From assembly GCA_002730035.1 (NCBI GenBank), contig PBYU01000094.1:1-64000 (forward strand): a stretch of DNA of 64,000 bases, written 5' to 3'. Source of the stretch: Gammaproteobacteria bacterium. Lineage in GTDB: Bacteria; Pseudomonadota; Gammaproteobacteria; Pseudomonadales; Pseudohongiellaceae. The stretch's first letter is position 1; each line of letters opens with the position of its first letter. The notes under the pieces were generated by a model. That model was not told where the DNA came from and did not search any database. It worked only from the letters and a program-made list of their open reading frames with translations. This document shows positions 1 through 64,000 of the stretch, piece after piece. The translations under genes and the position numbers were made by a program.

Positions 1-372
1 AAATCCTTCGCGGTGGTTCGAAAACCAATGCTTCTTTTCGGATAGTACTTAACCGATTTTGTTGGAGCTATTCTAGAAAGCGCCCCCAAGCACCATCTCT
101 TTCAAATCTTTCAAACCAGACTCTGATCAAAGCATTCTGACCGCTTTGATCAACCGGGATTGAGAAAAATTTCTCTTTCTTTTGTCTGCTTGCATCCAAA
201 GTGACATCCATGTCACGATGCGTTGCTCTACCTCCTGCTTCTGCCCACCAGGGGCCGCTCAATGGCATCCTGCCATCGCGGCATTAGTGCATCCATGCAC
301 GTCATGGTGGAAATGCAGGCTTTGTCGGGAACAAAGCCCTGCCATGCTGTCGTGGGCAGTATCCTTCCTACC
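1..372. repeat. Gene-free left end: repeat copy A
   Basis: I see no convincing gene here. Bases 1-30 match bases 1316-1345 almost exactly (core ATCCTTCGCGG, then GTTCGAAAACCAATG). Bases 71-95 (TTCTAGAAAGCGCCCCCAAG, then CACCA) match 1387-1413. Bases 220-241 (GCGTTGCTCTACCTCCTGCT) recur exactly at 4760-4781, and the TCGTGGGCA stretch near 352 recurs near 4789. This is therefore one of three diverged copies of a long intergenic repeat, cut by the window edge. Reverse-strand reading of copies A and B gives faintly similar peptides, so the repeat may descend from a coding sequence, but none is open enough to call. Confidence 0.6.
124..342. repeat. Array of five short hairpins
   Basis: Five near-perfect inverted repeats occur in 220 bases. 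They are TGATCAAAGC/GCTTTGATCA (124-133 with 143-152), GTGACAT-CC-ATGTCAC (201-216), ATGGCA-TCC-TGCCAT (262-276), GTGCAT-CC-ATGCAC (287-300) and GGCTTTGT-CGGGA-ACAAAGCC (318-338). Two share an AT-CC-AT centre with different outer arms. This resembles REP-type palindrome clusters. No transposase gene lies next to it. Confidence 0.55.
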
Positions 373-1113
373 CTATCTTTTAGGGATCCCAATAACCAGC
401 CCGCCCTCTTGTGTCTGTGTGTAGAGCCCTAATTCGTTAACAGGCTCGGTCAAATCAAAACTTCTCGTAAATTGACTTCCACCGGTGAAGTTGGATACCG
501 TGCTATTAGTGTTGTTTGATAAGATCTGCGTAAGTGTTCCATTAACAGTAAAAAGGCTTGCCTCTAGATCTGTGCTGATCTCCAATTCGTGATCTGAGGG
601 AATTTGAATAAGAACCTGATATTCAGTCTCTGTTTCATTAAGACTGAACTGTAGTGACTCAGAGCTAGAACTACTTCCGTTAGAATCTGATGCTCCTAAT
701 CCCGAAGAGGAGTTAAGATTTAAATCCGCCTGTTGCTGCGCGCGTTGTATTCGTCTGTTTCGTTCGATTGAATTTGTTCTATAATTTTGTCCAACTAGGC
801 GAGTGGTGTTTTGCGGATCAATAGACGCATCTTCTTGACCCCGCAAGGATCCCAATCGTGCCTCTACGGTGTCTAGAATTGATAAATTCTCACCCTGCAG
901 GCTAGTGGTGTTTTGCGGATCAATAGACGCATCTTCTTGATTCAGCAAGGATTCCAATCGTCCCTCAACGCTGTCTGGAAGTGATGAATTCTCATCCTGC
1001 GAGACCTCCAGCATTTCATCCGAATCCCACAGAAAATAAGAACCAGTCAAAAACCCAAGCAGGCATACAAATAAAAACGATAAGAGTAATCGAAACTTGA
1101 TTTCAGGTTTCAT
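373..1113 (-). CDS. Membrane-anchored alpha-crystallin (Hsp20)-like protein
   Basis: The predicted product is 246 aa. The ATG at 1113 is preferred over an upstream start because GGGAGG lies just before it and the protein then opens with one hydrophobic segment (residues about 8-28). A low-complexity region follows with two 34-residue repeats sharing the block QEDASIDPQNTT, then a Ser/Asn-rich linker. The last 95 residues have the layout of an alpha-crystallin domain: ETETEYQVLIQIP, then LFTVNGTLT, then SQFTRSFDL, and finally GGLVIGIPK, which corresponds to the GVLTITLPK end of small heat-shock proteins. The domain would sit outside the cytoplasm. The gene looks AT-rich beside its neighbours. 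The domain call is by eye; the function is unknown, perhaps envelope chaperoning. Confidence 0.6.
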   Translation of the reverse strand: MKPEIKFRLLLSFLFVCLLGFLTGSYFLWDSDEMLEVSQDENSSLPDSVEGRLESLLNQEDASIDPQNTTSLQGENLSILDTVEARLGSLRGQEDASIDPQNTTRLVGQNYRTNSIERNRRIQRAQQQADLNLNSSSGLGASDSNGSSSSSESLQFSLNETETEYQVLIQIPSDHELEISTDLEASLFTVNGTLTQILSNNTNSTVSNFTGGSQFTRSFDLTEPVNELGLYTQTQEGGLVIGIPKR

Positions 1114-1535
1114 GCCCCCTCCCGGCAATAAGCTTAAGCTGGCCTGAAACTGTAATAACCTACACAAAGTCAGACCAAAAACAAATAGATTAATAGGTAA
1201 ATATGTAGGGGGGTGTCGTGAAATTTTTAAGAATTTGGTCAATTCTATAGCACACTTTGATTTCGCTCTTTTAACTCATTGATTTAACTGATGAATCGGT
1301 CACGCGACCTACTTAAAATCCTTCGCGGTTGTTCGAAAACCAATGTCTCTTTCAATCAATTGATTAAACGAATAACTGAGGAATCCTTCTAGAAATCGTC
1401 CCCCTGGGCACCAATCCTCCTCGGTCCAGACCTGACTAATAGGCCTGCCACTTTTGTCTATTGCGAATTTGCAATTAGTTAAGTTACTAATTTATCAGTG
1501 TCCCTTAGTTTTTTTTCGATGGAATTAGCCTGACG
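1114..1535. repeat. Gene-free stretch with repeat copy B
   Basis: Bases 1246-1345 form copy B of the long intergenic repeat. It starts TATAGCACACTTTG, passes through GAATCGGTCAC and ends GTTCGAAAACCAATG. The same order occurs at 4586-4684. The TTCTAGAAATCGTCCCCCTG module at 1387-1413 matches copy A. No open gene was recognised. Confidence 0.6.
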
Positions 1536-1925
1536 TCATTCGGTCGGGAGCTGGGGTAGATGGTCCTGAATCTGGTACCAAGGCGCTTTACTGCTGGTAT
1601 GGATGTGGGTCGATGGCGCGAACCCATGGTCACCGTCAAGGGTTCTTGCGTAGACCCCTGCCAGATTGTGATCAGGGGCGACACCGATAAGGCTCGACCC
1701 GCAATGGCGGCAAAAGCAGCGGAATATGCCCGGACTTGACTCATATCTAGTGAGATGTTCCTCTCCCTCACGCCATTCCACACTGTCATAGGTGATCCAG
1801 GCGGCAGGAGTGAATGCACTTCCCGTGATCTTCTGACAGTTGTGACAGTGGCAGAGTCCCATGGACGTGATCTCGCAGGTAATGGCGTATTGCACGCGCC
1901 CGCATAAACAGCTACCCAATATCAT
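1536..1925 (-). CDS. GFA/CENP-V family zinc protein
   Basis: The 129-aa product matches the small GFA (glutathione-dependent formaldehyde-activating enzyme-like) fold in size and cysteine layout: SCLCG (C6, C8), LCHCHNC (C25, C27, C30) and CFCRHCG (C70, C72, C75). These bind one or two zinc ions in family members. No signal peptide is seen, so it is cytoplasmic. Most members have no proven substrate, and formaldehyde-glutathione chemistry is only the historical label. It stands alone, with no co-directional neighbour closer than about 200 bases and no formaldehyde dehydrogenase nearby. Confidence 0.85.
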   Translation of the reverse strand: MILGSCLCGRVQYAITCEITSMGLCHCHNCQKITGSAFTPAAWITYDSVEWREGEEHLTRYESSPGIFRCFCRHCGSSLIGVAPDHNLAGVYARTLDGDHGFAPSTHIHTSSKAPWYQIQDHLPQLPTE

Positions 1926-2141
1926 CTTCGGCGCCCTCGTGTTTCCCCAAACCTTTGATAGGTCAGTATAACTGAGCTATAACGAAAGCTACAAAGAGGG
2001 GGCCATAGGGGATACTGAAGACAATAAAATAACCAAATTTTTTGTGCTTCCAACAAAAGGCGGCTTTAGAAACAATGGGGACAGATTGTCGATTGATTCT
2101 ACTCTTAGCTTATTGATCATTTAGCCTGAAGTATTTTTGGA

Positions 2142-3335
2142 TTAGTCTGTCAACATCTCATCGATCGCCGCATAAAAGGCGCCCCGATGCTGGCTGTATT
2201 CTCGGCCGACAGCGGTAGTCCAGGCACTTATCACTGCTATGACCAGATCGCTCTCGGGATTTATATAGATGCCCTGCCCGTAGATACCGATAGCGGAGTA
2301 ACTGTCGTCTCCAGATAACCACCACAGATACCCATAACCAGGATTGCCTGAAGAAGGATTAATGGCTTCCGCCATATATCCTTCTGGAACTATTCGAGTA
2401 CCATCGGCAAGCACCCCATCATTCAGGGCAAACATGCCGAGTCTGCCATAATCTCGCAGCGTCGCATTGATGCAACATCCGCCGCGTTCGCCAGCATTTC
2501 CATGGGTAGCCCAATTTGCATCCGACTCCATACCCCAGGGCTGCCAGATCTTGTTCTCAAGATAAGTAGAAAGATTGTTACCGATAGCGGCGCGCACAGC
2601 GGCACCAACCAGGTTAGTTTCTCCAGTATTGTAGTTGAAGACCTCACCTGGTGCCGCGACACGCTCCTTGCTGCCAAGAAACCGCATAAGGTCCATTACG
2701 TTGTTGGGTGCTGTCGCCACATCTGATCGTAGATCCGCGTAATCTTCATTCCACTGTACGCCTGACGACATTTGCAATACATTACGTAGCGTCACCTGAT
2801 CGTAGGAAGAACCCTTAAGGCGCGGCAGGTAGTCGGTGACCTTGTCATCCACACTCTCAATGTAGCCATCCTGAATCGCCGCACCGAGCAACATGGAAGT
2901 TACTGACTTGGCCATGGAGAAGGAAACCCAAAGACTCTCGTCATTGTTACCGAGGCCATAGCGTTCAAGCTTTATCTCTCCGTTTTTTATCACCAGCAAA
3001 CCGCCAACATGGTTGCGGAGCATATAATCATCCAGCGAATAGCTTTGGTTGCCAACGTTGTAGCGAAAATCGGAAAAATCCACGAAATCATCAGGTAATG
3101 CCAAGGTGTGCTCGCCACTGCGAATTTCTCGAGTGGGGTACAGGGCCGCCCAATTTCGGAAGCGAATAATCTGGTCATCATTACCCCCTGCACTCAAAGC
3201 GCTGCCTGTAGTGGGGAGGTTTTGTAGATCGAGGGCTGGATCGGCATAGCGGGGAGTCTGCGCGGCAAGGGTAAAACTAGTGAAAACGCAGAGCGCTAAA
3301 ATTGCTCTAGTGATTGCAGTTTTTCTTGAACTCAT
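2142..3335 (-). CDS. Exported serine hydrolase (class C beta-lactamase-like)
   Basis: The 397-aa product belongs to the serine beta-lactamase-like/esterase family. The ATG at 3335 is chosen because AGGAG lies 8 bases upstream; an ATG ten codons earlier lacks this. A signal peptide precedes AAQTPRYADP. The catalytic SMAK tetrad (S140, K143) and the YNT motif (Y235) are present, followed by GYGYLWW. Members act as esterases, D-aminopeptidases or weak beta-lactamases; which applies cannot be told. It follows the esterase at 3367-4200 by 31 bases on the same strand, so the two probably form an operon of periplasmic hydrolases. Confidence 0.85.
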   Translation of the reverse strand: MSSRKTAITRAILALCVFTSFTLAAQTPRYADPALDLQNLPTTGSALSAGGNDDQIIRFRNWAALYPTREIRSGEHTLALPDDFVDFSDFRYNVGNQSYSLDDYMLRNHVGGLLVIKNGEIKLERYGLGNNDESLWVSFSMAKSVTSMLLGAAIQDGYIESVDDKVTDYLPRLKGSSYDQVTLRNVLQMSSGVQWNEDYADLRSDVATAPNNVMDLMRFLGSKERVAAPGEVFNYNTGETNLVGAAVRAAIGNNLSTYLENKIWQPWGMESDANWATHGNAGERGGCCINATLRDYGRLGMFALNDGVLADGTRIVPEGYMAEAINPSSGNPGYGYLWWLSGDDSYSAIGIYGQGIYINPESDLVIAVISAWTTAVGREYSQHRGAFYAAIDEMLTD

Positions 3336-3366
3336 TGAGGGGCTCCTGTGTTTCTTCAAATTCAAA

Positions 3367-4200
3367 TTACTTCTTCAAATGACCATCAAACCACTCAATC
3401 ATTGCGCCAATATAATCCGGTGGATTCACTGCACCGGGAAACGTAGGACCGTGGCCAGCATTCGGAATGGTGATGAGATGTGCTGCTACTCCAGCTTGCT
3501 CCAGTGCCGCCAGTAAAACTTCTGACTGCTCAAAAGGAACCGTTTCGTCGACATCGCCATGCAACAACAAAAGCGGTGGATCATCGCGGGACACGAAATC
3601 GATAGGCGACGCCTCGGTCACTCTATCAGAGTCCGGGTCCATGCGTGCAAAGTCAGTCACAGGCGCCCTTGCCAATACAGTCTGCACCTTGCCGCTAACT
3701 TGGTTAATGGGATCTCGATCTTCCGGATCGCCATTGCCGTCCAATAATCCCAGCATGCTCACCAGGTAACCGCCAGAAGAACCCCCGACCGCACCGATAT
3801 GATTAGGCTCGATGCCATAATCGTCGGCATGATAACGGACATAACGAACGGCACGTTGCACATCCAGCACAGCTTCGGAAATCTCAAACTTCGGAATGGC
3901 ACGATGGTTTAATGAGAAGATGGTATAGCCCTGTTCCACTAAAGGCGCGCCAAAGATTCGCACCTGGCTCTCGCTGAGCTGGGGCGCGTCGTAGGATAGC
4001 GGTCTTCTGAATCCACTTCCCGAGACATGAACGATGGCATAACCATTCGGATTTTCTGGATGGTGTACGTCCATCACCAGAGCTAGACCGGACACCATAC
4101 CGATGACGACATCCTTTTCAATTTTTGATTCTGCGAAAACTGGTGAAGGAGCAAGCAGTATACTTGTAACTAGTATGATTAGTTTCTGTCTGGAAGACAT
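3367..4200 (-). CDS. Exported alpha/beta hydrolase (carboxylesterase-like)
   Basis: The 277-aa product has an N-terminal signal peptide ending near VFA-ES and an alpha/beta-hydrolase core. The nucleophile is S142 in GGSSGG, the acid D218 in HGDVDET and the histidine H250 in NAGHG. The usual HGGG oxyanion motif is replaced by HVSGSG. It most resembles small acetyl-esterase/BD-FAE-like proteins, so an ester substrate is inferred. The ATG is supported by AGGAG 7 bases upstream. It is the first gene of a two-gene unit with the serine hydrolase at 2142-3335. Confidence 0.85.
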   Translation of the reverse strand: MSSRQKLIILVTSILLAPSPVFAESKIEKDVVIGMVSGLALVMDVHHPENPNGYAIVHVSGSGFRRPLSYDAPQLSESQVRIFGAPLVEQGYTIFSLNHRAIPKFEISEAVLDVQRAVRYVRYHADDYGIEPNHIGAVGGSSGGYLVSMLGLLDGNGDPEDRDPINQVSGKVQTVLARAPVTDFARMDPDSDRVTEASPIDFVSRDDPPLLLLHGDVDETVPFEQSEVLLAALEQAGVAAHLITIPNAGHGPTFPGAVNPPDYIGAMIEWFDGHLKK

Positions 4201-4976
4201 GGAGTTCTCCTTATTATTGATTTGTCTGTAGCTCCTTTAAAAAGGTGCTGGAGCGGTCAATTATTTAGTGTGACGAAGATTCCTTTCAAACAATGCAACG
4301 ATCGTCTTTTCAAATAAAACAACGAATGAATGTATTCTGTGGCGTTTAAGTCACTAGTTGAGGTGTATCTTATTCAGTAGCGCCAACTGCTTCGAGTATA
4401 AGTAGGATTAAAGCTATGTCAATTGGAACCCACACCTTCATTTGGCGAAAATTATTGTCTTGCTAGCACTGGAAACCTTCGGAAATACGTAAATCTGCCT
4501 AAATCTCCACGCCATCTATTAAATGGGGTCAAAGTATAGATACAGTATTCTGGACACAATCAATCGATGAATCCATAGCACACTCTATAGCACACTTTGT
4601 TTTAACTCGTTGATTCAATTAGCGAATCGGTCACACAGTCTACTGAAAATCCTTCGTGGTGGTTCGATTGTCGGAAACCATTGACATGTTTGCGGTTAGA
4701 GACCTTCGACTAGCTTCAGCGTATTTCCAAATATCGTATCCCTCTCGGCAACTGCTCCTGCGTTGCTCTACCTCCTGCTTCTATGCAGTCGTGGGCACTA
4801 CTTCTTCCCAGCCTTCTGCACAAAAAATAAATCTGTCCCCTTTTGTCGCAGTCAAATCTATTCCATCTCCGTGAAGTAAGGTTGTGCTGGCGCAAAATTG
4901 CTGGCATTTTTCCGAGCTAACCAATGTGCTATCCTCGTCTAAAGCGGCAATTGTGTTACTCAAACTCGGAATTACT
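4201..4976. repeat. Gene-free stretch: repeat copy C and two small repeats
   Basis: About 780 bases hold no convincing gene. Bases 4586-4684 are copy C of the long intergenic repeat (TATAGCACACTTTG through GGAAACCATTG), preceded by a second partial TAGCACACT. Bases 4760-4781 repeat the GCGTTGCTCTACCTCCTGCT block of copy A. Bases 4520-4547 are a diverged copy of the 28-bp TGGGGTCAGAGTA-type repeat, and 4824-4841 (ATAAATCTGTCCCC) is a GGGACAG-type repeat half. The promoters of the hydrolase operon and the dehalogenase-like gene must lie here. Confidence 0.6.
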
Positions 4977-5984
4977 ATGCGAAAAACAATAGTTATCACC
5001 GCAATTCAAATTTTTCTGTTCAGCTTCGGTACGAGCAACGCTGACGAGATCAAGCCAGGCGTTTATCGAACACCCGATGACAGATTTGAAAATCTTCCAG
5101 GCTATGACTTTGAGTCCAACTACCAGTACATCGACGGCTATCGAATTCATTATCTCGACGAGGGGCCACGCACCGGGCCTGTAGTATTACTAATTCATGG
5201 CGAACCCAGCTGGTCGTATCTTTACCGTAAGATGATTCCGGTCTTTGTGGATGCTGGTTACCGTACGATTGTTCCAGATCTGCTAGGTTTTGGCAGATCC
5301 GACAAACCAGTCAGTCGCAGTGACTACAGTTACTCGGGCCAGGTCAGCATTATCAGTCAATTGATTACTGATCTTGATCTCTCAGAAATCTCTGCCTTTT
5401 TTCAAGATTGGGGTGGTTTAGTTGGTCTTAGAGTAGTCACTGAATATCCAGATCGTTTTACTCACGTTGCGGTCGGAAATACTGCCTTTCCAGCAGGCCC
5501 AGGTGAGGATGGCATAATTATCGGAGCCGAGTTCGATTCAGTTAATTCCGATGTACGGTTACAGCCAGGCGATGGCTTTCCCGAATGGTTACGTTACAGC
5601 CAGCAAGTGCCTGAACTGCAGGCGAGTTTCGTGGTGCAGTGGGGTACTGTGAGGACGTTGCCCCCGGAAGTACTTGCGGCTTACGATGCCCCGTTTCCCG
5701 ATGACCGATATAAAGCGGGCAGCCGAGTGATGCCTACCCTGGTGCGGAGCCAGATCGCAACTAATCGCGAGGCATGGACTGTACTCGAAAACTGGGAAAA
5801 GCCATTTTTAACCACCTTCTCCGACAGTGATCCAATAACGAGAGGAGGCTATACACCATTTCAGCAACGCATCCCAGGAGCTCAGGATCAACCCCATACC
5901 ACGGTCAGTGAAGCAGGGCATTTCCTCCAAGAAGATAAGGGAAATGAATTGGCGAACTATCTTGTAGAGTGGTTTCAACGCTAG
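4977..5984 (+). CDS. Exported haloalkane dehalogenase-like hydrolase
   Basis: The 335-aa product starts at the ATG at 4977, which places a signal peptide (ending near SNA-DE) at the N terminus; the frame is open further upstream but that stretch looks non-coding. Family motifs are clear: HGEPSWSYLYRK (residues 74-85), DLLGFGRSDKP, the nucleophile D144 with halide-binding W145 in FQDWGG, an acid near D283/D285 (TFSDSDP) and H315 in AGHFLQED. QDWGG separates haloalkane dehalogenases from epoxide hydrolases (usually GHDWGG) and esterases (GxSxG). Hydrolytic dehalogenation of small haloalkanes (EC 3.8.1.5) is therefore inferred. Export is unusual, since characterised members are mostly cytoplasmic. 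Confidence 0.75.
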   Translation: MRKTIVITAIQIFLFSFGTSNADEIKPGVYRTPDDRFENLPGYDFESNYQYIDGYRIHYLDEGPRTGPVVLLIHGEPSWSYLYRKMIPVFVDAGYRTIVPDLLGFGRSDKPVSRSDYSYSGQVSIISQLITDLDLSEISAFFQDWGGLVGLRVVTEYPDRFTHVAVGNTAFPAGPGEDGIIIGAEFDSVNSDVRLQPGDGFPEWLRYSQQVPELQASFVVQWGTVRTLPPEVLAAYDAPFPDDRYKAGSRVMPTLVRSQIATNREAWTVLENWEKPFLTTFSDSDPITRGGYTPFQQRIPGAQDQPHTTVSEAGHFLQEDKGNELANYLVEWFQR

Positions 5985-6193
5985 ATCTGGGAGCTAAGCC
6001 TATAATCAGAGGTAATAAAAGGCGCAATTCAGCTATTACGAAGTTTTACCATTAGGCAATCCGCGTCTTCAAGACTACTTCCTCGCCAACCTGGAGTACT
6101 AATTGCTGCTTGTAAAATCACTAGAACCGGCGTAATTTCGGACGCATGACTCATTAAATATCCTGGTACAAATAAAAACTGTTGGAGGTTCAA

Positions 6194-7204
6194 ATGAACA
6201 GCAGAATTCTAGCCAAACCAATTCTGGCATTAGCCAGCATCTTGGTTGCTCCCCTGATTTTGGCACAATCTGATGATTTTCCACGTACCGAGTTCGGCCA
6301 GCCTGATCTACAGGGCACCTATACTTTTAGAACACTTACTCCGATGAATCGTCCGCGTGAGTTGGAAAACTTTGAAGTCTTGACTGCTGAACAGGCCAAG
6401 GAGTGGGAGGCGTTCGAGAATCGCCGCCAGAACCGAGACCTGATTATTGACTCTGTAGGCGGAGCCGGATATCCCCCGGGAGTTATCTCCTACAACAATT
6501 TCTGGTATGAACGGGGCGTGCAAACTGTCGCCGATCGCCGAACCTCGCTAATTTATGATCCGCCTAATGGCAGACAACCAGCGCGTAACGCTGCGGGTCG
6601 AGAACGTGGCGCTGCCTATGGGCAGATGGTGTTCGAGAGCGCCGGCCCCGAAGGCCGCACCACCGTTGACCGCTGCCTGGTAGGATTCAATGCCGGTCCG
6701 CCGATGACTCCCAGCGCCTATAACAATAATTTGCAGCTCATCCAAACTGAAGACCATATCGTAATCGTAAACGAGATGGTTCACACGGCGCGAATAATCA
6801 GACTGGATAGTGAGCACCACACGAAACAGCTCAAGTGGGAAGGAGATTCAGTCGCGCACTGGGAAGATGACACACTGGTTGTTCACACTCAGAATTACTA
6901 TCACGACTATAACTACAGCGGCTCGTCTGACCAGGCTCAGATAACCGAACGTTTCACCAGAATCGATGCAGATACTCTGAACTACGATTTTACTGTCGAA
7001 GACTCACTGACATGGGACCAGACCTGGTCTGGAAAATTTCCTTTGCGCCGTGCGGCTGACCCGCTATATGAATATGCCTGTCACGAGGGTAATCACGGCC
7101 TGGTTGGCATTCTCGCCGGCTGGAGACGTTATGAATCCATGGGATTCAACGGTGACGGCTCGCCTAAATCTGATACCGGCACGGTTGATACAGAAGAGAA
7201 TTAG
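6194..7204 (+). CDS. Secreted CHEGN-motif family protein, copy 1
   Basis: The 336-aa secreted protein is of unknown function and starts at the ATG at 6194, with GGAGG 5 bases upstream. A signal peptide (ending LILA-QSDDF) is followed by PRTEFGQPDLQGTYTFR. Mid-protein blocks are DRCLVGFNAGPPMTPSAYNN, EMVHTARIIRLDSEHHTKQL and GDSVAHWEDDTLVV. The C-terminal signature is YEYACHEGNHGLVGILAGWR. The same blocks occur in the genes at 23295-24275 and 49155-50189 and in a remnant at 13544-13735. Two conserved cysteines could form a disulfide. Similar proteins are common as paralogue sets in environmental bacteria, but I know of no assigned activity. It is closest to the copy at 23295. Confidence 0.7.
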   Translation: MNSRILAKPILALASILVAPLILAQSDDFPRTEFGQPDLQGTYTFRTLTPMNRPRELENFEVLTAEQAKEWEAFENRRQNRDLIIDSVGGAGYPPGVISYNNFWYERGVQTVADRRTSLIYDPPNGRQPARNAAGRERGAAYGQMVFESAGPEGRTTVDRCLVGFNAGPPMTPSAYNNNLQLIQTEDHIVIVNEMVHTARIIRLDSEHHTKQLKWEGDSVAHWEDDTLVVHTQNYYHDYNYSGSSDQAQITERFTRIDADTLNYDFTVEDSLTWDQTWSGKFPLRRAADPLYEYACHEGNHGLVGILAGWRRYESMGFNGDGSPKSDTGTVDTEEN

Positions 7205-7272
7205 TGCGCATACTAATATCTAAAGTTATTGGGAGTAGTTGGGCGGTTTCAAGTGAGTGGCTTGGATTTACT

Positions 7273-9528
7273 TTACAAGCTCGTTCTTTTTATCAGAAAG
7301 GCCTGGTCTCCCCGATGTGCCGGTGATAAGAGCCCACTACGAAGCTGCACAAGCCTGGCTCCACTGGCAGGCAGTTCTGTGGATATATCGATCAGTATGG
7401 CATCAGTCTCGGCAGCGCTCGCGAAATTCAACACCAGTGGCACGCTTCGCGCATAGACACCAAACACGGTGATCACACTGTAACCGGCAAACAGTCCTCC
7501 GCTGTATGTAACAGCTTGATAGCGATTACCCCCCAATTCAAAATCGGTGAGGCCAGCCTCAATCGGGACCAGTAAGCGCAGTGAATCTGCCTGCCTCGGA
7601 CTTCTCAACTCAAGTTCGACCCGGCGACCGGTATCTACCAGTTGCTGATCAAGAATATTCATCTCCAACCCCGGCAATCCAGACGGCCCCACTTCTATCC
7701 AATTGCGAACCGCCAATTGAGAAAACTCAACCAGTGCTTTTGGCTCGAAGGAGAAGTTCATTGCCTCGCGCAATTCACCCTCAACCGGGTTGCCTGCTTG
7801 TAATTGCAAATAGCTGGTTTGTGAATCGAGATTTTCGAAATAACCGAGATTAACTATTTGTGGCCTGTGTTCGGAATACAGTGGAATGAAATTAATACTC
7901 ACAATCAATACGCCGGTGACAGCGATTGATACTCCAGCTGCCCTGAACAGTCGCAGTCCCTTCAGGAGCGGAGCAACTATCACCAGAAACAGTGTAATAA
8001 AAGGATAGGTTGCCATGATCAGCTGATAACCCTGACTCTGTTCTAGTGGATAAACCAAAGACAGGGTGGAAGGTATTGCCACTGGCAAGGTCAACAGAAA
8101 CAACCAGGGACGCGTCCGCTCATCCACCAGTCCAGCCGCGGCGATAAAAAAGGCAGCAGCGAGTGTAGGCAGCAGCAAAACATTCGCCGCGTCGGGCAAG
8201 TACACGACCAGTAACAGTGATAACAGCAACCACAGCAGCCAGGCAGCAAAAAGCTGATCCAACTGTGACACACGACGATTAGCCGCGGCGATTAACAGCA
8301 AGCCACCGCCGAGGGTGGAAAAGAGCAGGACGAGTCGATAAGGCAAATCATAAGCGGGCCAGGCGAAGCTGGTACCCAGGGTTGTCTGTATTAACTGAAA
8401 GGCGCCGAAGGCAAGCCCGCTGCTGCTGCCGATAATGCCTATACTGAAAACAAAACCGAGGGAGACTCCCTTGATGCTTGGCTTCAGTCGTGTGCTGGCA
8501 AAAATCAACAGAGCGGCACTTAGCAGGACAAGGTAAATGCTGTAATCGCTAAGCCACTGCAGCCAGATATGGTAAAGAGTGCCATAGACAAGCCGCCCAC
8601 CCATATCCGAAAGGTCAGCATCGGCCAGTGCACGCACCAGTGGCAACATGTTTTCCCCGTGGTGCTGAATGGTTCGCAGATCAATGTTTTCCAGATTGTC
8701 ATTCGGCGTGTGGTAATGATTTCGCTCGCCCGCGAATGCAAAATCGATTCCCGGTATCCCAAGGCTCAGGGGCACACTGAAATCGGTATCGTTCGGCATG
8801 CGCTTGAAGATCTCGGCCGCAAACGAAAATCCGTAAGGACTCGAGGTCTGTTCGACCAGTGTATTGATCAACAATTCATTCGCTTCGGAGGTGCGCAGCA
8901 CCAGGCTGGTACCGGTAGTACCACTGCCTTCGAAATCCAGTACCACGCCGATCTCCTGTCCACGTGGATGATGATGATAAAAAGCCGCAGCCCCAAGCAG
9001 GCCCATCTCTTCAGAGTCGGTTATGACCAGGAAGATCGGATGCTCAAACGGTGCTTCATTCACCAGCGCTCTGGCACTTTCCAGAATGGCCGCGACTCCC
9101 GCGCCGTCGTCGCCGGCACCGGGCGCCATGGGCACAGAATCATAGTGAGCCATCAGGGCAATGGCGTTGCCTTCACTGTGACCGGGAATAATACCGATGA
9201 TGTTTTCAACATAGGCGCAGGCCGTAAAGATTAATCCACAGGTCCAGGTGTTTTGTTCTTCGTAGGCAATGCCCAGGCGATTTAACTCATCGATGATTCG
9301 CTGGCGAACAATTTTGTTCTGCGACGAGCCAACCGGGTGAGGCACGCCCTCGGCAAGCAGGGTGGAAAGAACCGCATAAGCCCGCTCGGCGGAAAACTCA
9401 TCGTCGGGTGCCGTGGCAGGTTTTGCTGTTGGCGGCAGCAAAACCAGATGATGAAATATAAACAGGATAATGCTCAGCCCAATGGCCAACAGGGGAAATT
9501 TCTTCTGATCGGACACGACTCTCTCCAC
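7273..9528 (-). CDS. Membrane-bound M28 family zinc peptidase
   Basis: The 751-aa product starts with GTG at 9528; no in-frame ATG is available upstream. A membrane anchor (residues about 12-32) leads into an M28 aminopeptidase domain. Zinc-ligand and catalytic motifs are AHYDSV (H128), GAGDDGAG (D140), DSEEMGLLG (E173/E174), NDTDF (D249) and NHYHTPND (H271/H273). From about residue 305 several hydrophobic helices follow, then a periplasmic beta-rich tail. This M28 plus multi-helix layout recalls the Pff1/FXNA-type membrane peptidases of eukaryotes and their bacterial relatives. It probably trims peptides on the periplasmic face. It is convergent with the CHEGN gene on its left. Confidence 0.85.
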   Translation of the reverse strand: MERVVSDQKKFPLLAIGLSIILFIFHHLVLLPPTAKPATAPDDEFSAERAYAVLSTLLAEGVPHPVGSSQNKIVRQRIIDELNRLGIAYEEQNTWTCGLIFTACAYVENIIGIIPGHSEGNAIALMAHYDSVPMAPGAGDDGAGVAAILESARALVNEAPFEHPIFLVITDSEEMGLLGAAAFYHHHPRGQEIGVVLDFEGSGTTGTSLVLRTSEANELLINTLVEQTSSPYGFSFAAEIFKRMPNDTDFSVPLSLGIPGIDFAFAGERNHYHTPNDNLENIDLRTIQHHGENMLPLVRALADADLSDMGGRLVYGTLYHIWLQWLSDYSIYLVLLSAALLIFASTRLKPSIKGVSLGFVFSIGIIGSSSGLAFGAFQLIQTTLGTSFAWPAYDLPYRLVLLFSTLGGGLLLIAAANRRVSQLDQLFAAWLLWLLLSLLLVVYLPDAANVLLLPTLAAAFFIAAAGLVDERTRPWLFLLTLPVAIPSTLSLVYPLEQSQGYQLIMATYPFITLFLVIVAPLLKGLRLFRAAGVSIAVTGVLIVSINFIPLYSEHRPQIVNLGYFENLDSQTSYLQLQAGNPVEGELREAMNFSFEPKALVEFSQLAVRNWIEVGPSGLPGLEMNILDQQLVDTGRRVELELRSPRQADSLRLLVPIEAGLTDFELGGNRYQAVTYSGGLFAGYSVITVFGVYARSVPLVLNFASAAETDAILIDISTELPASGARLVQLRSGLLSPAHRGDQAFLIKRTSL

Positions 9529-9692
9529 GGTAAATTCTATGTCTGCTATTTATTGTTGATGGTTTTTATCTTTGCCTTCTTTTTACGCGACCTTGGTTTG
9601 GGTAATTCCTTCTTGGTAAGGATTATCACTTTGGCAATCCAGTCCTTGTCTTCGATTTGATCCTCGATAAGACAGGCAGGTTTCGCTACTGG

Positions 9693-9849
9693 AAAACCCG
9701 CTCGCCATCTCTGCGGCGGAATTGCCTAAAATCCTGGATTGGTCCACTTCAACGGATGCGCCCTCTGTGGAGAGAGAAACTGACGCCTCCAGGTCGCTCA
9801 CCGAGAGGCCGATGTGGTTCAGACCGATAACGGTTGAAGGCTTAGTCAA
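9693..9849 (-). pseudogene. VOC-family protein, N-terminal remnant
   Basis: About 52 codons resemble the start of the VOC gene at 33551-34618: TVIGLNHIGLSVSDLEAS here against TLIGVNHIGLSVRDLDRA there, and LGNSAAEMASG against VSNSAAADKLFG. Downstream the reading becomes unrelated. There is no ATG, only a TTG shortly after an in-frame stop. It is best read as a decayed fragment left between the symporter and the M28 peptidase genes. Confidence 0.6.
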
Positions 9850-9871
9850 TTCAGTTGCCCCTGCTGGTCAG

Positions 9872-11404
9872 TCATGGGGAAGCTTCTGCCAAGCCGCCTT
9901 GCTCACCTGACTGTCTCTTCTGTTGCAACAAGCTCGTGATTTCCTGATGCCGTTCCCGGTTAAGGTCGTACTTGCTATAAATAAAAACAGCAATAACCGC
10001 CGCCATTGCCATCACTGGCCCGGCAACAATGCCAAGGCGCAGCAAGATGTCACTCTCAAGCTCTCCCGGTATGGCACCGGTGGGCATGCGGATATAGGTA
10101 TCCAGTAGTATGCCCGCGAAGAAGATGCCGAATGAATTTGACGCCTTGGCGAAGAAGGCTCTCGCCGAATAATAAAGCCCTTCCTCTCGATTCCCGGTTC
10201 GCAATTCATTCTCATCGATGATGTCACCGATCATGGACAAGGTTACTACCGTGATCACTCCCAGGGAGCCGGCGAATCCGGCGCGCATTATCAGCAGAAT
10301 GGGTAACAGTGCCGGACTGTCGTTTCCAACCATTAGGCCAAGCAGGCGCATGTCGACGGCCAATTGCGCGAAGATCACCGCACCAGCAATGGAATACATC
10401 ATCACCGGTTTCCGATCAAAGTTTTGCATCAGGATGGGCGCTAACAGTGCTCCCCCCATGGCCGATGGCGCGCCCACCAGTCTCATCCATCCTATCTGCT
10501 CTGGTATTAATTCCCAATAGTAGGTGAATAAGAACAGTTCCACCGTATCGAATATGCCGCTGGTCAACATAAAAAAGAAATAACCGATCACTATCACCAG
10601 GTAATTGCGATTGTTCAATGTCCCCATAACAAACTTAAGCAGCGTTATCGGAGACAAGCGCTGTGCATTGGAAGCGGGTGCGGACAGATTAGGAATGTAG
10701 CGCCAGGTGCCGGCAGCGCTGGTCCAAATGGCAAACAATATAATAACAGCGGCGGTGAAAATCAGCGGATCGTAGGCTGCTGCATCCAGATGGCCTGGCA
10801 CCAGCTCACCATCAGATTCCCGCACCCGCTCACCGGCGAAGAAAACTCGAAAGGCGGCGAACGAGAAAATCGCAAGGGTTCCAAAGCTAAAAAAGGTGTT
10901 GAAACCGAAGAGTTGGGAGCGGGTATGTTGGTCTTTGCTCATCTCACCACCGAGTGCCAGATGTGGCACATGGTAGAGCGTCAAGAAGACTCGACTGAGG
11001 ATAGTCCAAACGCAAAGCCAGGCAAACAGACCCATCTGCGTAGGGCCTTCCGCGCCCGCGGTCAGCGCTTCTGGCGGATTAAAAATACAGTAAATCGACA
11101 GCACCATGGGAATTGGCGCGGCGATCAGAAAGGGATGACGACGTCCATATTTGGATCGCCAGCGGTCGGAAATGATACCGATAACCGGGTCGGAAATGGC
11201 ATCTCCGATTAAGGCCAACATAACGGCGGTGCCGATGAGAGTATTGGACAGCCCAATAGCCTGGTTGTAGAAGATCATGATGAAGCCACCAAAAAGACCG
11301 CCAAATATGGCCTCTCCAACAGTGCCTACACCAAAAGACAGCTTCCCAGCTAGCGAAATAGGAACCTTGTCTTGCTTAGTTTCGTCACTACGCTCAACAT
11401 TCAC
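9872..11404 (-). CDS. GPH-family (MFS) sugar/cation symporter
   Basis: The 510-aa polytopic inner-membrane protein has about twelve hydrophobic segments. The N-terminal half carries the glycoside-pentoside-hexuronide symporter pattern: GEAIFGGLFGGFIMIFYNQ, then GDAISDPVIGIISDRWRSKY and GRRHPF. Family members import sugars or glycosides with Na+ or H+. The substrate here cannot be deduced. The start is a GTG at 11404 with GGAGGAGT about 10 bases upstream. It is divergent from the aminotransferase at 11702, with which it may share the AT-rich inverted repeat in the spacer. Confidence 0.85.
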   Translation of the reverse strand: MNVERSDETKQDKVPISLAGKLSFGVGTVGEAIFGGLFGGFIMIFYNQAIGLSNTLIGTAVMLALIGDAISDPVIGIISDRWRSKYGRRHPFLIAAPIPMVLSIYCIFNPPEALTAGAEGPTQMGLFAWLCVWTILSRVFLTLYHVPHLALGGEMSKDQHTRSQLFGFNTFFSFGTLAIFSFAAFRVFFAGERVRESDGELVPGHLDAAAYDPLIFTAAVIILFAIWTSAAGTWRYIPNLSAPASNAQRLSPITLLKFVMGTLNNRNYLVIVIGYFFFMLTSGIFDTVELFLFTYYWELIPEQIGWMRLVGAPSAMGGALLAPILMQNFDRKPVMMYSIAGAVIFAQLAVDMRLLGLMVGNDSPALLPILLIMRAGFAGSLGVITVVTLSMIGDIIDENELRTGNREEGLYYSARAFFAKASNSFGIFFAGILLDTYIRMPTGAIPGELESDILLRLGIVAGPVMAMAAVIAVFIYSKYDLNRERHQEITSLLQQKRQSGEQGGLAEASP

Positions 11405-11428
11405 TTCAACACTACTCCTCCATAATCG

Positions 11429-11451
11429 TTATTATAATTATCGTATAATAA
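11429..11451. promoter_or_regulatory. AT-rich inverted repeat in a divergent promoter region
   Basis: TTATTATA (11429-11436) and TATAATAA (11444-11451) form perfect 8-base arms around a 7-base spacer. Each arm contains a TATAAT hexamer, one reading toward the symporter and one toward the aminotransferase. It could be a regulator site or overlapping -10 elements. No clear -35 boxes were identified. The rest of the 297-base spacer (11405-11701) shows nothing else. Confidence 0.4.
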
Positions 11452-11701
11452 TGTTAGCCGGCAACGATACTAGCACGCCTAATTCGGAATGGAACAATAG
11501 CGTGGCCGAGAGTGGGTAGACGGAGATAAAGGCTGCAGCAGTTTGAAAATTGTTTAGCAAAACTCAATGCATCAAGGTTGAGTGAGTCTGTAAAGACACC
11601 CACTAGCTGCTATCATCATTGCTTTATCCGTCCGTTATTTTTTCTGGTTATGTCATTCCCAAAAACACACTGAGCTTTAGAAGCAAGAGAGAGATTGAGT
11701 C

Positions 11702-13072
11702 ATGTCCAAAGGAGAAGAACTTCTTGCCAAATATGAGAATGAAGTTGAAGCAATATGGCGTAGCAAGACTCCCAAGTCCCGAGAGTTGTGCGAGCAAGCA
11801 GACAAATACATACCCGGTGGCGCACTGAGGTCTCACTCTACCGGTACCTATCCCCCCTATGGCGAACGTGTGGACGGAAGCTATGTATTCGATGTCGATG
11901 GTAATCGTTATATTGATCTGGTTTTGGGTATGACTTGTATCATTGGACACAATCACCCAAAGGTAGCGGCAGCGGTTCAAGCGCAGGTGCCGAAGGGTCT
12001 GGTTTCGTTTCAAGCCGATATCGGTAGAGATGTCTTGGCAGAAATGATGTGTAAACGCGTGCCCTCGGTGGACAAGGTGTGGTTTACATTGGGTGGGTCA
12101 CAGTCCTTCATGTGGGCCATACGAGCGGCCAGAGCCTTCACCGGTAGAGACAAAATTCTGAAGATACGGGGGGGATATAACGGCACGTACGACGACGCCT
12201 TGGCTGTTCCGCCTAACCCGCGGCTACCCAATGGCTTTCGCGGATTGCCCAAGAATACCTTGGACAATGTGCTGATGACTCAATGGAACGACAAAGAGCT
12301 CACCGAGAAAGTTATCCGCGAAAACAAAGACGAGTTAGCGGCCGTACTCACCGAAGGAGTTCAGAGCGGCGGCACCATCCCTCCTAAAGACGGATACCTG
12401 ACCTTCCTAAGGGAGATATGCTCAAAATACGGCATCGTTCTCATCTTCGATGAGATTGTAAATTTTTGGCTTGCTCATGGAGGAACCGGAGACTTGTACA
12501 ATGTAGAGCCCGATTTGTGCTGCTATGGCAAGGGCATCGGTGGCGGCCTGCCGATGGGGCTCATAGGTGGCCGCGATGATGTCATGAAACTGTTCAGTCA
12601 GAAGGAACAAATTAGAATCGCAGCCATCGCCGCTCACACCGGTGACCCGATGAGTGTTGCAGCCAGCACGGCCTGTCTCAAACTAATGACAGCCGATGAA
12701 ATTGCGCGGATTAATGGCAACGGCGAATTACTGGCAACAGGCATAAGAAGCATTCTCAAAGATTTGGGAATCCATGGCCAGGTGATCGGATACGGCAATC
12801 ATCAGAGTGTTCACCTGACCACCGACGATGAAGTAGTGGATCCGGTAGTCTATGCGACGAATGCCAACGCACCGGGACTGCAGCAAGCCATGGCACTGTA
12901 TCGTCGCTCGCTCATGAATAAGGGAGTACGCACACTCGAGAATTTGATGGCGTTGAGGATATCAACGCCTCTATCGGAGAGCGACATAGACACGGCGCTC
13001 GCTGCGATGCGGGAAGGATTTATCGAAATCCACCCTATACTCAAAGAAGTAGCGCCACACTTGGTAAGCTAA
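11702..13072 (+). CDS. Class III aminotransferase (HemL-like)
   Basis: The 456-aa product belongs to the PLP-dependent class III aminotransferases, close in pattern to glutamate-1-semialdehyde aminomutase: YIPGGALRSHS, FDVDGNRYIDLVLGM, LGGSQSFMWAIRAARA, FDEI (D250) and YGKGIGGGLPMG with the PLP lysine K277. It is cytoplasmic. True HemL proteins are usually about 430 aa and sit in tetrapyrrole loci; here the C-terminal half is unusual and the neighbour is an NTF2-like protein, so it is more likely a catabolic or biosynthetic transaminase of unknown substrate. It is followed after 26 bases by the gene at 13099, probably in one operon. Confidence 0.8.
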   Translation: MSKGEELLAKYENEVEAIWRSKTPKSRELCEQADKYIPGGALRSHSTGTYPPYGERVDGSYVFDVDGNRYIDLVLGMTCIIGHNHPKVAAAVQAQVPKGLVSFQADIGRDVLAEMMCKRVPSVDKVWFTLGGSQSFMWAIRAARAFTGRDKILKIRGGYNGTYDDALAVPPNPRLPNGFRGLPKNTLDNVLMTQWNDKELTEKVIRENKDELAAVLTEGVQSGGTIPPKDGYLTFLREICSKYGIVLIFDEIVNFWLAHGGTGDLYNVEPDLCCYGKGIGGGLPMGLIGGRDDVMKLFSQKEQIRIAAIAAHTGDPMSVAASTACLKLMTADEIARINGNGELLATGIRSILKDLGIHGQVIGYGNHQSVHLTTDDEVVDPVVYATNANAPGLQQAMALYRRSLMNKGVRTLENLMALRISTPLSESDIDTALAAMREGFIEIHPILKEVAPHLVS

Positions 13073-13098
13073 TTTGATATATTTTTGGAGTTGTACCA

Positions 13099-13473
13099 AT
13101 GAGTGAAGAGAATCAAATAAGGAATACTATTCAGACATACTTTGACTGTATGAACGAATCAAGTACCGAGAAGGTCCACGCGGCATTTCACCCTAGTGCA
13201 AAAATAACAGGATATGTGGAAGATAGTCTTCGTGAGATGACAGTGGCCGATTTTGCGAATCTTGTTGGGAGTCAACTCCCATCACCAAAGGAAAAAGGCG
13301 AAACGCTTCTGGCTGATATTCTGTCAATTGAAATCGCAGGCAATACAGCCGTAGCCCGGGTACGGGATGATTATCTGGGTAAGAATTTCTTAGACACATT
13401 ATCTTTCATAAAAGACGGCGATAAGTGGAGCATCTACAATAAGCTTTTCCATGTAGAAGGACCGTCAAGCTGA
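13099..13473 (+). CDS. NTF2-like (lumazine-binding/SnoaL-type) protein
   Basis: The 124-aa cytoplasmic protein has the helix-plus-curved-sheet pattern of the NTF2-like superfamily, closest to the putative lumazine-binding group: IRNTIQTYFDCMNESSTEKV, HPSAKITGYVED, then AVARVRDDYLG and the terminal FIKDGDKWSIYNKLFH. GGAG lies about 8 bases before the ATG. Members bind small molecules or catalyse simple eliminations, and the ligand here is unknown. Tight linkage to the aminotransferase suggests a shared pathway. Confidence 0.75.
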   Translation: MSEENQIRNTIQTYFDCMNESSTEKVHAAFHPSAKITGYVEDSLREMTVADFANLVGSQLPSPKEKGETLLADILSIEIAGNTAVARVRDDYLGKNFLDTLSFIKDGDKWSIYNKLFHVEGPSS

Positions 13474-13543
13474 GTTAAACAAAAATCGCAGATGAAGGTG
13501 AATGAGCTGCTACGTTCAAAAATAGATCTGTCCCTATTAACCA

Positions 13544-13735
13544 TCAGTTCTGCTCCCCCCTCTCAGCCCTTGCTTCCTGGGCGCGAGCACCACGAAGTGC
13601 GCCCACCATGCTGTAATTACCTTCATGACAGGCATATTCGTAGATATGACCACTATCATCTCGGATAAATGAGAATTCACCGCGCCAGGGCTCCGTGTAA
13701 TAGACCGGATCTGTTCTGGACTCAAGCAGTGTGTA
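13544..13735 (-). pseudogene. CHEGN-motif family, C-terminal remnant
   Basis: Reading leftward to a TGA at 13544-13546, the strand encodes the tail of a fourth CHEGN-family protein: TDPVYYTEPWRGEF, then HIYEYACHEGNYSMVGALRG and a charged end (ARAQEARAERGEQN). The N-terminal 270 or so residues are missing. Similarity to the intact copies fades near 13715, exactly where the oppositely oriented histidine-kinase remnant begins. A GGGACAG-type repeat (13518-13538) lies just past its stop. Confidence 0.75.
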
Positions 13736-14637
13736 TCGTGGCGCTGTACTTCCTGGTCAATAATTCATTGGTCGCAATCCTCAGCATTGTCTGGATGGTG
13801 CAGGCTGCGGAATTCTATGGATTGAAACGTGCCACCTGGTTGTTACTGGGTAGTATCGCCATCCTCACCGCGAGTCAGCTATATCATCGGGGCGGCACCG
13901 AGACTCTCGATGCATTGGTCATTTCTGCCATGTTCGGATTGTTCCAGGTGTTTGCACTTAGCACTACCCAACGAACAATTCGTGAACGGGAACTTCGAGA
14001 GGAAACCGGAGCACTCAATCGGGAATTAGTCGCTACTCGCGAATTGCTCTCCCAGACCTCGGCTCAAAGTGAGCGTGTAAGAATAGCCAGAGACCTGCAT
14101 GACATCCTGGGTCACCACATGACAGCATTGATACTCAACCTGGAAGTGGCCAATCACAAGACAGAAGGCGAGGGCCGTGAAAAAGTCGAATTGTCCCTGG
14201 CCCTGGCCAAGTTGCTGCTCAGCGAAATTCGCACCGCAGTTGGTGAACTGCGGGAGGATGATGTAATCGATCTTCAACAATCCATTGGCAAACTGGTTGC
14301 TGGTATTCCAACACTGGAGATCGATGTTGATTTTTCCACCGCACCCCCGATAAGAAATGTCGAGCTGGCAGATGCTTTACTGCGCTGTACTCAGGAGGGG
14401 ATAACAAACGTACTACGGCACAGTGATGCAACAAAATGTCAAATTGCGATTGGGCTGGATGGTGACAAATGTGTACTCACTGTAACTGACAATGGCAAAC
14501 CGGGTGAAGAAATCGAACCGGGTAATGGACTCAAGGGCATGACCGAGCGCGTCGGTGCAATTGGTGGACAGATATCCTGGTAGCAGGTGAAGCAGGGTTT
14601 TACTCTGAGAGTAGAATTGTTGACGGAAACCGGTTGA
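13669..14637 (+). pseudogene. Broken NarL-type sensor histidine kinase
   Basis: The remnant contains two or more membrane helices, a coiled stretch (RERELREETGALNRELVATR), the HisKA_3 phosphoacceptor box RIARDLHDILGHH and an ATP-binding domain (GITNVLRHSDA, TVTDNGKP, GNGLKGMTERVG). It is damaged at both ends. The first ~18 codons overlap the antisense CHEGN remnant, so the original 5' end and promoter are gone. An in-frame TAG (14581-14583) also precedes the last strand (QVKQGFTLRVELLTETG), whose stop overlaps the response regulator start (TGATG). A product truncated by 18 residues might still fold, but the missing 5' end argues against function. Confidence 0.75.
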
Positions 14638-15281
14638 TGAAAATCAGGGTAATGCTGGCTGACGATCAAAACCTGGTACGCTAGGGCATCTGCAATCTGT
14701 TAGAGATAAGCGACAACATCGAAGTGGTGGGCCAGGTAGAGGATGGCTCGGAAGTTATCGCCGGCTTGGAACGTTTTCAACCTGACGTCTTGTTGTTGGA
14801 CATTCGCATGCCCAAGATGACAGGGATCGAAGCCTTACATGCCATGAACGAAAAAGGCGTGTCGGTACCCACTATCATCCTCACCACCTTCGACGATCAC
14901 CAACTGGTACTAGAAGGCATGCAGGGAGGTGCCAGGGGATTTCTGCTGAAAGACGTATCGCTGGAGAGCCTGGTTCAAGCCATCGAAAAAGTACAGCAGG
15001 GAGAAACCCTGGTACAACCGGCAATTACCGAGCGCATTATTAAGGGACTCTCCGGTCTCCGCTCGGGTCAGAGTGAGCCGCAACCCACCGAAGAGCTATC
15101 ACCAAAGGAGCTGGAAGTATTGCGCTTGATGTCTTGCGGTTATAGCAATCGTGAAATATCCCTCGCCGTTAATAAGTCAGAGGGAACCGTTAAAAACCAG
15201 GTGTCTTCGATTCTGGATAAACTGGGGGTGAGGGATCGAACCCAGGCGGTACTGCGAGCCATCAACCTGGGATTGATCTAA
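14637..15281 (+). pseudogene. NarL/LuxR response regulator split by TAG
   Basis: The ATG at 14637 overlaps the kinase stop. The reading MKIRVMLADDQNLVR is interrupted by TAG at 14682-14684 where homologues have glutamine (VRQGI), a single C-to-T change. It then continues uninterrupted through the phosphoacceptor LLLDIRMPKMTG, the conserved LTTFDD and KD segments, and a LuxR HTH (LSPKELEVLRLMSCGYSNRE, then GTVKNQVSSILDKLGVRDR). A GTG or ATG restart after the TAG would lack the acidic pocket of the receiver. It is the partner of the broken kinase upstream. Confidence 0.8.
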
Positions 15282-15655
15282 TCCCTTTTACTGGTCATCG
15301 ACACAGCCCTTCTACTTTAACGCGTTGGCGGTTCGATTGACTCGCCCTTCCATGGGCTTGGACTACGCCCAGCCTTCGGCTATCCCAATTCGCTCCTGCG
15401 AATTGGTCCGCCTCTGGGCACCCACTCAATTATCTTACTCTCACATGCCCTGCGTGTTGAACAAATTCAGTTGGCAGCAAGAAACTATTGTTAGATTCGA
15501 ACAAAGTTTGCTTTGCCGGCGAAACTCCAACGCCAATCAAATTGCTCCAACCTTGATTCCTAGGTAACTTATGTTGAGCAAGCAGCCGAAATGGTAGTAT
15601 TGTTAACTAATCAATCCCCGTAGAACTGCTCCGCGACAAATAAAAGGTAATAGCA
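15282..15655. other. Gene-free stretch with a perfect hairpin
   Basis: About 370 bases contain no gene I can support. The stem CCAATTCGC-TCCT-GCGAATTGG (15385-15406) is perfect, and smaller palindromes (GCCCTTCCATGGGC near 15345) lie beside it. No T-run follows, so a classical terminator is unlikely; it is probably a repeat element. The promoter for the dehydratase gene should lie near the right end. Confidence 0.45.
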
Positions 15656-16966
15656 ATGACAAGCAATAGAAATCGTCGGAATTTTTTGAAAGCAGCTGGT
15701 CTGGCAACAATGGCACTGCCGCTCCAGTCAGCTCTTGGCCAAACGTCAAATCAACGCCGAACAGTCACCAGCACCAACTCAGCACCCAAGCTTACCAAGG
15801 TGACGCCCTTTGTTATCAGAACCCCTCCTCCACAATGGGGAGGAGGTACCTGGTTCTTCGTGAAACTGGAAACCGACACCGGGCTAGTTGGCTGGGGAGA
15901 AACCGCCGTACTGGGTGCCTTTGGCGGTATGGAAGGCAGTTATAAATTGATGATCCAGGAAGCCTTCGCGCGCTATCTGGAAGGCAGGAATCCACTTGAA
16001 CCAGAAACGCTATACCATCGCCTAGTCAGAGGTTTAACGCACCAGCATGCCGACTATGCCAGGTTTGGCATTATCAGCGCCTTCGATACAGCGCTTTGGG
16101 ACATTGTCGGCAAGCATTACGATACGGCTGTTTACAACCTGCTTGGTGGTGCATACCGCGACCGCATTCGTACCTACACCTATATTTACGACACGGTGAA
16201 CATGGCGGCTGGGGGGGAAACCATTCGCAACTGGACATCGAGACCCGACGCTCTGGCTGAGCAATCGGCTCGCCTGGTTGATGAAGGTTTTACTGGTTTA
16301 AAATTCGATCCAATCCCACAATCGAAGGACGGTGGAGCAACTGGCGCGCCTTGGGAGTTAACTCAGGCCGAATATGAACATACTGAACGAGCCTGTGGGG
16401 CTATTCGTGAAGCAATTGGCACTCGCGCCGATATCCTCATCGGCACCCACGGACAAATCACCCCGTCTGCCGCCAAACGTTTGGCCAAACGCATGGAGCC
16501 ATACGATCCCCTGTGGTTTGAAGAACCTTGCCCGCCGCGGAATTATAAAGAGATGGGTGAGATCGCACGTGCCACTTCAATTCCAATCGCAACGGGAGAA
16601 CGTCTGGTGTCTCCCCATGAGTTTCAAAACCTTTTTGCTGAAGGCGCTTGCGCATTTGCTCAACCGGATCTTGGCAGTGCTGGAGGTATTACCGCATGTA
16701 AGAAGATCGCAACGCTGGCGGAGGTCAATTACGTACTCATGGCGCCGCATATCTGGGGTGGTCCACTAATCACCGCGGCAGCGATCCAACTTTGCGCCAA
16801 TGTGCCTAACTTTTTAATTCAGGAGAGCATTTACAAATCGGGTGGCTTCTTCAACGAGATTATCACCGAGCCATTTATTTGGGAAAATGGTGATTTCCTC
16901 TTAACTGATCGACCAGGTATTGGTTGCAACCTAAGCGAAGAAGGTCTGGCCAGATACGCCGTATAG
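15656..16966 (+). CDS. Tat-exported enolase-superfamily sugar-acid dehydratase
   Basis: The 436-aa product opens with a twin-arginine signal (NRRNFLKAAG, R7-R8). The rest is a mandelate-racemase/muconate-lactonizing type protein closest to galactonate/mannonate dehydratases. Metal and catalytic positions seen are E290 (FEEP), E315 (GERL) and H365 (APHIWGG), with H265 in GTHGQ. The first metal ligand, Asp in DgoD (VDFHG) and ManD (DVHH), is Gly263 here. Dehydration of a sugar acid in the periplasm is inferred. The GH31 gene begins 61 bases downstream on the same strand, suggesting that a sugar is released and then processed, though the intermediate is unknown. Confidence 0.75.
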   Translation: MTSNRNRRNFLKAAGLATMALPLQSALGQTSNQRRTVTSTNSAPKLTKVTPFVIRTPPPQWGGGTWFFVKLETDTGLVGWGETAVLGAFGGMEGSYKLMIQEAFARYLEGRNPLEPETLYHRLVRGLTHQHADYARFGIISAFDTALWDIVGKHYDTAVYNLLGGAYRDRIRTYTYIYDTVNMAAGGETIRNWTSRPDALAEQSARLVDEGFTGLKFDPIPQSKDGGATGAPWELTQAEYEHTERACGAIREAIGTRADILIGTHGQITPSAAKRLAKRMEPYDPLWFEEPCPPRNYKEMGEIARATSIPIATGERLVSPHEFQNLFAEGACAFAQPDLGSAGGITACKKIATLAEVNYVLMAPHIWGGPLITAAAIQLCANVPNFLIQESIYKSGGFFNEIITEPFIWENGDFLLTDRPGIGCNLSEEGLARYAV

Positions 16967-17027
16967 AACTGCGTCTTAAGGTCAAATTTTCAGAGTGTTA
17001 GCATCACCAGTCTTAGGGCTTAGTAGT

Positions 17028-19310
17028 ATGAAAATTTTCCGTTCCCTTGTTTTTATCTTGTCGTCTTTCGCGCTAACCACGGGTTATGCAAAATACGAAG
17101 AAGCACCACTCATAACAACGCAGGCTTTAGTATCGACAGGGGACAGTTTTTCCTCCTGGGAGTATAGCGTTGGGGATTTCCTCGTATCCTGGCAAGGAAA
17201 CGATCTGGCTGATGCACGCTTGGTGGTTTCTTCGACTGCCAATTCGCGCGATGCAAAATGGCAAAGCCTTCCCGGCAGCTCTTTTGTGATGGCTGCCGTC
17301 GCTAGCGTCGATGCAGAACCTAGAACGGGCTATTCCCATCTAAATGAGAAGACCGCCGCGATTTGTACCGGCCATAGCGTTGAGAATGGAAGAATCGTCA
17401 ATGGCTCTCTGGCAATTACCGGTGCTCTGGATTGTTCAGCCCTTGGTGAAGTCGGCTACACCCTGACCCTTTCAGAAGTGGGCACAGGACAATTGCAGTT
17501 TGATCTCAAGATTGAAAACGACTCCATAGGACGCAGTGGTTTGATCTTCGCATCCAATGCAGAAGAGCGAGTATTCGGCTTTGGCGAGCAGTTTAGTGCG
17601 TTTGACTTTAAGGGAAAACGCGTACCGATAATGGTAGATGAGCAAGGCCTTTCTCGCGGCGCTCAACCTCTCACCGACTGGTTTGACTCAAGAAGTATAA
17701 GTGCTGCTGGCGAATGGTATTCCACCTATGCGCCGATTCCGCATTTCATCACAACTGACCTACGATCACTGATGCTGGAAAATGCAGAGTTTTCAGTCAT
17801 AGATCTTCGCAACGATAATCAGATCGCCATGGATGCCTATACCAATCATCTGGTCGCACAATTAATCGTCGGGGAAACACCACTCGATCTTATTGAACGC
17901 TTCACCAGCTACTCAGGGCGTATGCGGGCATTGCCAGAATGGTCAACCAAAGGACTCATTCTCGGAATCCAGGGCGGCACGGATAGAATATTGGCTGCAG
18001 CCTCTTCACTTAAAAATGAGAATGCGGCCTTGTCAGCCATGTGGATGCAGGATTGGCAAGGACAGCGTCAGGTTGCTCAGGGCAAGCGACTGTGGTGGAA
18101 CTGGGAGCTGGACGACGTGCGTTATGCCCGCTGGGAAGGCATGGTCGGTACGCTTAGAGCAGACGACATTCGTGTCATGGGCTATATCAATCCTTATGTG
18201 CACGAACTTGAAGAAGCTGAAAAAGATTATTACCGGCGAAACCTTTCTCAGGAAGCCCGGGATCAGGGTTTTCTTATTAGAAGGACTGACGGTAGCCTCG
18301 CCACAACAGGGGGAGCCAACTTTTTAGCCTACGTTGTCGATGTCACTAATCCCGAAGCCCGAGAGTGGCTAAAGGATGTTATAAAGACCGAATTACTGGG
18401 GGTCGGTCTCTCCGGCTGGATGGCTGACTTTGGCGAAGCCTTACCCCTAGACGCTGTGCTGTACTCAGGAGAAAGCCCCACCGAAGCGCACAATCGATAT
18501 CCAGAATACTGGGCAACTCTGAATCGCGAGGCCATCGAAGAAGCCGGTGAGGGAGACGAGGCTCTGTTTTTCATGCGCGCCGCTTTTACCAGGAGCCCGG
18601 GCGCCAGCACCCTGTTCTGGGCGGGGGATCAAACCTCTAACTGGGATAACTACGACGGCATCAAGACATCGGTGACGGCTCTGTTAACCAGCGGCCTGTC
18701 CGGCTTCGCTTTCAATCACAGCGATGTGGGCGGTTGGTTATCGATTGACGGTGATGACCTGGGTGCGCCTGTGTCGGTAAGACGAAGCAAGGAATTAATG
18801 CTGCGCTGGATTGAACTGGGTGCTTTTCAGGCTATCTTCCGTACCCATGAAGGCTTGAAGCCGAACTGGGCCCATCAGTTCGATACGGATCAGGAAACGC
18901 TTAAACATATCGCGCGTTTTTCCAATGTCTACAATGCCTGGTATGACTATCGCCGCACGCTGGTAGAAGAAGCCGCAGACAAAGGCTGGCCGCTAGTGCG
19001 CCATCCCTTTCTGCATTATCCACAAGAGCAGAGCTTTTGGCCCTTATCGTACCAACAGTACATGATAGGTAGTGAACTGTGGTTTGCACCTGTGCTGGAT
19101 GAGGGTGTGAACGAGGTTTCTATCCGCTTACCCGAAGGTACTTGGGTGCACGCAATCACAGGTCAAGAATATAATAGTGAAGGAGCAGACGTGGCGTTAA
19201 ATATTCCAGCGCCGATCGGAACCCCGGCTGTACTATATCGACAGGATTCTGCTGTTGGCGAACAATTCAGGCAGAAGCTGATTGAAAATAATGTGATTGT
19301 AGTTAACTGA
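17028..19310 (+). CDS. Periplasmic GH31 glycosidase, sulfoquinovosidase-like
   Basis: The 760-aa product from the ATG at 17028 has a signal peptide (ending near GYA-KY). It aligns by motif with E. coli YihQ along most of its length: GIQGG (Q315), MQDWQG (Q341), GKRLWWNW (R354, W357), the nucleophile D467 in GWMADFGE, the acid/base D534 in WAGDQ, and FRTHEG. The Q, Q, R and W positions of the sulfoquinovose-recognition set are kept; the fifth, a Tyr in YihQ (GGY), is Trp570 (GGW). A retaining alpha-glycosidase is certain. Sulfoquinovoside as substrate is a good inference but unproven, since no sulfoglycolysis genes are in the window. Confidence 0.8.
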   Translation: MKIFRSLVFILSSFALTTGYAKYEEAPLITTQALVSTGDSFSSWEYSVGDFLVSWQGNDLADARLVVSSTANSRDAKWQSLPGSSFVMAAVASVDAEPRTGYSHLNEKTAAICTGHSVENGRIVNGSLAITGALDCSALGEVGYTLTLSEVGTGQLQFDLKIENDSIGRSGLIFASNAEERVFGFGEQFSAFDFKGKRVPIMVDEQGLSRGAQPLTDWFDSRSISAAGEWYSTYAPIPHFITTDLRSLMLENAEFSVIDLRNDNQIAMDAYTNHLVAQLIVGETPLDLIERFTSYSGRMRALPEWSTKGLILGIQGGTDRILAAASSLKNENAALSAMWMQDWQGQRQVAQGKRLWWNWELDDVRYARWEGMVGTLRADDIRVMGYINPYVHELEEAEKDYYRRNLSQEARDQGFLIRRTDGSLATTGGANFLAYVVDVTNPEAREWLKDVIKTELLGVGLSGWMADFGEALPLDAVLYSGESPTEAHNRYPEYWATLNREAIEEAGEGDEALFFMRAAFTRSPGASTLFWAGDQTSNWDNYDGIKTSVTALLTSGLSGFAFNHSDVGGWLSIDGDDLGAPVSVRRSKELMLRWIELGAFQAIFRTHEGLKPNWAHQFDTDQETLKHIARFSNVYNAWYDYRRTLVEEAADKGWPLVRHPFLHYPQEQSFWPLSYQQYMIGSELWFAPVLDEGVNEVSIRLPEGTWVHAITGQEYNSEGADVALNIPAPIGTPAVLYRQDSAVGEQFRQKLIENNVIVVN

Positions 19311-19330
19311 ATACTGAGATGCTTTATAAA

Positions 19331-19376
19331 TAGGGACAGATTCATTCCTCAATTGAGAAAAATGAATCTATCCCTA
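19331..19376. repeat. GGGACAG-type hairpin between convergent genes
   Basis: Arms TAGGGACAGATTCATT (19331-19346) and AATGAATCTATCCCTA (19361-19376) pair over 16 bases with one mismatch, and the loop contains its own palindrome CTCAATTGAG (19348-19357). It separates the convergent GH31 and tricorn genes and might also end transcription, although no T-run follows. Confidence 0.65.
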
Positions 19377-19387
19377 CTGATTCAAGT

Positions 19388-22300
19388 TCATTGAATCGCT
19401 GGAGTTGGAAATGACGGCGATGAAATTCGTATTTCTCCCAGCTCGGTTAACATGTTCAGCGCCTCGGATACCGCTCGTTGTAACTGGGGATCTTCGCCAT
19501 TTTCCAGTGACTGTGCGTCCTGAAACACTTCGTAATCTGGAGCAATGCCGATATTCTCTGCAACCCACTGCCCGTTTGCTGGATCGAATACCGCATTGTC
19601 TGGCGCGGTGACGGTGCCGCCGTCCACCAGTTGATAATGCACTGAACTTTTAACCAGACCACCCCAAGTGGTACTGCCGATCAAAGGGCCTATTTCCTGC
19701 TGCCTGAAAATCCAGGGAAAGAAATCTCCTCCTGAACCTGCCATTTCGTTTACTAATAGTACTTTGGGCCCAAGAATACCTGCTGGTAGTCGTATTGCTT
19801 CTCCATTGGGTACTTCATTGGTTATACCTGCTCTCAAACTGCGAGCCATCACATCAACCATATAGTCGTCCAATAAGCCGCCGCCATTGAATCGCTCATC
19901 AATCACAGCGCCTTGCTTATCCTGCTGGCCAAAGAAATAGCGGTTGAATGAAACAAGACCAGGATTGCTGGTATTGGGTACCCAGATGTAAGCCAATTTA
20001 CCGTCGGACAATTCATCAACCCGCCGGCGATTGTCCTCAACCCAGGTACGCTGACGAAGCGTATTCTCGCTTCGAATCGGGACGACTGTTTCTTGCCAGG
20101 CATCTTGGAAACTGGGACTACTATTTATATGTAGCACAGTTTGCTGCCCAGCGGTGCCATCCAGAAATTCGTAAGGATTGTCGCCGGCAAAGAGTTCCCG
20201 TCCATTAACTCCCACCAGATAGTGCCCTTCTTCAATGTTGAGGCCTGGCTGATCAAGCGGTCCGGTCAAATCAGGATTCCAACTCTCGGACGTGTAGATT
20301 CTACCGATCTGCCACCGATTCTGTTCTGCAACGAAATCAGCGCCCAGTAAGCCCGTGGTGGATTCTTCGACCTCAGGCAAGTCTCCTCCACGAACAAAAC
20401 TATGACCAACCGAAAGTTCTCCATTGACCTGGTCCAGCACGTAAGTCAGATCAGAACGATGCTTAATATAGGGGACGAGTGGGGAGTATCTGTCATAGAC
20501 GTCATCCCAATCCCGCCCATGTAATCCAGGATCGTAAAAATAGTCGCGTTCATAACGCCAGGTTTCATTGAAGATTTGTTTCCATTCGGCCTCACGGTCC
20601 AGGCGCATTCTGAGATTGATAGCTACCGCTTCACCGCCGCTAGCATCTGCACCCGTGGTATCCGCAAGTTGCCAATTATCACCCTGCTTAAGAAGCATCT
20701 TATTAGCATCTGCCGAAACAGAGACATCACTAACATTCTCAACAAACTGTTTTGATTCCCTATCCTCCAGACTAAACTTGTGCAACCTCATATTACGGCT
20801 ATTAGGCATCTGCTCGCCGACGAAAACTGTGCCTGCTGGACCACTTACCATCATAGGATAATTTCGAGTTGGGATTGGCATCGCCATGGTACGACGCTCG
20901 ATATCGTCGAAACTAATAGCAATGACAGGTTCACTCTCCTCTTCGGCGCTGGAGGATTCTTCCTCGGAATCTGCCTGCTCGTCCAACGCTTCTTCAGGTT
21001 TGGCTTCTTCATCGCTGCGCGGCCTAAAAGGAGAATCACCTTCTTCGGTGAGATTGATTATGTAGGCTCCATAGACAGGCCTGGAATTCATTGCGCTGGT
21101 ATTCGCCCATCCCGTTCCCAGCGCAACATCGGTGCTCGCCAGAAAATAGAAGTGCTCTCTGTCTCTATCCCAAGTGGGAGAGAAAGCGTCTGCTAGTGGA
21201 TTGGTCATTCCTCTGACGCCATCGTCTTCTCTTGACCATACCATTATCTGACGAAAGCCATTTGCACCGGTTTTTGAATAGGCCAACCAGTTAGAATCAG
21301 GCGACCAGTTTAAGCCGGTGACTCCGCGCTCCAGATTTGTGCCGCCGACATCGATCGTAGAGATTGTTTTTGAGGCGAGATCGATGACTCTAAATCTCAC
21401 GTCATCATCGACAAAGGCAATTAACTCACCGTCCGGAGACCAGGCGGGTTCCCAGGCCATCTTCGATTCGCCGATAGCAATTCTGTCGTTTAATGACAAT
21501 CCGTCCTGATCACCAATTAGCAGCTCATAACCGCTACCCCCCTCATCGGAGAACCAGGCGATCTGATCACCCAGTGGTGACCAGAGAGGAGCGCGATCCG
21601 CAGCATCTGAACTTTCGGTGATGTTGCGGCTGTTGCCGTTTTCCACAGGGACGGTGAACACTTCACCTCGAACAGACAGGATGGCGCGCTTTCCGGTAGG
21701 AGACAGCGAAGTAGACTGAACATCCTCGCTGACGTCTTCCCATTTTACTTCAGCCCACGGAAAATCTCCCCGCACATTGATCTCCAGCTGTTCTGCCTCA
21801 CCGGATTGAGGATCCAATGTATGCAGGAAACCGTCTCTTTCAAAAACGAGTCGTTGGCTATTTCCTGCCAATTGCTTGATATCGATATCCTCATAGTCGG
21901 TCACTTGCCTCAGGCTTCCATTTGCCGGCGTATAAGCCCAGACATTTGACGTCCAGCTTCTATCGGAGAGAAAGTAAATCGTATCGCCGACCCAAATGGG
22001 TTCAATATCTGTCGTTGATTCATTGGGTATGAATGTCTCAGAGAGATCGTTCAGGTCTAGAATTACAAGCGGGGTGTTTTGCCCGCCTCGATAGGCTCGC
22101 CACTCCTCATCCCAACGCGTCACCCTATCGATAACTATCTGATTTCCGTCAGCAGAGAAAGATCCATTATTACCCCACTGTCGAGCCAGAAGCGTAGGCG
22201 CACTTCCTTCGACAGACACTGTCCAAAGTCGGTTGTGGGGAGTCGGAGCGGTCTCGCGACCAGTCGAATAGAGCACCTGCGTTCCATCAGTTGTCCAACC

Positions 22301-22702
22301 CCTGGTTTGAACCGGACTAGGATGCCAGGTGAGCCGGGTTGGTGTTCCGCCTTCAGTAGGAACAACATAGACTGAAGCCGTACCGGTACGGTTAGAGGTG
22401 AAAGCAATGCTGTTCCCATCTGGTGAAAAATGGGGATCACTTTCTACGGCGGCTGTACTAGTTATACGGACAGCGTTGCTACGCCCCAAGACCGATACCC
22501 AGATATCACCACCGTAAACAAAGGCGACGCTATTTTCACTGATGCTGGGTTGTCGGAGCAATCGTGTGCCCTGAGCATTTGCAGAACCTGAGAAAAATAT
22601 CACGATACAGATTGCGAACACAGAAGCCTTTGGCAGTTTCCGACTATTCCTGAATCTGCTTAGTGAAAATAGAGACTGAACTACTATTCTGTGGATGCTC
22701 AT
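19388..22702 (-). CDS. Tricorn-type protease (S41) with beta-propeller
   Basis: The 1104-aa product has a signal peptide (ending SANA-QG). Tandem PD40/TolB-like blades (for example DPHFSPDGNSIAFTSNRTG) form the propellers over roughly residues 45-690. A Glu/Ser-rich insert lies near 560-600. The tricorn core then carries the catalytic H748 (KHRSDLTYVLD), a PDZ-like segment around LLGADF to DGTAGQQ, and the S41 nucleophile S990 in NEMAGSGGDFFPW. Archaeal tricorn is cytosolic, whereas this exported form probably degrades peptides in the periplasm. The ATG at 22702 has GAGGT 9 bases upstream. A 28-bp repeat lies in the leader region. Confidence 0.9.
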   Translation of the reverse strand: MSIHRIVVQSLFSLSRFRNSRKLPKASVFAICIVIFFSGSANAQGTRLLRQPSISENSVAFVYGGDIWVSVLGRSNAVRITSTAAVESDPHFSPDGNSIAFTSNRTGTASVYVVPTEGGTPTRLTWHPSPVQTRGWTTDGTQVLYSTGRETAPTPHNRLWTVSVEGSAPTLLARQWGNNGSFSADGNQIVIDRVTRWDEEWRAYRGGQNTPLVILDLNDLSETFIPNESTTDIEPIWVGDTIYFLSDRSWTSNVWAYTPANGSLRQVTDYEDIDIKQLAGNSQRLVFERDGFLHTLDPQSGEAEQLEINVRGDFPWAEVKWEDVSEDVQSTSLSPTGKRAILSVRGEVFTVPVENGNSRNITESSDAADRAPLWSPLGDQIAWFSDEGGSGYELLIGDQDGLSLNDRIAIGESKMAWEPAWSPDGELIAFVDDDVRFRVIDLASKTISTIDVGGTNLERGVTGLNWSPDSNWLAYSKTGANGFRQIMVWSREDDGVRGMTNPLADAFSPTWDRDREHFYFLASTDVALGTGWANTSAMNSRPVYGAYIINLTEEGDSPFRPRSDEEAKPEEALDEQADSEEESSSAEEESEPVIAISFDDIERRTMAMPIPTRNYPMMVSGPAGTVFVGEQMPNSRNMRLHKFSLEDRESKQFVENVSDVSVSADANKMLLKQGDNWQLADTTGADASGGEAVAINLRMRLDREAEWKQIFNETWRYERDYFYDPGLHGRDWDDVYDRYSPLVPYIKHRSDLTYVLDQVNGELSVGHSFVRGGDLPEVEESTTGLLGADFVAEQNRWQIGRIYTSESWNPDLTGPLDQPGLNIEEGHYLVGVNGRELFAGDNPYEFLDGTAGQQTVLHINSSPSFQDAWQETVVPIRSENTLRQRTWVEDNRRRVDELSDGKLAYIWVPNTSNPGLVSFNRYFFGQQDKQGAVIDERFNGGGLLDDYMVDVMARSLRAGITNEVPNGEAIRLPAGILGPKVLLVNEMAGSGGDFFPWIFRQQEIGPLIGSTTWGGLVKSSVHYQLVDGGTVTAPDNAVFDPANGQWVAENIGIAPDYEVFQDAQSLENGEDPQLQRAVSEALNMLTELGEIRISSPSFPTPAIQ

Positions 22703-22721
22703 CGTAATTCAACCTCATTTA

Positions 22722-22749
22722 GAAATAGGGTCAGAGTAAAAATACAGTA
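22722..22749. repeat. 28-bp TGGGGTCAGAGTA-type repeat
   Basis: The copy reads GAAATAGGGTCAGAGTAAAA then ATACAGTA, close to the consensus seen at 29390-29417 (opposite orientation) and 50213-50240. It lies just upstream of the tricorn gene start. Confidence 0.65.
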
Positions 22750-22827
22750 GTTCTGAGCACACTCAGGCATTAGCTGAACGTGCTGCCAACCTATTCGCTT
22801 ACTTTAATGCAAAACTTTGGGGAAGAA

Positions 22828-23169
22828 TTACTCTTCGCCTCCAAGTTCCGCGTACACCGCGCGCAGAAATCTCTCTGGATCTCCGTAACGATCATTGTAC
22901 GCTCTGGTTGGGTTGGCTTCAGCTATCTGGTCGTAGGACATGCCACGTTCAATCATCTCGGCGATCTGGTCGCTCAACTCGATAGTCATGTCTCTGAATG
23001 CGATGACATCTTCTCGTGTTGAAACTACACCATGACCCGGTATGATTTTGGTGTTCGGACCAGAGGCTCCAATCAGCAAGCCGAGGCCATCGATTGTCCC
23101 TTGAAGAGTGCCGCCAATCCTTAGGGGGCTCTTATAAAATAGCAAATTAGCGACAGCTCTCCTTAACAA
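22828..23169 (-). pseudogene. MBL-fold hydrolase, C-terminal fragment
   Basis: The fragment encodes only the last third of a metallo-beta-lactamase-fold protein: GGTLQGTIDGLGLLI, then NTKIIPGHGVVSTREDVIAF and an intact natural end (RFLRAVYAELGGEE). The HxHxDH zinc motif and the first two-thirds are missing. Codons before about 23115 are not recognisable. The open frame begins with an ATG at 23169, but a protein lacking the active site is unlikely to work. It lies between the tricorn gene and the second CHEGN gene, on the same strand. Confidence 0.75.
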
Positions 23170-23294
23170 AATATTGTATTCTTTCCCGACTTGATTTTTT
23201 TACTATCCTATTTGTGTCCCCATCTTCCCAAACTATTTACAGTCTCAATGTAATCTTTGAAGAACAGTTCGCTATTTTTACATTTACCCCAATT

Positions 23295-24275
23295 TCACTC
23301 CTTGGGTGTACCGTCACCATTCATGCCCATCGACTCGTAGCGTCTCCAGCCTGCCAGGATTCCGGCGAGGCCATGGTTGCCTTCATGGCAGGCATATTCG
23401 TAAATCGGGTCTTCGATGCGGCGCATGGGGAGTTTTGCAGACCAACTCACATCCCATGACAGCGGATCTTCGACGGTGAAATCGTAATCCAGGGTGTTTT
23501 CATCGATCCAGTTGAAACGCTCTTCCACTTTCAGTTGTTGTGAGGTTCCTCTCCAGCCGAAGTGGTAATAGTAATTTTGCGTGTTGATGACCAGGGTGTC
23601 GCCCTCCCAATGAGCAACGGAATCGCCTGTCCACTTGAGCTGCTTGGTATGGTGCTCACTATCCAGCCGGATAATCCGCGCGTGGTGAATCATCTCACTG
23701 AGGATGACGATGTGATCTCTGGTCTGTACGAGCTGCATATTATTGTTGTACGAGCCGGACACCATCGGTGGACCAGTGCGTGCGTTCAGGATGCAGCGAT
23801 CATTCAAGGTGCGGGCCTCGGGACCGATACTCATCCTGCGCATCTCGGCTATTTCGGCGTTGCGCTCGCGCCCGGCCGCGTTCAGCGGTGGTACTCGGCC
23901 ATTGGGTGGATCATAAATCAGTGAGGTTCGGCGATCGGAGACGGTCTCCACGCCGCGCTCATACCAGAACTCGTTATAGGAAATCACGCCGGGCGGGTAA
24001 CCGGCGCCGCCCACCGAATCGATAATCAGATCCCGGTTCTGGCGTCGATTCTCAAACGACTGCCACTCCAGGGCTTCCTCCTCAGTCAGCGTTTCCTTAT
24101 CCGCCAGTTCATTCGGGCGGTTCAATGGCGTAATGGTTCTGAAGGTGTAGGTACCCTGGAAATCGGGGAGACCATACTCGGTGCGCGGAATATCGGACGA
24201 TTGCGCGACGCCGGCCGTGCTAATAAACAAGCTGCTCATGGCCAGAATCAGCACTGCCAGGAATCGATTATTCAT
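23295..24275 (-). CDS. Secreted CHEGN-motif family protein, copy 2
   Basis: The 326-aa product starts at the ATG at 24275, which gives a clean signal peptide (ending GVA-QSSD); the frame is open further upstream without resembling the family. Family blocks are PRTEYGLPDFQGTYTFR, the exact shared stretch NRRQNRDLIIDSVGGAGYPP, SGSYNNNMQLVQTRDHIV, EMIHHARIIRLDSEHHTKQL, GDSVAHWEGDTLV and YEYACHEGNHGLAGILAGWR. It is much closer to copy 1 (6194) than to copy 3 (49155). The quinoprotein dehydrogenase at 24499 is divergent from it across about 220 bases, so they may be co-regulated. The function is unknown. Confidence 0.7.
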   Translation of the reverse strand: MNNRFLAVLILAMSSLFISTAGVAQSSDIPRTEYGLPDFQGTYTFRTITPLNRPNELADKETLTEEEALEWQSFENRRQNRDLIIDSVGGAGYPPGVISYNEFWYERGVETVSDRRTSLIYDPPNGRVPPLNAAGRERNAEIAEMRRMSIGPEARTLNDRCILNARTGPPMVSGSYNNNMQLVQTRDHIVILSEMIHHARIIRLDSEHHTKQLKWTGDSVAHWEGDTLVINTQNYYYHFGWRGTSQQLKVEERFNWIDENTLDYDFTVEDPLSWDVSWSAKLPMRRIEDPIYEYACHEGNHGLAGILAGWRRYESMGMNGDGTPKE

Positions 24276-24498
24276 GTAAACCCCCATCACATCGCGTTCT
24301 CGATGTGTAGCTGAGCAATCATTCCACCAAGCTACTCTGTTATTGTCATTTTTCAAGAAGAAATTGCGCCGAATTGGTGCCGGGTGCCGAATCAAAAAGG
24401 ATCAGGTCGGCTGCGCTAAAACGATAAGGCCCCTTTAATTCTACTTGTACTCCCTATAGTATTCCCCCTGTATCTTGCGTTTTAAAGAGGCAACAACG

Positions 24499-26553
24499 AT
24501 GAAAGCACGTTTTTCAATAAAGTCCGGTTCAAAAACCAGGAAACTAGCTCACTTGAGCTGTCTGACAGCCCTTTTGGGATTAATTCCTCAAATAGGCTTG
24601 AGTCAGAATCTGGTCACCGACGATACAGTCGAGTGGTACACCCTGGGTGGTGACTACGCCCACACTCGCTACACCCCTGCCGATGAAATTACGGCTGAAA
24701 ATTTCAGTGAGCTGGAAGTCGCCTGGGAATGGGATGGATCCAGTTTTAACGGCTATAGCGGTCGTTCCACGCCTACTTATGTGGATGGAAAACTCTTTAC
24801 AGTTTCTGGGCCACGTAGAAACGTAGTCGCGATCGATCCGAAGACTGGAGAAACTCTCTGGGCATACCGTTTGCCCAATACCGGTCGTTGGGAATATTCC
24901 ATGCGTGCCTCTTATGGTAAGGGCATAGCCTACTCACGGATTAATGGCAAAGGGGTGGTTTACATCTCCACTCCCGGTTTCTTTCTGGTAGCACTGGATG
25001 CGGATACCGGGGCGCCTTTGGAAGGATTTGGTGGACAGGTGCCGGTCGATGGATTTCCGCCAACCGGTGTTGTAGATATGCTCGCCAACCTGGGGCATCC
25101 CTATGACCCCGATGAAGGTATTCCATTGGAGACTGGCTATATCACTACGTCTTCACCGCCGATCGTAGTCAATGACACCATTATTGTAGGCAACTCAGCC
25201 GAGCAGGGGTATTTGCAGGCAAGAGTGGAGAATGTTCCTGGCGATATTCTGGCCTACGACAGGGTCACTGGAGCATTCAAATGGAAATTTAATGTGATTC
25301 CACGGCCGGGTGAATACGGTCACGAAACCTGGGAAAACGATGCCTGGGAATGGACCGGGGATATATCATCCTGGGCTCCGCTGACGGCCGATCCCGAGAA
25401 CAATATTGTCTATATCCCCACAAACCCACCAACAATCGATTATTACGGTGGTTTTCGACCGGGCGACGGTCTGTTCGGCACCAGCGTAATAGCACTGGAT
25501 ACTGAAACCGGTGAGCGTCGTTGGCATTTTCAGACGGTGAAGCACGATGTGTGGAACTATGACAATCCAGCAGCTCCGATTCTATTAGACCTGAATATAC
25601 CGGGTAGAGGACAAGTTCCTTCTGTCTCTCAGGTCACCAAACAGGGATTTGTCTATAGCTTTGACCGAATGACCGGTGAGCCGATATGGCCAATGGAGTA
25701 CCGTGACGTTCCGACCTCAGAGGTTCCCGGAGAGAAATTGGCCACAACGCAGCCTTTTCCAACTAAGCCGCCTGCGTTTGAAATGCAGGGCATTAGCAAT
25801 GATGACCTTATCGACTTCACTCCAGAGCTGCGTAGAGAAGCGATTGAAGTAATGGCCAATTACAAGATGGGGCCCCTGTTCAATCCGCCGATCCATGCGT
25901 CAAATGCAGAAGGCAAGATAAGTTCCGCTATGTGTCCGGGTGATGGCGGTGGTGCAAATATTTATGCGCCTCCAGTAGCAGATCCTACTTCGGGATTTCT
26001 ATACGTTCCCTCCTCCAAAGCCTGTAGCTGGCAGCGGATTATTCCTGGCGAGGAGGCGGATGCACGTATCGATGTGCCCACCGGCACGACCTTTGCGGCC
26101 TATGCCAACGGCCCGCGCAGTCGACCACCGCGTCTTGCATCCGGATTACCTTACTTTAAGCCACCGTATGCCAGTATTACTGCCTACGACATGAATACCG
26201 GTGAGATTGCATTCAAGATTCCAACCGGTGAAACGCCTGACCGTATCCGCAACAATCCCGCTTTGGAAGGGGTAGATATAGGCGATACAGGATCCGGCGG
26301 AGCAGTATCGATGGTGACTACGGCAAACATGCTGGTCTATTCAAGCATGGACAGCGACGGCGAGACTGTACTTCTCTATGCCATCGATAAGCAGACTGGA
26401 GAAGAAGTGGGTCGAATCGAAGTGCCTGCGCAGAGTCGTTATGGCATGAGTTCCTGGATGCACGATGGACACCAGTACATTATCTTGCAAACCGGAGCGA
26501 AGCTTACGGCAATGGCGTTGCCAGGAGCAGCTGTAGAGAGTTCAGCGCACTAG
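24499..26553 (+). CDS. PQQ-dependent dehydrogenase, glucose-dehydrogenase-like
   Basis: The 684-aa periplasmic quinoprotein starts at the ATG at 24499, with AGAGG about 8 bases upstream and a signal peptide ending GLS-QN. An eight-bladed propeller is indicated by repeated tryptophan-docking motifs (GETLWAYRLP, TGAFKWKF, TGERRWHFQ, TGEIAFKI). The entry motif WYTLGGDYAHTRYTP and the active-site KHDVWNYDNPAAPILLD are those of the membrane glucose dehydrogenase branch, without its N-terminal helices. No vicinal cysteine pair or heme motif is present, so electrons must pass to a separate acceptor. The substrate is probably a sugar or alcohol. It is a paralogue of 59393-61321. Confidence 0.85.
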   Translation: MKARFSIKSGSKTRKLAHLSCLTALLGLIPQIGLSQNLVTDDTVEWYTLGGDYAHTRYTPADEITAENFSELEVAWEWDGSSFNGYSGRSTPTYVDGKLFTVSGPRRNVVAIDPKTGETLWAYRLPNTGRWEYSMRASYGKGIAYSRINGKGVVYISTPGFFLVALDADTGAPLEGFGGQVPVDGFPPTGVVDMLANLGHPYDPDEGIPLETGYITTSSPPIVVNDTIIVGNSAEQGYLQARVENVPGDILAYDRVTGAFKWKFNVIPRPGEYGHETWENDAWEWTGDISSWAPLTADPENNIVYIPTNPPTIDYYGGFRPGDGLFGTSVIALDTETGERRWHFQTVKHDVWNYDNPAAPILLDLNIPGRGQVPSVSQVTKQGFVYSFDRMTGEPIWPMEYRDVPTSEVPGEKLATTQPFPTKPPAFEMQGISNDDLIDFTPELRREAIEVMANYKMGPLFNPPIHASNAEGKISSAMCPGDGGGANIYAPPVADPTSGFLYVPSSKACSWQRIIPGEEADARIDVPTGTTFAAYANGPRSRPPRLASGLPYFKPPYASITAYDMNTGEIAFKIPTGETPDRIRNNPALEGVDIGDTGSGGAVSMVTTANMLVYSSMDSDGETVLLYAIDKQTGEEVGRIEVPAQSRYGMSSWMHDGHQYIILQTGAKLTAMALPGAAVESSAH

Positions 26554-26599
26554 AGTGTGACTCGATCTGGGAAGATCGGAAAACACTAAAGTAAAGAAC

Positions 26600-26666
26600 A
26601 AGGGGACGGAGGGATTTAGTTTGATCAGTGGGAAAGCTGGTTAAAAAATAATCCCTCCGTCCCCTT
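26600..26666. repeat. 17-bp perfect inverted repeat (GGGGACGGAGGG type)
   Basis: AAGGGGACGGAGGGATT (26600-26616) is perfectly complementary to AATCCCTCCGTCCCCTT (26650-26666), with a 33-base loop. It lies between the quinoprotein and ubiC, ending 16 bases before the ubiC start, so it could terminate upstream transcription or mask the ubiC leader. The layout resembles the GGGACAG-type hairpins at 19331 and 32449. Confidence 0.75.
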
Positions 26667-26681
26667 TCTTGCTGTCACACC

Positions 26682-27206
26682 ATGCTTAATCTTAGATACC
26701 CCGACATTATCGACGCTGACCTCTGTTGGGAAACCTTAGAGCGCAGCCAGTATTCGCCGCCTGATGCCTATCTAAGCTGGCTGACGGAACCTGGATCTCT
26801 AACCCAGGCTCTCATTCGGAAGAGTGATGGCGAATTTGCCGTGCAGGTCCACGAAGAGCAGTGGACGTCAGTAAAGGACAGCCAACTGCTGGCACAGTTT
26901 GGTCCACTCGACTGTTCCCATCGATTCTGGTCGCGCAAGGTATCACTGCTTGGGCATGGAGTGCCCTGGGTGAATGCTCATACCCTGATTCCAGAGCACA
27001 GCTTTGAGGGTTCACTGGCGAAAATACTCGAACTGAACGATCGACCCCTGGGAGAGTATCTGTTTACGCAGCCCGATCTGGTGCGCAGCTCATTGGAGAT
27101 AACGCCATTCCAAGGACAGGGATGGGGTCGACGTAGCCTCTTCTTCGTTGAACGAAAACCGGTGATGGTGGCTGAATTCTTTCTGCCGCAATTAATTCTG
27201 AGTTAA
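26682..27206 (+). CDS. ubiC: Chorismate-pyruvate lyase
   Basis: The 174-aa cytoplasmic enzyme removes pyruvate from chorismate to give 4-hydroxybenzoate, the first committed step of ubiquinone synthesis (EC 4.1.3.40). Motifs are WLTEPGSLTQALI (33-45), RKVSLLGHGVPWVNAHTLIP (85-104), RPLGEYLF and the end WGRRSLFFVERKPVMVAEFF. R85, L123 and E165 correspond to the product-binding Arg, Leu and Glu of the E. coli enzyme (R76, L114, E155). UbiC often sits beside ubiA, but here ubiA is absent and a hairpin directly precedes the gene. The start has no strong ribosome site. Confidence 0.92.
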   Translation: MLNLRYPDIIDADLCWETLERSQYSPPDAYLSWLTEPGSLTQALIRKSDGEFAVQVHEEQWTSVKDSQLLAQFGPLDCSHRFWSRKVSLLGHGVPWVNAHTLIPEHSFEGSLAKILELNDRPLGEYLFTQPDLVRSSLEITPFQGQGWGRRSLFFVERKPVMVAEFFLPQLILS

Positions 27207-27289
27207 GAATACACACCAGATAATTGGCACAATTAAACTAACATCTAACCTTGATTGCTCTGGGAAACTTTCGGTACCAGTTCTGCAGA

Positions 27290-27316
27290 CACTATCATAC
27301 ACTCTGACCCCATTAG
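27290..27316. repeat. 28-bp TGGGGTCAGAGTA-type repeat, reverse copy
   Basis: The half ACTCTGACCCCATTAG (27301-27316) matches the repeat end, while the other half has drifted. It lies between ubiC and the PIG-L pseudogene. Confidence 0.5.
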
Positions 27317-27397
27317 TCAACTATCATTGAGGCATCCAATTTTTTACGAGTGACTGTTCTTGCCAAGCACATTCCGTTACCACCGAGGAGAACCAAA

Positions 27398-28225
27398 TTG
27401 AGATCAATAATGACCGCACTGATACTCGTCTCTTGTTTGCTTGCTGCGAGCACAGATTCAGCAGCGCAGGATTCGAAACAAAACATGATTGAATCACTAG
27501 AACCCGCTGACATCCTTGCAGTATTTGCACACCCCGATGATGAAACCTTTGCGACTGGTACCTTCACTAAACTTTCAGCGAATGGGAAACGCATCCAGCT
27601 CGTGTATGCAACCTCAGGCGACGCTGGTGGCGATCGTACCGGACAAGGTCTCGAAGGAGATGCTCTAGCCAGGCATCGAGAGAGTGAGATGATACAAGCT
27701 TCCAGAATATTGAACGTGTCCGCTGAGCCACTGTTCCTCAGATACCCGGACGGTTTCGTTCGTGATAATTGGGACAGTATTCTTACGGATGTAGAGTCCA
27801 TAATGCGGCAGACTCAAGCACAAATCGTAGTTACTTTCGGACCCGATGGGTATTACGGTCATCGTGATCATCTGGCGATTAGCTAGATCGCAGAGCATGC
27901 ATTTGATGGACTTGGCATTGCTTCTAATTTACTTCATGTAGCCATCCCCCGCTCACTAAATGACCTGATAGTGCAAGCTGGCGGCGGCAGTCGATATAGC
28001 CCTGTTGAGGATAAGTACATCACCTACATAGTAAATGTGCGCGGACAAATAGAGCAACGAGTTGCTGCTATGCAAGCCCATGCTTCTCAATTCGACGAAC
28101 AAACTATCGGACAGATGCAGATCCTGGGTGCTGTTACCGGAATAGAAGGATTCGTTGAGGTCCGAAACCTTGGTGAGTCCGGCACCTTGTCGACGATATT
28201 TACTGAAGGTGATGAAGAGGATTGA
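27398..28225 (+). pseudogene. PIG-L/LmbE-type deacetylase split by an in-frame TAG
   Basis: From the TTG at 27398 (GAGGAG 7 bases upstream; the ATG at 27410 is an alternative) the frame encodes a signal peptide. The zinc motif AHPDDE, YATSGDAGGD, RHRESEMIQASRIL, FLRYPDG, TFGPDGYYGH and RDHLAIS follow. TAG at 27884-27886 interrupts the reading two residues past the conserved histidine. The same frame runs on cleanly (IAEHAFDGLG) to a natural end at 28225. PIG-L proteins remove N-acetyl groups from sugars. One base change restores about 275 codons, so it is a young pseudogene, a sequencing error or a readthrough case. Confidence 0.75.
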
Positions 28226-28232
28226 ATGGAAA

Positions 28233-28305
28233 TAAATGGGGTCAGATCACTATTATTCTTACTGTAGTGTCACAAAAATACTGTATTTTACTCTAACGCC
28301 ATTTA
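28233..28305. repeat. Inverted pair of 28-bp repeats (MITE-like)
   Basis: A forward copy starts TAAATGGGGTCAGATC (28233 onward). A reverse copy ends TACTGTATTTTACTCTAACG then CCATTTA (28279-28305). Their outer 13 bases pair with two mismatches, giving a 73-base element with inverted ends just behind the PIG-L pseudogene. The rest of the 293-base spacer to 28518 shows nothing. Confidence 0.6.
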
Positions 28306-28518
28306 GGAAATCTGCGAACAATTTACCCAAGCACCGGTCCTGTTATCTAGTCCACTATAGTTTGGTTTAGAAAAGTGATTCATCTGAGATCATAATGTAT
28401 CGAATTCCCCAATACCTGTGGCACCTATAGCCACAATAGAGTAGCCTCGATTTTTGGGGCTTCTATGAGTGAAAACTATCTGCATTAAGAGCATTCTGAT
28501 TACAAGAGGAAAATAACC

Positions 28519-29211
28519 ATGCAAGAAAATGATGCCAACCTTAACACCCGCCGCTCGATGATCATGGGATTAGGCGCCGCCATCGCCGGTGCCGCCGTAG
28601 TGGCGCCAATGACGGCTACTGCCCAAACTCGAGGTTCCGGATTCCAACCATCCCGCCACGATATCGACGCGTGGATGGGCGAGCTGCCCGGCAACCATCG
28701 GATTTTTATCGATACAGCAACCGGGAAAGGTGGGGCTGAAGGACTCCTCTATTCCTTCAACCTCACCAATGCCACGCGCGCCGCCTACGCAGGTGAAGCT
28801 GCAAGTCTGGCGATGGTGCTCTGCCTCCGACATTTCTCCACTCCTTTCGCCTTCAATGATGCGATGTGGGAGAAATATGGTGAGATCTTCCATCCCGTCA
28901 CGCAGATCGCAGACCCCAACACCAATGCTGCACCTCGAGTCAATCTAATGCGCGCAACAGCTTACGGCGTAAACTTGCCAAATTTTGGTAACACCATCGA
29001 CAGTGTGCTCGAACTCGGCGTAGAGATAGCCATTTGTGATGCCGCGACCCAGTTCCTGGCAGCTCAGATTGCTGCCGCCACTGGTGCAGAAGTGGGTACG
29101 GCTTATGAGGAACTCAAAGCTAATGCCGTTCCGGGACGGTTTGTTTCCGCCGGAGTAATGGCGCTAACCCGAGCTCAGGAGTATGGCTACAGCCTGCTTT
29201 ATGCGGGGTGA
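28519..29211 (+). CDS. Tat-exported DsrE-like protein
   Basis: The 230-aa product starts with a twin-arginine signal (NTRRSMIMGLGAA, R11-R12, cut near TAQ). The mature part suggests a DsrE/DsrF-like alpha/beta fold: GLLYSFNLTNATRAAY, SLAMVLCLRHFSTPFAFNDA and GVNLPNFGNTIDSVLELGVE, ending VSAGVMALTRAQEYGYSLLY. Cys residues occur in CLRH and CDAATQF, but neither is clearly the DsrE active cysteine. An AGGA box precedes the ATG. It stands alone with a strong hairpin downstream. The function is unknown; the Tat signal may mean it folds before export. Confidence 0.6.
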   Translation: MQENDANLNTRRSMIMGLGAAIAGAAVVAPMTATAQTRGSGFQPSRHDIDAWMGELPGNHRIFIDTATGKGGAEGLLYSFNLTNATRAAYAGEAASLAMVLCLRHFSTPFAFNDAMWEKYGEIFHPVTQIADPNTNAAPRVNLMRATAYGVNLPNFGNTIDSVLELGVEIAICDAATQFLAAQIAAATGAEVGTAYEELKANAVPGRFVSAGVMALTRAQEYGYSLLYAG

Positions 29212-29250
29212 CCAATAAGGTCGAAGTATTAGACATACTCTGACCAAAGC

Positions 29251-29329
29251 AAAAAGGCTTAAATCTCCTTGTTATTACAGTGTGTTATCGCACTACATTG
29301 TAACAACTCGTCGAGATTTGAGCCTTTTT
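29251..29329 (+). terminator. Long-stem terminator after the DsrE-like gene
   Basis: AAAAAGGCTTAAATCTC (29251-29267) pairs with GAGATTTGAGCCTTTTT (29313-29329) with one G-T position, and the right arm ends in a T-run. The 45-base loop is long, so it may have arisen from a repeat element. Confidence 0.6.
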
Positions 29330-29389
29330 CTTCAGTCTAGGTGGAACAGTAATGAGTAAAAGTAGTTTGATTAAATCTGCCTCTCAAAC

Positions 29390-29417
29390 TACTGTATTTT
29401 TACTCTGACCCCATTTA
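29390..29417. repeat. 28-bp TGGGGTCAGAGTA-type repeat, overlapping a stop codon
   Basis: This is the best-preserved reverse copy: TACTGTATTTTTACTCTGAC then CCCATTTA. Its last three bases (29415-29417) are the TAA stop of the amidohydrolase gene on the minus strand. Confidence 0.7.
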
Positions 29418-32381
29418 GTTCAGCAACGACTCCAAGGCAAATGCGCGGCCGTTCTTCACCGTCATTACTATATTGTCAACATCATTAATATCGTTAAGTG
29501 GATCTCCATCGATAACGACAATGTCCGCAAGTTTGCCAACTTCAAGCGTGCCCGTATCCTGAATCACACCCGCCGCCGTCGCTGAAGAAAACGTCGCGGC
29601 GCGCAGTGTCTCGAAGGGTGACAATCCCGCACGCACGTACAAACGAAGTTCAGCATGCAGTCCTATGCCCATGGGTATTAAGGGTGCATCGGTTCCCGTG
29701 ACAACCAACACACCGGCATCCATCATTTCTCGGAGCGCCTGACCGTTCGCGCTTACTCTCGAGGCTCCGGTGGGCCTGGCGGGACGAGGAAAATCGGGGC
29801 TGTAGAAGCTGTTGAACTGAGGTGTAGCGAATAGATCATCATCCTGACTCGCGATTGTGGCAAAGCCGCCGAGTACCAGAGTCGGTGTGATACCCATCTG
29901 AGATTGGGCCAGTAAATTGATCACGTCATCGTAGATAAACCCGGTTCCTGACACTTTGGGTTGATAGCCACGCCGACTGGTACCACCAAAGTGTTCTACA
30001 TGATCCATGCCGTGACTTACCGCCGGAAAAATTTCATGGCTGGAGGTCGGAATACCCATCTCGTGGGCGGCATCCAGCACCACTTTCTGCCAGTCATCGG
30101 GCAGGCGAACATAAGTCTTGATCAGGTCGAGCCCTAATAGTCGAGCGCGTTCCAGTGCACGGTCCACATGGTCAAGCGACACCAGTCCTTCGGCGATGGA
30201 GTAGTACACGCGATTACCGTCGGCAAGATAACCCGTAATATGGGATCGCGGTCCAATCTGATTGCCGCTATCCCAGGATTCCTGCCGTTGCTTAGCAGTG
30301 TAAGGATTCGATCCGGGATCACGCACCGAAGTAATACCGAAAGATAACCAGAGACGACCCTGGGGTTCGCTTAACTCACCCATGTGGCCATGCATCTCAA
30401 ACAAGCCCGGTATAACCGTGCTGTCCGACATGTCGACAACTTCCATATTACGATCCCGCTGCGGTTCGATCGCCTGAATGCGGCTGCCCGCAATCACAAC
30501 GTCCACATCTTCCTGATAGGAGTCGTTCACGCCATCAAACAATCGACCCACCCGCAGCACCCATTGCTCCGCAGGATTCGAGCGTGTGTAAGTGAGATTG
30601 GGTGTTAGGTCAAGTTGCTCTCCCGTTGCATTAGACAAGCGAATCAGCTTATCACCGCTGAGGAACACAGCGTATTCACCATTGCTGCTAAACGAAGGGT
30701 CATCCGTAAGTCGCGTGGTTAGCCTGGCCGGTTCTTCCGAACCATCGATACTGGCACGCCAGAGCTGCGCGCCTTGAACGTAAGTAAACGTCTCACCATT
30801 AGCATCGAGCACAAGCGAGGTCATGCTCTGATGGGGTGTTGGAGTAGTGCTAAATGTTTCACCGGTTTCAACGTTCAACGTCATCAAGGTATAGACGCCT
30901 TCCCGGTAACGTGTCGAATAACGAGTCAGCACGGTGGTAGCGATCTGCTGGCCATCGGCACTCCAGGAAATGGGTTGTGGCGGAATTGCTTGATAGAGCG
31001 GTTGTAGCTCGCCGCTTGCGATATCAACCACAGTAATGCGACCACTCAAGCCGGCGCCGCCACCGGACCTAAATCCAGCGAGCCGCTCCCCGTCTGGCGA
31101 CCACTTCATATAGGAAAGCGAAATATCGCCCTCCAATTTTTCCGCCTGCTCCCTCGCGATGTCATAAATCCACACCACGTGCGTGCCGCCGCTATCGGTG
31201 GAGTAAGCCACCTGGTTCCCGTCGACCGAAAACACCGGGTGCCGTTCCGCAAAGGCGTCGTCGGTTATTTGCGTTAATTCGCCGCTGCTCACTTCCATCA
31301 GCCACAGATCTGCCAATGCGGAGAACACGACTAAATTGCCATCGTTGGAAATTGCTGGTGCCGAGATACCCAGCGCCTGCTGTTCGTTGCTGTCGTAATT
31401 TCGCGACCGCCGTTGGTACGGTTCGCGATCCAATCGAAAACTGGCAACAAACGGAATCACCGTTTCCGATTCATCGATTATCAGTTGCCGGATTTCACCA
31501 CTGGCCGTATACACCAGGGTATTCGCCGCCGTCCAGGAAGCACGAAATGGGAATACATCGGCGTTGCCCGCAGAGAGAACTTCATTCAGGTCAGTATCGA
31601 GTCCCAGCAGTTTCAACTCGGCATGAGTACCCGTCTCCGGGTTGTCACTGCGAATCTGATAACTGAGCGCCGATCCATCGGGACGCCATGCCAGGCCGGA
31701 GATCGCGCCCGCTTCCACTAGTTCAGTCTCGGCTTCTCCACCGGCTAGTTCGAGTGTGCGAATTTCAGAGGTACGATTACCCGCATCGACGGCGTAAGCG
31801 ATGCTGGCGCCATCAGGAGACCAGCTTGGTGAATGGGCGTTCTCAACCTCGCCAGTGAGCTGGCGAGCTGTGCCATTTTCCAATATCCAGAGATCGTAGT
31901 TACCACTGCGATCAGAAGAGAAAACGATGTCATCGTTTAACGGTGAGTATGCCGGTTCCCTGTCATCAAACGCGTTGTCTGTCATTGCCTGTGGATTATT
32001 TCCGTCGGAATCTATTCGCCAGATGTCCCAGTTACCATTTCGATAGCCATGAAACACAATCGATCTGCCATCGCGGGACCAACTCGGCTCCCGTGCATCG
32101 AAGTAGTAATCAGTAATTGCCCTCGCCTCACCCCCTTCCACATTCATAGTAAATAGGGTGCCTTGAATGCTGAAGACGATCTGAGTGCCGTCGGGTGATA
32201 CGGCGGCGGACATATTGGTGCCTTGTTGAATTTCTACGTCGAAAGGCCCGCTAGTGGCAATTGCGGTATCTGATATCGAGGACTCACCGACTTGGTCGGG
32301 AATCACAGGCGGGGGCGTTTCCGAGCGTTCGCACGCAGATAACAATAGTAGAAGAGGGATTAGCAGCATAGATCTGAACAT
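29415..32381 (-). CDS. Lipoprotein with TolB-like propeller and amidohydrolase domain
   Basis: The 988-aa product has a lipoprotein signal (LLLLLSAC, lipid-modified Cys near residue 17). Residues about 50-590 are PD40/TolB-like blades (for example EPSWSRDGRSIVFHGYRNGN). The C-terminal part from about 600 is an imidazolonepropionase-type amidohydrolase: GLFEMHGHMGEL with the HxH metal pair, lone histidines in SSHEIFP and DHVEHFGG, and VTGTDAPL with the final Asp, ending GKLADIVVIDGDP. It would be a membrane-tethered, probably periplasmic, metal-dependent hydrolase or peptidase. The substrate is unknown. The stop codon is supplied by a dispersed repeat. Confidence 0.85.
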   Translation of the reverse strand: MFRSMLLIPLLLLLSACERSETPPPVIPDQVGESSISDTAIATSGPFDVEIQQGTNMSAAVSPDGTQIVFSIQGTLFTMNVEGGEARAITDYYFDAREPSWSRDGRSIVFHGYRNGNWDIWRIDSDGNNPQAMTDNAFDDREPAYSPLNDDIVFSSDRSGNYDLWILENGTARQLTGEVENAHSPSWSPDGASIAYAVDAGNRTSEIRTLELAGGEAETELVEAGAISGLAWRPDGSALSYQIRSDNPETGTHAELKLLGLDTDLNEVLSAGNADVFPFRASWTAANTLVYTASGEIRQLIIDESETVIPFVASFRLDREPYQRRSRNYDSNEQQALGISAPAISNDGNLVVFSALADLWLMEVSSGELTQITDDAFAERHPVFSVDGNQVAYSTDSGGTHVVWIYDIAREQAEKLEGDISLSYMKWSPDGERLAGFRSGGGAGLSGRITVVDIASGELQPLYQAIPPQPISWSADGQQIATTVLTRYSTRYREGVYTLMTLNVETGETFSTTPTPHQSMTSLVLDANGETFTYVQGAQLWRASIDGSEEPARLTTRLTDDPSFSSNGEYAVFLSGDKLIRLSNATGEQLDLTPNLTYTRSNPAEQWVLRVGRLFDGVNDSYQEDVDVVIAGSRIQAIEPQRDRNMEVVDMSDSTVIPGLFEMHGHMGELSEPQGRLWLSFGITSVRDPGSNPYTAKQRQESWDSGNQIGPRSHITGYLADGNRVYYSIAEGLVSLDHVDRALERARLLGLDLIKTYVRLPDDWQKVVLDAAHEMGIPTSSHEIFPAVSHGMDHVEHFGGTSRRGYQPKVSGTGFIYDDVINLLAQSQMGITPTLVLGGFATIASQDDDLFATPQFNSFYSPDFPRPARPTGASRVSANGQALREMMDAGVLVVTGTDAPLIPMGIGLHAELRLYVRAGLSPFETLRAATFSSATAAGVIQDTGTLEVGKLADIVVIDGDPLNDINDVDNIVMTVKNGRAFALESLLN

Positions 32382-32448
32382 TTGGAGCTCCTAAATCAGG
32401 ACTGGTCTGTTCGGGCAGATGTTTGAATATAAATGAGGAAGGGAATTC

Positions 32449-32494
32449 GGGATAGGTTTATTTCACACTGTAGCAACTCAATTAATCCTATCCC
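32449..32494. repeat. GGGATAGG-type hairpin
   Basis: GGGATAGG (32449-32456) pairs with CCTATCCC (32487-32494), and the adjoining TTTATT/AATTAA extend it imperfectly. It lies between two minus-strand genes, upstream of the amidohydrolase lipoprotein. Confidence 0.5.
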
Positions 32495-32557
32495 CTGTTA
32501 CGGAAAGTGGCCCGGAGAGGCTTAGAGCAATTCCCTCTGCCCGCTTTTTTATACTTT

Positions 32558-33481
32558 TTAGTCTAACTCCAGCCAGGCTTTCATCATGTTGCTGACCTTG
32601 TCTGGCACGTCATGGTGTGGCCAGTGACTGGCACCGGGAATGGTAACCAGGGTCCAATCAGATGCCAGGAAGTCCCAGGTGTTATTGAGCGCATCGGGCA
32701 ATAGGGCTGTGTCGGTCAAGCCGTGGAACTGGAGGACTGGTGCCTGAACTTCGGGCAATTCCAGAAATGCGCCTGAGGTATAGGGATCGCGAGGATAGTT
32801 GGCGCGGTAGTAATTCATCATGGAGTCGAAGCTGGAACGGCCGAAGGCTTCGGCATAGCGCGCCTGCAGGTCCGGGTCACCGCCGGACAGGGCAGCCGCC
32901 AGTCCCTGAGCGTTGAGGTTTTCATGGGAATTGCTCTGCTGGAAGTTTCGTGCGTAGGCTGAGTTCTGGTGTTGTTGGCCAAAGGTCGCCAACTCTCTTA
33001 CCAGCCCCCTCGGGTGAGGCAAGTTCAGGATAATTAGCCGCTCCGTCATCTCCGGTTTCAGGGCCGCAAAGCTCCAGGCGATGCCTCCACCCCAGTCATG
33101 ACCAACAATCCTTGCACTGTCTTCACCCTCGGCGCGAATCACCGCGGCGACATCTTCCACCAGAATCTCTAGGGTGTAGTTTTCTACTCCCTCTGGTTGG
33201 TCACTCAGGTTATAGCCACGGGTGTCCAGAGCGGCGACAGTGTAATCGTTCGCCAACGCCAGCATTTGATGGCGCCAGGTGTACCAGTAATCGGGAAAGC
33301 CATGAATCATGACAATCAAGGGACCACTGCCCATGACCGCATAGTGTATGCGTACACCATCGTTATCGGCGTAGCGATGCTCAACTTGTTCGGTAACATC
33401 CTGGGCGAGAACTGAGTTGCCAATAAGCATGCCCAAGGCAACCATGAGGGAAAGAAGTAGTTTTTGAAATCGAATAGTCAT
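32558..33481 (-). CDS. Exported epoxide-hydrolase-like alpha/beta hydrolase
   Basis: The 307-aa product has a signal peptide (ending VLA-QD). The core shows HGFPDYWYTW (60-69), DTRGYNLSDQP, the nucleophile D129 in VGHDWGGGIAW and a C-terminal histidine in PGASHWPHHD. GHDWGG with HGFP is the epoxide-hydrolase pattern. A lid tyrosine is likely in NYYRANYPRD. It would open epoxides with water outside the cytoplasm, though related proteins include dehalogenases. The VOC gene lies 69 bases upstream and an SDR gene further up on the same strand, suggesting a small catabolic operon. Confidence 0.8.
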   Translation of the reverse strand: MTIRFQKLLLSLMVALGMLIGNSVLAQDVTEQVEHRYADNDGVRIHYAVMGSGPLIVMIHGFPDYWYTWRHQMLALANDYTVAALDTRGYNLSDQPEGVENYTLEILVEDVAAVIRAEGEDSARIVGHDWGGGIAWSFAALKPEMTERLIILNLPHPRGLVRELATFGQQHQNSAYARNFQQSNSHENLNAQGLAAALSGGDPDLQARYAEAFGRSSFDSMMNYYRANYPRDPYTSGAFLELPEVQAPVLQFHGLTDTALLPDALNNTWDFLASDWTLVTIPGASHWPHHDVPDKVSNMMKAWLELD

Positions 33482-33550
33482 CTGAAAATCCTATGGTGAG
33501 CAATTGATGTTTGCTGTGCGTTTGACTGTGACTGTGAAGCCTGTGTAATT

Positions 33551-34618
33551 TTACATTTCCAGGTTGGGCACCGACCAGGGCGAGTTTGCATCTACCCACT
33601 GGCGTAGGGCAAACACATTGCCGTCCACATCGTTGGCATAGACCTGCCAGAATTCGCCCATTAATACCGGTTCGCTGATGAATTCCACACCGATCTCTTT
33701 CATGCGCGCGTACTCTGCCTGGATATCGCCCACTTCCAGAGAATAACTGTAGCCAAAATCGGTGACACCGAGCTTGCCCACGGGGGCCGCTGTCACTGGC
33801 TCACGATATTCCCAGAACTCCAGGGTCTTGGAGGAGTTGTACATACGGAACCAGGAGACTTTCAGAGACAGGCCGTCGTGATCCGTTATTTCAATCATGC
33901 GTGGGTGCTCGTCGTAGTCTCCTTCGCGGTAGGGCTTGAAGGCCATGATTCTTTCATACCAGTCCGTAAGCCGGTCCAGGTCATGGGTGACCAGAGCCAC
34001 CTGGGTCATCCACATGGAGTGCCCCTCCTCTATCCACTTGTTCTTGATGGATGTGGAGGCGGACAGGAGGGTAGCATCCAACTGTTCCAACTCGAACATA
34101 TTGCCTTCCGGGTCATAGCCGTAGGCATAGGTAACGCCGGCTCCGGCCAGATCGATGGGCGCATCACCACGACTGAGCATATCGATACCGGCGGCAATAA
34201 AGCGATCATAACCAGAGTCTGCAGTGGAAGATTGAAAACAGGTATGGGTCATACCCGGGCCCTGCACCGGCATGCGTGTCGGCGTCTTGTCGGCGTTGTG
34301 CTTGAAAGCAATCAACTCAAACAACATGTTCGGCGCTTCCAATACAGCGATTTCGTATTCCACCCCTTCCATACCGAACAGTTTGTCAGCAGCAGCACTG
34401 TTGCTGACTATCTCACGGTAAATTACTTCATAGCCGCTGGCCTTCTGGTAGAACGCCAGGGCGCGGTCAAGGTCTCTTACCGACAAGCCGATGTGGTTAA
34501 CGCCGATCAGGGTAGTGGGTGAATCGATGATGGTTGCCGCTGGATCGATTTCCCATGCCTGTACGTTTGTACTAAGCAGCAGGGCTGCAGACAAACCGAT
34601 GGCCTGAATTTTTTTCAT
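33551..34618 (-). CDS. Exported protein with two VOC (glyoxalase-like) domains
   Basis: The 355-aa product has a signal peptide (ending VQA-WE). Two tandem VOC modules follow: residues about 36-155 (IGVNHIGLSVRDLDRALAFY to DPEGNMFELEQ) and 205-345 (TQVALVTHDLDRLTDWYERI to NDVDGNVFALRQW). Candidate metal ligands are H42 and the Glu in the FELE segment. VOC proteins include extradiol dioxygenases, glyoxalases and epimerases, nearly all cytosolic, so export is notable. The N-terminal block matches the remnant at 9693-9849. Its neighbour is the epoxide-hydrolase-like gene. Confidence 0.8.
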   Translation of the reverse strand: MKKIQAIGLSAALLLSTNVQAWEIDPAATIIDSPTTLIGVNHIGLSVRDLDRALAFYQKASGYEVIYREIVSNSAAADKLFGMEGVEYEIAVLEAPNMLFELIAFKHNADKTPTRMPVQGPGMTHTCFQSSTADSGYDRFIAAGIDMLSRGDAPIDLAGAGVTYAYGYDPEGNMFELEQLDATLLSASTSIKNKWIEEGHSMWMTQVALVTHDLDRLTDWYERIMAFKPYREGDYDEHPRMIEITDHDGLSLKVSWFRMYNSSKTLEFWEYREPVTAAPVGKLGVTDFGYSYSLEVGDIQAEYARMKEIGVEFISEPVLMGEFWQVYANDVDGNVFALRQWVDANSPWSVPNLEM

Positions 34619-34704
34619 GGAGATACACCTCTCTTAATTCTCTTTAACACTTTGGATTCATTTTTCCCTGGTTTTTTGTCGGGTGCCGCCCACTCCCACT
34701 GGTT

Positions 34705-35472
34705 TCAGAAATTGACAGTTTTAATAGCCAGGCCGTCAACTCGCAAATTTGCACCAGTAATATTCGAAGCTGCTGGACTGGCAAGGAAGGCAACTGCATT
34801 CGCCACTTCCTGAGGAGTGCCTAATCTGTTGAATACAGAAACTGCCTCGGCTCTTTTAAACAAATCGGGTTGCTTATTCTTTACCATTTCCCAAAACCCA
34901 CCCTCGTGATAAATAGGGCCTGGTGACACAATATTAACTCGTATATTGTCTTTACCAAGTTTGTTTGCCAATTGGGAAGCGTAGGAAATAAGCGCCGCCT
35001 TCATTGCACCATATTCAGTTTCGGTAGGCATATTTGCACTCATAATTGAGGCTATAGAAGCAATATAGACGATAGAGCCCACATTGCTGTTTTTTAAATG
35101 CGGTAGTAAGGCTTCGGTAGCATTTACATGCTGCAGTAAATCTACTTCGAAAGTCTCCTGCCAACGTTGAACACCTTGTGAATGAACTCTGGTGGTCACA
35201 TTGCTCACAAATACATCCACTCCCCCAAGGCTTTCGACCGAGTTCTCAAGCCAATCTGTAAAAGCAGCCCCATCAGTCACATCGAGAGCTGAACCGTAGG
35301 CATCTACTCCTTGAGCCTGCCATTTCTCCAGCGCAGCGTTGAGTGCTTCCTCGCCACGGGCACAGGTCGCGACTGATACGCCTTCATCTACCAGATTTTG
35401 TAAAATGGCATGTCCTATGCCACGGCTTCCGCCCGTTACAATGGCTTTTTTTCCTGACAGGCCTAAATCCAT
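34705..35472 (-). CDS. SDR-family NAD(P)-dependent oxidoreductase
   Basis: The 255-aa cytoplasmic enzyme has all classical short-chain dehydrogenase marks: the nucleotide-binding GGSRGIG (14-20), a VSNV segment in place of the usual NNAG (89-92), S139, and Y154-x-x-x-K158 in YGAMKAA, with PGPIYHEGGFWE after the active site. Family members oxidise or reduce alcohols, ketones or acyl-ACPs; the exact substrate is unknown. It ends 86 bases before the VOC gene on the same strand. The gene appears more AT-rich than its neighbours, by eye, which may hint at separate ancestry. Confidence 0.88.
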   Translation of the reverse strand: MDLGLSGKKAIVTGGSRGIGHAILQNLVDEGVSVATCARGEEALNAALEKWQAQGVDAYGSALDVTDGAAFTDWLENSVESLGGVDVFVSNVTTRVHSQGVQRWQETFEVDLLQHVNATEALLPHLKNSNVGSIVYIASIASIMSANMPTETEYGAMKAALISYASQLANKLGKDNIRVNIVSPGPIYHEGGFWEMVKNKQPDLFKRAEAVSVFNRLGTPQEVANAVAFLASPAASNITGANLRVDGLAIKTVNF

Positions 35473-35674
35473 AGTTAGTTCCTAATAAAAAGTTATTTCC
35501 TGAAGTAGCTAATTCCAATAATGCGTTAAATCTATCTGCTTTAGTGCTAGCCTATAATGCTGTAGGTAACTTCGCCACTTTGACTAAAATAGCAAATTCT
35601 TGTTTGATTACCAATTGGCAGGAAGCTCTGCCAGAAGAAAACATTGGAAAATCAATGCTAGATTCTAGCTACTA

Positions 35675-37543
35675 ATGGAACAGTGCATGCGACCCAAAAT
35701 TGCCAGATTATCAATTACTGCCATCTTGCTCTTTTTTACGCCCATTTTTGCCTTCTCTCAGGATGTCCTGAATGAAGCGGAATTGTCGGATGGAGAAACG
35801 CAATATCAACTAGTTTGCGCTGAATGTCATGAGGGAGCCTTGCTGGAAGCCCCGCAGCGAGCGGCGTTCGAGTTGTACACACCGCGACGTATTGTAGAGG
35901 CGTTGGAATTCGGATCTATGGCTACTTCCGGAATGTCACTGACTCGCGGACAGAAACGAAATGTTGCCTACTATCTTACAGGTGAGAGATTCGATGAAGC
36001 GCGTACAGAAAGTATCAGCTTTAACTGCGAATCGAGTCTGGATTCATCTCTTACATTAAGCCAGCCTGTGGCATGGAACGGCTGGGGTGGTGAATCTGGG
36101 AATACGCGTCATCAGGCCAGCGAATCAATTCTCAACAAGAATAATGTCGGTCAATTAGAACTCAAATGGGCGTTTGCGTTTCCCGAAGCAACCCGATCGC
36201 GATCACAGCCGGTGGTCACTCCGGAAGTCACTTTCATAGGAAGTCAGGAAGGGACTATTTATGCGCTTGATAATACAAGCGGTTGCCCCTGGTGGACCTT
36301 CAGCGCTGATGCAGAAGTGCGTGGTGCTATTTATGTCGATACCAATGACCAAGGAGTACCTGAAACTCTGTTGTTCGGGGATTTCGCCGCGAGTGCCTAT
36401 GCAGTAAATGCACAGACTGGAGAGCTGATTTGGAAGCGAGAAGTTCATGATCATCCTCAAGCAACCATCACCGGGTCAGTTATTGCCCATGAAGACACAC
36501 TGATCGTCCCTGTCTCCTCATTGGAGGTGCTTCTGGCCGCCAGAGTCGGGTATCCCTGTTGTTCGTTTCGAGGTGCACTGGTTGCATTCAGTATTAGCAG
36601 TGGCGAAGAATTGTGGCGCACTTATACCACCGATGAACCTCGACCCACTATCGTGAGTACTGCTGGCATACAGCAGTTTGGTCCATCTGGCGCGCCTATC
36701 TGGTCGAGCCCGACTATCGATGCCGAGCGCAATCTAGTTTACGTTGGCACCGGTGAAAACTATTCATCACCGGCAAATGATTACAGCGATGCCGTATTGG
36801 CCATGGATATGTCGAATGGCAGAATTATTTGGGCCTCTCAACTCACCAAGGACGATGCCTGGAATGGGGCCTGCTCAAGAGGGACTCCAAACTGTCCCGA
36901 AGAAGACGGACCCGATTATGATATTGGTGCCTCTCCCATATTGGCCCGGGATGAAAGCGGCCGTGAACTCATTCTGGTGGGTCAAAAATCCGGCATGGTC
37001 TATGCCCTGGATCCTGCAAATAATGGTGAGCTGGTTTGGGAACAACGTGCTGGAAGTGGTGGCACAATGGGGGGCATACACTACGGAATGAGCACTAACG
37101 GCGAGAAGCTCTTCGTTGGTGTTTCAGATTTGCCAACCAATAATCCCTACAATGTCGGTCCCGGTCATCCGGGTATCCACGCGCTAAATCTCAGCACTGG
37201 AGAAGTGCTGTGGCGCAATGATCTGCCAGATAAGTGTGAAGAAAGTCGCTTCCTTTGTTGGCAGGGAATTTCCGCTGCGGTCAGTAGTACAGCCGACCTC
37301 GTATTTGCCGGCGGACTAGATGGTATCTTGCGTGCTTTCGATGCCAATAACGGCGCCACACTCTGGGAAACCAATACACGACAGAGCTTCGGTACACGAA
37401 ATGGGATCGAAGCAAGAGGTGGCTCCATCGAATCAGACGGACCGGTCATAATGAATGGCCAGGTCTTTATCACCTCCGGCTATGAAAAGTGGGCCGAAGC
37501 ACCGGGGAATGTGCTGTTGGTCTACTCGATCAATGGCCAATAG
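35675..37543 (+). CDS. PVA-dehydrogenase-like quinohemoprotein (N-terminal heme c)
   Basis: The 622-aa product has a signal peptide (ending FAF-SQ), then a small cytochrome c domain with C48-AE-C51-H52 and candidate Met ligands in GSMATSGM. A PQQ propeller follows. Features of the polyvinyl-alcohol dehydrogenase branch are the adjacent cysteines in YPCCSFRG, DDAWNGACSRGTPNCPEEDG and GSGGTMGGIHYGMS. Such enzymes oxidise secondary alcohols and hand electrons first to their own heme. The ATG at 35675 and a second one at 35687 are both possible starts. It stands alone and is divergent from the SDR gene. Confidence 0.85.
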   Translation: MEQCMRPKIARLSITAILLFFTPIFAFSQDVLNEAELSDGETQYQLVCAECHEGALLEAPQRAAFELYTPRRIVEALEFGSMATSGMSLTRGQKRNVAYYLTGERFDEARTESISFNCESSLDSSLTLSQPVAWNGWGGESGNTRHQASESILNKNNVGQLELKWAFAFPEATRSRSQPVVTPEVTFIGSQEGTIYALDNTSGCPWWTFSADAEVRGAIYVDTNDQGVPETLLFGDFAASAYAVNAQTGELIWKREVHDHPQATITGSVIAHEDTLIVPVSSLEVLLAARVGYPCCSFRGALVAFSISSGEELWRTYTTDEPRPTIVSTAGIQQFGPSGAPIWSSPTIDAERNLVYVGTGENYSSPANDYSDAVLAMDMSNGRIIWASQLTKDDAWNGACSRGTPNCPEEDGPDYDIGASPILARDESGRELILVGQKSGMVYALDPANNGELVWEQRAGSGGTMGGIHYGMSTNGEKLFVGVSDLPTNNPYNVGPGHPGIHALNLSTGEVLWRNDLPDKCEESRFLCWQGISAAVSSTADLVFAGGLDGILRAFDANNGATLWETNTRQSFGTRNGIEARGGSIESDGPVIMNGQVFITSGYEKWAEAPGNVLLVYSINGQ

Positions 37544-37613
37544 GCCTGTATCTACATATCGATGCGCTATGCACTTTTCACAGTCTTAAGTTGTGAGTGT
37601 CCCCTGTAGTCTT

Positions 37614-38177
37614 CTAAAAATTCGTAGCCCGTATCTTGTAATTGGACCGATCCTTCCAGCTACGGGTTATCGCCTGCATGGTGAGGCCGCCGAAAATTTC
37701 ACGATAGCGCAAGTGGCTGTAGGGGCGCAGTTGTATCATGATGATCGAAAGCATGTCTTCTTCTGGATTAAGAAAGAACATGGTGCCGAAAGCCCCTCCC
37801 CAACTCGCGGTTCCGCGGGAATTGGGTTCGCGGGCGATACCGACGTCGGTAACCATGGTATAACCCAGCCCGAAACCATAGCCTGGTCCTTTTAGTGTCA
37901 CCAGATTGTCACCGATGTGGTTGGAGATCATCAGGTTGATAGTGGTGGGGCTAAGGTAACGCCGACCTTCAAATTCGCCTCCATTCAAAATCATCTGTTG
38001 TAGCCGAAAGCAGTCATGAATTGTGGATGAGAGACCACCGGAACCTGAGAAGTATGCAGTGGCGGGGCGAAATTCTGGAGGATTAGTCAGCTGATAGTCC
38101 AGGTTTTCATCAGGACCGTAGATGGCGGCAACCCTGTCCAATTTCTCCATAGGCACATTAAAGTGGGTATCCACCAT
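37614..38177 (-). pseudogene. Serine hydrolase (class C beta-lactamase-like), C-terminal half
   Basis: The 187 codons match the second half of the family: MVDTHFNVPMEKLDRVAAIY, FSGSGGLSSTIHDCFRLQQM, PGYGFGLGYTMVTD and TASWGGAFGTMFF. The N-terminal half with the SxxK serine is absent. Similarity begins exactly at 38177, and a stop lies five codons upstream of it. The abrupt start coincides with the beginning of the opposite-strand fragment at 38164. Confidence 0.8.
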
Positions 38178-38640
38178 CCTGGAGAAACACTACCGACCAG
38201 GCAACTCGGTAATTATCACCAACGATGATTTAGCCAAGTGGGTGAGGCGCGATTTCCCGAATTACCGTGTCGAAGCAAGTGTCATTAAGAACATAAACAC
38301 GCTGAAGAAGGTAGAGAAGGCTTATAGCATTTACGATACAGTCATTCTTCCAATGGAAGCAAATGAGGACGAAGCATTACTTCTCTCGCTTCCTGAGAAG
38401 GAACGTATCATGTTATTCGCCAACGCCGGCTGTGCCATGACCTGTCCCTCTAAAATTTGCTATACCGGCGTTTCGAAAGCCAACAAAGAGGGTGACACCA
38501 GCCTCTGGAAGTGTTCTCAATCCTTGAAGCCCAGGGATATACTGGGCATGATGGATTTCGATCTCGACTATCTGCGAGAGCTGGGCTTTCACCGCTTTAA
38601 GTTGCTTCGATCAAGGCCTGGGCAGATGACAGGGTTTTGA
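38164..38640 (+). pseudogene. 5'-truncated gene, possibly U32-peptidase-like
   Basis: About 155 plausible codons run from STILEKHYRPGNSVIITNDD to a natural stop. The upstream part of the frame is antisense to the serine-hydrolase remnant. A cysteine cluster (GCAMTCPSKICYTG, then WKCSQ) and YDTVILPMEANEDEA recall U32/UbiU-V-type proteins, which bind a 4Fe-4S cluster. I am not sure of the family. The lost 5' end and promoter make expression unlikely. Confidence 0.5.
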
Positions 38641-38691
38641 AGCCAATGCCGCGTTTTGTTTAGGACTAGACCCTTTAGCCGCCAAGGCGAT

Positions 38692-40263
38692 CTATTCATC
38701 AGGCACTATTTCATCGCCATAAATCACCACATTATCCAATTCAACTCGACCAACATCACTTGGATTCTTTAACCTCAATTCCACGGTGTGCTCACCATCA
38801 ACCAGAGCATACTTCCAGGCCAAATAGAAACGACGCTTTGTGAATTGCGTTGGCCAGCTGACAGTTTCAACTAGTGTGTCGTCGATATAGATATCCGCCT
38901 CAAACACATAATCGAGTTCACCATCAGCCACCGCGGTGCCCAAAAGAGCGTAACCGACACCATCAAAATCGAAACTGTATGAATCTGTGAGGATGAGTTG
39001 ATCGTCGCCACTGGGGTTATTGCTGTCACTAAGTGCGAGCCGCTGTTTGGGATAATGATTTTCAAATGAGTCTTCGAAAGGAACTGTCTCGGCATCTTGA
39101 AGCTGAATGGTAATGTTATCGCCACTAATTGAACCACCCTCGCGTTCAATCAACTGAAGGGCATGGCGGTAAGACATGTCATAGGCGTCGTCCAAGGAAA
39201 TCGTAGTATAGGCAAAATCCATCGATTCAATTTCTGCCAGTCCTTGCTTCCAAAAATCAGGGATGCCGCTGTAGCCATAGATAGTACCGAGAATGCCGGC
39301 TGCTGAGGCTGGATTGCAATCCGCATCGTCACCGGCTCTGGTGGCAATCTCCAGCGTCCGCGAAAAATCACCATCGCCGTATAGCAAACCGAGAACGACC
39401 CAGGCAGCGTTAATTTTCGCATCTATATTAAAAGGTGACATCAGACCTCTCGGGCCCAGATCGGTGTCGGACCATTTATCATGAATACCCTGCCAGGCAA
39501 ACTTCCAGTCGTCTGGATTCTCTTCATGCAGGGCGATGACATCGCTTATGATTTTGTAGAAATCACTCTGAGTTGGAATTACTTCCAATGCTTCTTTGAC
39601 AATGCCTTCTATGTCATCGTTGACAAAGGCCAGGGAATACATTGAGGCAATGTACACACCACCGTACCAACCATCACCGTAGTTCATGATGTGGCCGACT
39701 CTGTCGCTGATTTCTATGGCGCTATTCACCATACCTGGAGCCATGATGCCGGCAAAGTCTGCTTCAATCTGGAAATCGATATCGTCAGCAGCTGGATTAT
39801 TCATCCAGTGCCCAGACTGAGGCGGGCTGATGCCATCTAACACGTTGTAGCGGGCTACCTGGTTGGCAAACCAGAGACTATAGTCAGCGTTTGCAAAGGC
39901 GTTAGCAAATGACTGAGCAGGCGCTTCAATGCCTTCGTCTTCAAATACCTGGACAAAAGTAAGGTCCATATAGATGTCATCGTAGACACCAGGAATTTCA
40001 TCCATGGTTTTGAATAGGTAACCATCGTACCAGAGCAACTCGTGATCATCAGGCACCCGCGTACTGTTAAACCTGAACTCAACAGGAAAGCCATAAGTGA
40101 CGCCGATTGTCTGCGCCGCCCAAGCCCCTTTGATCTTATCCCTAAGGGCTTCTTCAGAAAAAGTAACCGTATTCTCCGCTGAAAATCCCGCCACTGGAAA
40201 CAGCAGCAGGCTGACCACCGCAATATGCAAGCCAGGCATTCTTAATCTATTTCGTATTGTCAC
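38692..40263 (-). CDS. Secreted ADP-ribosylglycohydrolase-family protein
   Basis: The 523-aa product begins at a GTG at 40263 (GAGAGGG upstream) and has a signal peptide (ending GFS-AE). The family core shows IKGAWAAQTIGVTYG (44-58), YDDIYMDL with metal-binding acids (D95, D96, D100), and the second metal motif TRAGDDADCNPASAAGILG. The last 120 or so residues form a beta-rich module (YVFEADIYIDDTLVETVSWP, HTVELRL) resembling a carbohydrate-binding sandwich. It would cleave N- or O-ribosyl bonds outside the cytoplasm. It is divergent from the ribokinase and ribose transporter genes, which indicates that ribose is the product exploited. The precise substrate is unknown. Confidence 0.8.
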   Translation of the reverse strand: MTIRNRLRMPGLHIAVVSLLLFPVAGFSAENTVTFSEEALRDKIKGAWAAQTIGVTYGFPVEFRFNSTRVPDDHELLWYDGYLFKTMDEIPGVYDDIYMDLTFVQVFEDEGIEAPAQSFANAFANADYSLWFANQVARYNVLDGISPPQSGHWMNNPAADDIDFQIEADFAGIMAPGMVNSAIEISDRVGHIMNYGDGWYGGVYIASMYSLAFVNDDIEGIVKEALEVIPTQSDFYKIISDVIALHEENPDDWKFAWQGIHDKWSDTDLGPRGLMSPFNIDAKINAAWVVLGLLYGDGDFSRTLEIATRAGDDADCNPASAAGILGTIYGYSGIPDFWKQGLAEIESMDFAYTTISLDDAYDMSYRHALQLIEREGGSISGDNITIQLQDAETVPFEDSFENHYPKQRLALSDSNNPSGDDQLILTDSYSFDFDGVGYALLGTAVADGELDYVFEADIYIDDTLVETVSWPTQFTKRRFYLAWKYALVDGEHTVELRLKNPSDVGRVELDNVVIYGDEIVPDE

Positions 40264-40464
40264 TGTCTTATCCCTCTCTCAAACTCTAAATGGAAACGCC
40301 ATGCCGTTGCATTGTTCAGCTCGATGAATTGTTGGCTGATCTCCAGTACGGCCTGGTCTGCACTGCCATTTACGCTATTCTAATATTGATGTAGGGTAAG
40401 CTCCAGCGTGAGACAAAGGCCTACCCGGTGTGTTTCTAGAGGGAATAATAAGAGGAGTCCATTC
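40264..40464. promoter_or_regulatory. Divergent promoter region of the ribose locus
   Basis: This 200-base spacer separates the secreted glycohydrolase (minus) from ribokinase (plus) and must hold both promoters. AGGAG at 40453-40457 serves the ribokinase GTG. I could not identify a clear LacI-type operator or -10/-35 pair, and no rbsR-like regulator gene is in the window. Confidence 0.4.
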
Positions 40465-41382
40465 GTGATTACAAGCTTTACAACTGCTATTACCGTAATC
40501 GGCAGTATCAACACCGACATGGTAGTAAAAACTAAACAACTACCTTCCCCTGGGCAAACGGTAATCGGCGGAGATTTTTTCATGTCAGCCGGAGGCAAAG
40601 GCGGGAATCAGGCCGTAGCAGCGGCTCGATTGGGCGCGGCAGTTTCGATGGTAGGCAATCTCGGCACCGATATTTTCGGTGACACCGCGGTTAGTAGATT
40701 GGAGTCTGAAGGCATGGACTGCAGATTTATCAGTCGTGACAGTCATCAACATTCAGGAGTAGCACTGATAAGCGTTGACGGCAGTGGAGAGAATCACATC
40801 GTTGTCTCACCGGGTGCTAACAGTACATTGAATGACGCGCACATCGAAGCGGCATTCAACGCAATAGATGACTCATCAATAGTCTTACTCCAGTTAGAAA
40901 TTTCAATGGCCACGGTGACCAAAGCTATTGCTCTTGCGGGAAAAAAGAATTGTCGGGTGATTCTCGATCCGGCACCTGCTCAAGAATTACCTGCATCGAT
41001 AATGAAAGGTGTGTATTTGCTAACTCCCAATGAATCCGAGGCTGAAATACTCACAGGAGTCCGAGTTCATGATGAGAATTCTGCTCGACAGGCAGCAGGT
41101 AAACTGCTGGCAGCCGGCGCCGAAAACGTCTCCATTACCCTTGGCAGTAAAGGTGTTTTTCTGGCAAACGGTGGGAGTGACCGTCTCATTTCTGCACCAG
41201 CTGTAGATGCCGTTGATACAACTGCCGCGGGAGATTGCTTTAATGGAGCTTTGGCCGTATCTCTGGCCAGCGGCAACAGTCTACCTGAGAGTATGGATTT
41301 TGCGTGTAGAGTCGCTTCGATTTCAGTAACTCGTCTTGGCGCTCAGGATTCCATGCCTTACATCAACGAGATTGAACAATAG
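40465..41382 (+). CDS. rbsK: Ribokinase
   Basis: The 305-aa cytoplasmic PfkB-family kinase phosphorylates D-ribose to ribose 5-phosphate. The start is the GTG at 40465, with AGGAG 7 bases upstream; an ATG further left would add a non-family leader. Motifs are GSINTDMVV, GGKGGNQAVAAARLGA (the PfkB N-terminal signature), LLTPNESEAEILTG and the catalytic DTTAAGDCFNGAL with the base Asp. The length is typical for RbsK. It is the first gene of the plus-strand ribose operon, followed by the ABC transporter genes. Confidence 0.9.
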   Translation: MITSFTTAITVIGSINTDMVVKTKQLPSPGQTVIGGDFFMSAGGKGGNQAVAAARLGAAVSMVGNLGTDIFGDTAVSRLESEGMDCRFISRDSHQHSGVALISVDGSGENHIVVSPGANSTLNDAHIEAAFNAIDDSSIVLLQLEISMATVTKAIALAGKKNCRVILDPAPAQELPASIMKGVYLLTPNESEAEILTGVRVHDENSARQAAGKLLAAGAENVSITLGSKGVFLANGGSDRLISAPAVDAVDTTAAGDCFNGALAVSLASGNSLPESMDFACRVASISVTRLGAQDSMPYINEIEQ

Positions 41383-41512
41383 ATCAGTTCAGGTAGTTCT
41401 ATTGCCCATAGAAAATTGGATTGAGAGTGAATAGTCTGACAATAGGTTAGCCATCGATCCATGCTATTCTTAACTGCATAGTTCACGCGCAAGTATGAGG
41501 CAGGAATTGGAA

Positions 41513-42484
41513 ATGAGAACGATGAAAAAGTTGATAAGCGCTGCGGTGCTATTTCTGCTTGCCGCGTGTGGATCGGAAGAGACTACAAATTCATCGACTG
41601 TAGACGGTGGTGCTGCCACCAAGCCGAAAGTTGCTCTGGTAATGAAGTCTCTGGCTAACGAATTTTTCGTCAATATGGCAAACGGAGCGGAGGCACATCA
41701 GGCAGCACACAGCGACCAATACGAACTAATAGTCAACGGCATTAGAAACGAAAGCGATCTGGCACAACAAGTAAGCCTGGTTGACCAGATGATTAGCTCT
41801 GGCGTGCAAGCTATAGTCATTGCTCCAGCCGATTCCAAGGCACTTGTACCTGCTCTGGCTCGCGCCGTAGCTACGGGAATAGTCGTTATCAATATTGATA
41901 ATCGCCTCGAACCCGAAGTACTGGCCGAGTATAAATTACGGATTCCGTTCATTGGCCCCAGCAATCGCGAGGGAGCGAAGTTAGTCGGCGACTATGTTCT
42001 GCAAGGGCTAGATAGGGGCAGTGAGGTTGCCATTCTCGAAGGTATATCGTCGGCGTTCAATTCAATTCAACGCAGGACCGGTTTCGAAGATGCAGTTGCG
42101 CAAGCGGGCATGAAGGTAGCGACATTGCAAAGTGGTGATTGGGATCAAACAAAAGCCGCACAGTTAACTTCTGCGATTTTGTCACAGTTCCCTGAACTGG
42201 ATGTCATTCTCGCTGCTAATGACAATATGGCCCTCGGTGCTGCATCTGCTGTGGGGCTGGCGGCGCTCGATCATAAAGTTACCATTGCCGGTTTTGACAA
42301 TATCACTGCTATACACCCACTCATTGAATCCGGGGCAGTGGCCGCCACTGTGGACCAGTTTGGTGACCAGCTAGCGATATTCGGTATTGAGTATGCGCTG
42401 GAAATAGTGGCAAATGGCACGGTCCTTCAAGACCGTGAAACTCCTCTGGAGTTAGTTACTGCCGCTTCCCTGCAAGCAAATTAG
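41513..42484 (+). CDS. rbsB: Ribose-type ABC transporter substrate-binding lipoprotein
   Basis: The 323-aa product from the ATG at 41513 (AGGA 7 bases upstream) has a lipoprotein signal (LLAACGSE, lipid-modified Cys). Unlike the soluble RbsB of E. coli it would be membrane-anchored. The mature part is a type 1 periplasmic-binding fold: VALVMKSLANEFFVNMANGA, DQMISSGVQAIVIAPADSKA, FIGPSNREGAKLVGDYVLQG and the sugar-contact segment AANDNMALGAASAV. Sugar specificity is inferred from rbsK and the permease. It sits 16 bases before the ATPase gene. Confidence 0.85.
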   Translation: MRTMKKLISAAVLFLLAACGSEETTNSSTVDGGAATKPKVALVMKSLANEFFVNMANGAEAHQAAHSDQYELIVNGIRNESDLAQQVSLVDQMISSGVQAIVIAPADSKALVPALARAVATGIVVINIDNRLEPEVLAEYKLRIPFIGPSNREGAKLVGDYVLQGLDRGSEVAILEGISSAFNSIQRRTGFEDAVAQAGMKVATLQSGDWDQTKAAQLTSAILSQFPELDVILAANDNMALGAASAVGLAALDHKVTIAGFDNITAIHPLIESGAVAATVDQFGDQLAIFGIEYALEIVANGTVLQDRETPLELVTAASLQAN

Positions 42485-42499
42485 GATATCGCACCCATT

Positions 42500-44026
42500 G
42501 TGACTGCCCGCATAGCTATCGAAGGGCTCGATAAAAGCTTCGCCACACCGGTATTGAAGCAGGTTGCCTTGCAAATCTCGACCGGGAGTATCCACGGTCT
42601 GGTGGGAGAAAACGGAGCCGGTAAATCCACATTGATTAATATTATCAGTGGGTTGTTGCCCCCCGATTCTGGTTCTATGGCGCTAGACGGTAAATCCTAC
42701 TCCCCCACTTCTAGAAAGGCAGCGCTTGATGCAGGAATCGCCTTGGCATCTCAGGAATTAAGCCTGATTGATACCCTGTCGGTGGCAGAAAATATTCTGC
42801 TGACATCGTTTCCTCAAAGGGCTCTCGGAATTAATCGGCATGCAGTCAGGCAGCGAGCCAGGGTCTTGATGGATCTAGTGGGTCTGGAACAACTTTCGCC
42901 TCAGACACCGCTTGCACAGCTGAGTCTGGCGGAGAAGCAGTTAGTGGAACTGGCCAAGGCATTGTCCATGCCGGAAGACACTACCAGACTGCTGATCCTG
43001 GATGAGCCCACATCGGCTTTAACATCTCCACAGGCGGACCAATTACACCGGATTATTAAGCAGCGCTCAGCCTCAGGATTAAGTGTCATTTATGTTTCTC
43101 ACCGCCTTGATGATGTGCTTTCTGTTTGTGATACGGTATCTGTATTACGCGATGGAGTGATTCAGCTAACGGCTGCTTGCGCTTCCTTGACCAGTAATGA
43201 TCTGATCAGAGAAATGTCTGGAGAGGAACTACTGCGACATAGCGATGATAAGCCAAGAACTTTTGGCGACGTTCGTCTCACGGTTGAGCAGCTATCAAGT
43301 GTGGATTTTCCTGAACCAATTTCACTGCACTGTCATCGTGGAGAGATCCTCGGCATTGCTGGACTTGCCGGCGCGGGACGATCTGAGTTATTGCACGCTA
43401 TCTACGGACTGTCAGCTGAGCGCCAGGGGCGAGTTGTGCTGCACGCGGCGGGGCAGGATAGTGTTATCGATTCCGCCAGTACGGCTGCCAACAATGGAAT
43501 GGCGTTGATCGCCGAAGATCGGAAGTCCCAGGGAATTTTTACCGGCAAGACCATCTCCCTGAACACAACGATCGCCGGCCTGGGAAAACTGGGTGGTGCT
43601 CTGAGTGCGATCCTGCCCAGGCGGGAACAACGCGTCACTGAAGAATTGATCGCACAGCTAAAGGTGAAGTGTGAAGGACCGTTGCAAACTATCGATAAAC
43701 TAAGCGGAGGCAATCAACAGAAGCTATTGGTCGCCCGTTGGTTGCAGGCGAAATCGGATGTTTGGCTGCTCGATGAACCGACGCGTGGAGTCGATGTCGG
43801 TTCGAAGCTGGCCATTCACGATCAGCTGCGACAGTCGCGCGATCAAGGCGCGGCACTACTAATCGTGTCCAGTGAGCTGGAAGAGTTGACGGCACTGTGT
43901 GATCGCATTCTAGTGTTGTCGGACAAAAAAGCCGTGGAGACCTATCATCGCGGCCAGTGGGACAAAGAAATGTTACTGGAGGCAGCCTTTAGTAATTACC
44001 AGGGAGTGCGTGTTGCAGCGGGGTAA
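42500..44026 (+). CDS. rbsA: Ribose-type ABC transporter ATPase (double domain)
   Basis: The 508-aa protein has two ABC domains, as in RbsA/MglA/XylG. Domain 1 has the Walker A GENGAGKST, the signature LSLAEKQLVELAKAL and LLILDEPTSAL. Domain 2 has the degenerate GLAGAGRSEL typical of this family, LSGGNQQK and LLDEPTRGVDVGSK. It energises import on the cytoplasmic face together with the permease at 44085. The start is a GTG at 42500, 16 bases after the receptor gene; no strong ribosome site is seen, so translation may be coupled. Confidence 0.9.
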   Translation: MTARIAIEGLDKSFATPVLKQVALQISTGSIHGLVGENGAGKSTLINIISGLLPPDSGSMALDGKSYSPTSRKAALDAGIALASQELSLIDTLSVAENILLTSFPQRALGINRHAVRQRARVLMDLVGLEQLSPQTPLAQLSLAEKQLVELAKALSMPEDTTRLLILDEPTSALTSPQADQLHRIIKQRSASGLSVIYVSHRLDDVLSVCDTVSVLRDGVIQLTAACASLTSNDLIREMSGEELLRHSDDKPRTFGDVRLTVEQLSSVDFPEPISLHCHRGEILGIAGLAGAGRSELLHAIYGLSAERQGRVVLHAAGQDSVIDSASTAANNGMALIAEDRKSQGIFTGKTISLNTTIAGLGKLGGALSAILPRREQRVTEELIAQLKVKCEGPLQTIDKLSGGNQQKLLVARWLQAKSDVWLLDEPTRGVDVGSKLAIHDQLRQSRDQGAALLIVSSELEELTALCDRILVLSDKKAVETYHRGQWDKEMLLEAAFSNYQGVRVAAG

Positions 44027-44084
44027 TCTCATGCGCACGTGTAGTCGAGAATAGAAAAACCAAAATAGTCAGAGAGAAGCCATT

Positions 44085-45020
44085 TTGTTGAGAAAACTGA
44101 ACTTGCTGTTTGAAGAGCTTTTTATCTTCATTGCACTGTTATTGTTGGTGGCGTTCTTCGGCGTGATGGCGGAAAATTTTTTTACTGCAGGCACGCTTAT
44201 GGCAATTCTCACCCAGCTTCCCGCTTTAACCGTTGTGACAATTGGTATGACCCTGGTGCTAATCAGCGGAGGAATCGACTTATCTGTCGGTTCTGTAGTG
44301 GCATTGAGTGGCGGTGTGATTGGTATCGCTTTTACCGTATTTGAATTGCCTCTGATAATCGCTGCGGCTCTGGGAATATTAGCCGGAGGCTGTGCAGGTC
44401 TGGTCAATGGTGTACTGGGGAGTTATTTCCGCTTACCTGTTTTTATCGTTACCTTGGGAATGCTGGAAGCTGGGCGAGGCTTGGCCTACATGGTCACGGA
44501 TTCGCAAACCGTTTATATCGGTGCCAGCATTCAGGCTTTGTCTCTGCCGATATCCGGTATCGGCTTGTCGCCTTCTTTTATTATGTCGCTGACACTGGTG
44601 GTGCTCGCTCAATACGCATTAACCCGAACCATTTTCGGGCGTTACTTGATAGCCATTGGAACCAATGAACAGGCGGCGAAAATCTCCGGAATCCGAACCG
44701 AGCCTTATTTGACCTGGGTACTGGTGATATCTGGTCTGCTGGCTGGTCTTGGAGGCCTGATGAATGCAGCCTATTTGGGAGCCTCCGATCCCAATGCTGC
44801 GATCGGCCTGGAACTGTCGGCCATTGCAGCTGCAGTAATCGGTGGTACCAGCTTGATGGGTGGGCGCGGCTCCATCGTTGGCGCTTTTATCGGTGTCTTG
44901 ATTATTTCTGTACTTCAAAATGGATTGGCGCAACTGGGAGTATCAGAACCGGTGAAGCGCTTAATAACCGGACTGGTGATTATCCTTGCCGTATTACTCG
45001 ATCGCTGGCGTAGCCGCTAG
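44085..45020 (+). CDS. rbsC: Ribose-type ABC transporter permease
   Basis: The 311-aa inner-membrane protein has about eight to ten hydrophobic helices and the family signature GIDLSVGSVVALSGGVIG, followed by NGVLGSYFRLPVFIVTLGML, the GTNEQAAKISGI cytoplasmic loop that contacts the ATPase, and GGTSLMGGRGSIVGAFIG. The start is one of two adjacent TTG codons at 44085 or 44088. One permease gene with a double-domain ATPase is the standard ribose-family arrangement. Confidence 0.9.
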   Translation: MLRKLNLLFEELFIFIALLLLVAFFGVMAENFFTAGTLMAILTQLPALTVVTIGMTLVLISGGIDLSVGSVVALSGGVIGIAFTVFELPLIIAAALGILAGGCAGLVNGVLGSYFRLPVFIVTLGMLEAGRGLAYMVTDSQTVYIGASIQALSLPISGIGLSPSFIMSLTLVVLAQYALTRTIFGRYLIAIGTNEQAAKISGIRTEPYLTWVLVISGLLAGLGGLMNAAYLGASDPNAAIGLELSAIAAAVIGGTSLMGGRGSIVGAFIGVLIISVLQNGLAQLGVSEPVKRLITGLVIILAVLLDRWRSR

Positions 45021-45144
45021 GATCGAACACTAACTAGTGCCTGGATCGATGGCCAGCCAGGCGCCCCGCCAACATGCGGCATAAGAACGGCCTGTGCTAG
45101 ACTCGCTTCAATTCAAACTAATGAAATCATGAGGAAACAATCTA

Positions 45145-46140
45145 ATGAGCAGATTAATTTTCATAGTTGCCTTGTGTATTCAAGCGGCGAACGCGGACCC
45201 GGTAAAAGTTATCTTTGATACCGATATGGGAAATGACGTGGATGACGCATTGGCTCTGGCAATGCTGCACTCATTCGAAAACCGAGCTGAAAGCGAGTTA
45301 TTAGCCATTACAATCACCAAAGACCACGTCGAGGTTCCACCCTATATAGATGCCATCAATACATTTTATGGGCGAGGAGAAATCCCGTTAGGAACAACAA
45401 GTAGCGGTGTCACACCACAGCAAAGCAGGTTCACGGGAATCATCCATGAAAAAATTGGTGATAACCCAGTTTTTCCCCACGATTTGCTTGTTGGTGATCC
45501 GGTTCAAGAAGCTGCCAGCTTATTGCGCCAAACATTGTCGTCCCAGGCAGACCAATCCGTAGTGATCATTCAAGTAGGTTTTTCGACTAATCTGGCACGA
45601 TTGCTGGCAACCGGTCCCGATGAACATTCTGAGCTTAGCGGGCGTGATCTCGTCACCAGGAAGGTAAAGTTCATATCCATAATGGCTGGCGCTTTTGCTG
45701 AAATATCTGGTGAAACACATTTGGAATACAATGTGGTGCAGGATATTGCTTCAGCACAAATCCTCGCTAGAGAGTGGCCGACTAAGATCATCTGGAGTGG
45801 ATTCGAAATTGGGCTGGCAATACGTTATCCAGCAGCCAGCATTGAAAATGACTTTCTCTATAAAGAGCGTCATCCAATCCGCGAGTCCTATCAGCTCTAC
45901 ATTCCAACACCCCATGAGAGACCTACCTGGGATCTAACAAGCGTCGTCTATGGGATTCGCCCGGATCATGAGTACTTCGAACTTTCTCCACCGGGAATCG
46001 TATCTGTCCTGGACGATGGGGAAACCGTATTCAATCCTGATCAGAACGGGCAACACTATTTCTTGAAAGCGGATGACGATAGGATTCCTCGCATAAAGGA
46101 ATTAATGACTCTACTTGTAAGTGCGCCGCCCCAGCCTTGA
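45145..46140 (+). CDS. Secreted inosine-uridine-type nucleoside hydrolase
   Basis: The 331-aa product has a short signal peptide (ending ANA-DP) followed at once by the nucleoside N-ribohydrolase signature DTDMGNDVDDALAL, whose Asp residues bind Ca2+ and activate water. GAFAEISGETHLEYNVVQD corresponds to the later active-site segment. Family members split nucleosides into base and ribose. Most are cytoplasmic, and the signal here would place it in the periplasm, upstream of the ribose importer. AGGAAA lies before the ATG. It follows rbsC by 124 bases on the same strand. Confidence 0.85.
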   Translation: MSRLIFIVALCIQAANADPVKVIFDTDMGNDVDDALALAMLHSFENRAESELLAITITKDHVEVPPYIDAINTFYGRGEIPLGTTSSGVTPQQSRFTGIIHEKIGDNPVFPHDLLVGDPVQEAASLLRQTLSSQADQSVVIIQVGFSTNLARLLATGPDEHSELSGRDLVTRKVKFISIMAGAFAEISGETHLEYNVVQDIASAQILAREWPTKIIWSGFEIGLAIRYPAASIENDFLYKERHPIRESYQLYIPTPHERPTWDLTSVVYGIRPDHEYFELSPPGIVSVLDDGETVFNPDQNGQHYFLKADDDRIPRIKELMTLLVSAPPQP

Positions 46141-46240
46141 TTAACTATCGAATGAACAATAAGCATGCAAAACACCGGGCAGCGGATCACTTATAAAACC
46201 GGTCCCCTTGCAATCCTTCTCTCAATTTTCATTCAGAAAC

Positions 46241-46268
46241 TTCTGTATTTTTACTCCAACGCCAATTA
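46241..46268. repeat. 28-bp TGGGGTCAGAGTA-type repeat, reverse copy
   Basis: TTCTGTATTTTTACTCCAAC then GCCAATTA is a moderately diverged reverse copy, sited between the nucleoside hydrolase and the Rid protein genes. Confidence 0.6.
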
Positions 46269-46331
46269 TTGTACCTATGTCCAAAACTCAAGTTTCCGCG
46301 CGCAACATTCCTCAAGAAATGGGTAAAGTAG

Positions 46332-46925
46332 ATGAAACTATTCTCGCGACAGACTTCTAAAGCAAAAACAATAAACACCATAATTTCCGTGCCTGAGAAT
46401 ACCAATGCTGGTACATTCAAGCGCAAATTTTTGAAAATTTTCAATTCAACAAGCAGACTTTTATCACTGCGCACTATTTTCTGTTGCTACCTGGCAGCAC
46501 TGGGAGGAAGTTCAGCTATGGCCGCAGAATCAAGCTCTCTGGAAAAAGAATTTATTAACCCTGCTGGGTCTAGTTTTACGAATGTAGTAACGGTCAGCAA
46601 TGGAGGAGTAAAGACACTTTATATTTCAGGGCAGGTAGGTTTTTCTGGAAACCAGCTTCCCGATGATTTTAGCCAGCAGGTTGAAAATGCTTTTTCGAAT
46701 CTACGGCAACAATTGGAAGACGCTGGCGCCGAATTATCAGATATTGTAAAAACGAATGTCTATATCGTTGATCTGGACAGGGAAAAAGTTGCTGCCTACA
46801 GCGCAGTGCGGGCTACACATTTTCCTCAACAAGACCAGTCAGCATCGACTATGGTGGGGGTGACAGCTCTGGCTTTCCCGGGCCTGGCAGTAGAGATAGA
46901 GGCAGTCGCTGTTGTTGAAGACTGA
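46332..46925 (+). CDS. Exported Rid (YjgF/UK114) family protein
   Basis: The 197-aa product has a long N-terminal extension with a hydrophobic segment ending AMA-ESS, consistent with export. A Rid fold follows: TLYISGQVGFSGNQLPDDFS, QVENAFSNLRQQLEDAGAEL, SDIVKTNVYIVDLD and LAVEIEAVAV. RidA enzymes need an Arg near the end (VARLP in E. coli-type proteins) to destroy imines; the matching segment here is VTALAF, so that Arg is missing and it belongs to another Rid subgroup. The start is uncertain because no ribosome site is clear. It may end the ribose operon, after a 190-base gap holding a repeat. Confidence 0.75.
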   Translation: MKLFSRQTSKAKTINTIISVPENTNAGTFKRKFLKIFNSTSRLLSLRTIFCCYLAALGGSSAMAAESSSLEKEFINPAGSSFTNVVTVSNGGVKTLYISGQVGFSGNQLPDDFSQQVENAFSNLRQQLEDAGAELSDIVKTNVYIVDLDREKVAAYSAVRATHFPQQDQSASTMVGVTALAFPGLAVEIEAVAVVED

Positions 46926-46990
46926 GATTTCATACTAATCAAGCTAATGACCCTCTGAACAGACGTTTAGCAGCAAGGAGCCCCAGAATA

Positions 46991-49024
46991 ATGAACTACC
47001 ACATGCCGACACTTCTCGCGGGAATACTTATTCTCAGTTCATCGCTCGCTGCACAGGCCGCGGAATTTTCACAGATAAGGCCGGATGCAGAAACACTATC
47101 GGAACTGCCTACCACCGACTGGCTGACTAATGGCGGGGATCTGTTCAATCGAAACTTCTCTGCATTGACTGAGATTAACACTGGCAACGTCAGTCAACTT
47201 GGCCCGGTCTGGCGTACTCATCTCGGTGGCTCCGGGTTCGGAGCAAAGTATTCGGGAGAGGCGCAGCCCATCGTCCATGAAGGGGTCATGTATATCATAA
47301 CCGGCGACGATGATGTCTTTGCCCTGAGCATTGATACCGGGGAAATCCTGTGGCGCCACTCGGCTAATCTCACCGAACAGATTTCAACGGTCTGCTGTGG
47401 ATGGACCAGTCGCGGCGTGGGATTTGGCGAAGACAAGATCTTCATGGGTCAACTGGATGGAGTGCTCAAGGCATTGGACATAAACAACGGCGAGGAAGTC
47501 TGGTCAGTTCAGGCCGAAGACTGGGAAGAAGGCTATACCATCACCAGCGCACCCCTGTATTTTCAGGGCATGGTTATAACCGGATTCGCAGGTGCTGAAT
47601 TTGCGGCTCGAGGGCGAGTAAAGGCGTTTAGCGCTAACGACGGTAGCCTGCTTTGGACTTTCTATACCGTGCCAGGCCCCGGCGAATTTGGTTTTGAGAC
47701 CTGGCCAGCAGACAACGACGCCTGGCAAACCGGTGGCGGCACAGTCTGGCACACGCCTGCGGTCGATCCCGAGTTAGGCATGGTTTACTTTTCAACCGGC
47801 AACCCGGGCCCAGACTATAATGGTTCAGTACGCGCCGGTGACAATCTATTCACTGTTTCCATCGTGGCGCTGAATGTGTACACAGGAGAATATCGTTGGC
47901 ACTTTCAAGAGGTTCACCACGACATCTGGGATTACGATGCACCGAACCCGGTTACGCTGTTTGATCTGGACTACAACGGAGTGCCACGCAAAGGCCTGGC
48001 CCAGGCCGGCAAGACCGGATTCTTGTATATTCTCGATCGCACTAATGGCGAGCCGTTGGTTGGTATAGAAGAGAGACCAGTTCCTCAGGAACCCCGCCAG
48101 GCGACTGCCGCCACTCAGCCTTATCCCGTTGGCGAAGCCTTCGTGACTCAAACATTGGATGTAGCACCTGAGGGCTACCAGCTCATAAATAACGGCGCCA
48201 TCTTTACACCATTTTGGGATGAGCCAGTCATGCTACGCCGCGGCGATGCCAATTGGCCACCCAGTACCGTAGACCCAAACAAAGGGGTGATGTACATCTG
48301 CGGCGGCGAGCGACAGGCCGCCTATTCCATCAGTGGAGATTTGCAGCAAGTGGAACCCGGTGACCGCTACACTGGTGGCGGCATGCGGTTTGCGAATATC
48401 CCAATCACCGGAATCGTTACCGCAATGGATCTACGCACCAATCGCAGGGTGTGGAGCCAGCGTTGGCCCAGTCGCTGTTACAGTGGCCTGGTGGCGACTG
48501 CTGGCGACCTGCTGTTTGCCGGTCGCAACGATGGTCGTTTAACAGCGCTGGATGCTCGAGATGGAACGAAGTTATGGGAGTACATGACCGACGCAGGAGT
48601 CAACGCTCCGGCTACGGTATTCGAACACGACGGCAAGCAATACGTTGCGGTGTACTCCGCGGGAAATCTGTTGGGCAGGGCCAAGCGGGGAGACAGCGTA
48701 TGGACGTTCTCCCTGTTGGATGACGAACAGTCTGATGTGATTGCCCGGGAGCAGGTGAATCCTGCTCAAGCAAATCCGGAAGGACAAGACTTATTCCTGG
48801 ATACTTGCCAGTTTTGTCACGGGCCGACTGGTGAGGGCGGACACGATGGCATGCCGCTGGAAGGATTGGCTGCGTTCGACACCAGTTACGTGGCAGATAT
48901 TATTCGCGATGGCCAGAACAACATGCCGGCATTCACGTCCATGTTTTCTGGTGGCCAGATCAGGGCGCTGGCAGAACACGTGAGAACATTAAATCCCGAC
49001 ATAACCAATCGGAACAGTCGCTAG
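46991..49024 (+). CDS. Quinohemoprotein alcohol dehydrogenase (C-terminal heme c)
   Basis: The 677-aa periplasmic product has a signal peptide (ending QAA-EF), a PQQ propeller and a C-terminal cytochrome c. Typical type II alcohol-dehydrogenase features are WLTNGGDLFNRNFSALTEIN, the adjacent cysteines in TVCCGWTSRG, the active-site HHDIWDYDAPNPVTLFD and repeated tryptophan-docking motifs. The heme motif is C606-QF-C609-H610 with a Met ligand in NNMPAF. Electrons pass from the alcohol to PQQ, then heme c, then the respiratory chain. It lies 65 bases after the Rid gene and is convergent with CHEGN copy 3. Confidence 0.9.
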   Translation: MNYHMPTLLAGILILSSSLAAQAAEFSQIRPDAETLSELPTTDWLTNGGDLFNRNFSALTEINTGNVSQLGPVWRTHLGGSGFGAKYSGEAQPIVHEGVMYIITGDDDVFALSIDTGEILWRHSANLTEQISTVCCGWTSRGVGFGEDKIFMGQLDGVLKALDINNGEEVWSVQAEDWEEGYTITSAPLYFQGMVITGFAGAEFAARGRVKAFSANDGSLLWTFYTVPGPGEFGFETWPADNDAWQTGGGTVWHTPAVDPELGMVYFSTGNPGPDYNGSVRAGDNLFTVSIVALNVYTGEYRWHFQEVHHDIWDYDAPNPVTLFDLDYNGVPRKGLAQAGKTGFLYILDRTNGEPLVGIEERPVPQEPRQATAATQPYPVGEAFVTQTLDVAPEGYQLINNGAIFTPFWDEPVMLRRGDANWPPSTVDPNKGVMYICGGERQAAYSISGDLQQVEPGDRYTGGGMRFANIPITGIVTAMDLRTNRRVWSQRWPSRCYSGLVATAGDLLFAGRNDGRLTALDARDGTKLWEYMTDAGVNAPATVFEHDGKQYVAVYSAGNLLGRAKRGDSVWTFSLLDDEQSDVIAREQVNPAQANPEGQDLFLDTCQFCHGPTGEGGHDGMPLEGLAAFDTSYVADIIRDGQNNMPAFTSMFSGGQIRALAEHVRTLNPDITNRNSR

Positions 49025-49154
49025 GGTAGAAAGCCTTGCTGGTCAAATACGAACTCAATAAAGAGGACAGCTAGGGACCCTCTTTCAAATGTTCCACATC
49101 TATCGCAACTCAAAGTGCCGTAAGACTTTTTAAAGCCGTCATTGAATAGCAAAT

Positions 49155-50189
49155 CTACCTAGTGCTGTTTTCAGCCTCCAGGCGTTCCTCGACTCGTGCG
49201 CCTCGTATAATGTTGAACATACCGTAATTACCTTCGTGGCAGGCATATTCATATACCTGACCTGCTACCTTGCTCATTGGTACGATCGCGGTAATCTTAT
49301 CGGTAAACGTAGACGGGTCATCGATAGTAAATTCATAATTCACAGTGTCATAGGCAATCCGCGTGAATTTCTCAGTGAGCAACATATCTAAATTACTGCC
49401 CCTGCTTTGAAACGAGGTTTGCATGCCATTAAAATTTCTGGTTTCAACAACCAGAGTATCGCCCTCCCAATAACCTCGTGAATCACCAGACCAGAGCCTG
49501 ATGTCGTCACTCAGCGCAGGCTTTTCGACCAGTGGCACGATACGGGCATCGTGAATCATCTCAGTCATGATCACGAAGGTATCCTTGCTCTGAAATAGTT
49601 GCAGATTATTATTATATAGACTCGGTGAGAAAGGAGGCCCGGCATTGAATCCAACCAGGCAGCGCTCGGATAATCCTCGATCTTCCGGGCCGTCTTTAGT
49701 GATGCCCCCCACAATGAAGCGAACGGGTCGCTGACCGGTAATATCCGGGCCCAGGCCACCGGCTATTACCGGATTGCCCTCAACGGCTTGCGGGGCACGC
49801 CCACCCAAAGGATAGACGACGTGGGAAGTCCTGACATTATCACCTCTATTACCCATCTCAATCCAAAACGAATTGTAGCCCCCGGGGTCGGTGCCAGCCG
49901 GCGGAGCTTCAGGATTAAGCACCAGCTCAGCCTCTATTGCATCGGCCGCCGCTTCCATACCGGCCTGGCGTGCGATAGCTTCCTCTATTTGTTCCGGCGT
50001 CAGGAATTCCTGCTCGCCGTAGCGTTCCGCACGCTCCATAGGAGTGCTCGAACTGAAATTCCAGACGCCCTGTAAATCGGGCTGGCCATACTCAGTTCGA
50101 GGCACCACGTATTCGCCATCTGATTGAGCTACAGCCATCCCGCTTATTGCTGTAAGCATTGACATCATTAACAAAATTTTTATTTTCAT
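49155..50189 (-). CDS. Secreted CHEGN-motif family protein, copy 3
   Basis: The 344-aa product has a signal peptide (ending AVA-QSDG). It shares the family blocks PRTEYGQPDLQGVWNFSSST, ERCLVGFNAGPPFSPSLYNN, EMIHDARIVPL, GDSRGYWEGDTLVVETRNF and YEYACHEGNYGMFNIIRGAR, but is clearly more distant from copies 1 and 2 than they are from each other. It lies between two heme-containing quinoproteins. The function is unknown; secretion and the repeated placement near quinoproteins suggest a role in the same extracytoplasmic metabolism. Confidence 0.7.
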   Translation of the reverse strand: MKIKILLMMSMLTAISGMAVAQSDGEYVVPRTEYGQPDLQGVWNFSSSTPMERAERYGEQEFLTPEQIEEAIARQAGMEAAADAIEAELVLNPEAPPAGTDPGGYNSFWIEMGNRGDNVRTSHVVYPLGGRAPQAVEGNPVIAGGLGPDITGQRPVRFIVGGITKDGPEDRGLSERCLVGFNAGPPFSPSLYNNNLQLFQSKDTFVIMTEMIHDARIVPLVEKPALSDDIRLWSGDSRGYWEGDTLVVETRNFNGMQTSFQSRGSNLDMLLTEKFTRIAYDTVNYEFTIDDPSTFTDKITAIVPMSKVAGQVYEYACHEGNYGMFNIIRGARVEERLEAENSTR

Positions 50190-50212
50190 TGTTCGCCACC
50201 TCGGCTTGAGAA

Positions 50213-50240
50213 TAAATGGGGTCAGAGTAAATAGTCAGTA
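50213..50240. repeat. 28-bp TGGGGTCAGAGTA-type repeat
   Basis: TAAATGGGGTCAGAGTAAAT then AGTCAGTA is a well-kept forward copy, between CHEGN copy 3 and the transglutaminase-like gene. Confidence 0.65.
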
Positions 50241-50260
50241 GATTTTTAGTCGTCTTCGCC

Positions 50261-51082
50261 TTAGTTAGCAGCCTCTTCAGGTACCTCATCAGCGTGCACT
50301 TTGAATACTTTGAGCTGATTCGAGCCGAAGGCATTGCTGATAGCAACGTCTGCAGCATCCCGCCCCTGCGCCATTAACACCCGCCCAATGATAGGTCTCC
50401 CATTACGGGGATCGAAGGTATACCAACCACCTTCCAGATAGGCTTCGAACCAGGCCGCGAAGTCCATCTCCTCAGGTCGATCAGGATTGTCAATGTCGCC
50501 CACATAACCAGTGCAATAGCGTGCCGGAATATTCATACAACGGCAGAATGCCACTGCCAGGTGAGTGTAATCTCGGCATACGCCTACTTTTTCCTTGTAG
50601 GCTTCTGCTGCCGTCTTTGTAGGCCGGGCAAATTCATAGCCAAAAGTAATATGTTTATGCACGAATTCACAGATTGCCTGAACCCGTTGCCAGCCAAATG
50701 GCGCGCTTGCAAATAGTTGCCAGGCTTCGTCTACCAGAATGTCAGTTTCGCAGTATCGGCTACCCAGCAAATAGACCAGAACTTCTGCCGGCAAATCCTC
50801 AAGTGCGTACTGCTGTGCCTGTGGGGCAATCTCATCGGGCTTGCCTGAATCGTAAATGTAGGCTTCAGCGAAAACCCGCGTATCTCCTTGCGGGAGCACA
50901 AGCCGTGTTACCCAGTTGCCAAAACCGTCGCGATAATTACTCAAGGGTGTAGGCGGATCTGTTTGCACATGGTCTGGAATCTCAAGGTCAGAAACCCGCG
51001 AAGAATGTACATTCAGGGTCATAATCATTGGGGTAGGCTGTGGACATTCGTATACCATCTCGTAACCGATCCGCATCTTCAT
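50261..51082 (-). CDS. Transglutaminase-like cysteine protease-fold protein
   Basis: The 273-aa cytoplasmic product from the ATG at 51082 (AGGA about 10 bases upstream) has the bacterial N-terminal region (RIGYEMVYECPQPTPMIM) and a transglutaminase core. The catalytic Cys lies in KVGVCRDYTHLAVAFCR and the Asp in WYTFDPRNGRPIIGR. The expected His before AWFEA is Ala (MDFAAWFEAYLEGG). I recall related proteobacterial proteins with Ser or Ala there, so this may be a subgroup trait rather than a lesion. Protease or amidase activity is therefore doubtful. It diverges from the quinoprotein at 51381. Confidence 0.8.
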   Translation of the reverse strand: MKMRIGYEMVYECPQPTPMIMTLNVHSSRVSDLEIPDHVQTDPPTPLSNYRDGFGNWVTRLVLPQGDTRVFAEAYIYDSGKPDEIAPQAQQYALEDLPAEVLVYLLGSRYCETDILVDEAWQLFASAPFGWQRVQAICEFVHKHITFGYEFARPTKTAAEAYKEKVGVCRDYTHLAVAFCRCMNIPARYCTGYVGDIDNPDRPEEMDFAAWFEAYLEGGWYTFDPRNGRPIIGRVLMAQGRDAADVAISNAFGSNQLKVFKVHADEVPEEAAN

Positions 51083-51380
51083 TGCTACATTTTCCTGAGT
51101 TTTGTTACGTTTGTACTTAGTCGTGGGTGTTTTACAAAAGGTTATTTCCAGATCGGCTTGTGATTTCAAAAAGCCGTCCAATTTTAGCAGGCGAATTGGT
51201 CAATTCGCACAACCCCACTCCCCAACTATACAGCTTTTGGCATGCAAGGGTCGCCGTTCAATGCAGCCCTTAGGCCTGGTATACGGCGATTGGTCAAGAA
51301 ATCTTCACCAGCGCCCTTTACTGTTCGGCAATCCTATAATACAAATAGAAGCAGATAAGCATAAGCGGAGAAAATATCGA

Positions 51381-53525
51381 ATGAAAAAGCCACTTAGCCT
51401 GACAGCCACTGCCATCGCGGTGTTGGTGCTTGGAATCGGAATATTGACCGATCTTGACACGGCAGCTGCCGCCGAACAGGCAACTGGCACAGGCAATGTT
51501 GACGATGCCAGGATCATTAATGCACCGGTGACCGAACCGGGCAGCTGGCTCGCCTACGGACAGACCTACAAGGAGCAGCGCTTCTCTCAACTGACTCAGA
51601 TCAATCCGGACACTGTGGATGAGCTGGGGCTGGCCTGGTCCACACAAATTGGCGACTACAACATGCGTATGCAAGGCACACCCCTGGTGGCGGATGGTGT
51701 CATGTACGTCTCCAATGGCTGGAGTGTGGTGTACGCGCTCGACGCCACCAATGGCGAAGAGATCTGGCGTTACGACCCGGAAGTAGATCGAAGTTATGCT
51801 CGTCTGGCCTGCTGTGGCCCGGCCCACAACCGGGGCGTGGCCGTGTACCAAGGCAAGGTCTATGTAGGGACCTTCGATGGACGCTTGATTGCTATAGATG
51901 CAACGACCGGCATGGAGGTCTGGGATGTGGATACCTGGGTTCCGGCAGGGCTGGGGCATTTCAATATCACCGGGGCGCCGCGGGCAGCCGCCGGCAAGGT
52001 TTACATCGGTCAGGGTAGTGGTGAATCCGGCCATCGGCGTGGATATGTCACTGCTTATAACGCCGAAACTGGCGAAGTAGACTGGCGCTTCTTCCTGGTG
52101 CCCGGCGACCCGAGCCAACCCTTCGAACACCCAGAAATGGAGATGGCCGCCCAGACATGGGGTGGCGAATGGTGGAAGTACGGCGGTGGCGGTACGGCCT
52201 GGAACTCCCTGGTCTATGACGAAGAATTCAACAGCCTCTATATAGGTGTAGGAAACGGCGCCCCCTGGCCACGGGAAATCCGCTCGCCCGGTGGCGGTGA
52301 CGATCTGTTTCTCTCCTCCATTGTTTCGGTGGATGTCGATACCGGTCTCATGAACTGGTACTACCAGACAACTCCCGGTGACAACTGGGATTACAGTTCT
52401 GCCATGGATATGACCATCGGTGAAATCGAGTTCGGTGGCGAAATGCGCCAGGTGTTATTGCAGGCACCGAAGAACGGTTTCTTCTATGTGCTCGACCGCA
52501 ATGACGGCGAACTGCTGCGCGCCCTTCCCTATACCGACGGTATTGACTGGGCCACACGCGTCGATATGGAAACGGGGCGACCCGTGGAAAATCCGGACGT
52601 AGCATACGAAGTAAAACCTCAATGGATAATGCCGGCTAATTCCGGAGCCCACAACTGGGAACCACAGTCCTGGGATAATGATATGGGCCTGATGTATTTC
52701 TACTATCACGATATCGCCAACTTCTATTCGCTGGATGAAGGCTTTGTCGAAACCGGTGAGTACGAGATTCGCGAACGCGGCCTCAGTCTGGGTTGGGGCG
52801 AAGGGGAATATCGCCGACGGCTGATCGAGCAAGCCGGCCCGCGCCCGGACTCTCAGGCTTTCATAGGTGCGTTCGATCCAATAACAGGTTCTTATAAATG
52901 GCGCCGCCCACTTGAGTCCGATTACAATGGTGGTGTCGTTGCGACCAGAGGAGGAGTGCTGTTCCACCCCGAAGGCACCGGTGATTTTGTCGTGCGGGAT
53001 ACCGATGATGGCGAACTACTCTGGAGCTTTGCTGCTCCCGGGACGTTTCGTTCTACTTCGGTCATGACGTATATGGTTGATGATGTGCAGTACGTGGCTA
53101 CCATGATGAATGGCAACCGCACCATAGATCTAGGCGGAACTGTGTTGGTGTTCAAGCTAGATGGCGATGCGACTCTGCCCATTGCGGAAATCGTGCAACA
53201 GGAAGTGCCCGAGCAACCTGATGAGGAGTACAGTCCGCAGCTCGTCAGCCAGGGCGATGGACTCTACCACGCACAATGCGCCAGCTGTCATGGCGGCATC
53301 GGCATTCCTTCGGAAGTGGCTATCGTGGCTCCGGACCTGCGTTTGATGACACTGGATACCCATGGCGATTTCGAGAATATCGTTCTCGAGGGTGCACGTG
53401 CAGAACAGGGTATGCCTGACTTCGAAGATGCAGTGACCAACGAGCAGCTGGAAGCTATTCGGGCATTCATAGTCAACCAGGCCAGGCAACTGAGAGAATA
53501 CCAACAAAATAGTCAAGCCCAGTAA
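51381..53525 (+). CDS. Quinohemoprotein alcohol dehydrogenase (C-terminal heme c)
   Basis: The 714-aa product starts at the ATG at 51381, giving a signal peptide (ending TAAA-AEQ); the frame is open 93 codons further left, but that stretch overlaps the divergent gene's leader. The propeller has WLAYGQTYKEQRFSQLTQIN, the adjacent cysteines ACCGPAHNRGV, GDNWDYSSAMDM at the active site and many tryptophan-docking motifs. The C-terminal heme is C633-AS-C636-H637 with a Met ligand in EQGMPDF. It oxidises alcohols in the periplasm and feeds heme c. It is a paralogue of 46991-49024. Confidence 0.9.
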   Translation: MKKPLSLTATAIAVLVLGIGILTDLDTAAAAEQATGTGNVDDARIINAPVTEPGSWLAYGQTYKEQRFSQLTQINPDTVDELGLAWSTQIGDYNMRMQGTPLVADGVMYVSNGWSVVYALDATNGEEIWRYDPEVDRSYARLACCGPAHNRGVAVYQGKVYVGTFDGRLIAIDATTGMEVWDVDTWVPAGLGHFNITGAPRAAAGKVYIGQGSGESGHRRGYVTAYNAETGEVDWRFFLVPGDPSQPFEHPEMEMAAQTWGGEWWKYGGGGTAWNSLVYDEEFNSLYIGVGNGAPWPREIRSPGGGDDLFLSSIVSVDVDTGLMNWYYQTTPGDNWDYSSAMDMTIGEIEFGGEMRQVLLQAPKNGFFYVLDRNDGELLRALPYTDGIDWATRVDMETGRPVENPDVAYEVKPQWIMPANSGAHNWEPQSWDNDMGLMYFYYHDIANFYSLDEGFVETGEYEIRERGLSLGWGEGEYRRRLIEQAGPRPDSQAFIGAFDPITGSYKWRRPLESDYNGGVVATRGGVLFHPEGTGDFVVRDTDDGELLWSFAAPGTFRSTSVMTYMVDDVQYVATMMNGNRTIDLGGTVLVFKLDGDATLPIAEIVQQEVPEQPDEEYSPQLVSQGDGLYHAQCASCHGGIGIPSEVAIVAPDLRLMTLDTHGDFENIVLEGARAEQGMPDFEDAVTNEQLEAIRAFIVNQARQLREYQQNSQAQ

Positions 53526-53630
53526 GAGGCTGCGAACCGGGAAGCGCTGAATCGAGCCTGATTATCTAAGCTAAAGCATGGTGCTTCAAGCCATTTCCCA
53601 TCAACCGCCACCTGCAGGGGAGCGACTGTT

Positions 53631-54062
53631 ATGAGTATTGAGAAAGAGACCGCTTACGCTATTGCTTCCTGGCAACGATTCAATTCGGAAATCACCGATA
53701 ATGTCGCGCGCGCCATTACCAGCGCTTTTGTTCTCGTGGCTGTTGCCGATGGCGATCTCGGCGATTCCGAAATAGATCGTTTTATATCCCTGATACGGGA
53801 TCAAGAGAGCGTACTCGCACCGCTAAATCTCGATCGCATTGAAGCGTTGTTTCGGGACATTGGTGGTGCCATTCTGAGCGATCCCATTGCGGGACGCAGT
53901 CAGGCGCTTGACATCATAGCGACTGTAAAAGCCAATGCTACCCATTGCGAGTTGGTACGCTCTGCCGCAGAGATCGCCATTCTCGCCGACAATCGCGAAC
54001 TGGCATCGGAACAGGAAGTCATGAAACAGATCTGTGAAGCCCTGGAAATTGATGCACGCTAG
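53631..54062 (+). CDS. TerB-like protein
   Basis: The 143-aa helical cytoplasmic protein matches the TerB/DjlA-type domain: ARAITSAFVLVAVADGDLGD followed by SEIDRF, and later ELVRSAAEIAILADNRELAS then EQEVM. These acidic pairs bind metal in TerB. Despite the tellurite name, such domains are general and often membrane- or stress-linked. GGGGAG lies 8 bases before the ATG. It stands alone, without other ter genes, so tellurite resistance should not be assumed. Confidence 0.75.
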   Translation: MSIEKETAYAIASWQRFNSEITDNVARAITSAFVLVAVADGDLGDSEIDRFISLIRDQESVLAPLNLDRIEALFRDIGGAILSDPIAGRSQALDIIATVKANATHCELVRSAAEIAILADNRELASEQEVMKQICEALEIDAR

Positions 54063-54276
54063 TCTGCCCCGCACCGATTGATTGGGAACATCAAGATAAC
54101 AGTGAATCCAGGGCCGATTTGAGAGGGCCAGGGAAGTGATTCCTATTCCCTCCATTCATTTACGTCCCTAAGTGGTTTTGAGATTCGGGGCGGCGTGTTA
54201 ATGTCGTGTTTGTGTCGTGGACCCAGGATTGGAAGAGGGTAACAATAGACTCAATTGCACAGTGCGGAGCGTGACC

Positions 54277-54855
54277 GTGAAAGTCAAACTAAACCAGGCT
54301 GTAATCAGGAAATTCAGAGTTAGCAAGGGCTGGACCCAGGAGAAACTCGCAGAGGAATCTGGCGTTCATTCTAGAACTATTCAAAGAATCGAAAATGATG
54401 GAGTTGCGTCAATACAGTCGCTTAACGCCATAGCTGGAGCTCTCGATGTTGAACCAAAATTACTGCAACAAATCGAATCTGAAATGCAAGCCTCTGCGGA
54501 AAACCTCAATACCGATGATTATGGGCAATCGTCTGGTGAATTAGCTGCGCTGTCCTTCAAGCATAGGCAACATACCAAAGAGATAGCGAGAGAAGCCGAG
54601 AGAGTAGAAAATTGGCAGTCCTATAAATGGCCAGGATGGGCTATTACGTTTATCGGTGCATTTCTCGTGGTTGATGTGATACTGATGACCCAGGCAAATC
54701 TAAGTAGGACTGTAATTTTTCAAGTATTATTACCTGGCGTAACGATTGGGCTATTGCTAATGCTCGTTGGAAAATATTTTATAAACTTATCGATTAGAGC
54801 TGAAAGAGAACAAAAGCTGCTGGCCAGGCTGATCAGAACAAAGGCATTAGGCTGA
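54277..54855 (+). CDS. Membrane-tethered XRE-family regulator
   Basis: The 192-aa product from the GTG at 54277 (GGAG 8 bases upstream) begins with a helix-turn-helix: IRKFRVSKGWTQEKLAEESG then VHSRTIQRIEND (about residues 5-55). A charged linker and two hydrophobic helices (WPGWAITFIGAFLVVDVILM and VIFQVLLPGVTIGLLLMLVG) follow, with a basic tail. DNA binding from the membrane is inferred. The cytochrome operon starts on the opposite strand, but its 3' end faces this gene, so a regulatory link is not obvious. Confidence 0.8.
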   Translation: MKVKLNQAVIRKFRVSKGWTQEKLAEESGVHSRTIQRIENDGVASIQSLNAIAGALDVEPKLLQQIESEMQASAENLNTDDYGQSSGELAALSFKHRQHTKEIAREAERVENWQSYKWPGWAITFIGAFLVVDVILMTQANLSRTVIFQVLLPGVTIGLLLMLVGKYFINLSIRAEREQKLLARLIRTKALG

Positions 54856-54908
54856 TCTGACTGACCTTAATCAGGACTCTCAACTGATGCTGACCACAGC
54901 GATTGACA

Positions 54909-55448
54909 CTAACGCGAAGTTGGCCCGTAACCGCTCGATAGCAGCTCTTTATCGAATAGCCCCTGCTCAGCCTGGCGATGACAATCCTCGCAAGGGCTGA
55001 AAAAGTCCATACCCATATCCAGCCCTTCTATTAATTCCAGTTCTGACTCGTGAGATTGCAGGAATCCTGGCAGCTCGACGATTCTGAGAGGCGGGTCACT
55101 TGGCATATTTCTGAGCAACACACTCCACTTGGGATTCTGCCCCGGCCGTAACGCGTTCTCAACTAAGTAATTGGTAACGTAGGTAGCGGTTTCCTCATCT
55201 GTCTCGGCATTGTCTTCGAAGTGGTTCTCAAGATCCTGCATAATTCCCAGCCAGCTACTGGCCGGTAATAGCCCGGCTGGATAGGCATAGTGGCAGGCCC
55301 CACATTCGTCCACATAGAGCTCATCGGGTTGATACGCTACTTCATTTTCCACGCCATAGACAATCACTCCACCGACACCGAACAGCAGCACTGCGCTCAG
55401 AATTGCAGCGCCAATTGTCTGTTGTGTTTTACTTACTTGCTTCTGCAT
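54909..55448 (-). CDS. Diheme cytochrome c (DHC-type)
   Basis: The 179-aa protein has an N-terminal membrane anchor (residues about 12-33) and two heme motifs, C49-GA-C52-H53 and C153-ED-C156-H157. The pattern DECGACHYAYPAGLLPASSW is characteristic of the diheme cytochrome c family (Dihaem_cytc). In Rhodobacter sphaeroides and Shewanella such proteins are encoded with SHP and a cytochrome b and donate electrons to SHP. The same order is present here (cytochrome b, SHP, DHC). A paralogue lies across the operon at 56803-57354. Confidence 0.88.
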   Translation of the reverse strand: MQKQVSKTQQTIGAAILSAVLLFGVGGVIVYGVENEVAYQPDELYVDECGACHYAYPAGLLPASSWLGIMQDLENHFEDNAETDEETATYVTNYLVENALRPGQNPKWSVLLRNMPSDPPLRIVELPGFLQSHESELELIEGLDMGMDFFSPCEDCHRQAEQGLFDKELLSSGYGPTSR

Positions 55449-55534
55449 TTTGTTAACCCTTTTCTTAAGCCGTATCGTAACAAAAGATTTACCGGCTCCG
55501 TAATTCTGAACTCAGTTTATCACTGTACACTCGC

Positions 55535-55945
55535 CTATTGCTGGCTAAGCCAGAGAAGAATGTCGCCCTTCTCCTGTGCTGTGCATTCTCGCCCATAGGT
55601 CCATTTGCAATTGCGCAAAAACCATTTGTTGATTTTCCTTCGCTCAGTCAGGCGCTCCGGGTTTACCGAGGGCGCCATTGGCTCGATAAGCTCTCCGGTT
55701 TTATAATGGCTGCCAGTAGCAAAGAGTGACTCACCATGACAGGATTCGCAACTTCGTCCGTTGGGTTGTGGGGTGATCCAGGTTGCTAGCCCTGCCTGGA
55801 CTGTAAAGCGCTCAGCTGCCTCGCTGGCAAATTCTTCTAACATTGCATCGGATACTTCAGTAGCCTGCATGACCACCGCCGTTATCAGTAGCGCTATCAG
55901 AATCAACCCTCTTAACAAAAACTTTACTGACGACTGGCCTGTCAA
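55535..55945 (-). CDS. SHP-like monoheme cytochrome c (DUF1924)
   Basis: The 136-aa protein has a signal or anchor segment (residues 11-28) and one heme motif, C66-ES-C69-H70. The second half, PMAPSVNPERLTERRKINKW then FLRNCKWTYGRECTAQEKGD, is diagnostic of the DUF1924/SHP family and includes a cysteine pair. SHP of Rhodobacter can bind small ligands such as oxygen and NO at its heme; that role is only inferred here. The gene begins 14 bases after the cytochrome b561 gene and precedes the diheme cytochrome gene by 86 bases. Confidence 0.88.
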   Translation of the reverse strand: MTGQSSVKFLLRGLILIALLITAVVMQATEVSDAMLEEFASEAAERFTVQAGLATWITPQPNGRSCESCHGESLFATGSHYKTGELIEPMAPSVNPERLTERRKINKWFLRNCKWTYGRECTAQEKGDILLWLSQQ

Positions 55946-55959
55946 GACCGCTCTCCTAT

Positions 55960-56586
55960 CTAGCTACTTTTCTGCTTGCTTCCCTGTTTGTTTTTGTACC
56001 CAGTAAGCATCGACCAGGTCAAGTTTTCCCGATAAATATAACTACTGAAAAGCACCCCAGCCACATGCATGACTATCAGCAGCAAGGACAGATCGGCAGA
56101 ATATTCATGTACATCTGCCAGCAATCCTCCTGGCCAGGACGCCACGGTTGTATTGGCCAGCGGACCACTTCCATGCAGGGCGTACAAGACGATGCCAGAC
56201 AGTGCTGTTAGCAGCAACATTGCCAGCAGGGTCACAGTCATTGCCGCCCCCGCCGGATTATGCCCGTGGTAATAACTAGCCTGTCCTTTTGCTAGCTGCG
56301 CAATATAGCGAATTGATTTCCTGGGCCACACGACGAAATTTACGAAGCGCGCGGACTCTGATCCAATCACTCCCCAGATCACCCGAAACAACACCAACAA
56401 TGCGATAGTGTAGCCGACATGACTGTGCAAGTTTAAACCAGCTCCCTCCAGAAAATAAGCCAGCAGGAAAAAAATCGCCAACGACCAATGAAAGACCCGA
56501 ACCAACAAATCCCAAACGAAGATAGATTTTTTCTCTTGAGGCTCGATTGCCGTACGCTCAATAGGTTGCTTACAATTTGGCTTCAT
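55960..56586 (-). CDS. Cytochrome b561-type membrane protein
   Basis: The 208-aa inner-membrane protein has four helices and heme b histidines in VRVFHWSLAIFF, NLHSHVGYTIALL, VHEYSADLSLLLIVMHVAG and possibly YYHGHNPAGAA. This is the cytochrome b561/hydrogenase-b-type fold that moves electrons from quinol to periplasmic c-type cytochromes. It is the first gene of the operon with SHP and the diheme cytochrome, so the likely path is quinol to cytochrome b, then diheme c, then SHP. Confidence 0.9.
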   Translation of the reverse strand: MKPNCKQPIERTAIEPQEKKSIFVWDLLVRVFHWSLAIFFLLAYFLEGAGLNLHSHVGYTIALLVLFRVIWGVIGSESARFVNFVVWPRKSIRYIAQLAKGQASYYHGHNPAGAAMTVTLLAMLLLTALSGIVLYALHGSGPLANTTVASWPGGLLADVHEYSADLSLLLIVMHVAGVLFSSYIYRENLTWSMLTGYKNKQGSKQKSS

Positions 56587-56802
56587 CGCATAACCTGGGC
56601 TGTCCCTGGTTTAGATGGGAGCTCAGGTCTTACGGGCCAGTGACCATGTTTGTTGTACCACTGTTCTCTGACTCTCTTCAACATCCAAACTCGGTAAATC
56701 CGCCCACATTGGCTACCAGCCTACTGGTTTACGCGTAATGAGAGGTATAATCTGTCAAGTCATGTGCAGAATTCTATCGGACTGTTTTTCGGACTACAGG
56801 AA

Positions 56803-57354
56803 ATGACCCCTTCATCAAATGGTTCCCGCGTTAAGCTTTCGGCGCTACTCAGCCTTGCCTTGTCTTGCTATTGCTTCTCAACACTCTCCTTCGCTCAGGC
56901 GGACTATTCGCTGGTCAATGTTCGGGACACAGTACACATTGTCAATTGTGGATCCTGTCATTTGCCTTATTCGCCAGCTTTATTGCCGATGAAGAGCTGG
57001 GTGGGAATCATGGCGGGACTGGATGATCATTTTGGCGAAGCGGTGGAAATGAGCGAAGAAAATTTGCAGCACATCCTTGCCTATCTTGAAAAATACGCGC
57101 TGGCAGAAGGTCAGCAATCGGTAATGGGTCAACTCGCCAAAGATCTGCCGGAAAACCCTCCCCTGCGTATTACAAAGCTGCCTGCCTTTATTGATCTGCA
57201 TAGCAATACCGCAGAACTACTTGGCGCAGACAGGCTGGAAAGAACGACTTTCAGCGCCTGCGAGAGTTGTCACCGCGCCGCAGCGAGTCACATATTTGAT
57301 AAGGCACTGTTGCAAGTAGGCACAGGCGATGGCCCGTTAAGCGATTACAAATGA
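56803..57354 (+). CDS. Diheme cytochrome c paralogue
   Basis: The 183-aa product from the ATG at 56803 has a signal peptide (ending SFA-QA); a GTG at 56764 is an alternative start. Two heme motifs, NCGSCHLPYSPALLPMKSW and CESCHRAAASHIFDK, align with the diheme protein at 54909-55448, including the LPENPPLRITKLPAF region. It is soluble where the other is anchored. It is divergent from the cytochrome b561 operon and ends at a strong terminator. A duplicated DHC around one SHP operon suggests an added or alternative electron carrier. Confidence 0.85.
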   Translation: MTPSSNGSRVKLSALLSLALSCYCFSTLSFAQADYSLVNVRDTVHIVNCGSCHLPYSPALLPMKSWVGIMAGLDDHFGEAVEMSEENLQHILAYLEKYALAEGQQSVMGQLAKDLPENPPLRITKLPAFIDLHSNTAELLGADRLERTTFSACESCHRAAASHIFDKALLQVGTGDGPLSDYK

Positions 57355-57404
57355 ACGGGCTGAGCAAGGCGCTTCGGCAAACTGTTTGAATCAATATCAA
57401 TAAT

Positions 57405-57433
57405 AAAAAAGGGCGCTATAAACGCCCTTTTTT
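57405..57433. terminator. Bidirectional rho-independent terminator
   Basis: AAAAAAGGGCG (57405-57415), a CTATAAA loop and CGCCCTTTTTT (57423-57433) form a textbook stem with a T-run on both strands. It lies between the convergent diheme cytochrome and Vgb-propeller genes. Confidence 0.9.
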
Positions 57434-57494
57434 GGTCCGTTGGCTTTAGTTAACGACTTATCTATAGCGACTCTATAAATACGTCGACCGCTAA

Positions 57495-59219
57495 CTAATT
57501 AGTTGCAAGCCCATCGACACCCTCGCTGGGATCGTATTCTGGATCGATACAGAAGATCTCCAGCACGCCGCCCTCGAGAGCAGCTGGTGGGAGAGGATTG
57601 TTGGAAGCGCACACCTTTCCATCAGCACTGAAAACCATATCCCGCGTGTAGGTGCCTTCAAGCGGCATGGGATAGACAATAAAGCGTTCCTCACTTGGAA
57701 TAAACCGATAGGTCCGGTCAGTCATGTTCTCGTTGATCCAGACATCCTGGGTATCTGGATGCACGCCGAGTGCATAGGGTGCGGGCCGAATGTCTTCCGC
57801 GAATCCGGGCATGTCATAGACGGTGACGTCAAAGCCATCGGACACGTCGACTTTAGCCAGCTGGCCTTCCGAATAGCCTGTTATCCAGAGTGTACCTTCC
57901 TTGTCGAAACGCATACGACGAGGGCCGCGAATGACAGAGTCATACTCGGTGATCTCCAGAGTCTCCGGATCGATGCGTCCTACCTTGTCGGCAAACAGAC
58001 GACCGTACCACATGGCGTCATCGATCGGATTGATATCAACCCCATATGGCTGCGTTGCTTCACTGAGAATGCCGTTGCCTACTCTACCGCCCGGCAAATC
58101 GATGATGGTGAATTCACCCGTGGTAGGATCGAGGCGGCCAACGTGCTCAGACCCCGCGAAGGTAATCCAGACATCGCCATTCGCGGCGGTGCGCAGTGTG
58201 TGAGGGTAGCGGGCGCCCGAGCCTTCGGGAACCCTGAAAGACGGCTCCCACTGATCGGTATTGGGGTTGAATACACCGATGCTGGTGTCGTTGGTATTGG
58301 TGACGTAATACTTGCCGTCCAGCCCGAATGCCATAGAGTGTGGGCCTTTCGCCAGGCTTGGATCGAATTCACCCAAGTCATCATCGCTCACAATGGGTGA
58401 GCCCAGGTGATATTTCATCGCCAGCGAGTCTTTCTGCTGAATATATTTGGATTCTCCGGTTTCCGGATCGGTAACCACCATGTGATCGAAGACCTGGTCG
58501 ACCGTATAGATAATGCCAGTCTCGGGGTGAATGATTGAATCATGGGGCACGTAAGCCGGTGTAATCGCATACTCGTAAATCTTCGCCGTACCCAGTGCTT
58601 CGTCTATCGGAAACTGCGGCCGCAGCATCAGTGGTTCGTCAGTAAAGCCGTCCACTAACAATTCAACACGCTTTTCTCGCAGATCCTCATCGAAATTTCC
58701 GTACATGCGATGCATTCGAATGATAGTTGCCAGCCAGTACTCCGAATTTCCGGGATGGCGGCTGTAGTTATTGCCAAGCTGATGGCAGGACAGGCAGTCA
58801 CGCTGAAACTGGTAGCGATTGAAATCGGCATCATCGCCTTCTTCGAAAGGCAGGCTGCCAAAATGATAGGCCGCCGGCAGGCTGTTGGAGATTTCCATCA
58901 GATCGGTCATAGGCTCCATGACCAGATCTACACTGGCATCGTCAGTCAAAGTGACGCTTGCCATTTCGTCTTTGAAGTAAGGTAGACGCGTCCTGATGCT
59001 GAGTGCTCCTTCCAATATCGTAACCAAATTATATTCGCCTGCAGCGTTGGTATAGACAGCCTCGGATACTATGGACTGGGCGTCAGTGACTCTGACCAGC
59101 ACGCCGTGCATCGGATTGCCATCAGCATCTTTAATGACACCCGACAGGGTGTTGGCGTTCGCGGACATCGTCAGCAAGGCGCTGATGATGAGGCTCATTG
59201 ACAGGTAAATCTTTTTCAC
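57495..59219 (-). CDS. CnaB-like/heme c/Vgb-propeller fusion protein
   Basis: The 574-aa product has a signal peptide (ending ANA-NT). Residues about 24-102 are a carboxypeptidase-regulatory (CnaB-like) beta-sandwich (LSGVIKDADGNPMHGVLVRV). A c-type heme motif follows, C142-LS-C145-H146, with NNYSRHPGN nearby. Residues about 210-560 form a six-bladed propeller like virginiamycin B lyase/SMP-30 (KGPHSMAFGLDGKYYVTNTN, GDVWITFAGSEHVGRLDPTT). A lyase role is unlikely given the heme; an electron-accepting sugar or alcohol oxidoreductase partner is one possibility. It lies beside a heme-less quinoprotein (59393), on the same strand and downstream of it. Confidence 0.75.
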   Translation of the reverse strand: MKKIYLSMSLIISALLTMSANANTLSGVIKDADGNPMHGVLVRVTDAQSIVSEAVYTNAAGEYNLVTILEGALSIRTRLPYFKDEMASVTLTDDASVDLVMEPMTDLMEISNSLPAAYHFGSLPFEEGDDADFNRYQFQRDCLSCHQLGNNYSRHPGNSEYWLATIIRMHRMYGNFDEDLREKRVELLVDGFTDEPLMLRPQFPIDEALGTAKIYEYAITPAYVPHDSIIHPETGIIYTVDQVFDHMVVTDPETGESKYIQQKDSLAMKYHLGSPIVSDDDLGEFDPSLAKGPHSMAFGLDGKYYVTNTNDTSIGVFNPNTDQWEPSFRVPEGSGARYPHTLRTAANGDVWITFAGSEHVGRLDPTTGEFTIIDLPGGRVGNGILSEATQPYGVDINPIDDAMWYGRLFADKVGRIDPETLEITEYDSVIRGPRRMRFDKEGTLWITGYSEGQLAKVDVSDGFDVTVYDMPGFAEDIRPAPYALGVHPDTQDVWINENMTDRTYRFIPSEERFIVYPMPLEGTYTRDMVFSADGKVCASNNPLPPAALEGGVLEIFCIDPEYDPSEGVDGLATN

Positions 59220-59392
59220 GGGTAACCTCCTACTCGTTGTTCAGTCTAATCGTTCGATCTGTGTTCTATCTGTTTTTTCTAGCGAAATCTTTTAGGGACG
59301 CTAAATATACACTATTTTGGCACTGAATCGGCTCAAAAAAGACTTCGGATTGAGCAATGTGGATCTTTCAGGGCAGTTTCTGTTGCTCGCGT

Positions 59393-61321
59393 CTAGGGTA
59401 GTGCCAGCGTTACCAGGCTGGCGCTACTGCCACCGCCGGAAGCAATGGAAATATACTGCTTGCCGTCGATCATATAGGTCATGGGCGAACCCTGGGGAAA
59501 GGCGGGCAGTTCAACCTCAGCCAGCGTTTCTCCCGTGGCCTTATCCAGCGCCTTCAACATCGGCACACCATCGATTATCACGGTAAAAAGCAGAGACTTG
59601 GTAACCAGAACCGTCACTAATGTCGCCCTACCGACCGGTCCCGGATCCGCAATACCTTTGTCGATAATGGCCTGGCGTAGCCCTTCACCGTTGGGTACAA
59701 CCCATTCGTAGTCACCAGTATTGAGATTAATTGCACTGATGCGGCCGTAGGGCGGCTTCATAAGAGGCAGTCCCTGGGGTCCGTTCACGGTAGTGGGTAA
59801 ACTATTCTTAACATAGGCGAATTCAGTGTCCAGTGCCAGTGACTCTGTTGATACGACCTGTGTCAAGGCAGGCCGGGTCCAGGATGGAATATAGAGCATT
59901 GAAGTTTCCGGGTCATATGCAGCCCCTGTCCATTCGGCTCCACCGCCGTCGCCCGGAATCTGAACTGTTCCCTCTAGTGAGGGTGGCGTAAAAAGTGGCC
60001 CATACACATATTGATTAATAATCGCTAACGCTTCCTCCCGAAGCTCCGGTGTAAAATCAATCAAATCGTCCTCGTAGACACCCTGAACTTCGAAAGCGGC
60101 TGGACGGGTCGGAAAAGGCTGAGTTGCAGCAGCCCGTTCACCCGGAACCGTGCTGGCTGGAACCGGGCGCTCTTCGATGGGCCAGACTGGTTCACCGGTA
60201 ACCCTGTCCAGTACATAAACGAATCCCTGCTTGGAAACTTGAGCAAGCGCCTTGATCTCTCTCCCATCGACAGTAATGTCGACTAAATTGGGCGCTGCGG
60301 GCAAATCATAATCCCAGATTTCATGATGACTGGTTTGAAAATACCAAACCAGCTCACCTGTTGCTGCATCCAGGCAGACTATACTGGTGGCGAAAAGATT
60401 ATCGCCGAGTCGTTGTCCGCCATAAAAATCGTTACTGGCAGTTCCAAATGGCAAGTAGACATAACCCAGCTCCGGATCGGCACTCATCAATGTCCAGACA
60501 TTAGTGGACCCGGTTACTTTCCAACTGTCGTTTTCCCAGGTTTCGTTGCCTACTTCTCCTTCCTGTGGAATGGAATGAAAAAGCCATTTCATTTCACCGG
60601 TGTTTATGTCAAACCCTCGAATGTGGCCAGGCGGCATATCAGTTTGTTTTTCCGGAACTTCTAAACCTATCATCGGCGAATCCTGGATAATGCCACCAAT
60701 AATGATTGTGTCGTTGACAATTGTCGGAGCGGCGCTAATGGAGTATCGCGAACGATTGACTTCCCTTTCGAGGCCGATAGTGAGGTCCACTTTGCCTTCT
60801 CTACCAAAACTCCTATCGGGGAGCCCTGTCTCCGCATCGATGGACCAGAGAAAGGCATTATTCGTTCCCATGATGATGCGCTTCTTGCTTCCTTCTTCCC
60901 AGTAGCCCACGCCGCGGTGATTGAATCCCATGTTGGCAGGCCTGCCGTGTTCCCAGGTCCCTGTGTCAAATGCCCACTTCTGCTCACCTGTAACCGCATC
61001 CAATGCGGCAATGTTACCCAGCGACGTACTGATATAGAGAGTGCCATCAATTTGAATGGGCGTGGACTTGAATCCCGCTGGGACGAATTGTGGACGCTGC
61101 GCAATCTGTGCGTTATCGACAGATCCCCACACCCAGGCGACTTGCAGGTCGCTGACGGTTTCACGATTGATTTGGTCAAGGTCGGCATACTTAGAAGAGC
61201 CCTGGCCGTTGGCGTAATGAGGCCATTCGTAATCCTGAGCCGCCATATTGAAACTGAGAATCAATACGGAGAAACCAAGAATTGGAATTGCCTTGCGATG
61301 GAAGTCGTAGAATTTGTTCAT
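59393..61321 (-). CDS. PQQ-dependent dehydrogenase, glucose-dehydrogenase-like
   Basis: The 642-aa periplasmic quinoprotein has a signal peptide (ending NMA-AQ). Motifs are WPHYANGQGSSKYADLDQIN, EQKWAFDTG, the active-site HHEIWDYDLPAAPNLVDI, and PGDGGGAEWTGAAYDPETSM near the end. It has no heme motif and no adjacent cysteine pair. It is a paralogue of 24499-26553. The gene 173 bases downstream on the same strand encodes the heme c/propeller fusion, which could accept its electrons. The divergent gene at 61509 is another quinoprotein. Confidence 0.87.
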   Translation of the reverse strand: MNKFYDFHRKAIPILGFSVLILSFNMAAQDYEWPHYANGQGSSKYADLDQINRETVSDLQVAWVWGSVDNAQIAQRPQFVPAGFKSTPIQIDGTLYISTSLGNIAALDAVTGEQKWAFDTGTWEHGRPANMGFNHRGVGYWEEGSKKRIIMGTNNAFLWSIDAETGLPDRSFGREGKVDLTIGLEREVNRSRYSISAAPTIVNDTIIIGGIIQDSPMIGLEVPEKQTDMPPGHIRGFDINTGEMKWLFHSIPQEGEVGNETWENDSWKVTGSTNVWTLMSADPELGYVYLPFGTASNDFYGGQRLGDNLFATSIVCLDAATGELVWYFQTSHHEIWDYDLPAAPNLVDITVDGREIKALAQVSKQGFVYVLDRVTGEPVWPIEERPVPASTVPGERAAATQPFPTRPAAFEVQGVYEDDLIDFTPELREEALAIINQYVYGPLFTPPSLEGTVQIPGDGGGAEWTGAAYDPETSMLYIPSWTRPALTQVVSTESLALDTEFAYVKNSLPTTVNGPQGLPLMKPPYGRISAINLNTGDYEWVVPNGEGLRQAIIDKGIADPGPVGRATLVTVLVTKSLLFTVIIDGVPMLKALDKATGETLAEVELPAFPQGSPMTYMIDGKQYISIASGGGSSASLVTLALP

Positions 61322-61508
61322 GATGTTATTATCTTGTCAGAAGTGTCACTCTCGTGGGGTCGGACAGCATATGTCAGATTCACTTTTACTGTCAAAGATC
61401 CTAGAATTGCCGGTCCATTCGAATGAATACAATAATACTCCAGGCTCAAATCATCAAGCTGCAAACATGGACCATTGCTTTGAATCAAACGATTAAGGGG
61501 GAAGTAAG

Positions 61509-63662
61509 GTGGGTGTGAAATCTCGTGAAAATTGGACCCGGTATACTGCAATAGGATTCGCCCTTTCGCTGCAGTTATTCTCCCTGGAATCAGTAAATGC
61601 CCAGCAAGCTCTAAGCTATACCGATGCACAGGCCGATGCGGGTGCGCAGGACTATGCCAGCCAATGCGCCGCATGCCACGGTGCCAACCTGCAGGGTATC
61701 GGTGTAGTACCCTCAGTCGCCGGGCAGGGTTTCCTCTCAAAATGGAGTGGTGCCGAGGCGGCGGAATTGTATGATCAGCTAAGCCGCATGCCACCCCAAA
61801 ACCCCGGCGGACTCAGTGAAACCAGCTATACCAATATTCTCGCTTTTATATTACAGAGTAACGCAATAGCGTCGGAAGCCACGCCTCTGCCCAGTGGTCG
61901 CAACGGACTTGCAAATCTACTATTACCTGATCAATCAGAAGATCCGTTTGGCAATGTACTGACAGAGTTAGAACGCACTGGAAGTTCACAATTGCTGGAC
62001 AACTTACGTCCTGTAACAAATGATATGCTTAATAGCCCTCCTGCCGGTGACTGGATAAGCTGGCACTATAGCCATGACAGCCACGGATTCAGCCCGTTAG
62101 ATCAGGTCGACCGAAACAGCGTCAGCCGCCTCGGCGAAGTGTGGCGCCTGTCGCTACCGGCAGGCAACAATAATCCGACTCCACTGATTCACGACGGCGT
62201 GATGTTTTTCTATACCTTTCCCGATACCGTGATGGCCATAGATGCCGGCTCCGGCACTGTGCTGTGGCGTTACTCCCACGACAGTTCTATCCCATCGACC
62301 AGAAAAATGGGCATCGCCCTGCATGAGAACAAGGTGATCGTGCCGACTTCCGACATGCGCATGCTGGCACTGAACGCGCAAACCGGCGGGCTGATCTGGA
62401 ATAAATCCATCGACACTCAATTGGAAGTAGTGCGAGACGTGGCAGCCTATGACTTGCGTGCGGCACCACTCATAGCTGGCGATAAGATCATCCAGGGCGT
62501 TACTGGAAGTATGGTATCCACCGGTGCTTTCATCGTCGCACTGCATGCGGAAACCGGTGAGGAAGCCTGGCGCTTCTACACCCTGGCCAGGCCTGGTGAA
62601 CCAGGTGGCGATACCTGGAACGATCTGCCGCTGGAAGAACGCCGTGGTGGTTCAGTTTGGATTCACGGCAGTTACGATCCTGAACTGAATCTGGCCTATT
62701 TCGGGATTGCACCCACCTATCATACCCAGTCGCTGACCTATTCAGTGAATATCGATGGCGTCAGCAACGATGCCCTCTATACCAATGCAACGGTGGCTTT
62801 AAACGCCGATACTGGAGAGCTGGCCTGGCACTACCAGCATATGCCCAATGATCAATGGGATCTGGACTGGGTATTTGAGCGTCTGCTGGTAAACCTGGAT
62901 ATCGATGGCGAGCCTCGCCGCGCCGTGATGAATGTGGGCAAGTCGGCTATCCTGGAAGCAAATGATGCAGCCACCGGTGAGTATCTGTTTTCAGTAGATA
63001 TGGGGCTACAGAACATCATCACCGCCATCGACCCGGTAACGGGAGAAAAAACAATTAATCCTGACACCTTCCCCAGGCGTGAGGGAGCCTACAACATCTG
63101 TCCCAACGCCGTCGGTGCAAGAAGCTGGCCACCGAGTGGCTATAATCCACAGAGTAAAAGACTGTACGTGCCTCTGGTAGAAGGCTGTTTCAAGGCTGGT
63201 TCCGAGGGCAATGAATTGCTACTCACCGGTATACCGGTGCAGTTACAGGCTCACCCGGCGAGTGATGATGGCAACATGGGCCGGCTGCAGGTAATCGACC
63301 TGGAAAGCAGGCAATTGGCCTGGCGTCATCGACAACAGACGCCAATCATCAGCTCGGTGCTTGCCACGGCCGGTGGGCTGGTCTTTACGGGCGATCTCGA
63401 CCCTTCATTGAAGGCTTTCGACGAAGCAACTGGCGATATTCTCTGGCAATCCCCGCTGAGTGATGCCCCCAGTGCTGGCATCGTTACCTTTGCGGTGGAG
63501 GGCAGACAATACATCGCCGTGGTTGTGGGGCAATCCAATAATCATGTGCGCGACTGGTCAGGGATGTCCCAGGCTTACGCCGCGATCGAAGGATGGGATG
63601 TAGAGACGCCACCGCCGGGTCAGGGAGCCGCTATTGTGGTTTTTGCGCTAAGGGCCCTCTGA
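61509..63662 (+). CDS. Quinohemoprotein dehydrogenase (N-terminal heme c)
   Basis: The 717-aa product starts with GTG at 61509 (GGGGGA 6 bases upstream). A signal peptide (ending NAQ) precedes a cytochrome c domain with C53-AA-C56-H57 and a Met ligand in SRMPPQNPGG. The PQQ propeller follows from about residue 170 (DWISWHYSHDSHGFSPLDQV), with active-site NDQWDLDWVFERLLV and tryptophan-docking motifs (GTVLWRYSHD, TGELAWHYQH). The heme precedes the propeller, as in 35675-37543, but the propeller belongs to a different branch. It is divergent from 59393 across 187 bases, so both may answer to one signal. Confidence 0.88.
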   Translation: MGVKSRENWTRYTAIGFALSLQLFSLESVNAQQALSYTDAQADAGAQDYASQCAACHGANLQGIGVVPSVAGQGFLSKWSGAEAAELYDQLSRMPPQNPGGLSETSYTNILAFILQSNAIASEATPLPSGRNGLANLLLPDQSEDPFGNVLTELERTGSSQLLDNLRPVTNDMLNSPPAGDWISWHYSHDSHGFSPLDQVDRNSVSRLGEVWRLSLPAGNNNPTPLIHDGVMFFYTFPDTVMAIDAGSGTVLWRYSHDSSIPSTRKMGIALHENKVIVPTSDMRMLALNAQTGGLIWNKSIDTQLEVVRDVAAYDLRAAPLIAGDKIIQGVTGSMVSTGAFIVALHAETGEEAWRFYTLARPGEPGGDTWNDLPLEERRGGSVWIHGSYDPELNLAYFGIAPTYHTQSLTYSVNIDGVSNDALYTNATVALNADTGELAWHYQHMPNDQWDLDWVFERLLVNLDIDGEPRRAVMNVGKSAILEANDAATGEYLFSVDMGLQNIITAIDPVTGEKTINPDTFPRREGAYNICPNAVGARSWPPSGYNPQSKRLYVPLVEGCFKAGSEGNELLLTGIPVQLQAHPASDDGNMGRLQVIDLESRQLAWRHRQQTPIISSVLATAGGLVFTGDLDPSLKAFDEATGDILWQSPLSDAPSAGIVTFAVEGRQYIAVVVGQSNNHVRDWSGMSQAYAAIEGWDVETPPPGQGAAIVVFALRAL

Positions 63663-63675
63663 ACGAGTACCCCTA

Positions 63676-64000
63676 TCAAAGATACTGCTTCAGGATTTGC
63701 TTCGCTGCACTAATCTTATGTACCTCATCTGCGCCATCATAGATGCGAGCGGCCCTTTCGCTACGGTAATAGCCCGAGATGGGGAAGTCATCCGTCATTC
63801 CCGCTGCGCCAAGAGATTGTAATGCCCGATCGATTACATTATTGAGGACATTGGCACAGAAGAATTTGATCAAACTGATTTCTGTTCGAGCCTGGGCCTT
63901 ACCAAGTGTGTCGATCTTCCAGGCAGCATCCAATACCATCAATCGGGCAGCATTAATCTCCGCTCTGCTTTCGGCAATCCAGCCCTGAACAAATTGCCTG
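63676..64000 (-). CDS. Acyl-CoA dehydrogenase, C-terminal part (runs off the window)
   Basis: The frame is open from its stop at 63676 to the window edge, giving at least 107 codons. The reading FVQGWIAESRAEINAARLMV, then LDAAWKIDTLGKAQARTEIS, then RALQSLGAAGMTDDFPISGY and YDGADEVHKISAAKQIL matches the C-terminal helical domain of acyl-CoA dehydrogenases of the ACAD10/11-like group, including the FAD-contacting GA-G and DG-DEVH motifs. It oxidises an acyl-CoA in the cytoplasm. The N-terminal part lies beyond the window. It is convergent with the quinoprotein, ending 14 bases after it. Confidence 0.88.
   Translation of the reverse strand, partial: RQFVQGWIAESRAEINAARLMVLDAAWKIDTLGKAQARTEISLIKFFCANVLNNVIDRALQSLGAAGMTDDFPISGYYRSERAARIYDGADEVHKISAAKQILKQYL

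Follow-up and report, generated by a model that had tools for sequence, protein, structure and literature searches.

The question raised by this locus is which sugar it supplies to the cell and from what compounds that sugar is released. In the window (the whole 64,000-nucleotide stretch of DNA analysed), a cluster spanning positions 38692-46140 encodes an exported-looking ADP_ribosyl_GH-family protein (GH), a ribokinase, a lipoprotein receptor, a CUT2-type ATPase, a permease and an exported-looking nucleoside hydrolase (NH) (Table 1). This gene set had been proposed in a first-pass annotation, and both the open reading frames and their Pfam families agree with it (PF03747, E 5.6e-35; PfkB, 4.6e-68; Peripla_BP_4, 8.6e-49; ABC_tran, 3e-48; BPD_transp_2, 4.5e-44; IU_nuc_hydro, 1.1e-17; and, for the neighboring Rid gene, Ribonuc_L-PSP, 1.5e-24). 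Our preferred reading, with a probability of roughly two in three, is that the cluster would be a ribose-salvage system that follows the logic of the Bacteroides rus locus and uses an ABC importer.

Table 1. Coordinates of the cluster, its neighbor and selected parts of GH.
Feature	Position	Strand	Remark
GH, PF03747, 523 aa, GTG start	38692..40263	-	divergent from transporter genes
GH residues 1-29, probable signal peptide	40177..40263	-	by eye; pLDDT low at 1-29
GH catalytic domain PF03747, with E62, D95, D96, D313, D315 (dinuclear metal site)	39256..40128	-	
GH residues 155-169, NNPAADDIDFQIEAD, acidic segment at the ARH3/YegU/MJ1187 G/N-x-A-M-R loop position	39757..39801	-	
GH C-terminal beta-sandwich, residues about 395-518, CBM35/36- and CE2-like	38710..39081	-	
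GH-ribokinase divergent intergenic region, 144 bp	40264..40407	.	
Ribokinase	40408..41382	+	above TIGR02152 cut-off
CUT2 sugar-binding lipoprotein, lipobox LLAAC	41495..42484	+	lipobox by eye; nearest solved chain 4yle_A
CUT2 double ATPase, RbsA/AraG-like	42500..44026	+	
CUT2 permease, RbsC-like, 40% to E. coli RbsC	44085..45020	+	
NH, PF01156, divergent subfamily common to the P. distasonis cluster	45145..46140	+	
Rid-family protein	46332..46925	+	neighbor outside the conserved set

The signal sequences of GH (MTIRNRL..VVSLLLFPVAGFSA) and NH (MSRLIFIVALCIQAANA) were judged by eye, as was the receptor lipobox, and comparable hydrophobic leaders were found on many of the relatives' proteins, consistent with the earlier claim that both hydrolases are exported. 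GH is encoded on the strand opposite to the remaining genes. A palindrome scan of 18 such divergent regions gave isolated matches in three and none in common, and a conserved operator was rejected on this basis. An exported Rid protein had also been placed after the cluster. The Rid gene does lie 3' of NH, but its export signal is doubtful because only residues 63-197 align with the Rid protein of the nearest relative, L002. Among the relatives' loci fetched, Rid was found only in L002, where inserted genes split it from NH, and in G015 (L007/L043), where a copy matching at 48% lies about 7 kb from GH; it was therefore rejected as part of the system.

Across the 84 genus genomes, 18 contain full-length GH, 19 the receptor and 17 both, a co-occurrence with a Fisher p of 1e-14 that is not corrected for kinship. 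The sole genome with GH and without the receptor, G067, has a contig that ends within rbsK, and in the two with the receptor and no GH, G058 and G083, another exported-looking PF03747 protein adjoins the cassette. Wherever the contig extends far enough, the genus loci show receptor, ATPase and permease in constant order, and NH stands at 16 of 18 loci, with no PF01156 match at E 1e-5 in G077, G082 and G058. The search of related genomes suggested at first pass thus returned a conserved synteny. GH is absent from the other 66 genomes of the genus and, at E 1e-100, from all 368 other sampled genomes of the class.

Ribokinase was followed in the 20 genus genomes with full-length GH and/or receptor, using a threshold of E 1e-60 or better. 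It was found in 19 of these and in 7 of the 64 others, one copy each, bearing out its linkage to the locus. rbsK is not intact at 7 of the 20 loci, three of which keep both ends with the middle deleted; six of these seven genomes have an intact gene elsewhere. In G064 (79% complete), the locus is present and no match to ribokinase was obtained. None of the 13 genomes with a local gene has a second ribokinase (Fisher p 2e-4, not corrected for kinship). This complementarity of local and remote copies amounts to three independent events (sign test p 0.25), and co-occurrence, although significant when uncorrected, was set aside as statistical proof. The earlier term "self-contained" suits most loci, which carry ribokinase, but not the seven genomes where intact rbsK is off-locus or missing; moreover, no SusC/SusD pair or outer-membrane importer was found among the 20 window proteins by Pfam scan.

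Using Foldseek, ARH3 and DraG were found to be the best matches of GH (probability 1.00, TM-score by target 0.48-0.71), giving it the ARH fold. In ARH enzymes, the dinuclear metal site holds the 2- and 3-hydroxyls of ribose. In GH, E62, D95 and D96 of this site are present in 17/17 rows and D313 and D315 in the 16/16 rows that reach them, with the metal-site residues also kept in 53/53 proteins of a wider alignment; Tyr94, Ile97 and Cys316 stand at the flanking Thr/Ser positions of the motif E...[ST]DDT...DxD[ST]. At the position of the G/N-x-A-M-R loop known from YegU, MJ1187 and ARH3, 17/17 GH rows show an acidic segment instead, and the wider set has [IL]Dx[QE] there in 50/53 rows. GH lacks the pyrophosphate-binding Gly loop and His of ARH enzymes: in the MAFFT alignment, other residues take the places of the pyrophosphate-contacting Gly and His, which are reported to be absolutely conserved in ARH1 and ARH3 (PMC6309922). 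The loop argument rests on sequence because the loop region of the model has a pLDDT of about 50, and the comparison with YegU rests on MAFFT because the profile-profile alignment covers the C-terminal metal motif only. Since the metal-site residues E62, D95, D96, D313 and D315 are kept and the ADP-pyrophosphate loop is absent, GH should act on the ribosyl unit itself; we read it as a predicted ribosidase whose family name probably misstates its function.

NH carries the PF01156 calcium motif DTDxxxDxDD as DTDMGNDVDD and keeps a later Asp, before which Trp occupies the catalytic His position of classical nucleoside hydrolases, the roles of the motif, the Asp and the His position being those we presume for the family. 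It belongs to the NH subfamily of the Bacteroidales (P. distasonis) cluster, with 35% over 295 residues to that NH (E 4.5e-51), and neither of the other two NH subfamilies gave a BLAST match at 1e-3. ARH enzymes cut ADP-ribosyl bonds in the alpha configuration; by extension, alpha-ribosides may be the substrates of GH and beta-nucleosides those of NH. In the proposed mechanism, NH would release free ribose from nucleosides and GH from other ribosides, both outside the cytoplasm; the lipoprotein receptor would capture the ribose, the CUT2 ATPase and permease would import it, and ribokinase would convert it to ribose 5-phosphate.

In Bacteroidota, the same GH was found beside ribokinase and a GRP sugar permease, once in the order rbsK-GH-NH-GRP on a P. 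distasonis plasmid (NZ_OY725755.1), whose proteins share with those of the window 54% identity for GH (residues 34-517), 35% for NH and 52% for ribokinase. Among loci of other phyla, L003 has RbsK-GRP-GH plus an NH, L006 and L009 have NH divergent from GH-receptor-ATPase, and the GRP permease occurs in L003, Spirosoma, P. distasonis, Flammeovirga and 9 of 25 Bacteroidales loci. Ribokinase was not found in the vicinity at 16 of the 25 Bacteroidales loci, and five of ten named loci outside the genus (L005, L013, L015, L016, L017) are without any partner, four with GH near a contig end. In the GH tree, the four rows from Acidobacteria fall within those of the genus, and a single clade of genus rows was only marginally rejected (AU p 0.045). 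Horizontal transfer of GH is likely, and misbinning of metagenome-assembled genomes may play a part, for L003 above all.

Relatives of GH in Bacteroidales are found at loci that also contain SusC/SusD, esterase, sulfatase, apiosidase-like, rhamnosidase, GH94 or GH31 genes, and five of these loci contain RbsK-SusC-SusD-three PF03747-two esterases, four of the five with GRP. The C-terminal part of GH matched CBM35/36-type and CE2 jelly-roll modules by Foldseek (E 1.8e-4 to 1.9e-3), in line with the carbohydrate-binding-like module noted earlier. Such glycan-type surroundings and the module argue for GH being chiefly an O-ribofuranosidase that acts on ribose-bearing glycans or acylated ribosides, with NH a side partner and the locus a small glycan-utilization system. 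We take this alternative seriously but consider it rather unlikely, given that no glycan-degrading gene was seen to recur at the genus loci (neighbors grouped by BLAST, few of them Pfam-named), that NH accompanies nearly all of them, and that some Bacteroidales GH genes adjoin housekeeping genes (TRCF, PFOR).

Receptor, double ATPase and permease are of the CUT2 kind, and none reaches its ribose-specific cut-off (136.6/337, 373.3/745 and 201.1/398 bits, respectively); the top receptor model is D-allose, at 145 bits against 136.6 for ribose, both far under cut-off. RbsD was not found. Compared with RbsB at 16 positions, whose numbering and ligand roles are as we assume them, the receptor keeps N13, F15, F16, D89, I132, R141, N190, F214, D215 and Q235 and differs at six (9, 64, 90, 103, 137, 164). 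The transporter could on these scores import another sugar, such as allose, apiose or another pentose, to be phosphorylated by a ribokinase-like enzyme. This is improbable, since the ribokinase passes the TIGR02152 equivalog cut-off (353.9 vs 299.65 bits; that of PRK11142 is narrowly missed, 325.4 vs 341), has 42% identity to E. coli RbsK and is present in nearly every genome with the locus, and since ribosyl bonds are the target of the known enzymes in both hydrolase families. On the preferred ribose-salvage reading, the imported sugar would be ribose.

It is improbable that GH is a true ADP-ribosylhydrolase of proteins, NAD or other ADP-ribosyl compounds, with other enzymes taking ADP-ribose to ribose, as its family name, its ARH3/DraG matches and its kept metal-site residues might suggest: the conserved Gly, His and loop are replaced, the product would be ADP-ribose instead of ribose, and no UshA-type 5'-nucleotidase (PF02872) was found in the genome (93% complete), so that the earlier proposal of ribose release from ADP-ribosyl compounds is not supported.

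On the ribose-salvage reading, extracytoplasmic release and uptake of ribose would reach beyond Bacteroidota into genomes named Gammaproteobacteria and Acidobacteria, with an importer that can be swapped while the hydrolase stays. More tentatively, at somewhat less than even odds, the exported PF03747 branch may be a widespread group of misnamed extracellular ribosidases that retained the ribose-holding metal site, no longer recognize ADP, in some cases acquired a CBM-like module and pair with ribokinase and interchangeable ABC or GRP ribose importers, feeding on alpha-ribosides and ribose-bearing glycans beyond the reach of nucleoside hydrolases. Whether this large branch, routinely called ADP-ribosylglycohydrolase, is a ribosidase family can be tested biochemically; if it is, many genome annotations would be corrected, and bacteria would be seen to draw on a pool of ribosides that has been overlooked.

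A search of open-licence literature, in the portions of text available, returned no paper on a GH-NH-ribokinase-ABC cluster or a PF03747 ribosidase. Among known systems, E. coli yegTUV likewise joins a PF03747 protein, a putative sugar kinase and a transporter in one operon; its functions are reported as unknown and linked to glycogen accumulation (PMC10819704). YegU differs from GH in having no leader and keeping the NGAAMR loop, is barely alignable with it, and goes with a predicted nucleoside symporter, unlike the CUT2 system of the window. Staphylococcal SERP2216-2218 (ribokinase, permease, ADP-ribosylglycohydrolase) has the enzyme pair and a transporter, but its permease is of the cytosine/purines/uracil/thiamine/allantoin family (PMC3637587), so that whole compounds would enter the cell and be cleaved there. 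E. coli rbsDACBK shares with the window the CUT2 importer and ribokinase (RbsC 40%, RbsA 36%, RbsB 29%, RbsK 42% identity), and has RbsD and RbsR but no hydrolases.

The rus locus of B. thetaiotaomicron (BT2803-2809) has an ADP-ribosylglycohydrolase member, a second ribokinase and RusR. It is reported to be necessary for growth on ribose and to encode a ribokinase, a nucleoside hydrolase and a transporter proposed to carry free ribose (PMC12596196, PMC10434189), all three of which it has in common with the window. As expected for a rus-type locus, ribokinase in the window lies next to a PF03747 protein and a sugar transporter; the window has a CUT2 ABC importer in place of the DMT/GRP-type permease (RusT) and no SusC/SusD pair among its 20 proteins, while the P. 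distasonis cluster has a GRP-family permease instead of the ABC transporter. The first-pass idea of a proteobacterial rus counterpart loses its ADP-ribosyl part and is supported by a Bacteroidota cluster with the same GH, a like NH, ribokinase and a sugar permease. Because GH in Bacteroidota sits with ribokinase and GRP, the cluster has the look of a rus-like system in a variant form with an ABC transporter, the likeness being one of gene content.

The cluster lies in a 3.96 Mb source genome (107 contigs, 93% complete) and combines an ADP_ribosyl_GH-family protein (PF03747, hereafter GH) and a nucleoside hydrolase (NH, PF01156), both exported-looking, with a ribokinase (rbsK) and a receptor-ATPase-permease cassette. 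The gaps from ribokinase to NH along the plus strand are 112, 15, 58 and 124 bp, and a Rid-family gene and then a PQQ-dehydrogenase-like gene follow 3' of NH. PF03747 and PF01156 each have a single match in this genome, at the locus; one ribokinase (E 1e-60 or better) and no RbsD were found in it. Two of the four PQQ-dehydrogenase-like proteins in the window end in a cytochrome c domain, and many relatives of the 344-aa protein lie near genus loci, for example three in locus L007.

Features of the cluster, its surroundings and related loci
Feature	Sequence	Position	Strand	Remark
GH	window	38692-40263	minus	divergent from ribokinase across a 144 bp gap
Ribokinase, lipoprotein receptor, CUT2 ATPase, CUT2 permease, NH, in that order	window	40408-46140	plus	
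PQQ-dehydrogenase-like beta-propeller protein	window	24475-26553		
PQQ-dehydrogenase-like beta-propeller protein	window	35675-37543		
PQQ-dehydrogenase-like beta-propeller protein	window	46991-49024		
PQQ-dehydrogenase-like beta-propeller protein	window	51102-53525		
Exported-looking 344-aa protein	window	49155-50189		no Pfam match
Beta-lactamase-family fragment	window	37614-38640		an ORF lacking any Pfam hit overlaps it; look like gene remnants; site holds an exported-looking canonical nucleoside hydrolase in the nearest relative
710-aa ORF	L002 (nearest relative)	1928-4060	opposite	between NH and Rid; absent from the window; by eye looks like an exported beta-helix protein
GH2 (second exported-looking PF03747 type)	L065	10627-11964		beside the same receptor cassette
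GH2	L064	4681-6285		beside the same receptor cassette
GH2	L004	3826-5160		beside the same receptor cassette

The locus recognized in the first-pass annotation is real and its synteny is conserved. GH was matched in 23 of the 84 genus genomes, full-length in 18 and distant or partial in the remainder; the receptor occurs in 19/84, together with full-length GH in 17. In G067 GH is present and the contig ends inside rbsK, while in G058 and G083 GH is replaced beside the receptor cassette by GH2 (85% and 43% identical, respectively, to the GH2 that G077 also carries, 3' of the permease). In every genus locus, to the extent its contig covers, GH is divergent from (rbsK-)receptor-ATPase-permease; in G008, G064 and G067 the permease falls beyond the contig or fetched stretch, and the G018 locus is divided between two contig ends. 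NH is found at 16 of the 18 genus loci with GH: directly downstream of GH in 12, including a stop-broken copy in G008, and 3' of the permease in the window and G020. A canonical exported-looking NH stands beside GH in G014 and G023, and G020 carries such an NH too; none was found in G077 or G082.

With TIGR02152 as the model and E 1e-60 as the limit, ribokinase is present in 26/84 genus genomes (25 over the family cut-off): 19 of 20 genomes with GH or receptor versus 7 of 64 others. Thirteen genomes have it at the locus with no second copy. Seven are without an intact local rbsK: no ribokinase match lies between GH and receptor in G007, G008, G014 and G023, and the sister genomes G009, G018 and G064 (loci L046, L047 and L050) keep the gene's ends with a large middle part deleted. 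Six of these seven have a ribokinase elsewhere; no such copy was found in G064 (79% complete). On the GH tree these cases come down to three independent events, a number too small to reach significance. The remote rbsK of G007 and G008 adjoins a nucleoside hydrolase without evident signal peptide, an adjacency that recurs in six genomes without GH (L073-L078). These leaderless pairs (L066, L067, L073-L078) likely form a cytoplasmic counterpart elsewhere in the genus.

The AlphaFold model of GH (mean pLDDT 78.3) matches ARH3 and DraG. Its C-terminal part resembles CBM35/36-type and CE2 jelly rolls, in line with the carbohydrate-binding-like module proposed earlier. In ARH enzymes the metals hold distal ribose hydroxyls. 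In GH, E62, D95 and D96 do not vary across 17 rows, nor do D313 and D315 across the 16 rows reaching them, and all five are kept in 53/53 proteins of a wider set including YegU. In the alignment these five fall on the family's metal ligands, E...DD...DxD, as described in one study (PMC6309922). That study assigns the pyrophosphate contacts to one Gly and one His that are strictly conserved across ARH1 and ARH3. By our own placing, this Gly would lie in the G/N-x-A-M-R loop of ARH3, MJ1187 and YegU. At the loop position GH has NNPxADDIDFQIEAD in 17/17 rows, with an [IL]Dx[QE] core common to 50/53 wider-set proteins, all but YegU and two Ensifer proteins; because the model is weak in the loop, this argument rests on sequence. 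It was previously suggested that ribose is freed in the periplasm from both nucleosides and ADP-ribosyl compounds. With the pyrophosphate loop replaced and no PF02872 nucleotidase found in the window's genome, the ADP-ribosyl step is to be dropped, and GH as a predicted ribosidase should be preferred, pending assay. ADP-ribosyl linkages are alpha (PMC6309922, PMC7050489), so we guess that GH may act on alpha-ribosides. The nearest solved chain to the receptor is 4yle_A (E 5e-91), followed by allose- and ribose-type receptors. Ten of 16 compared RbsB positions, which we take to have ligand roles, are kept (9, 64, 90, 103, 137 and 164 differ), and the likely ligand is ribose.

Among 17 named loci, seven (L002, L004, L007, L008, L011, L012, L018) match genus contigs in length and were taken as genus loci, and the other ten as outside. 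The Acidobacteria loci L006 and L009 (Vicinamibacterales) have GH-receptor-ATPase with a divergent NH, L006 also with permease; L003 (Longimicrobiales) has ribokinase, the sugar permease GRP and GH plus an NH; L010 has ribokinase, and in L014 NH is one gene off. No partner genes were seen in L005, L013, L015, L016 and L017, where GH is near a contig end in four. Across a sample of 369 genomes of the class, the window's own GH was the only match at E 1e-100, making GH sporadic. Plasmid records hold rbsK-GH-NH-GRP in P. distasonis, rbsK-GH(broken)-GRP in Spirosoma and rbsK-GRP-PF03747 with SusC/SusD nearby in Flammeovirga; Ensifer PF03747 pairs accompany a different sugar ABC transporter. In Bacteroidales, the order of the L016 genome, 22/247 genomes match GH at E 1e-60. 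Their 25 loci include ribokinase in 9 (16 without), GRP in 9, NH in 3, a SusC-like gene in 6 and the receptor-ATPase-permease cassette in none. Five (L119, L120, L121, L123, L124) share ribokinase-SusC-SusD-three tandem PF03747 proteins-two esterases, with GRP in four; Pfam names come from L119 alone, and the other four carry genes matching its SusC, SusD and esterases. Some of the other Bacteroidales loci have sulfatase, apiosidase-like, rhamnosidase, GH94 or GH31 genes in the vicinity; some adjoin housekeeping genes.

The most probable reading of the cluster is a ribose-salvage system related to the rus type but built on an ABC importer, in which hydrolases would cut outside and ribose would be imported by the ABC transporter and phosphorylated. 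Compared with the B. theta rus locus, it has the same topology of cutting outside, importing ribose and phosphorylating it, but is without two rus components, SusC/SusD and the permease of DMT type. E. coli yegTUV (PMC10819704) and staphylococcal SERP2216-2218 (PMC3637587) show that PF03747 enzymes recur in a trio with a sugar kinase and a transporter.
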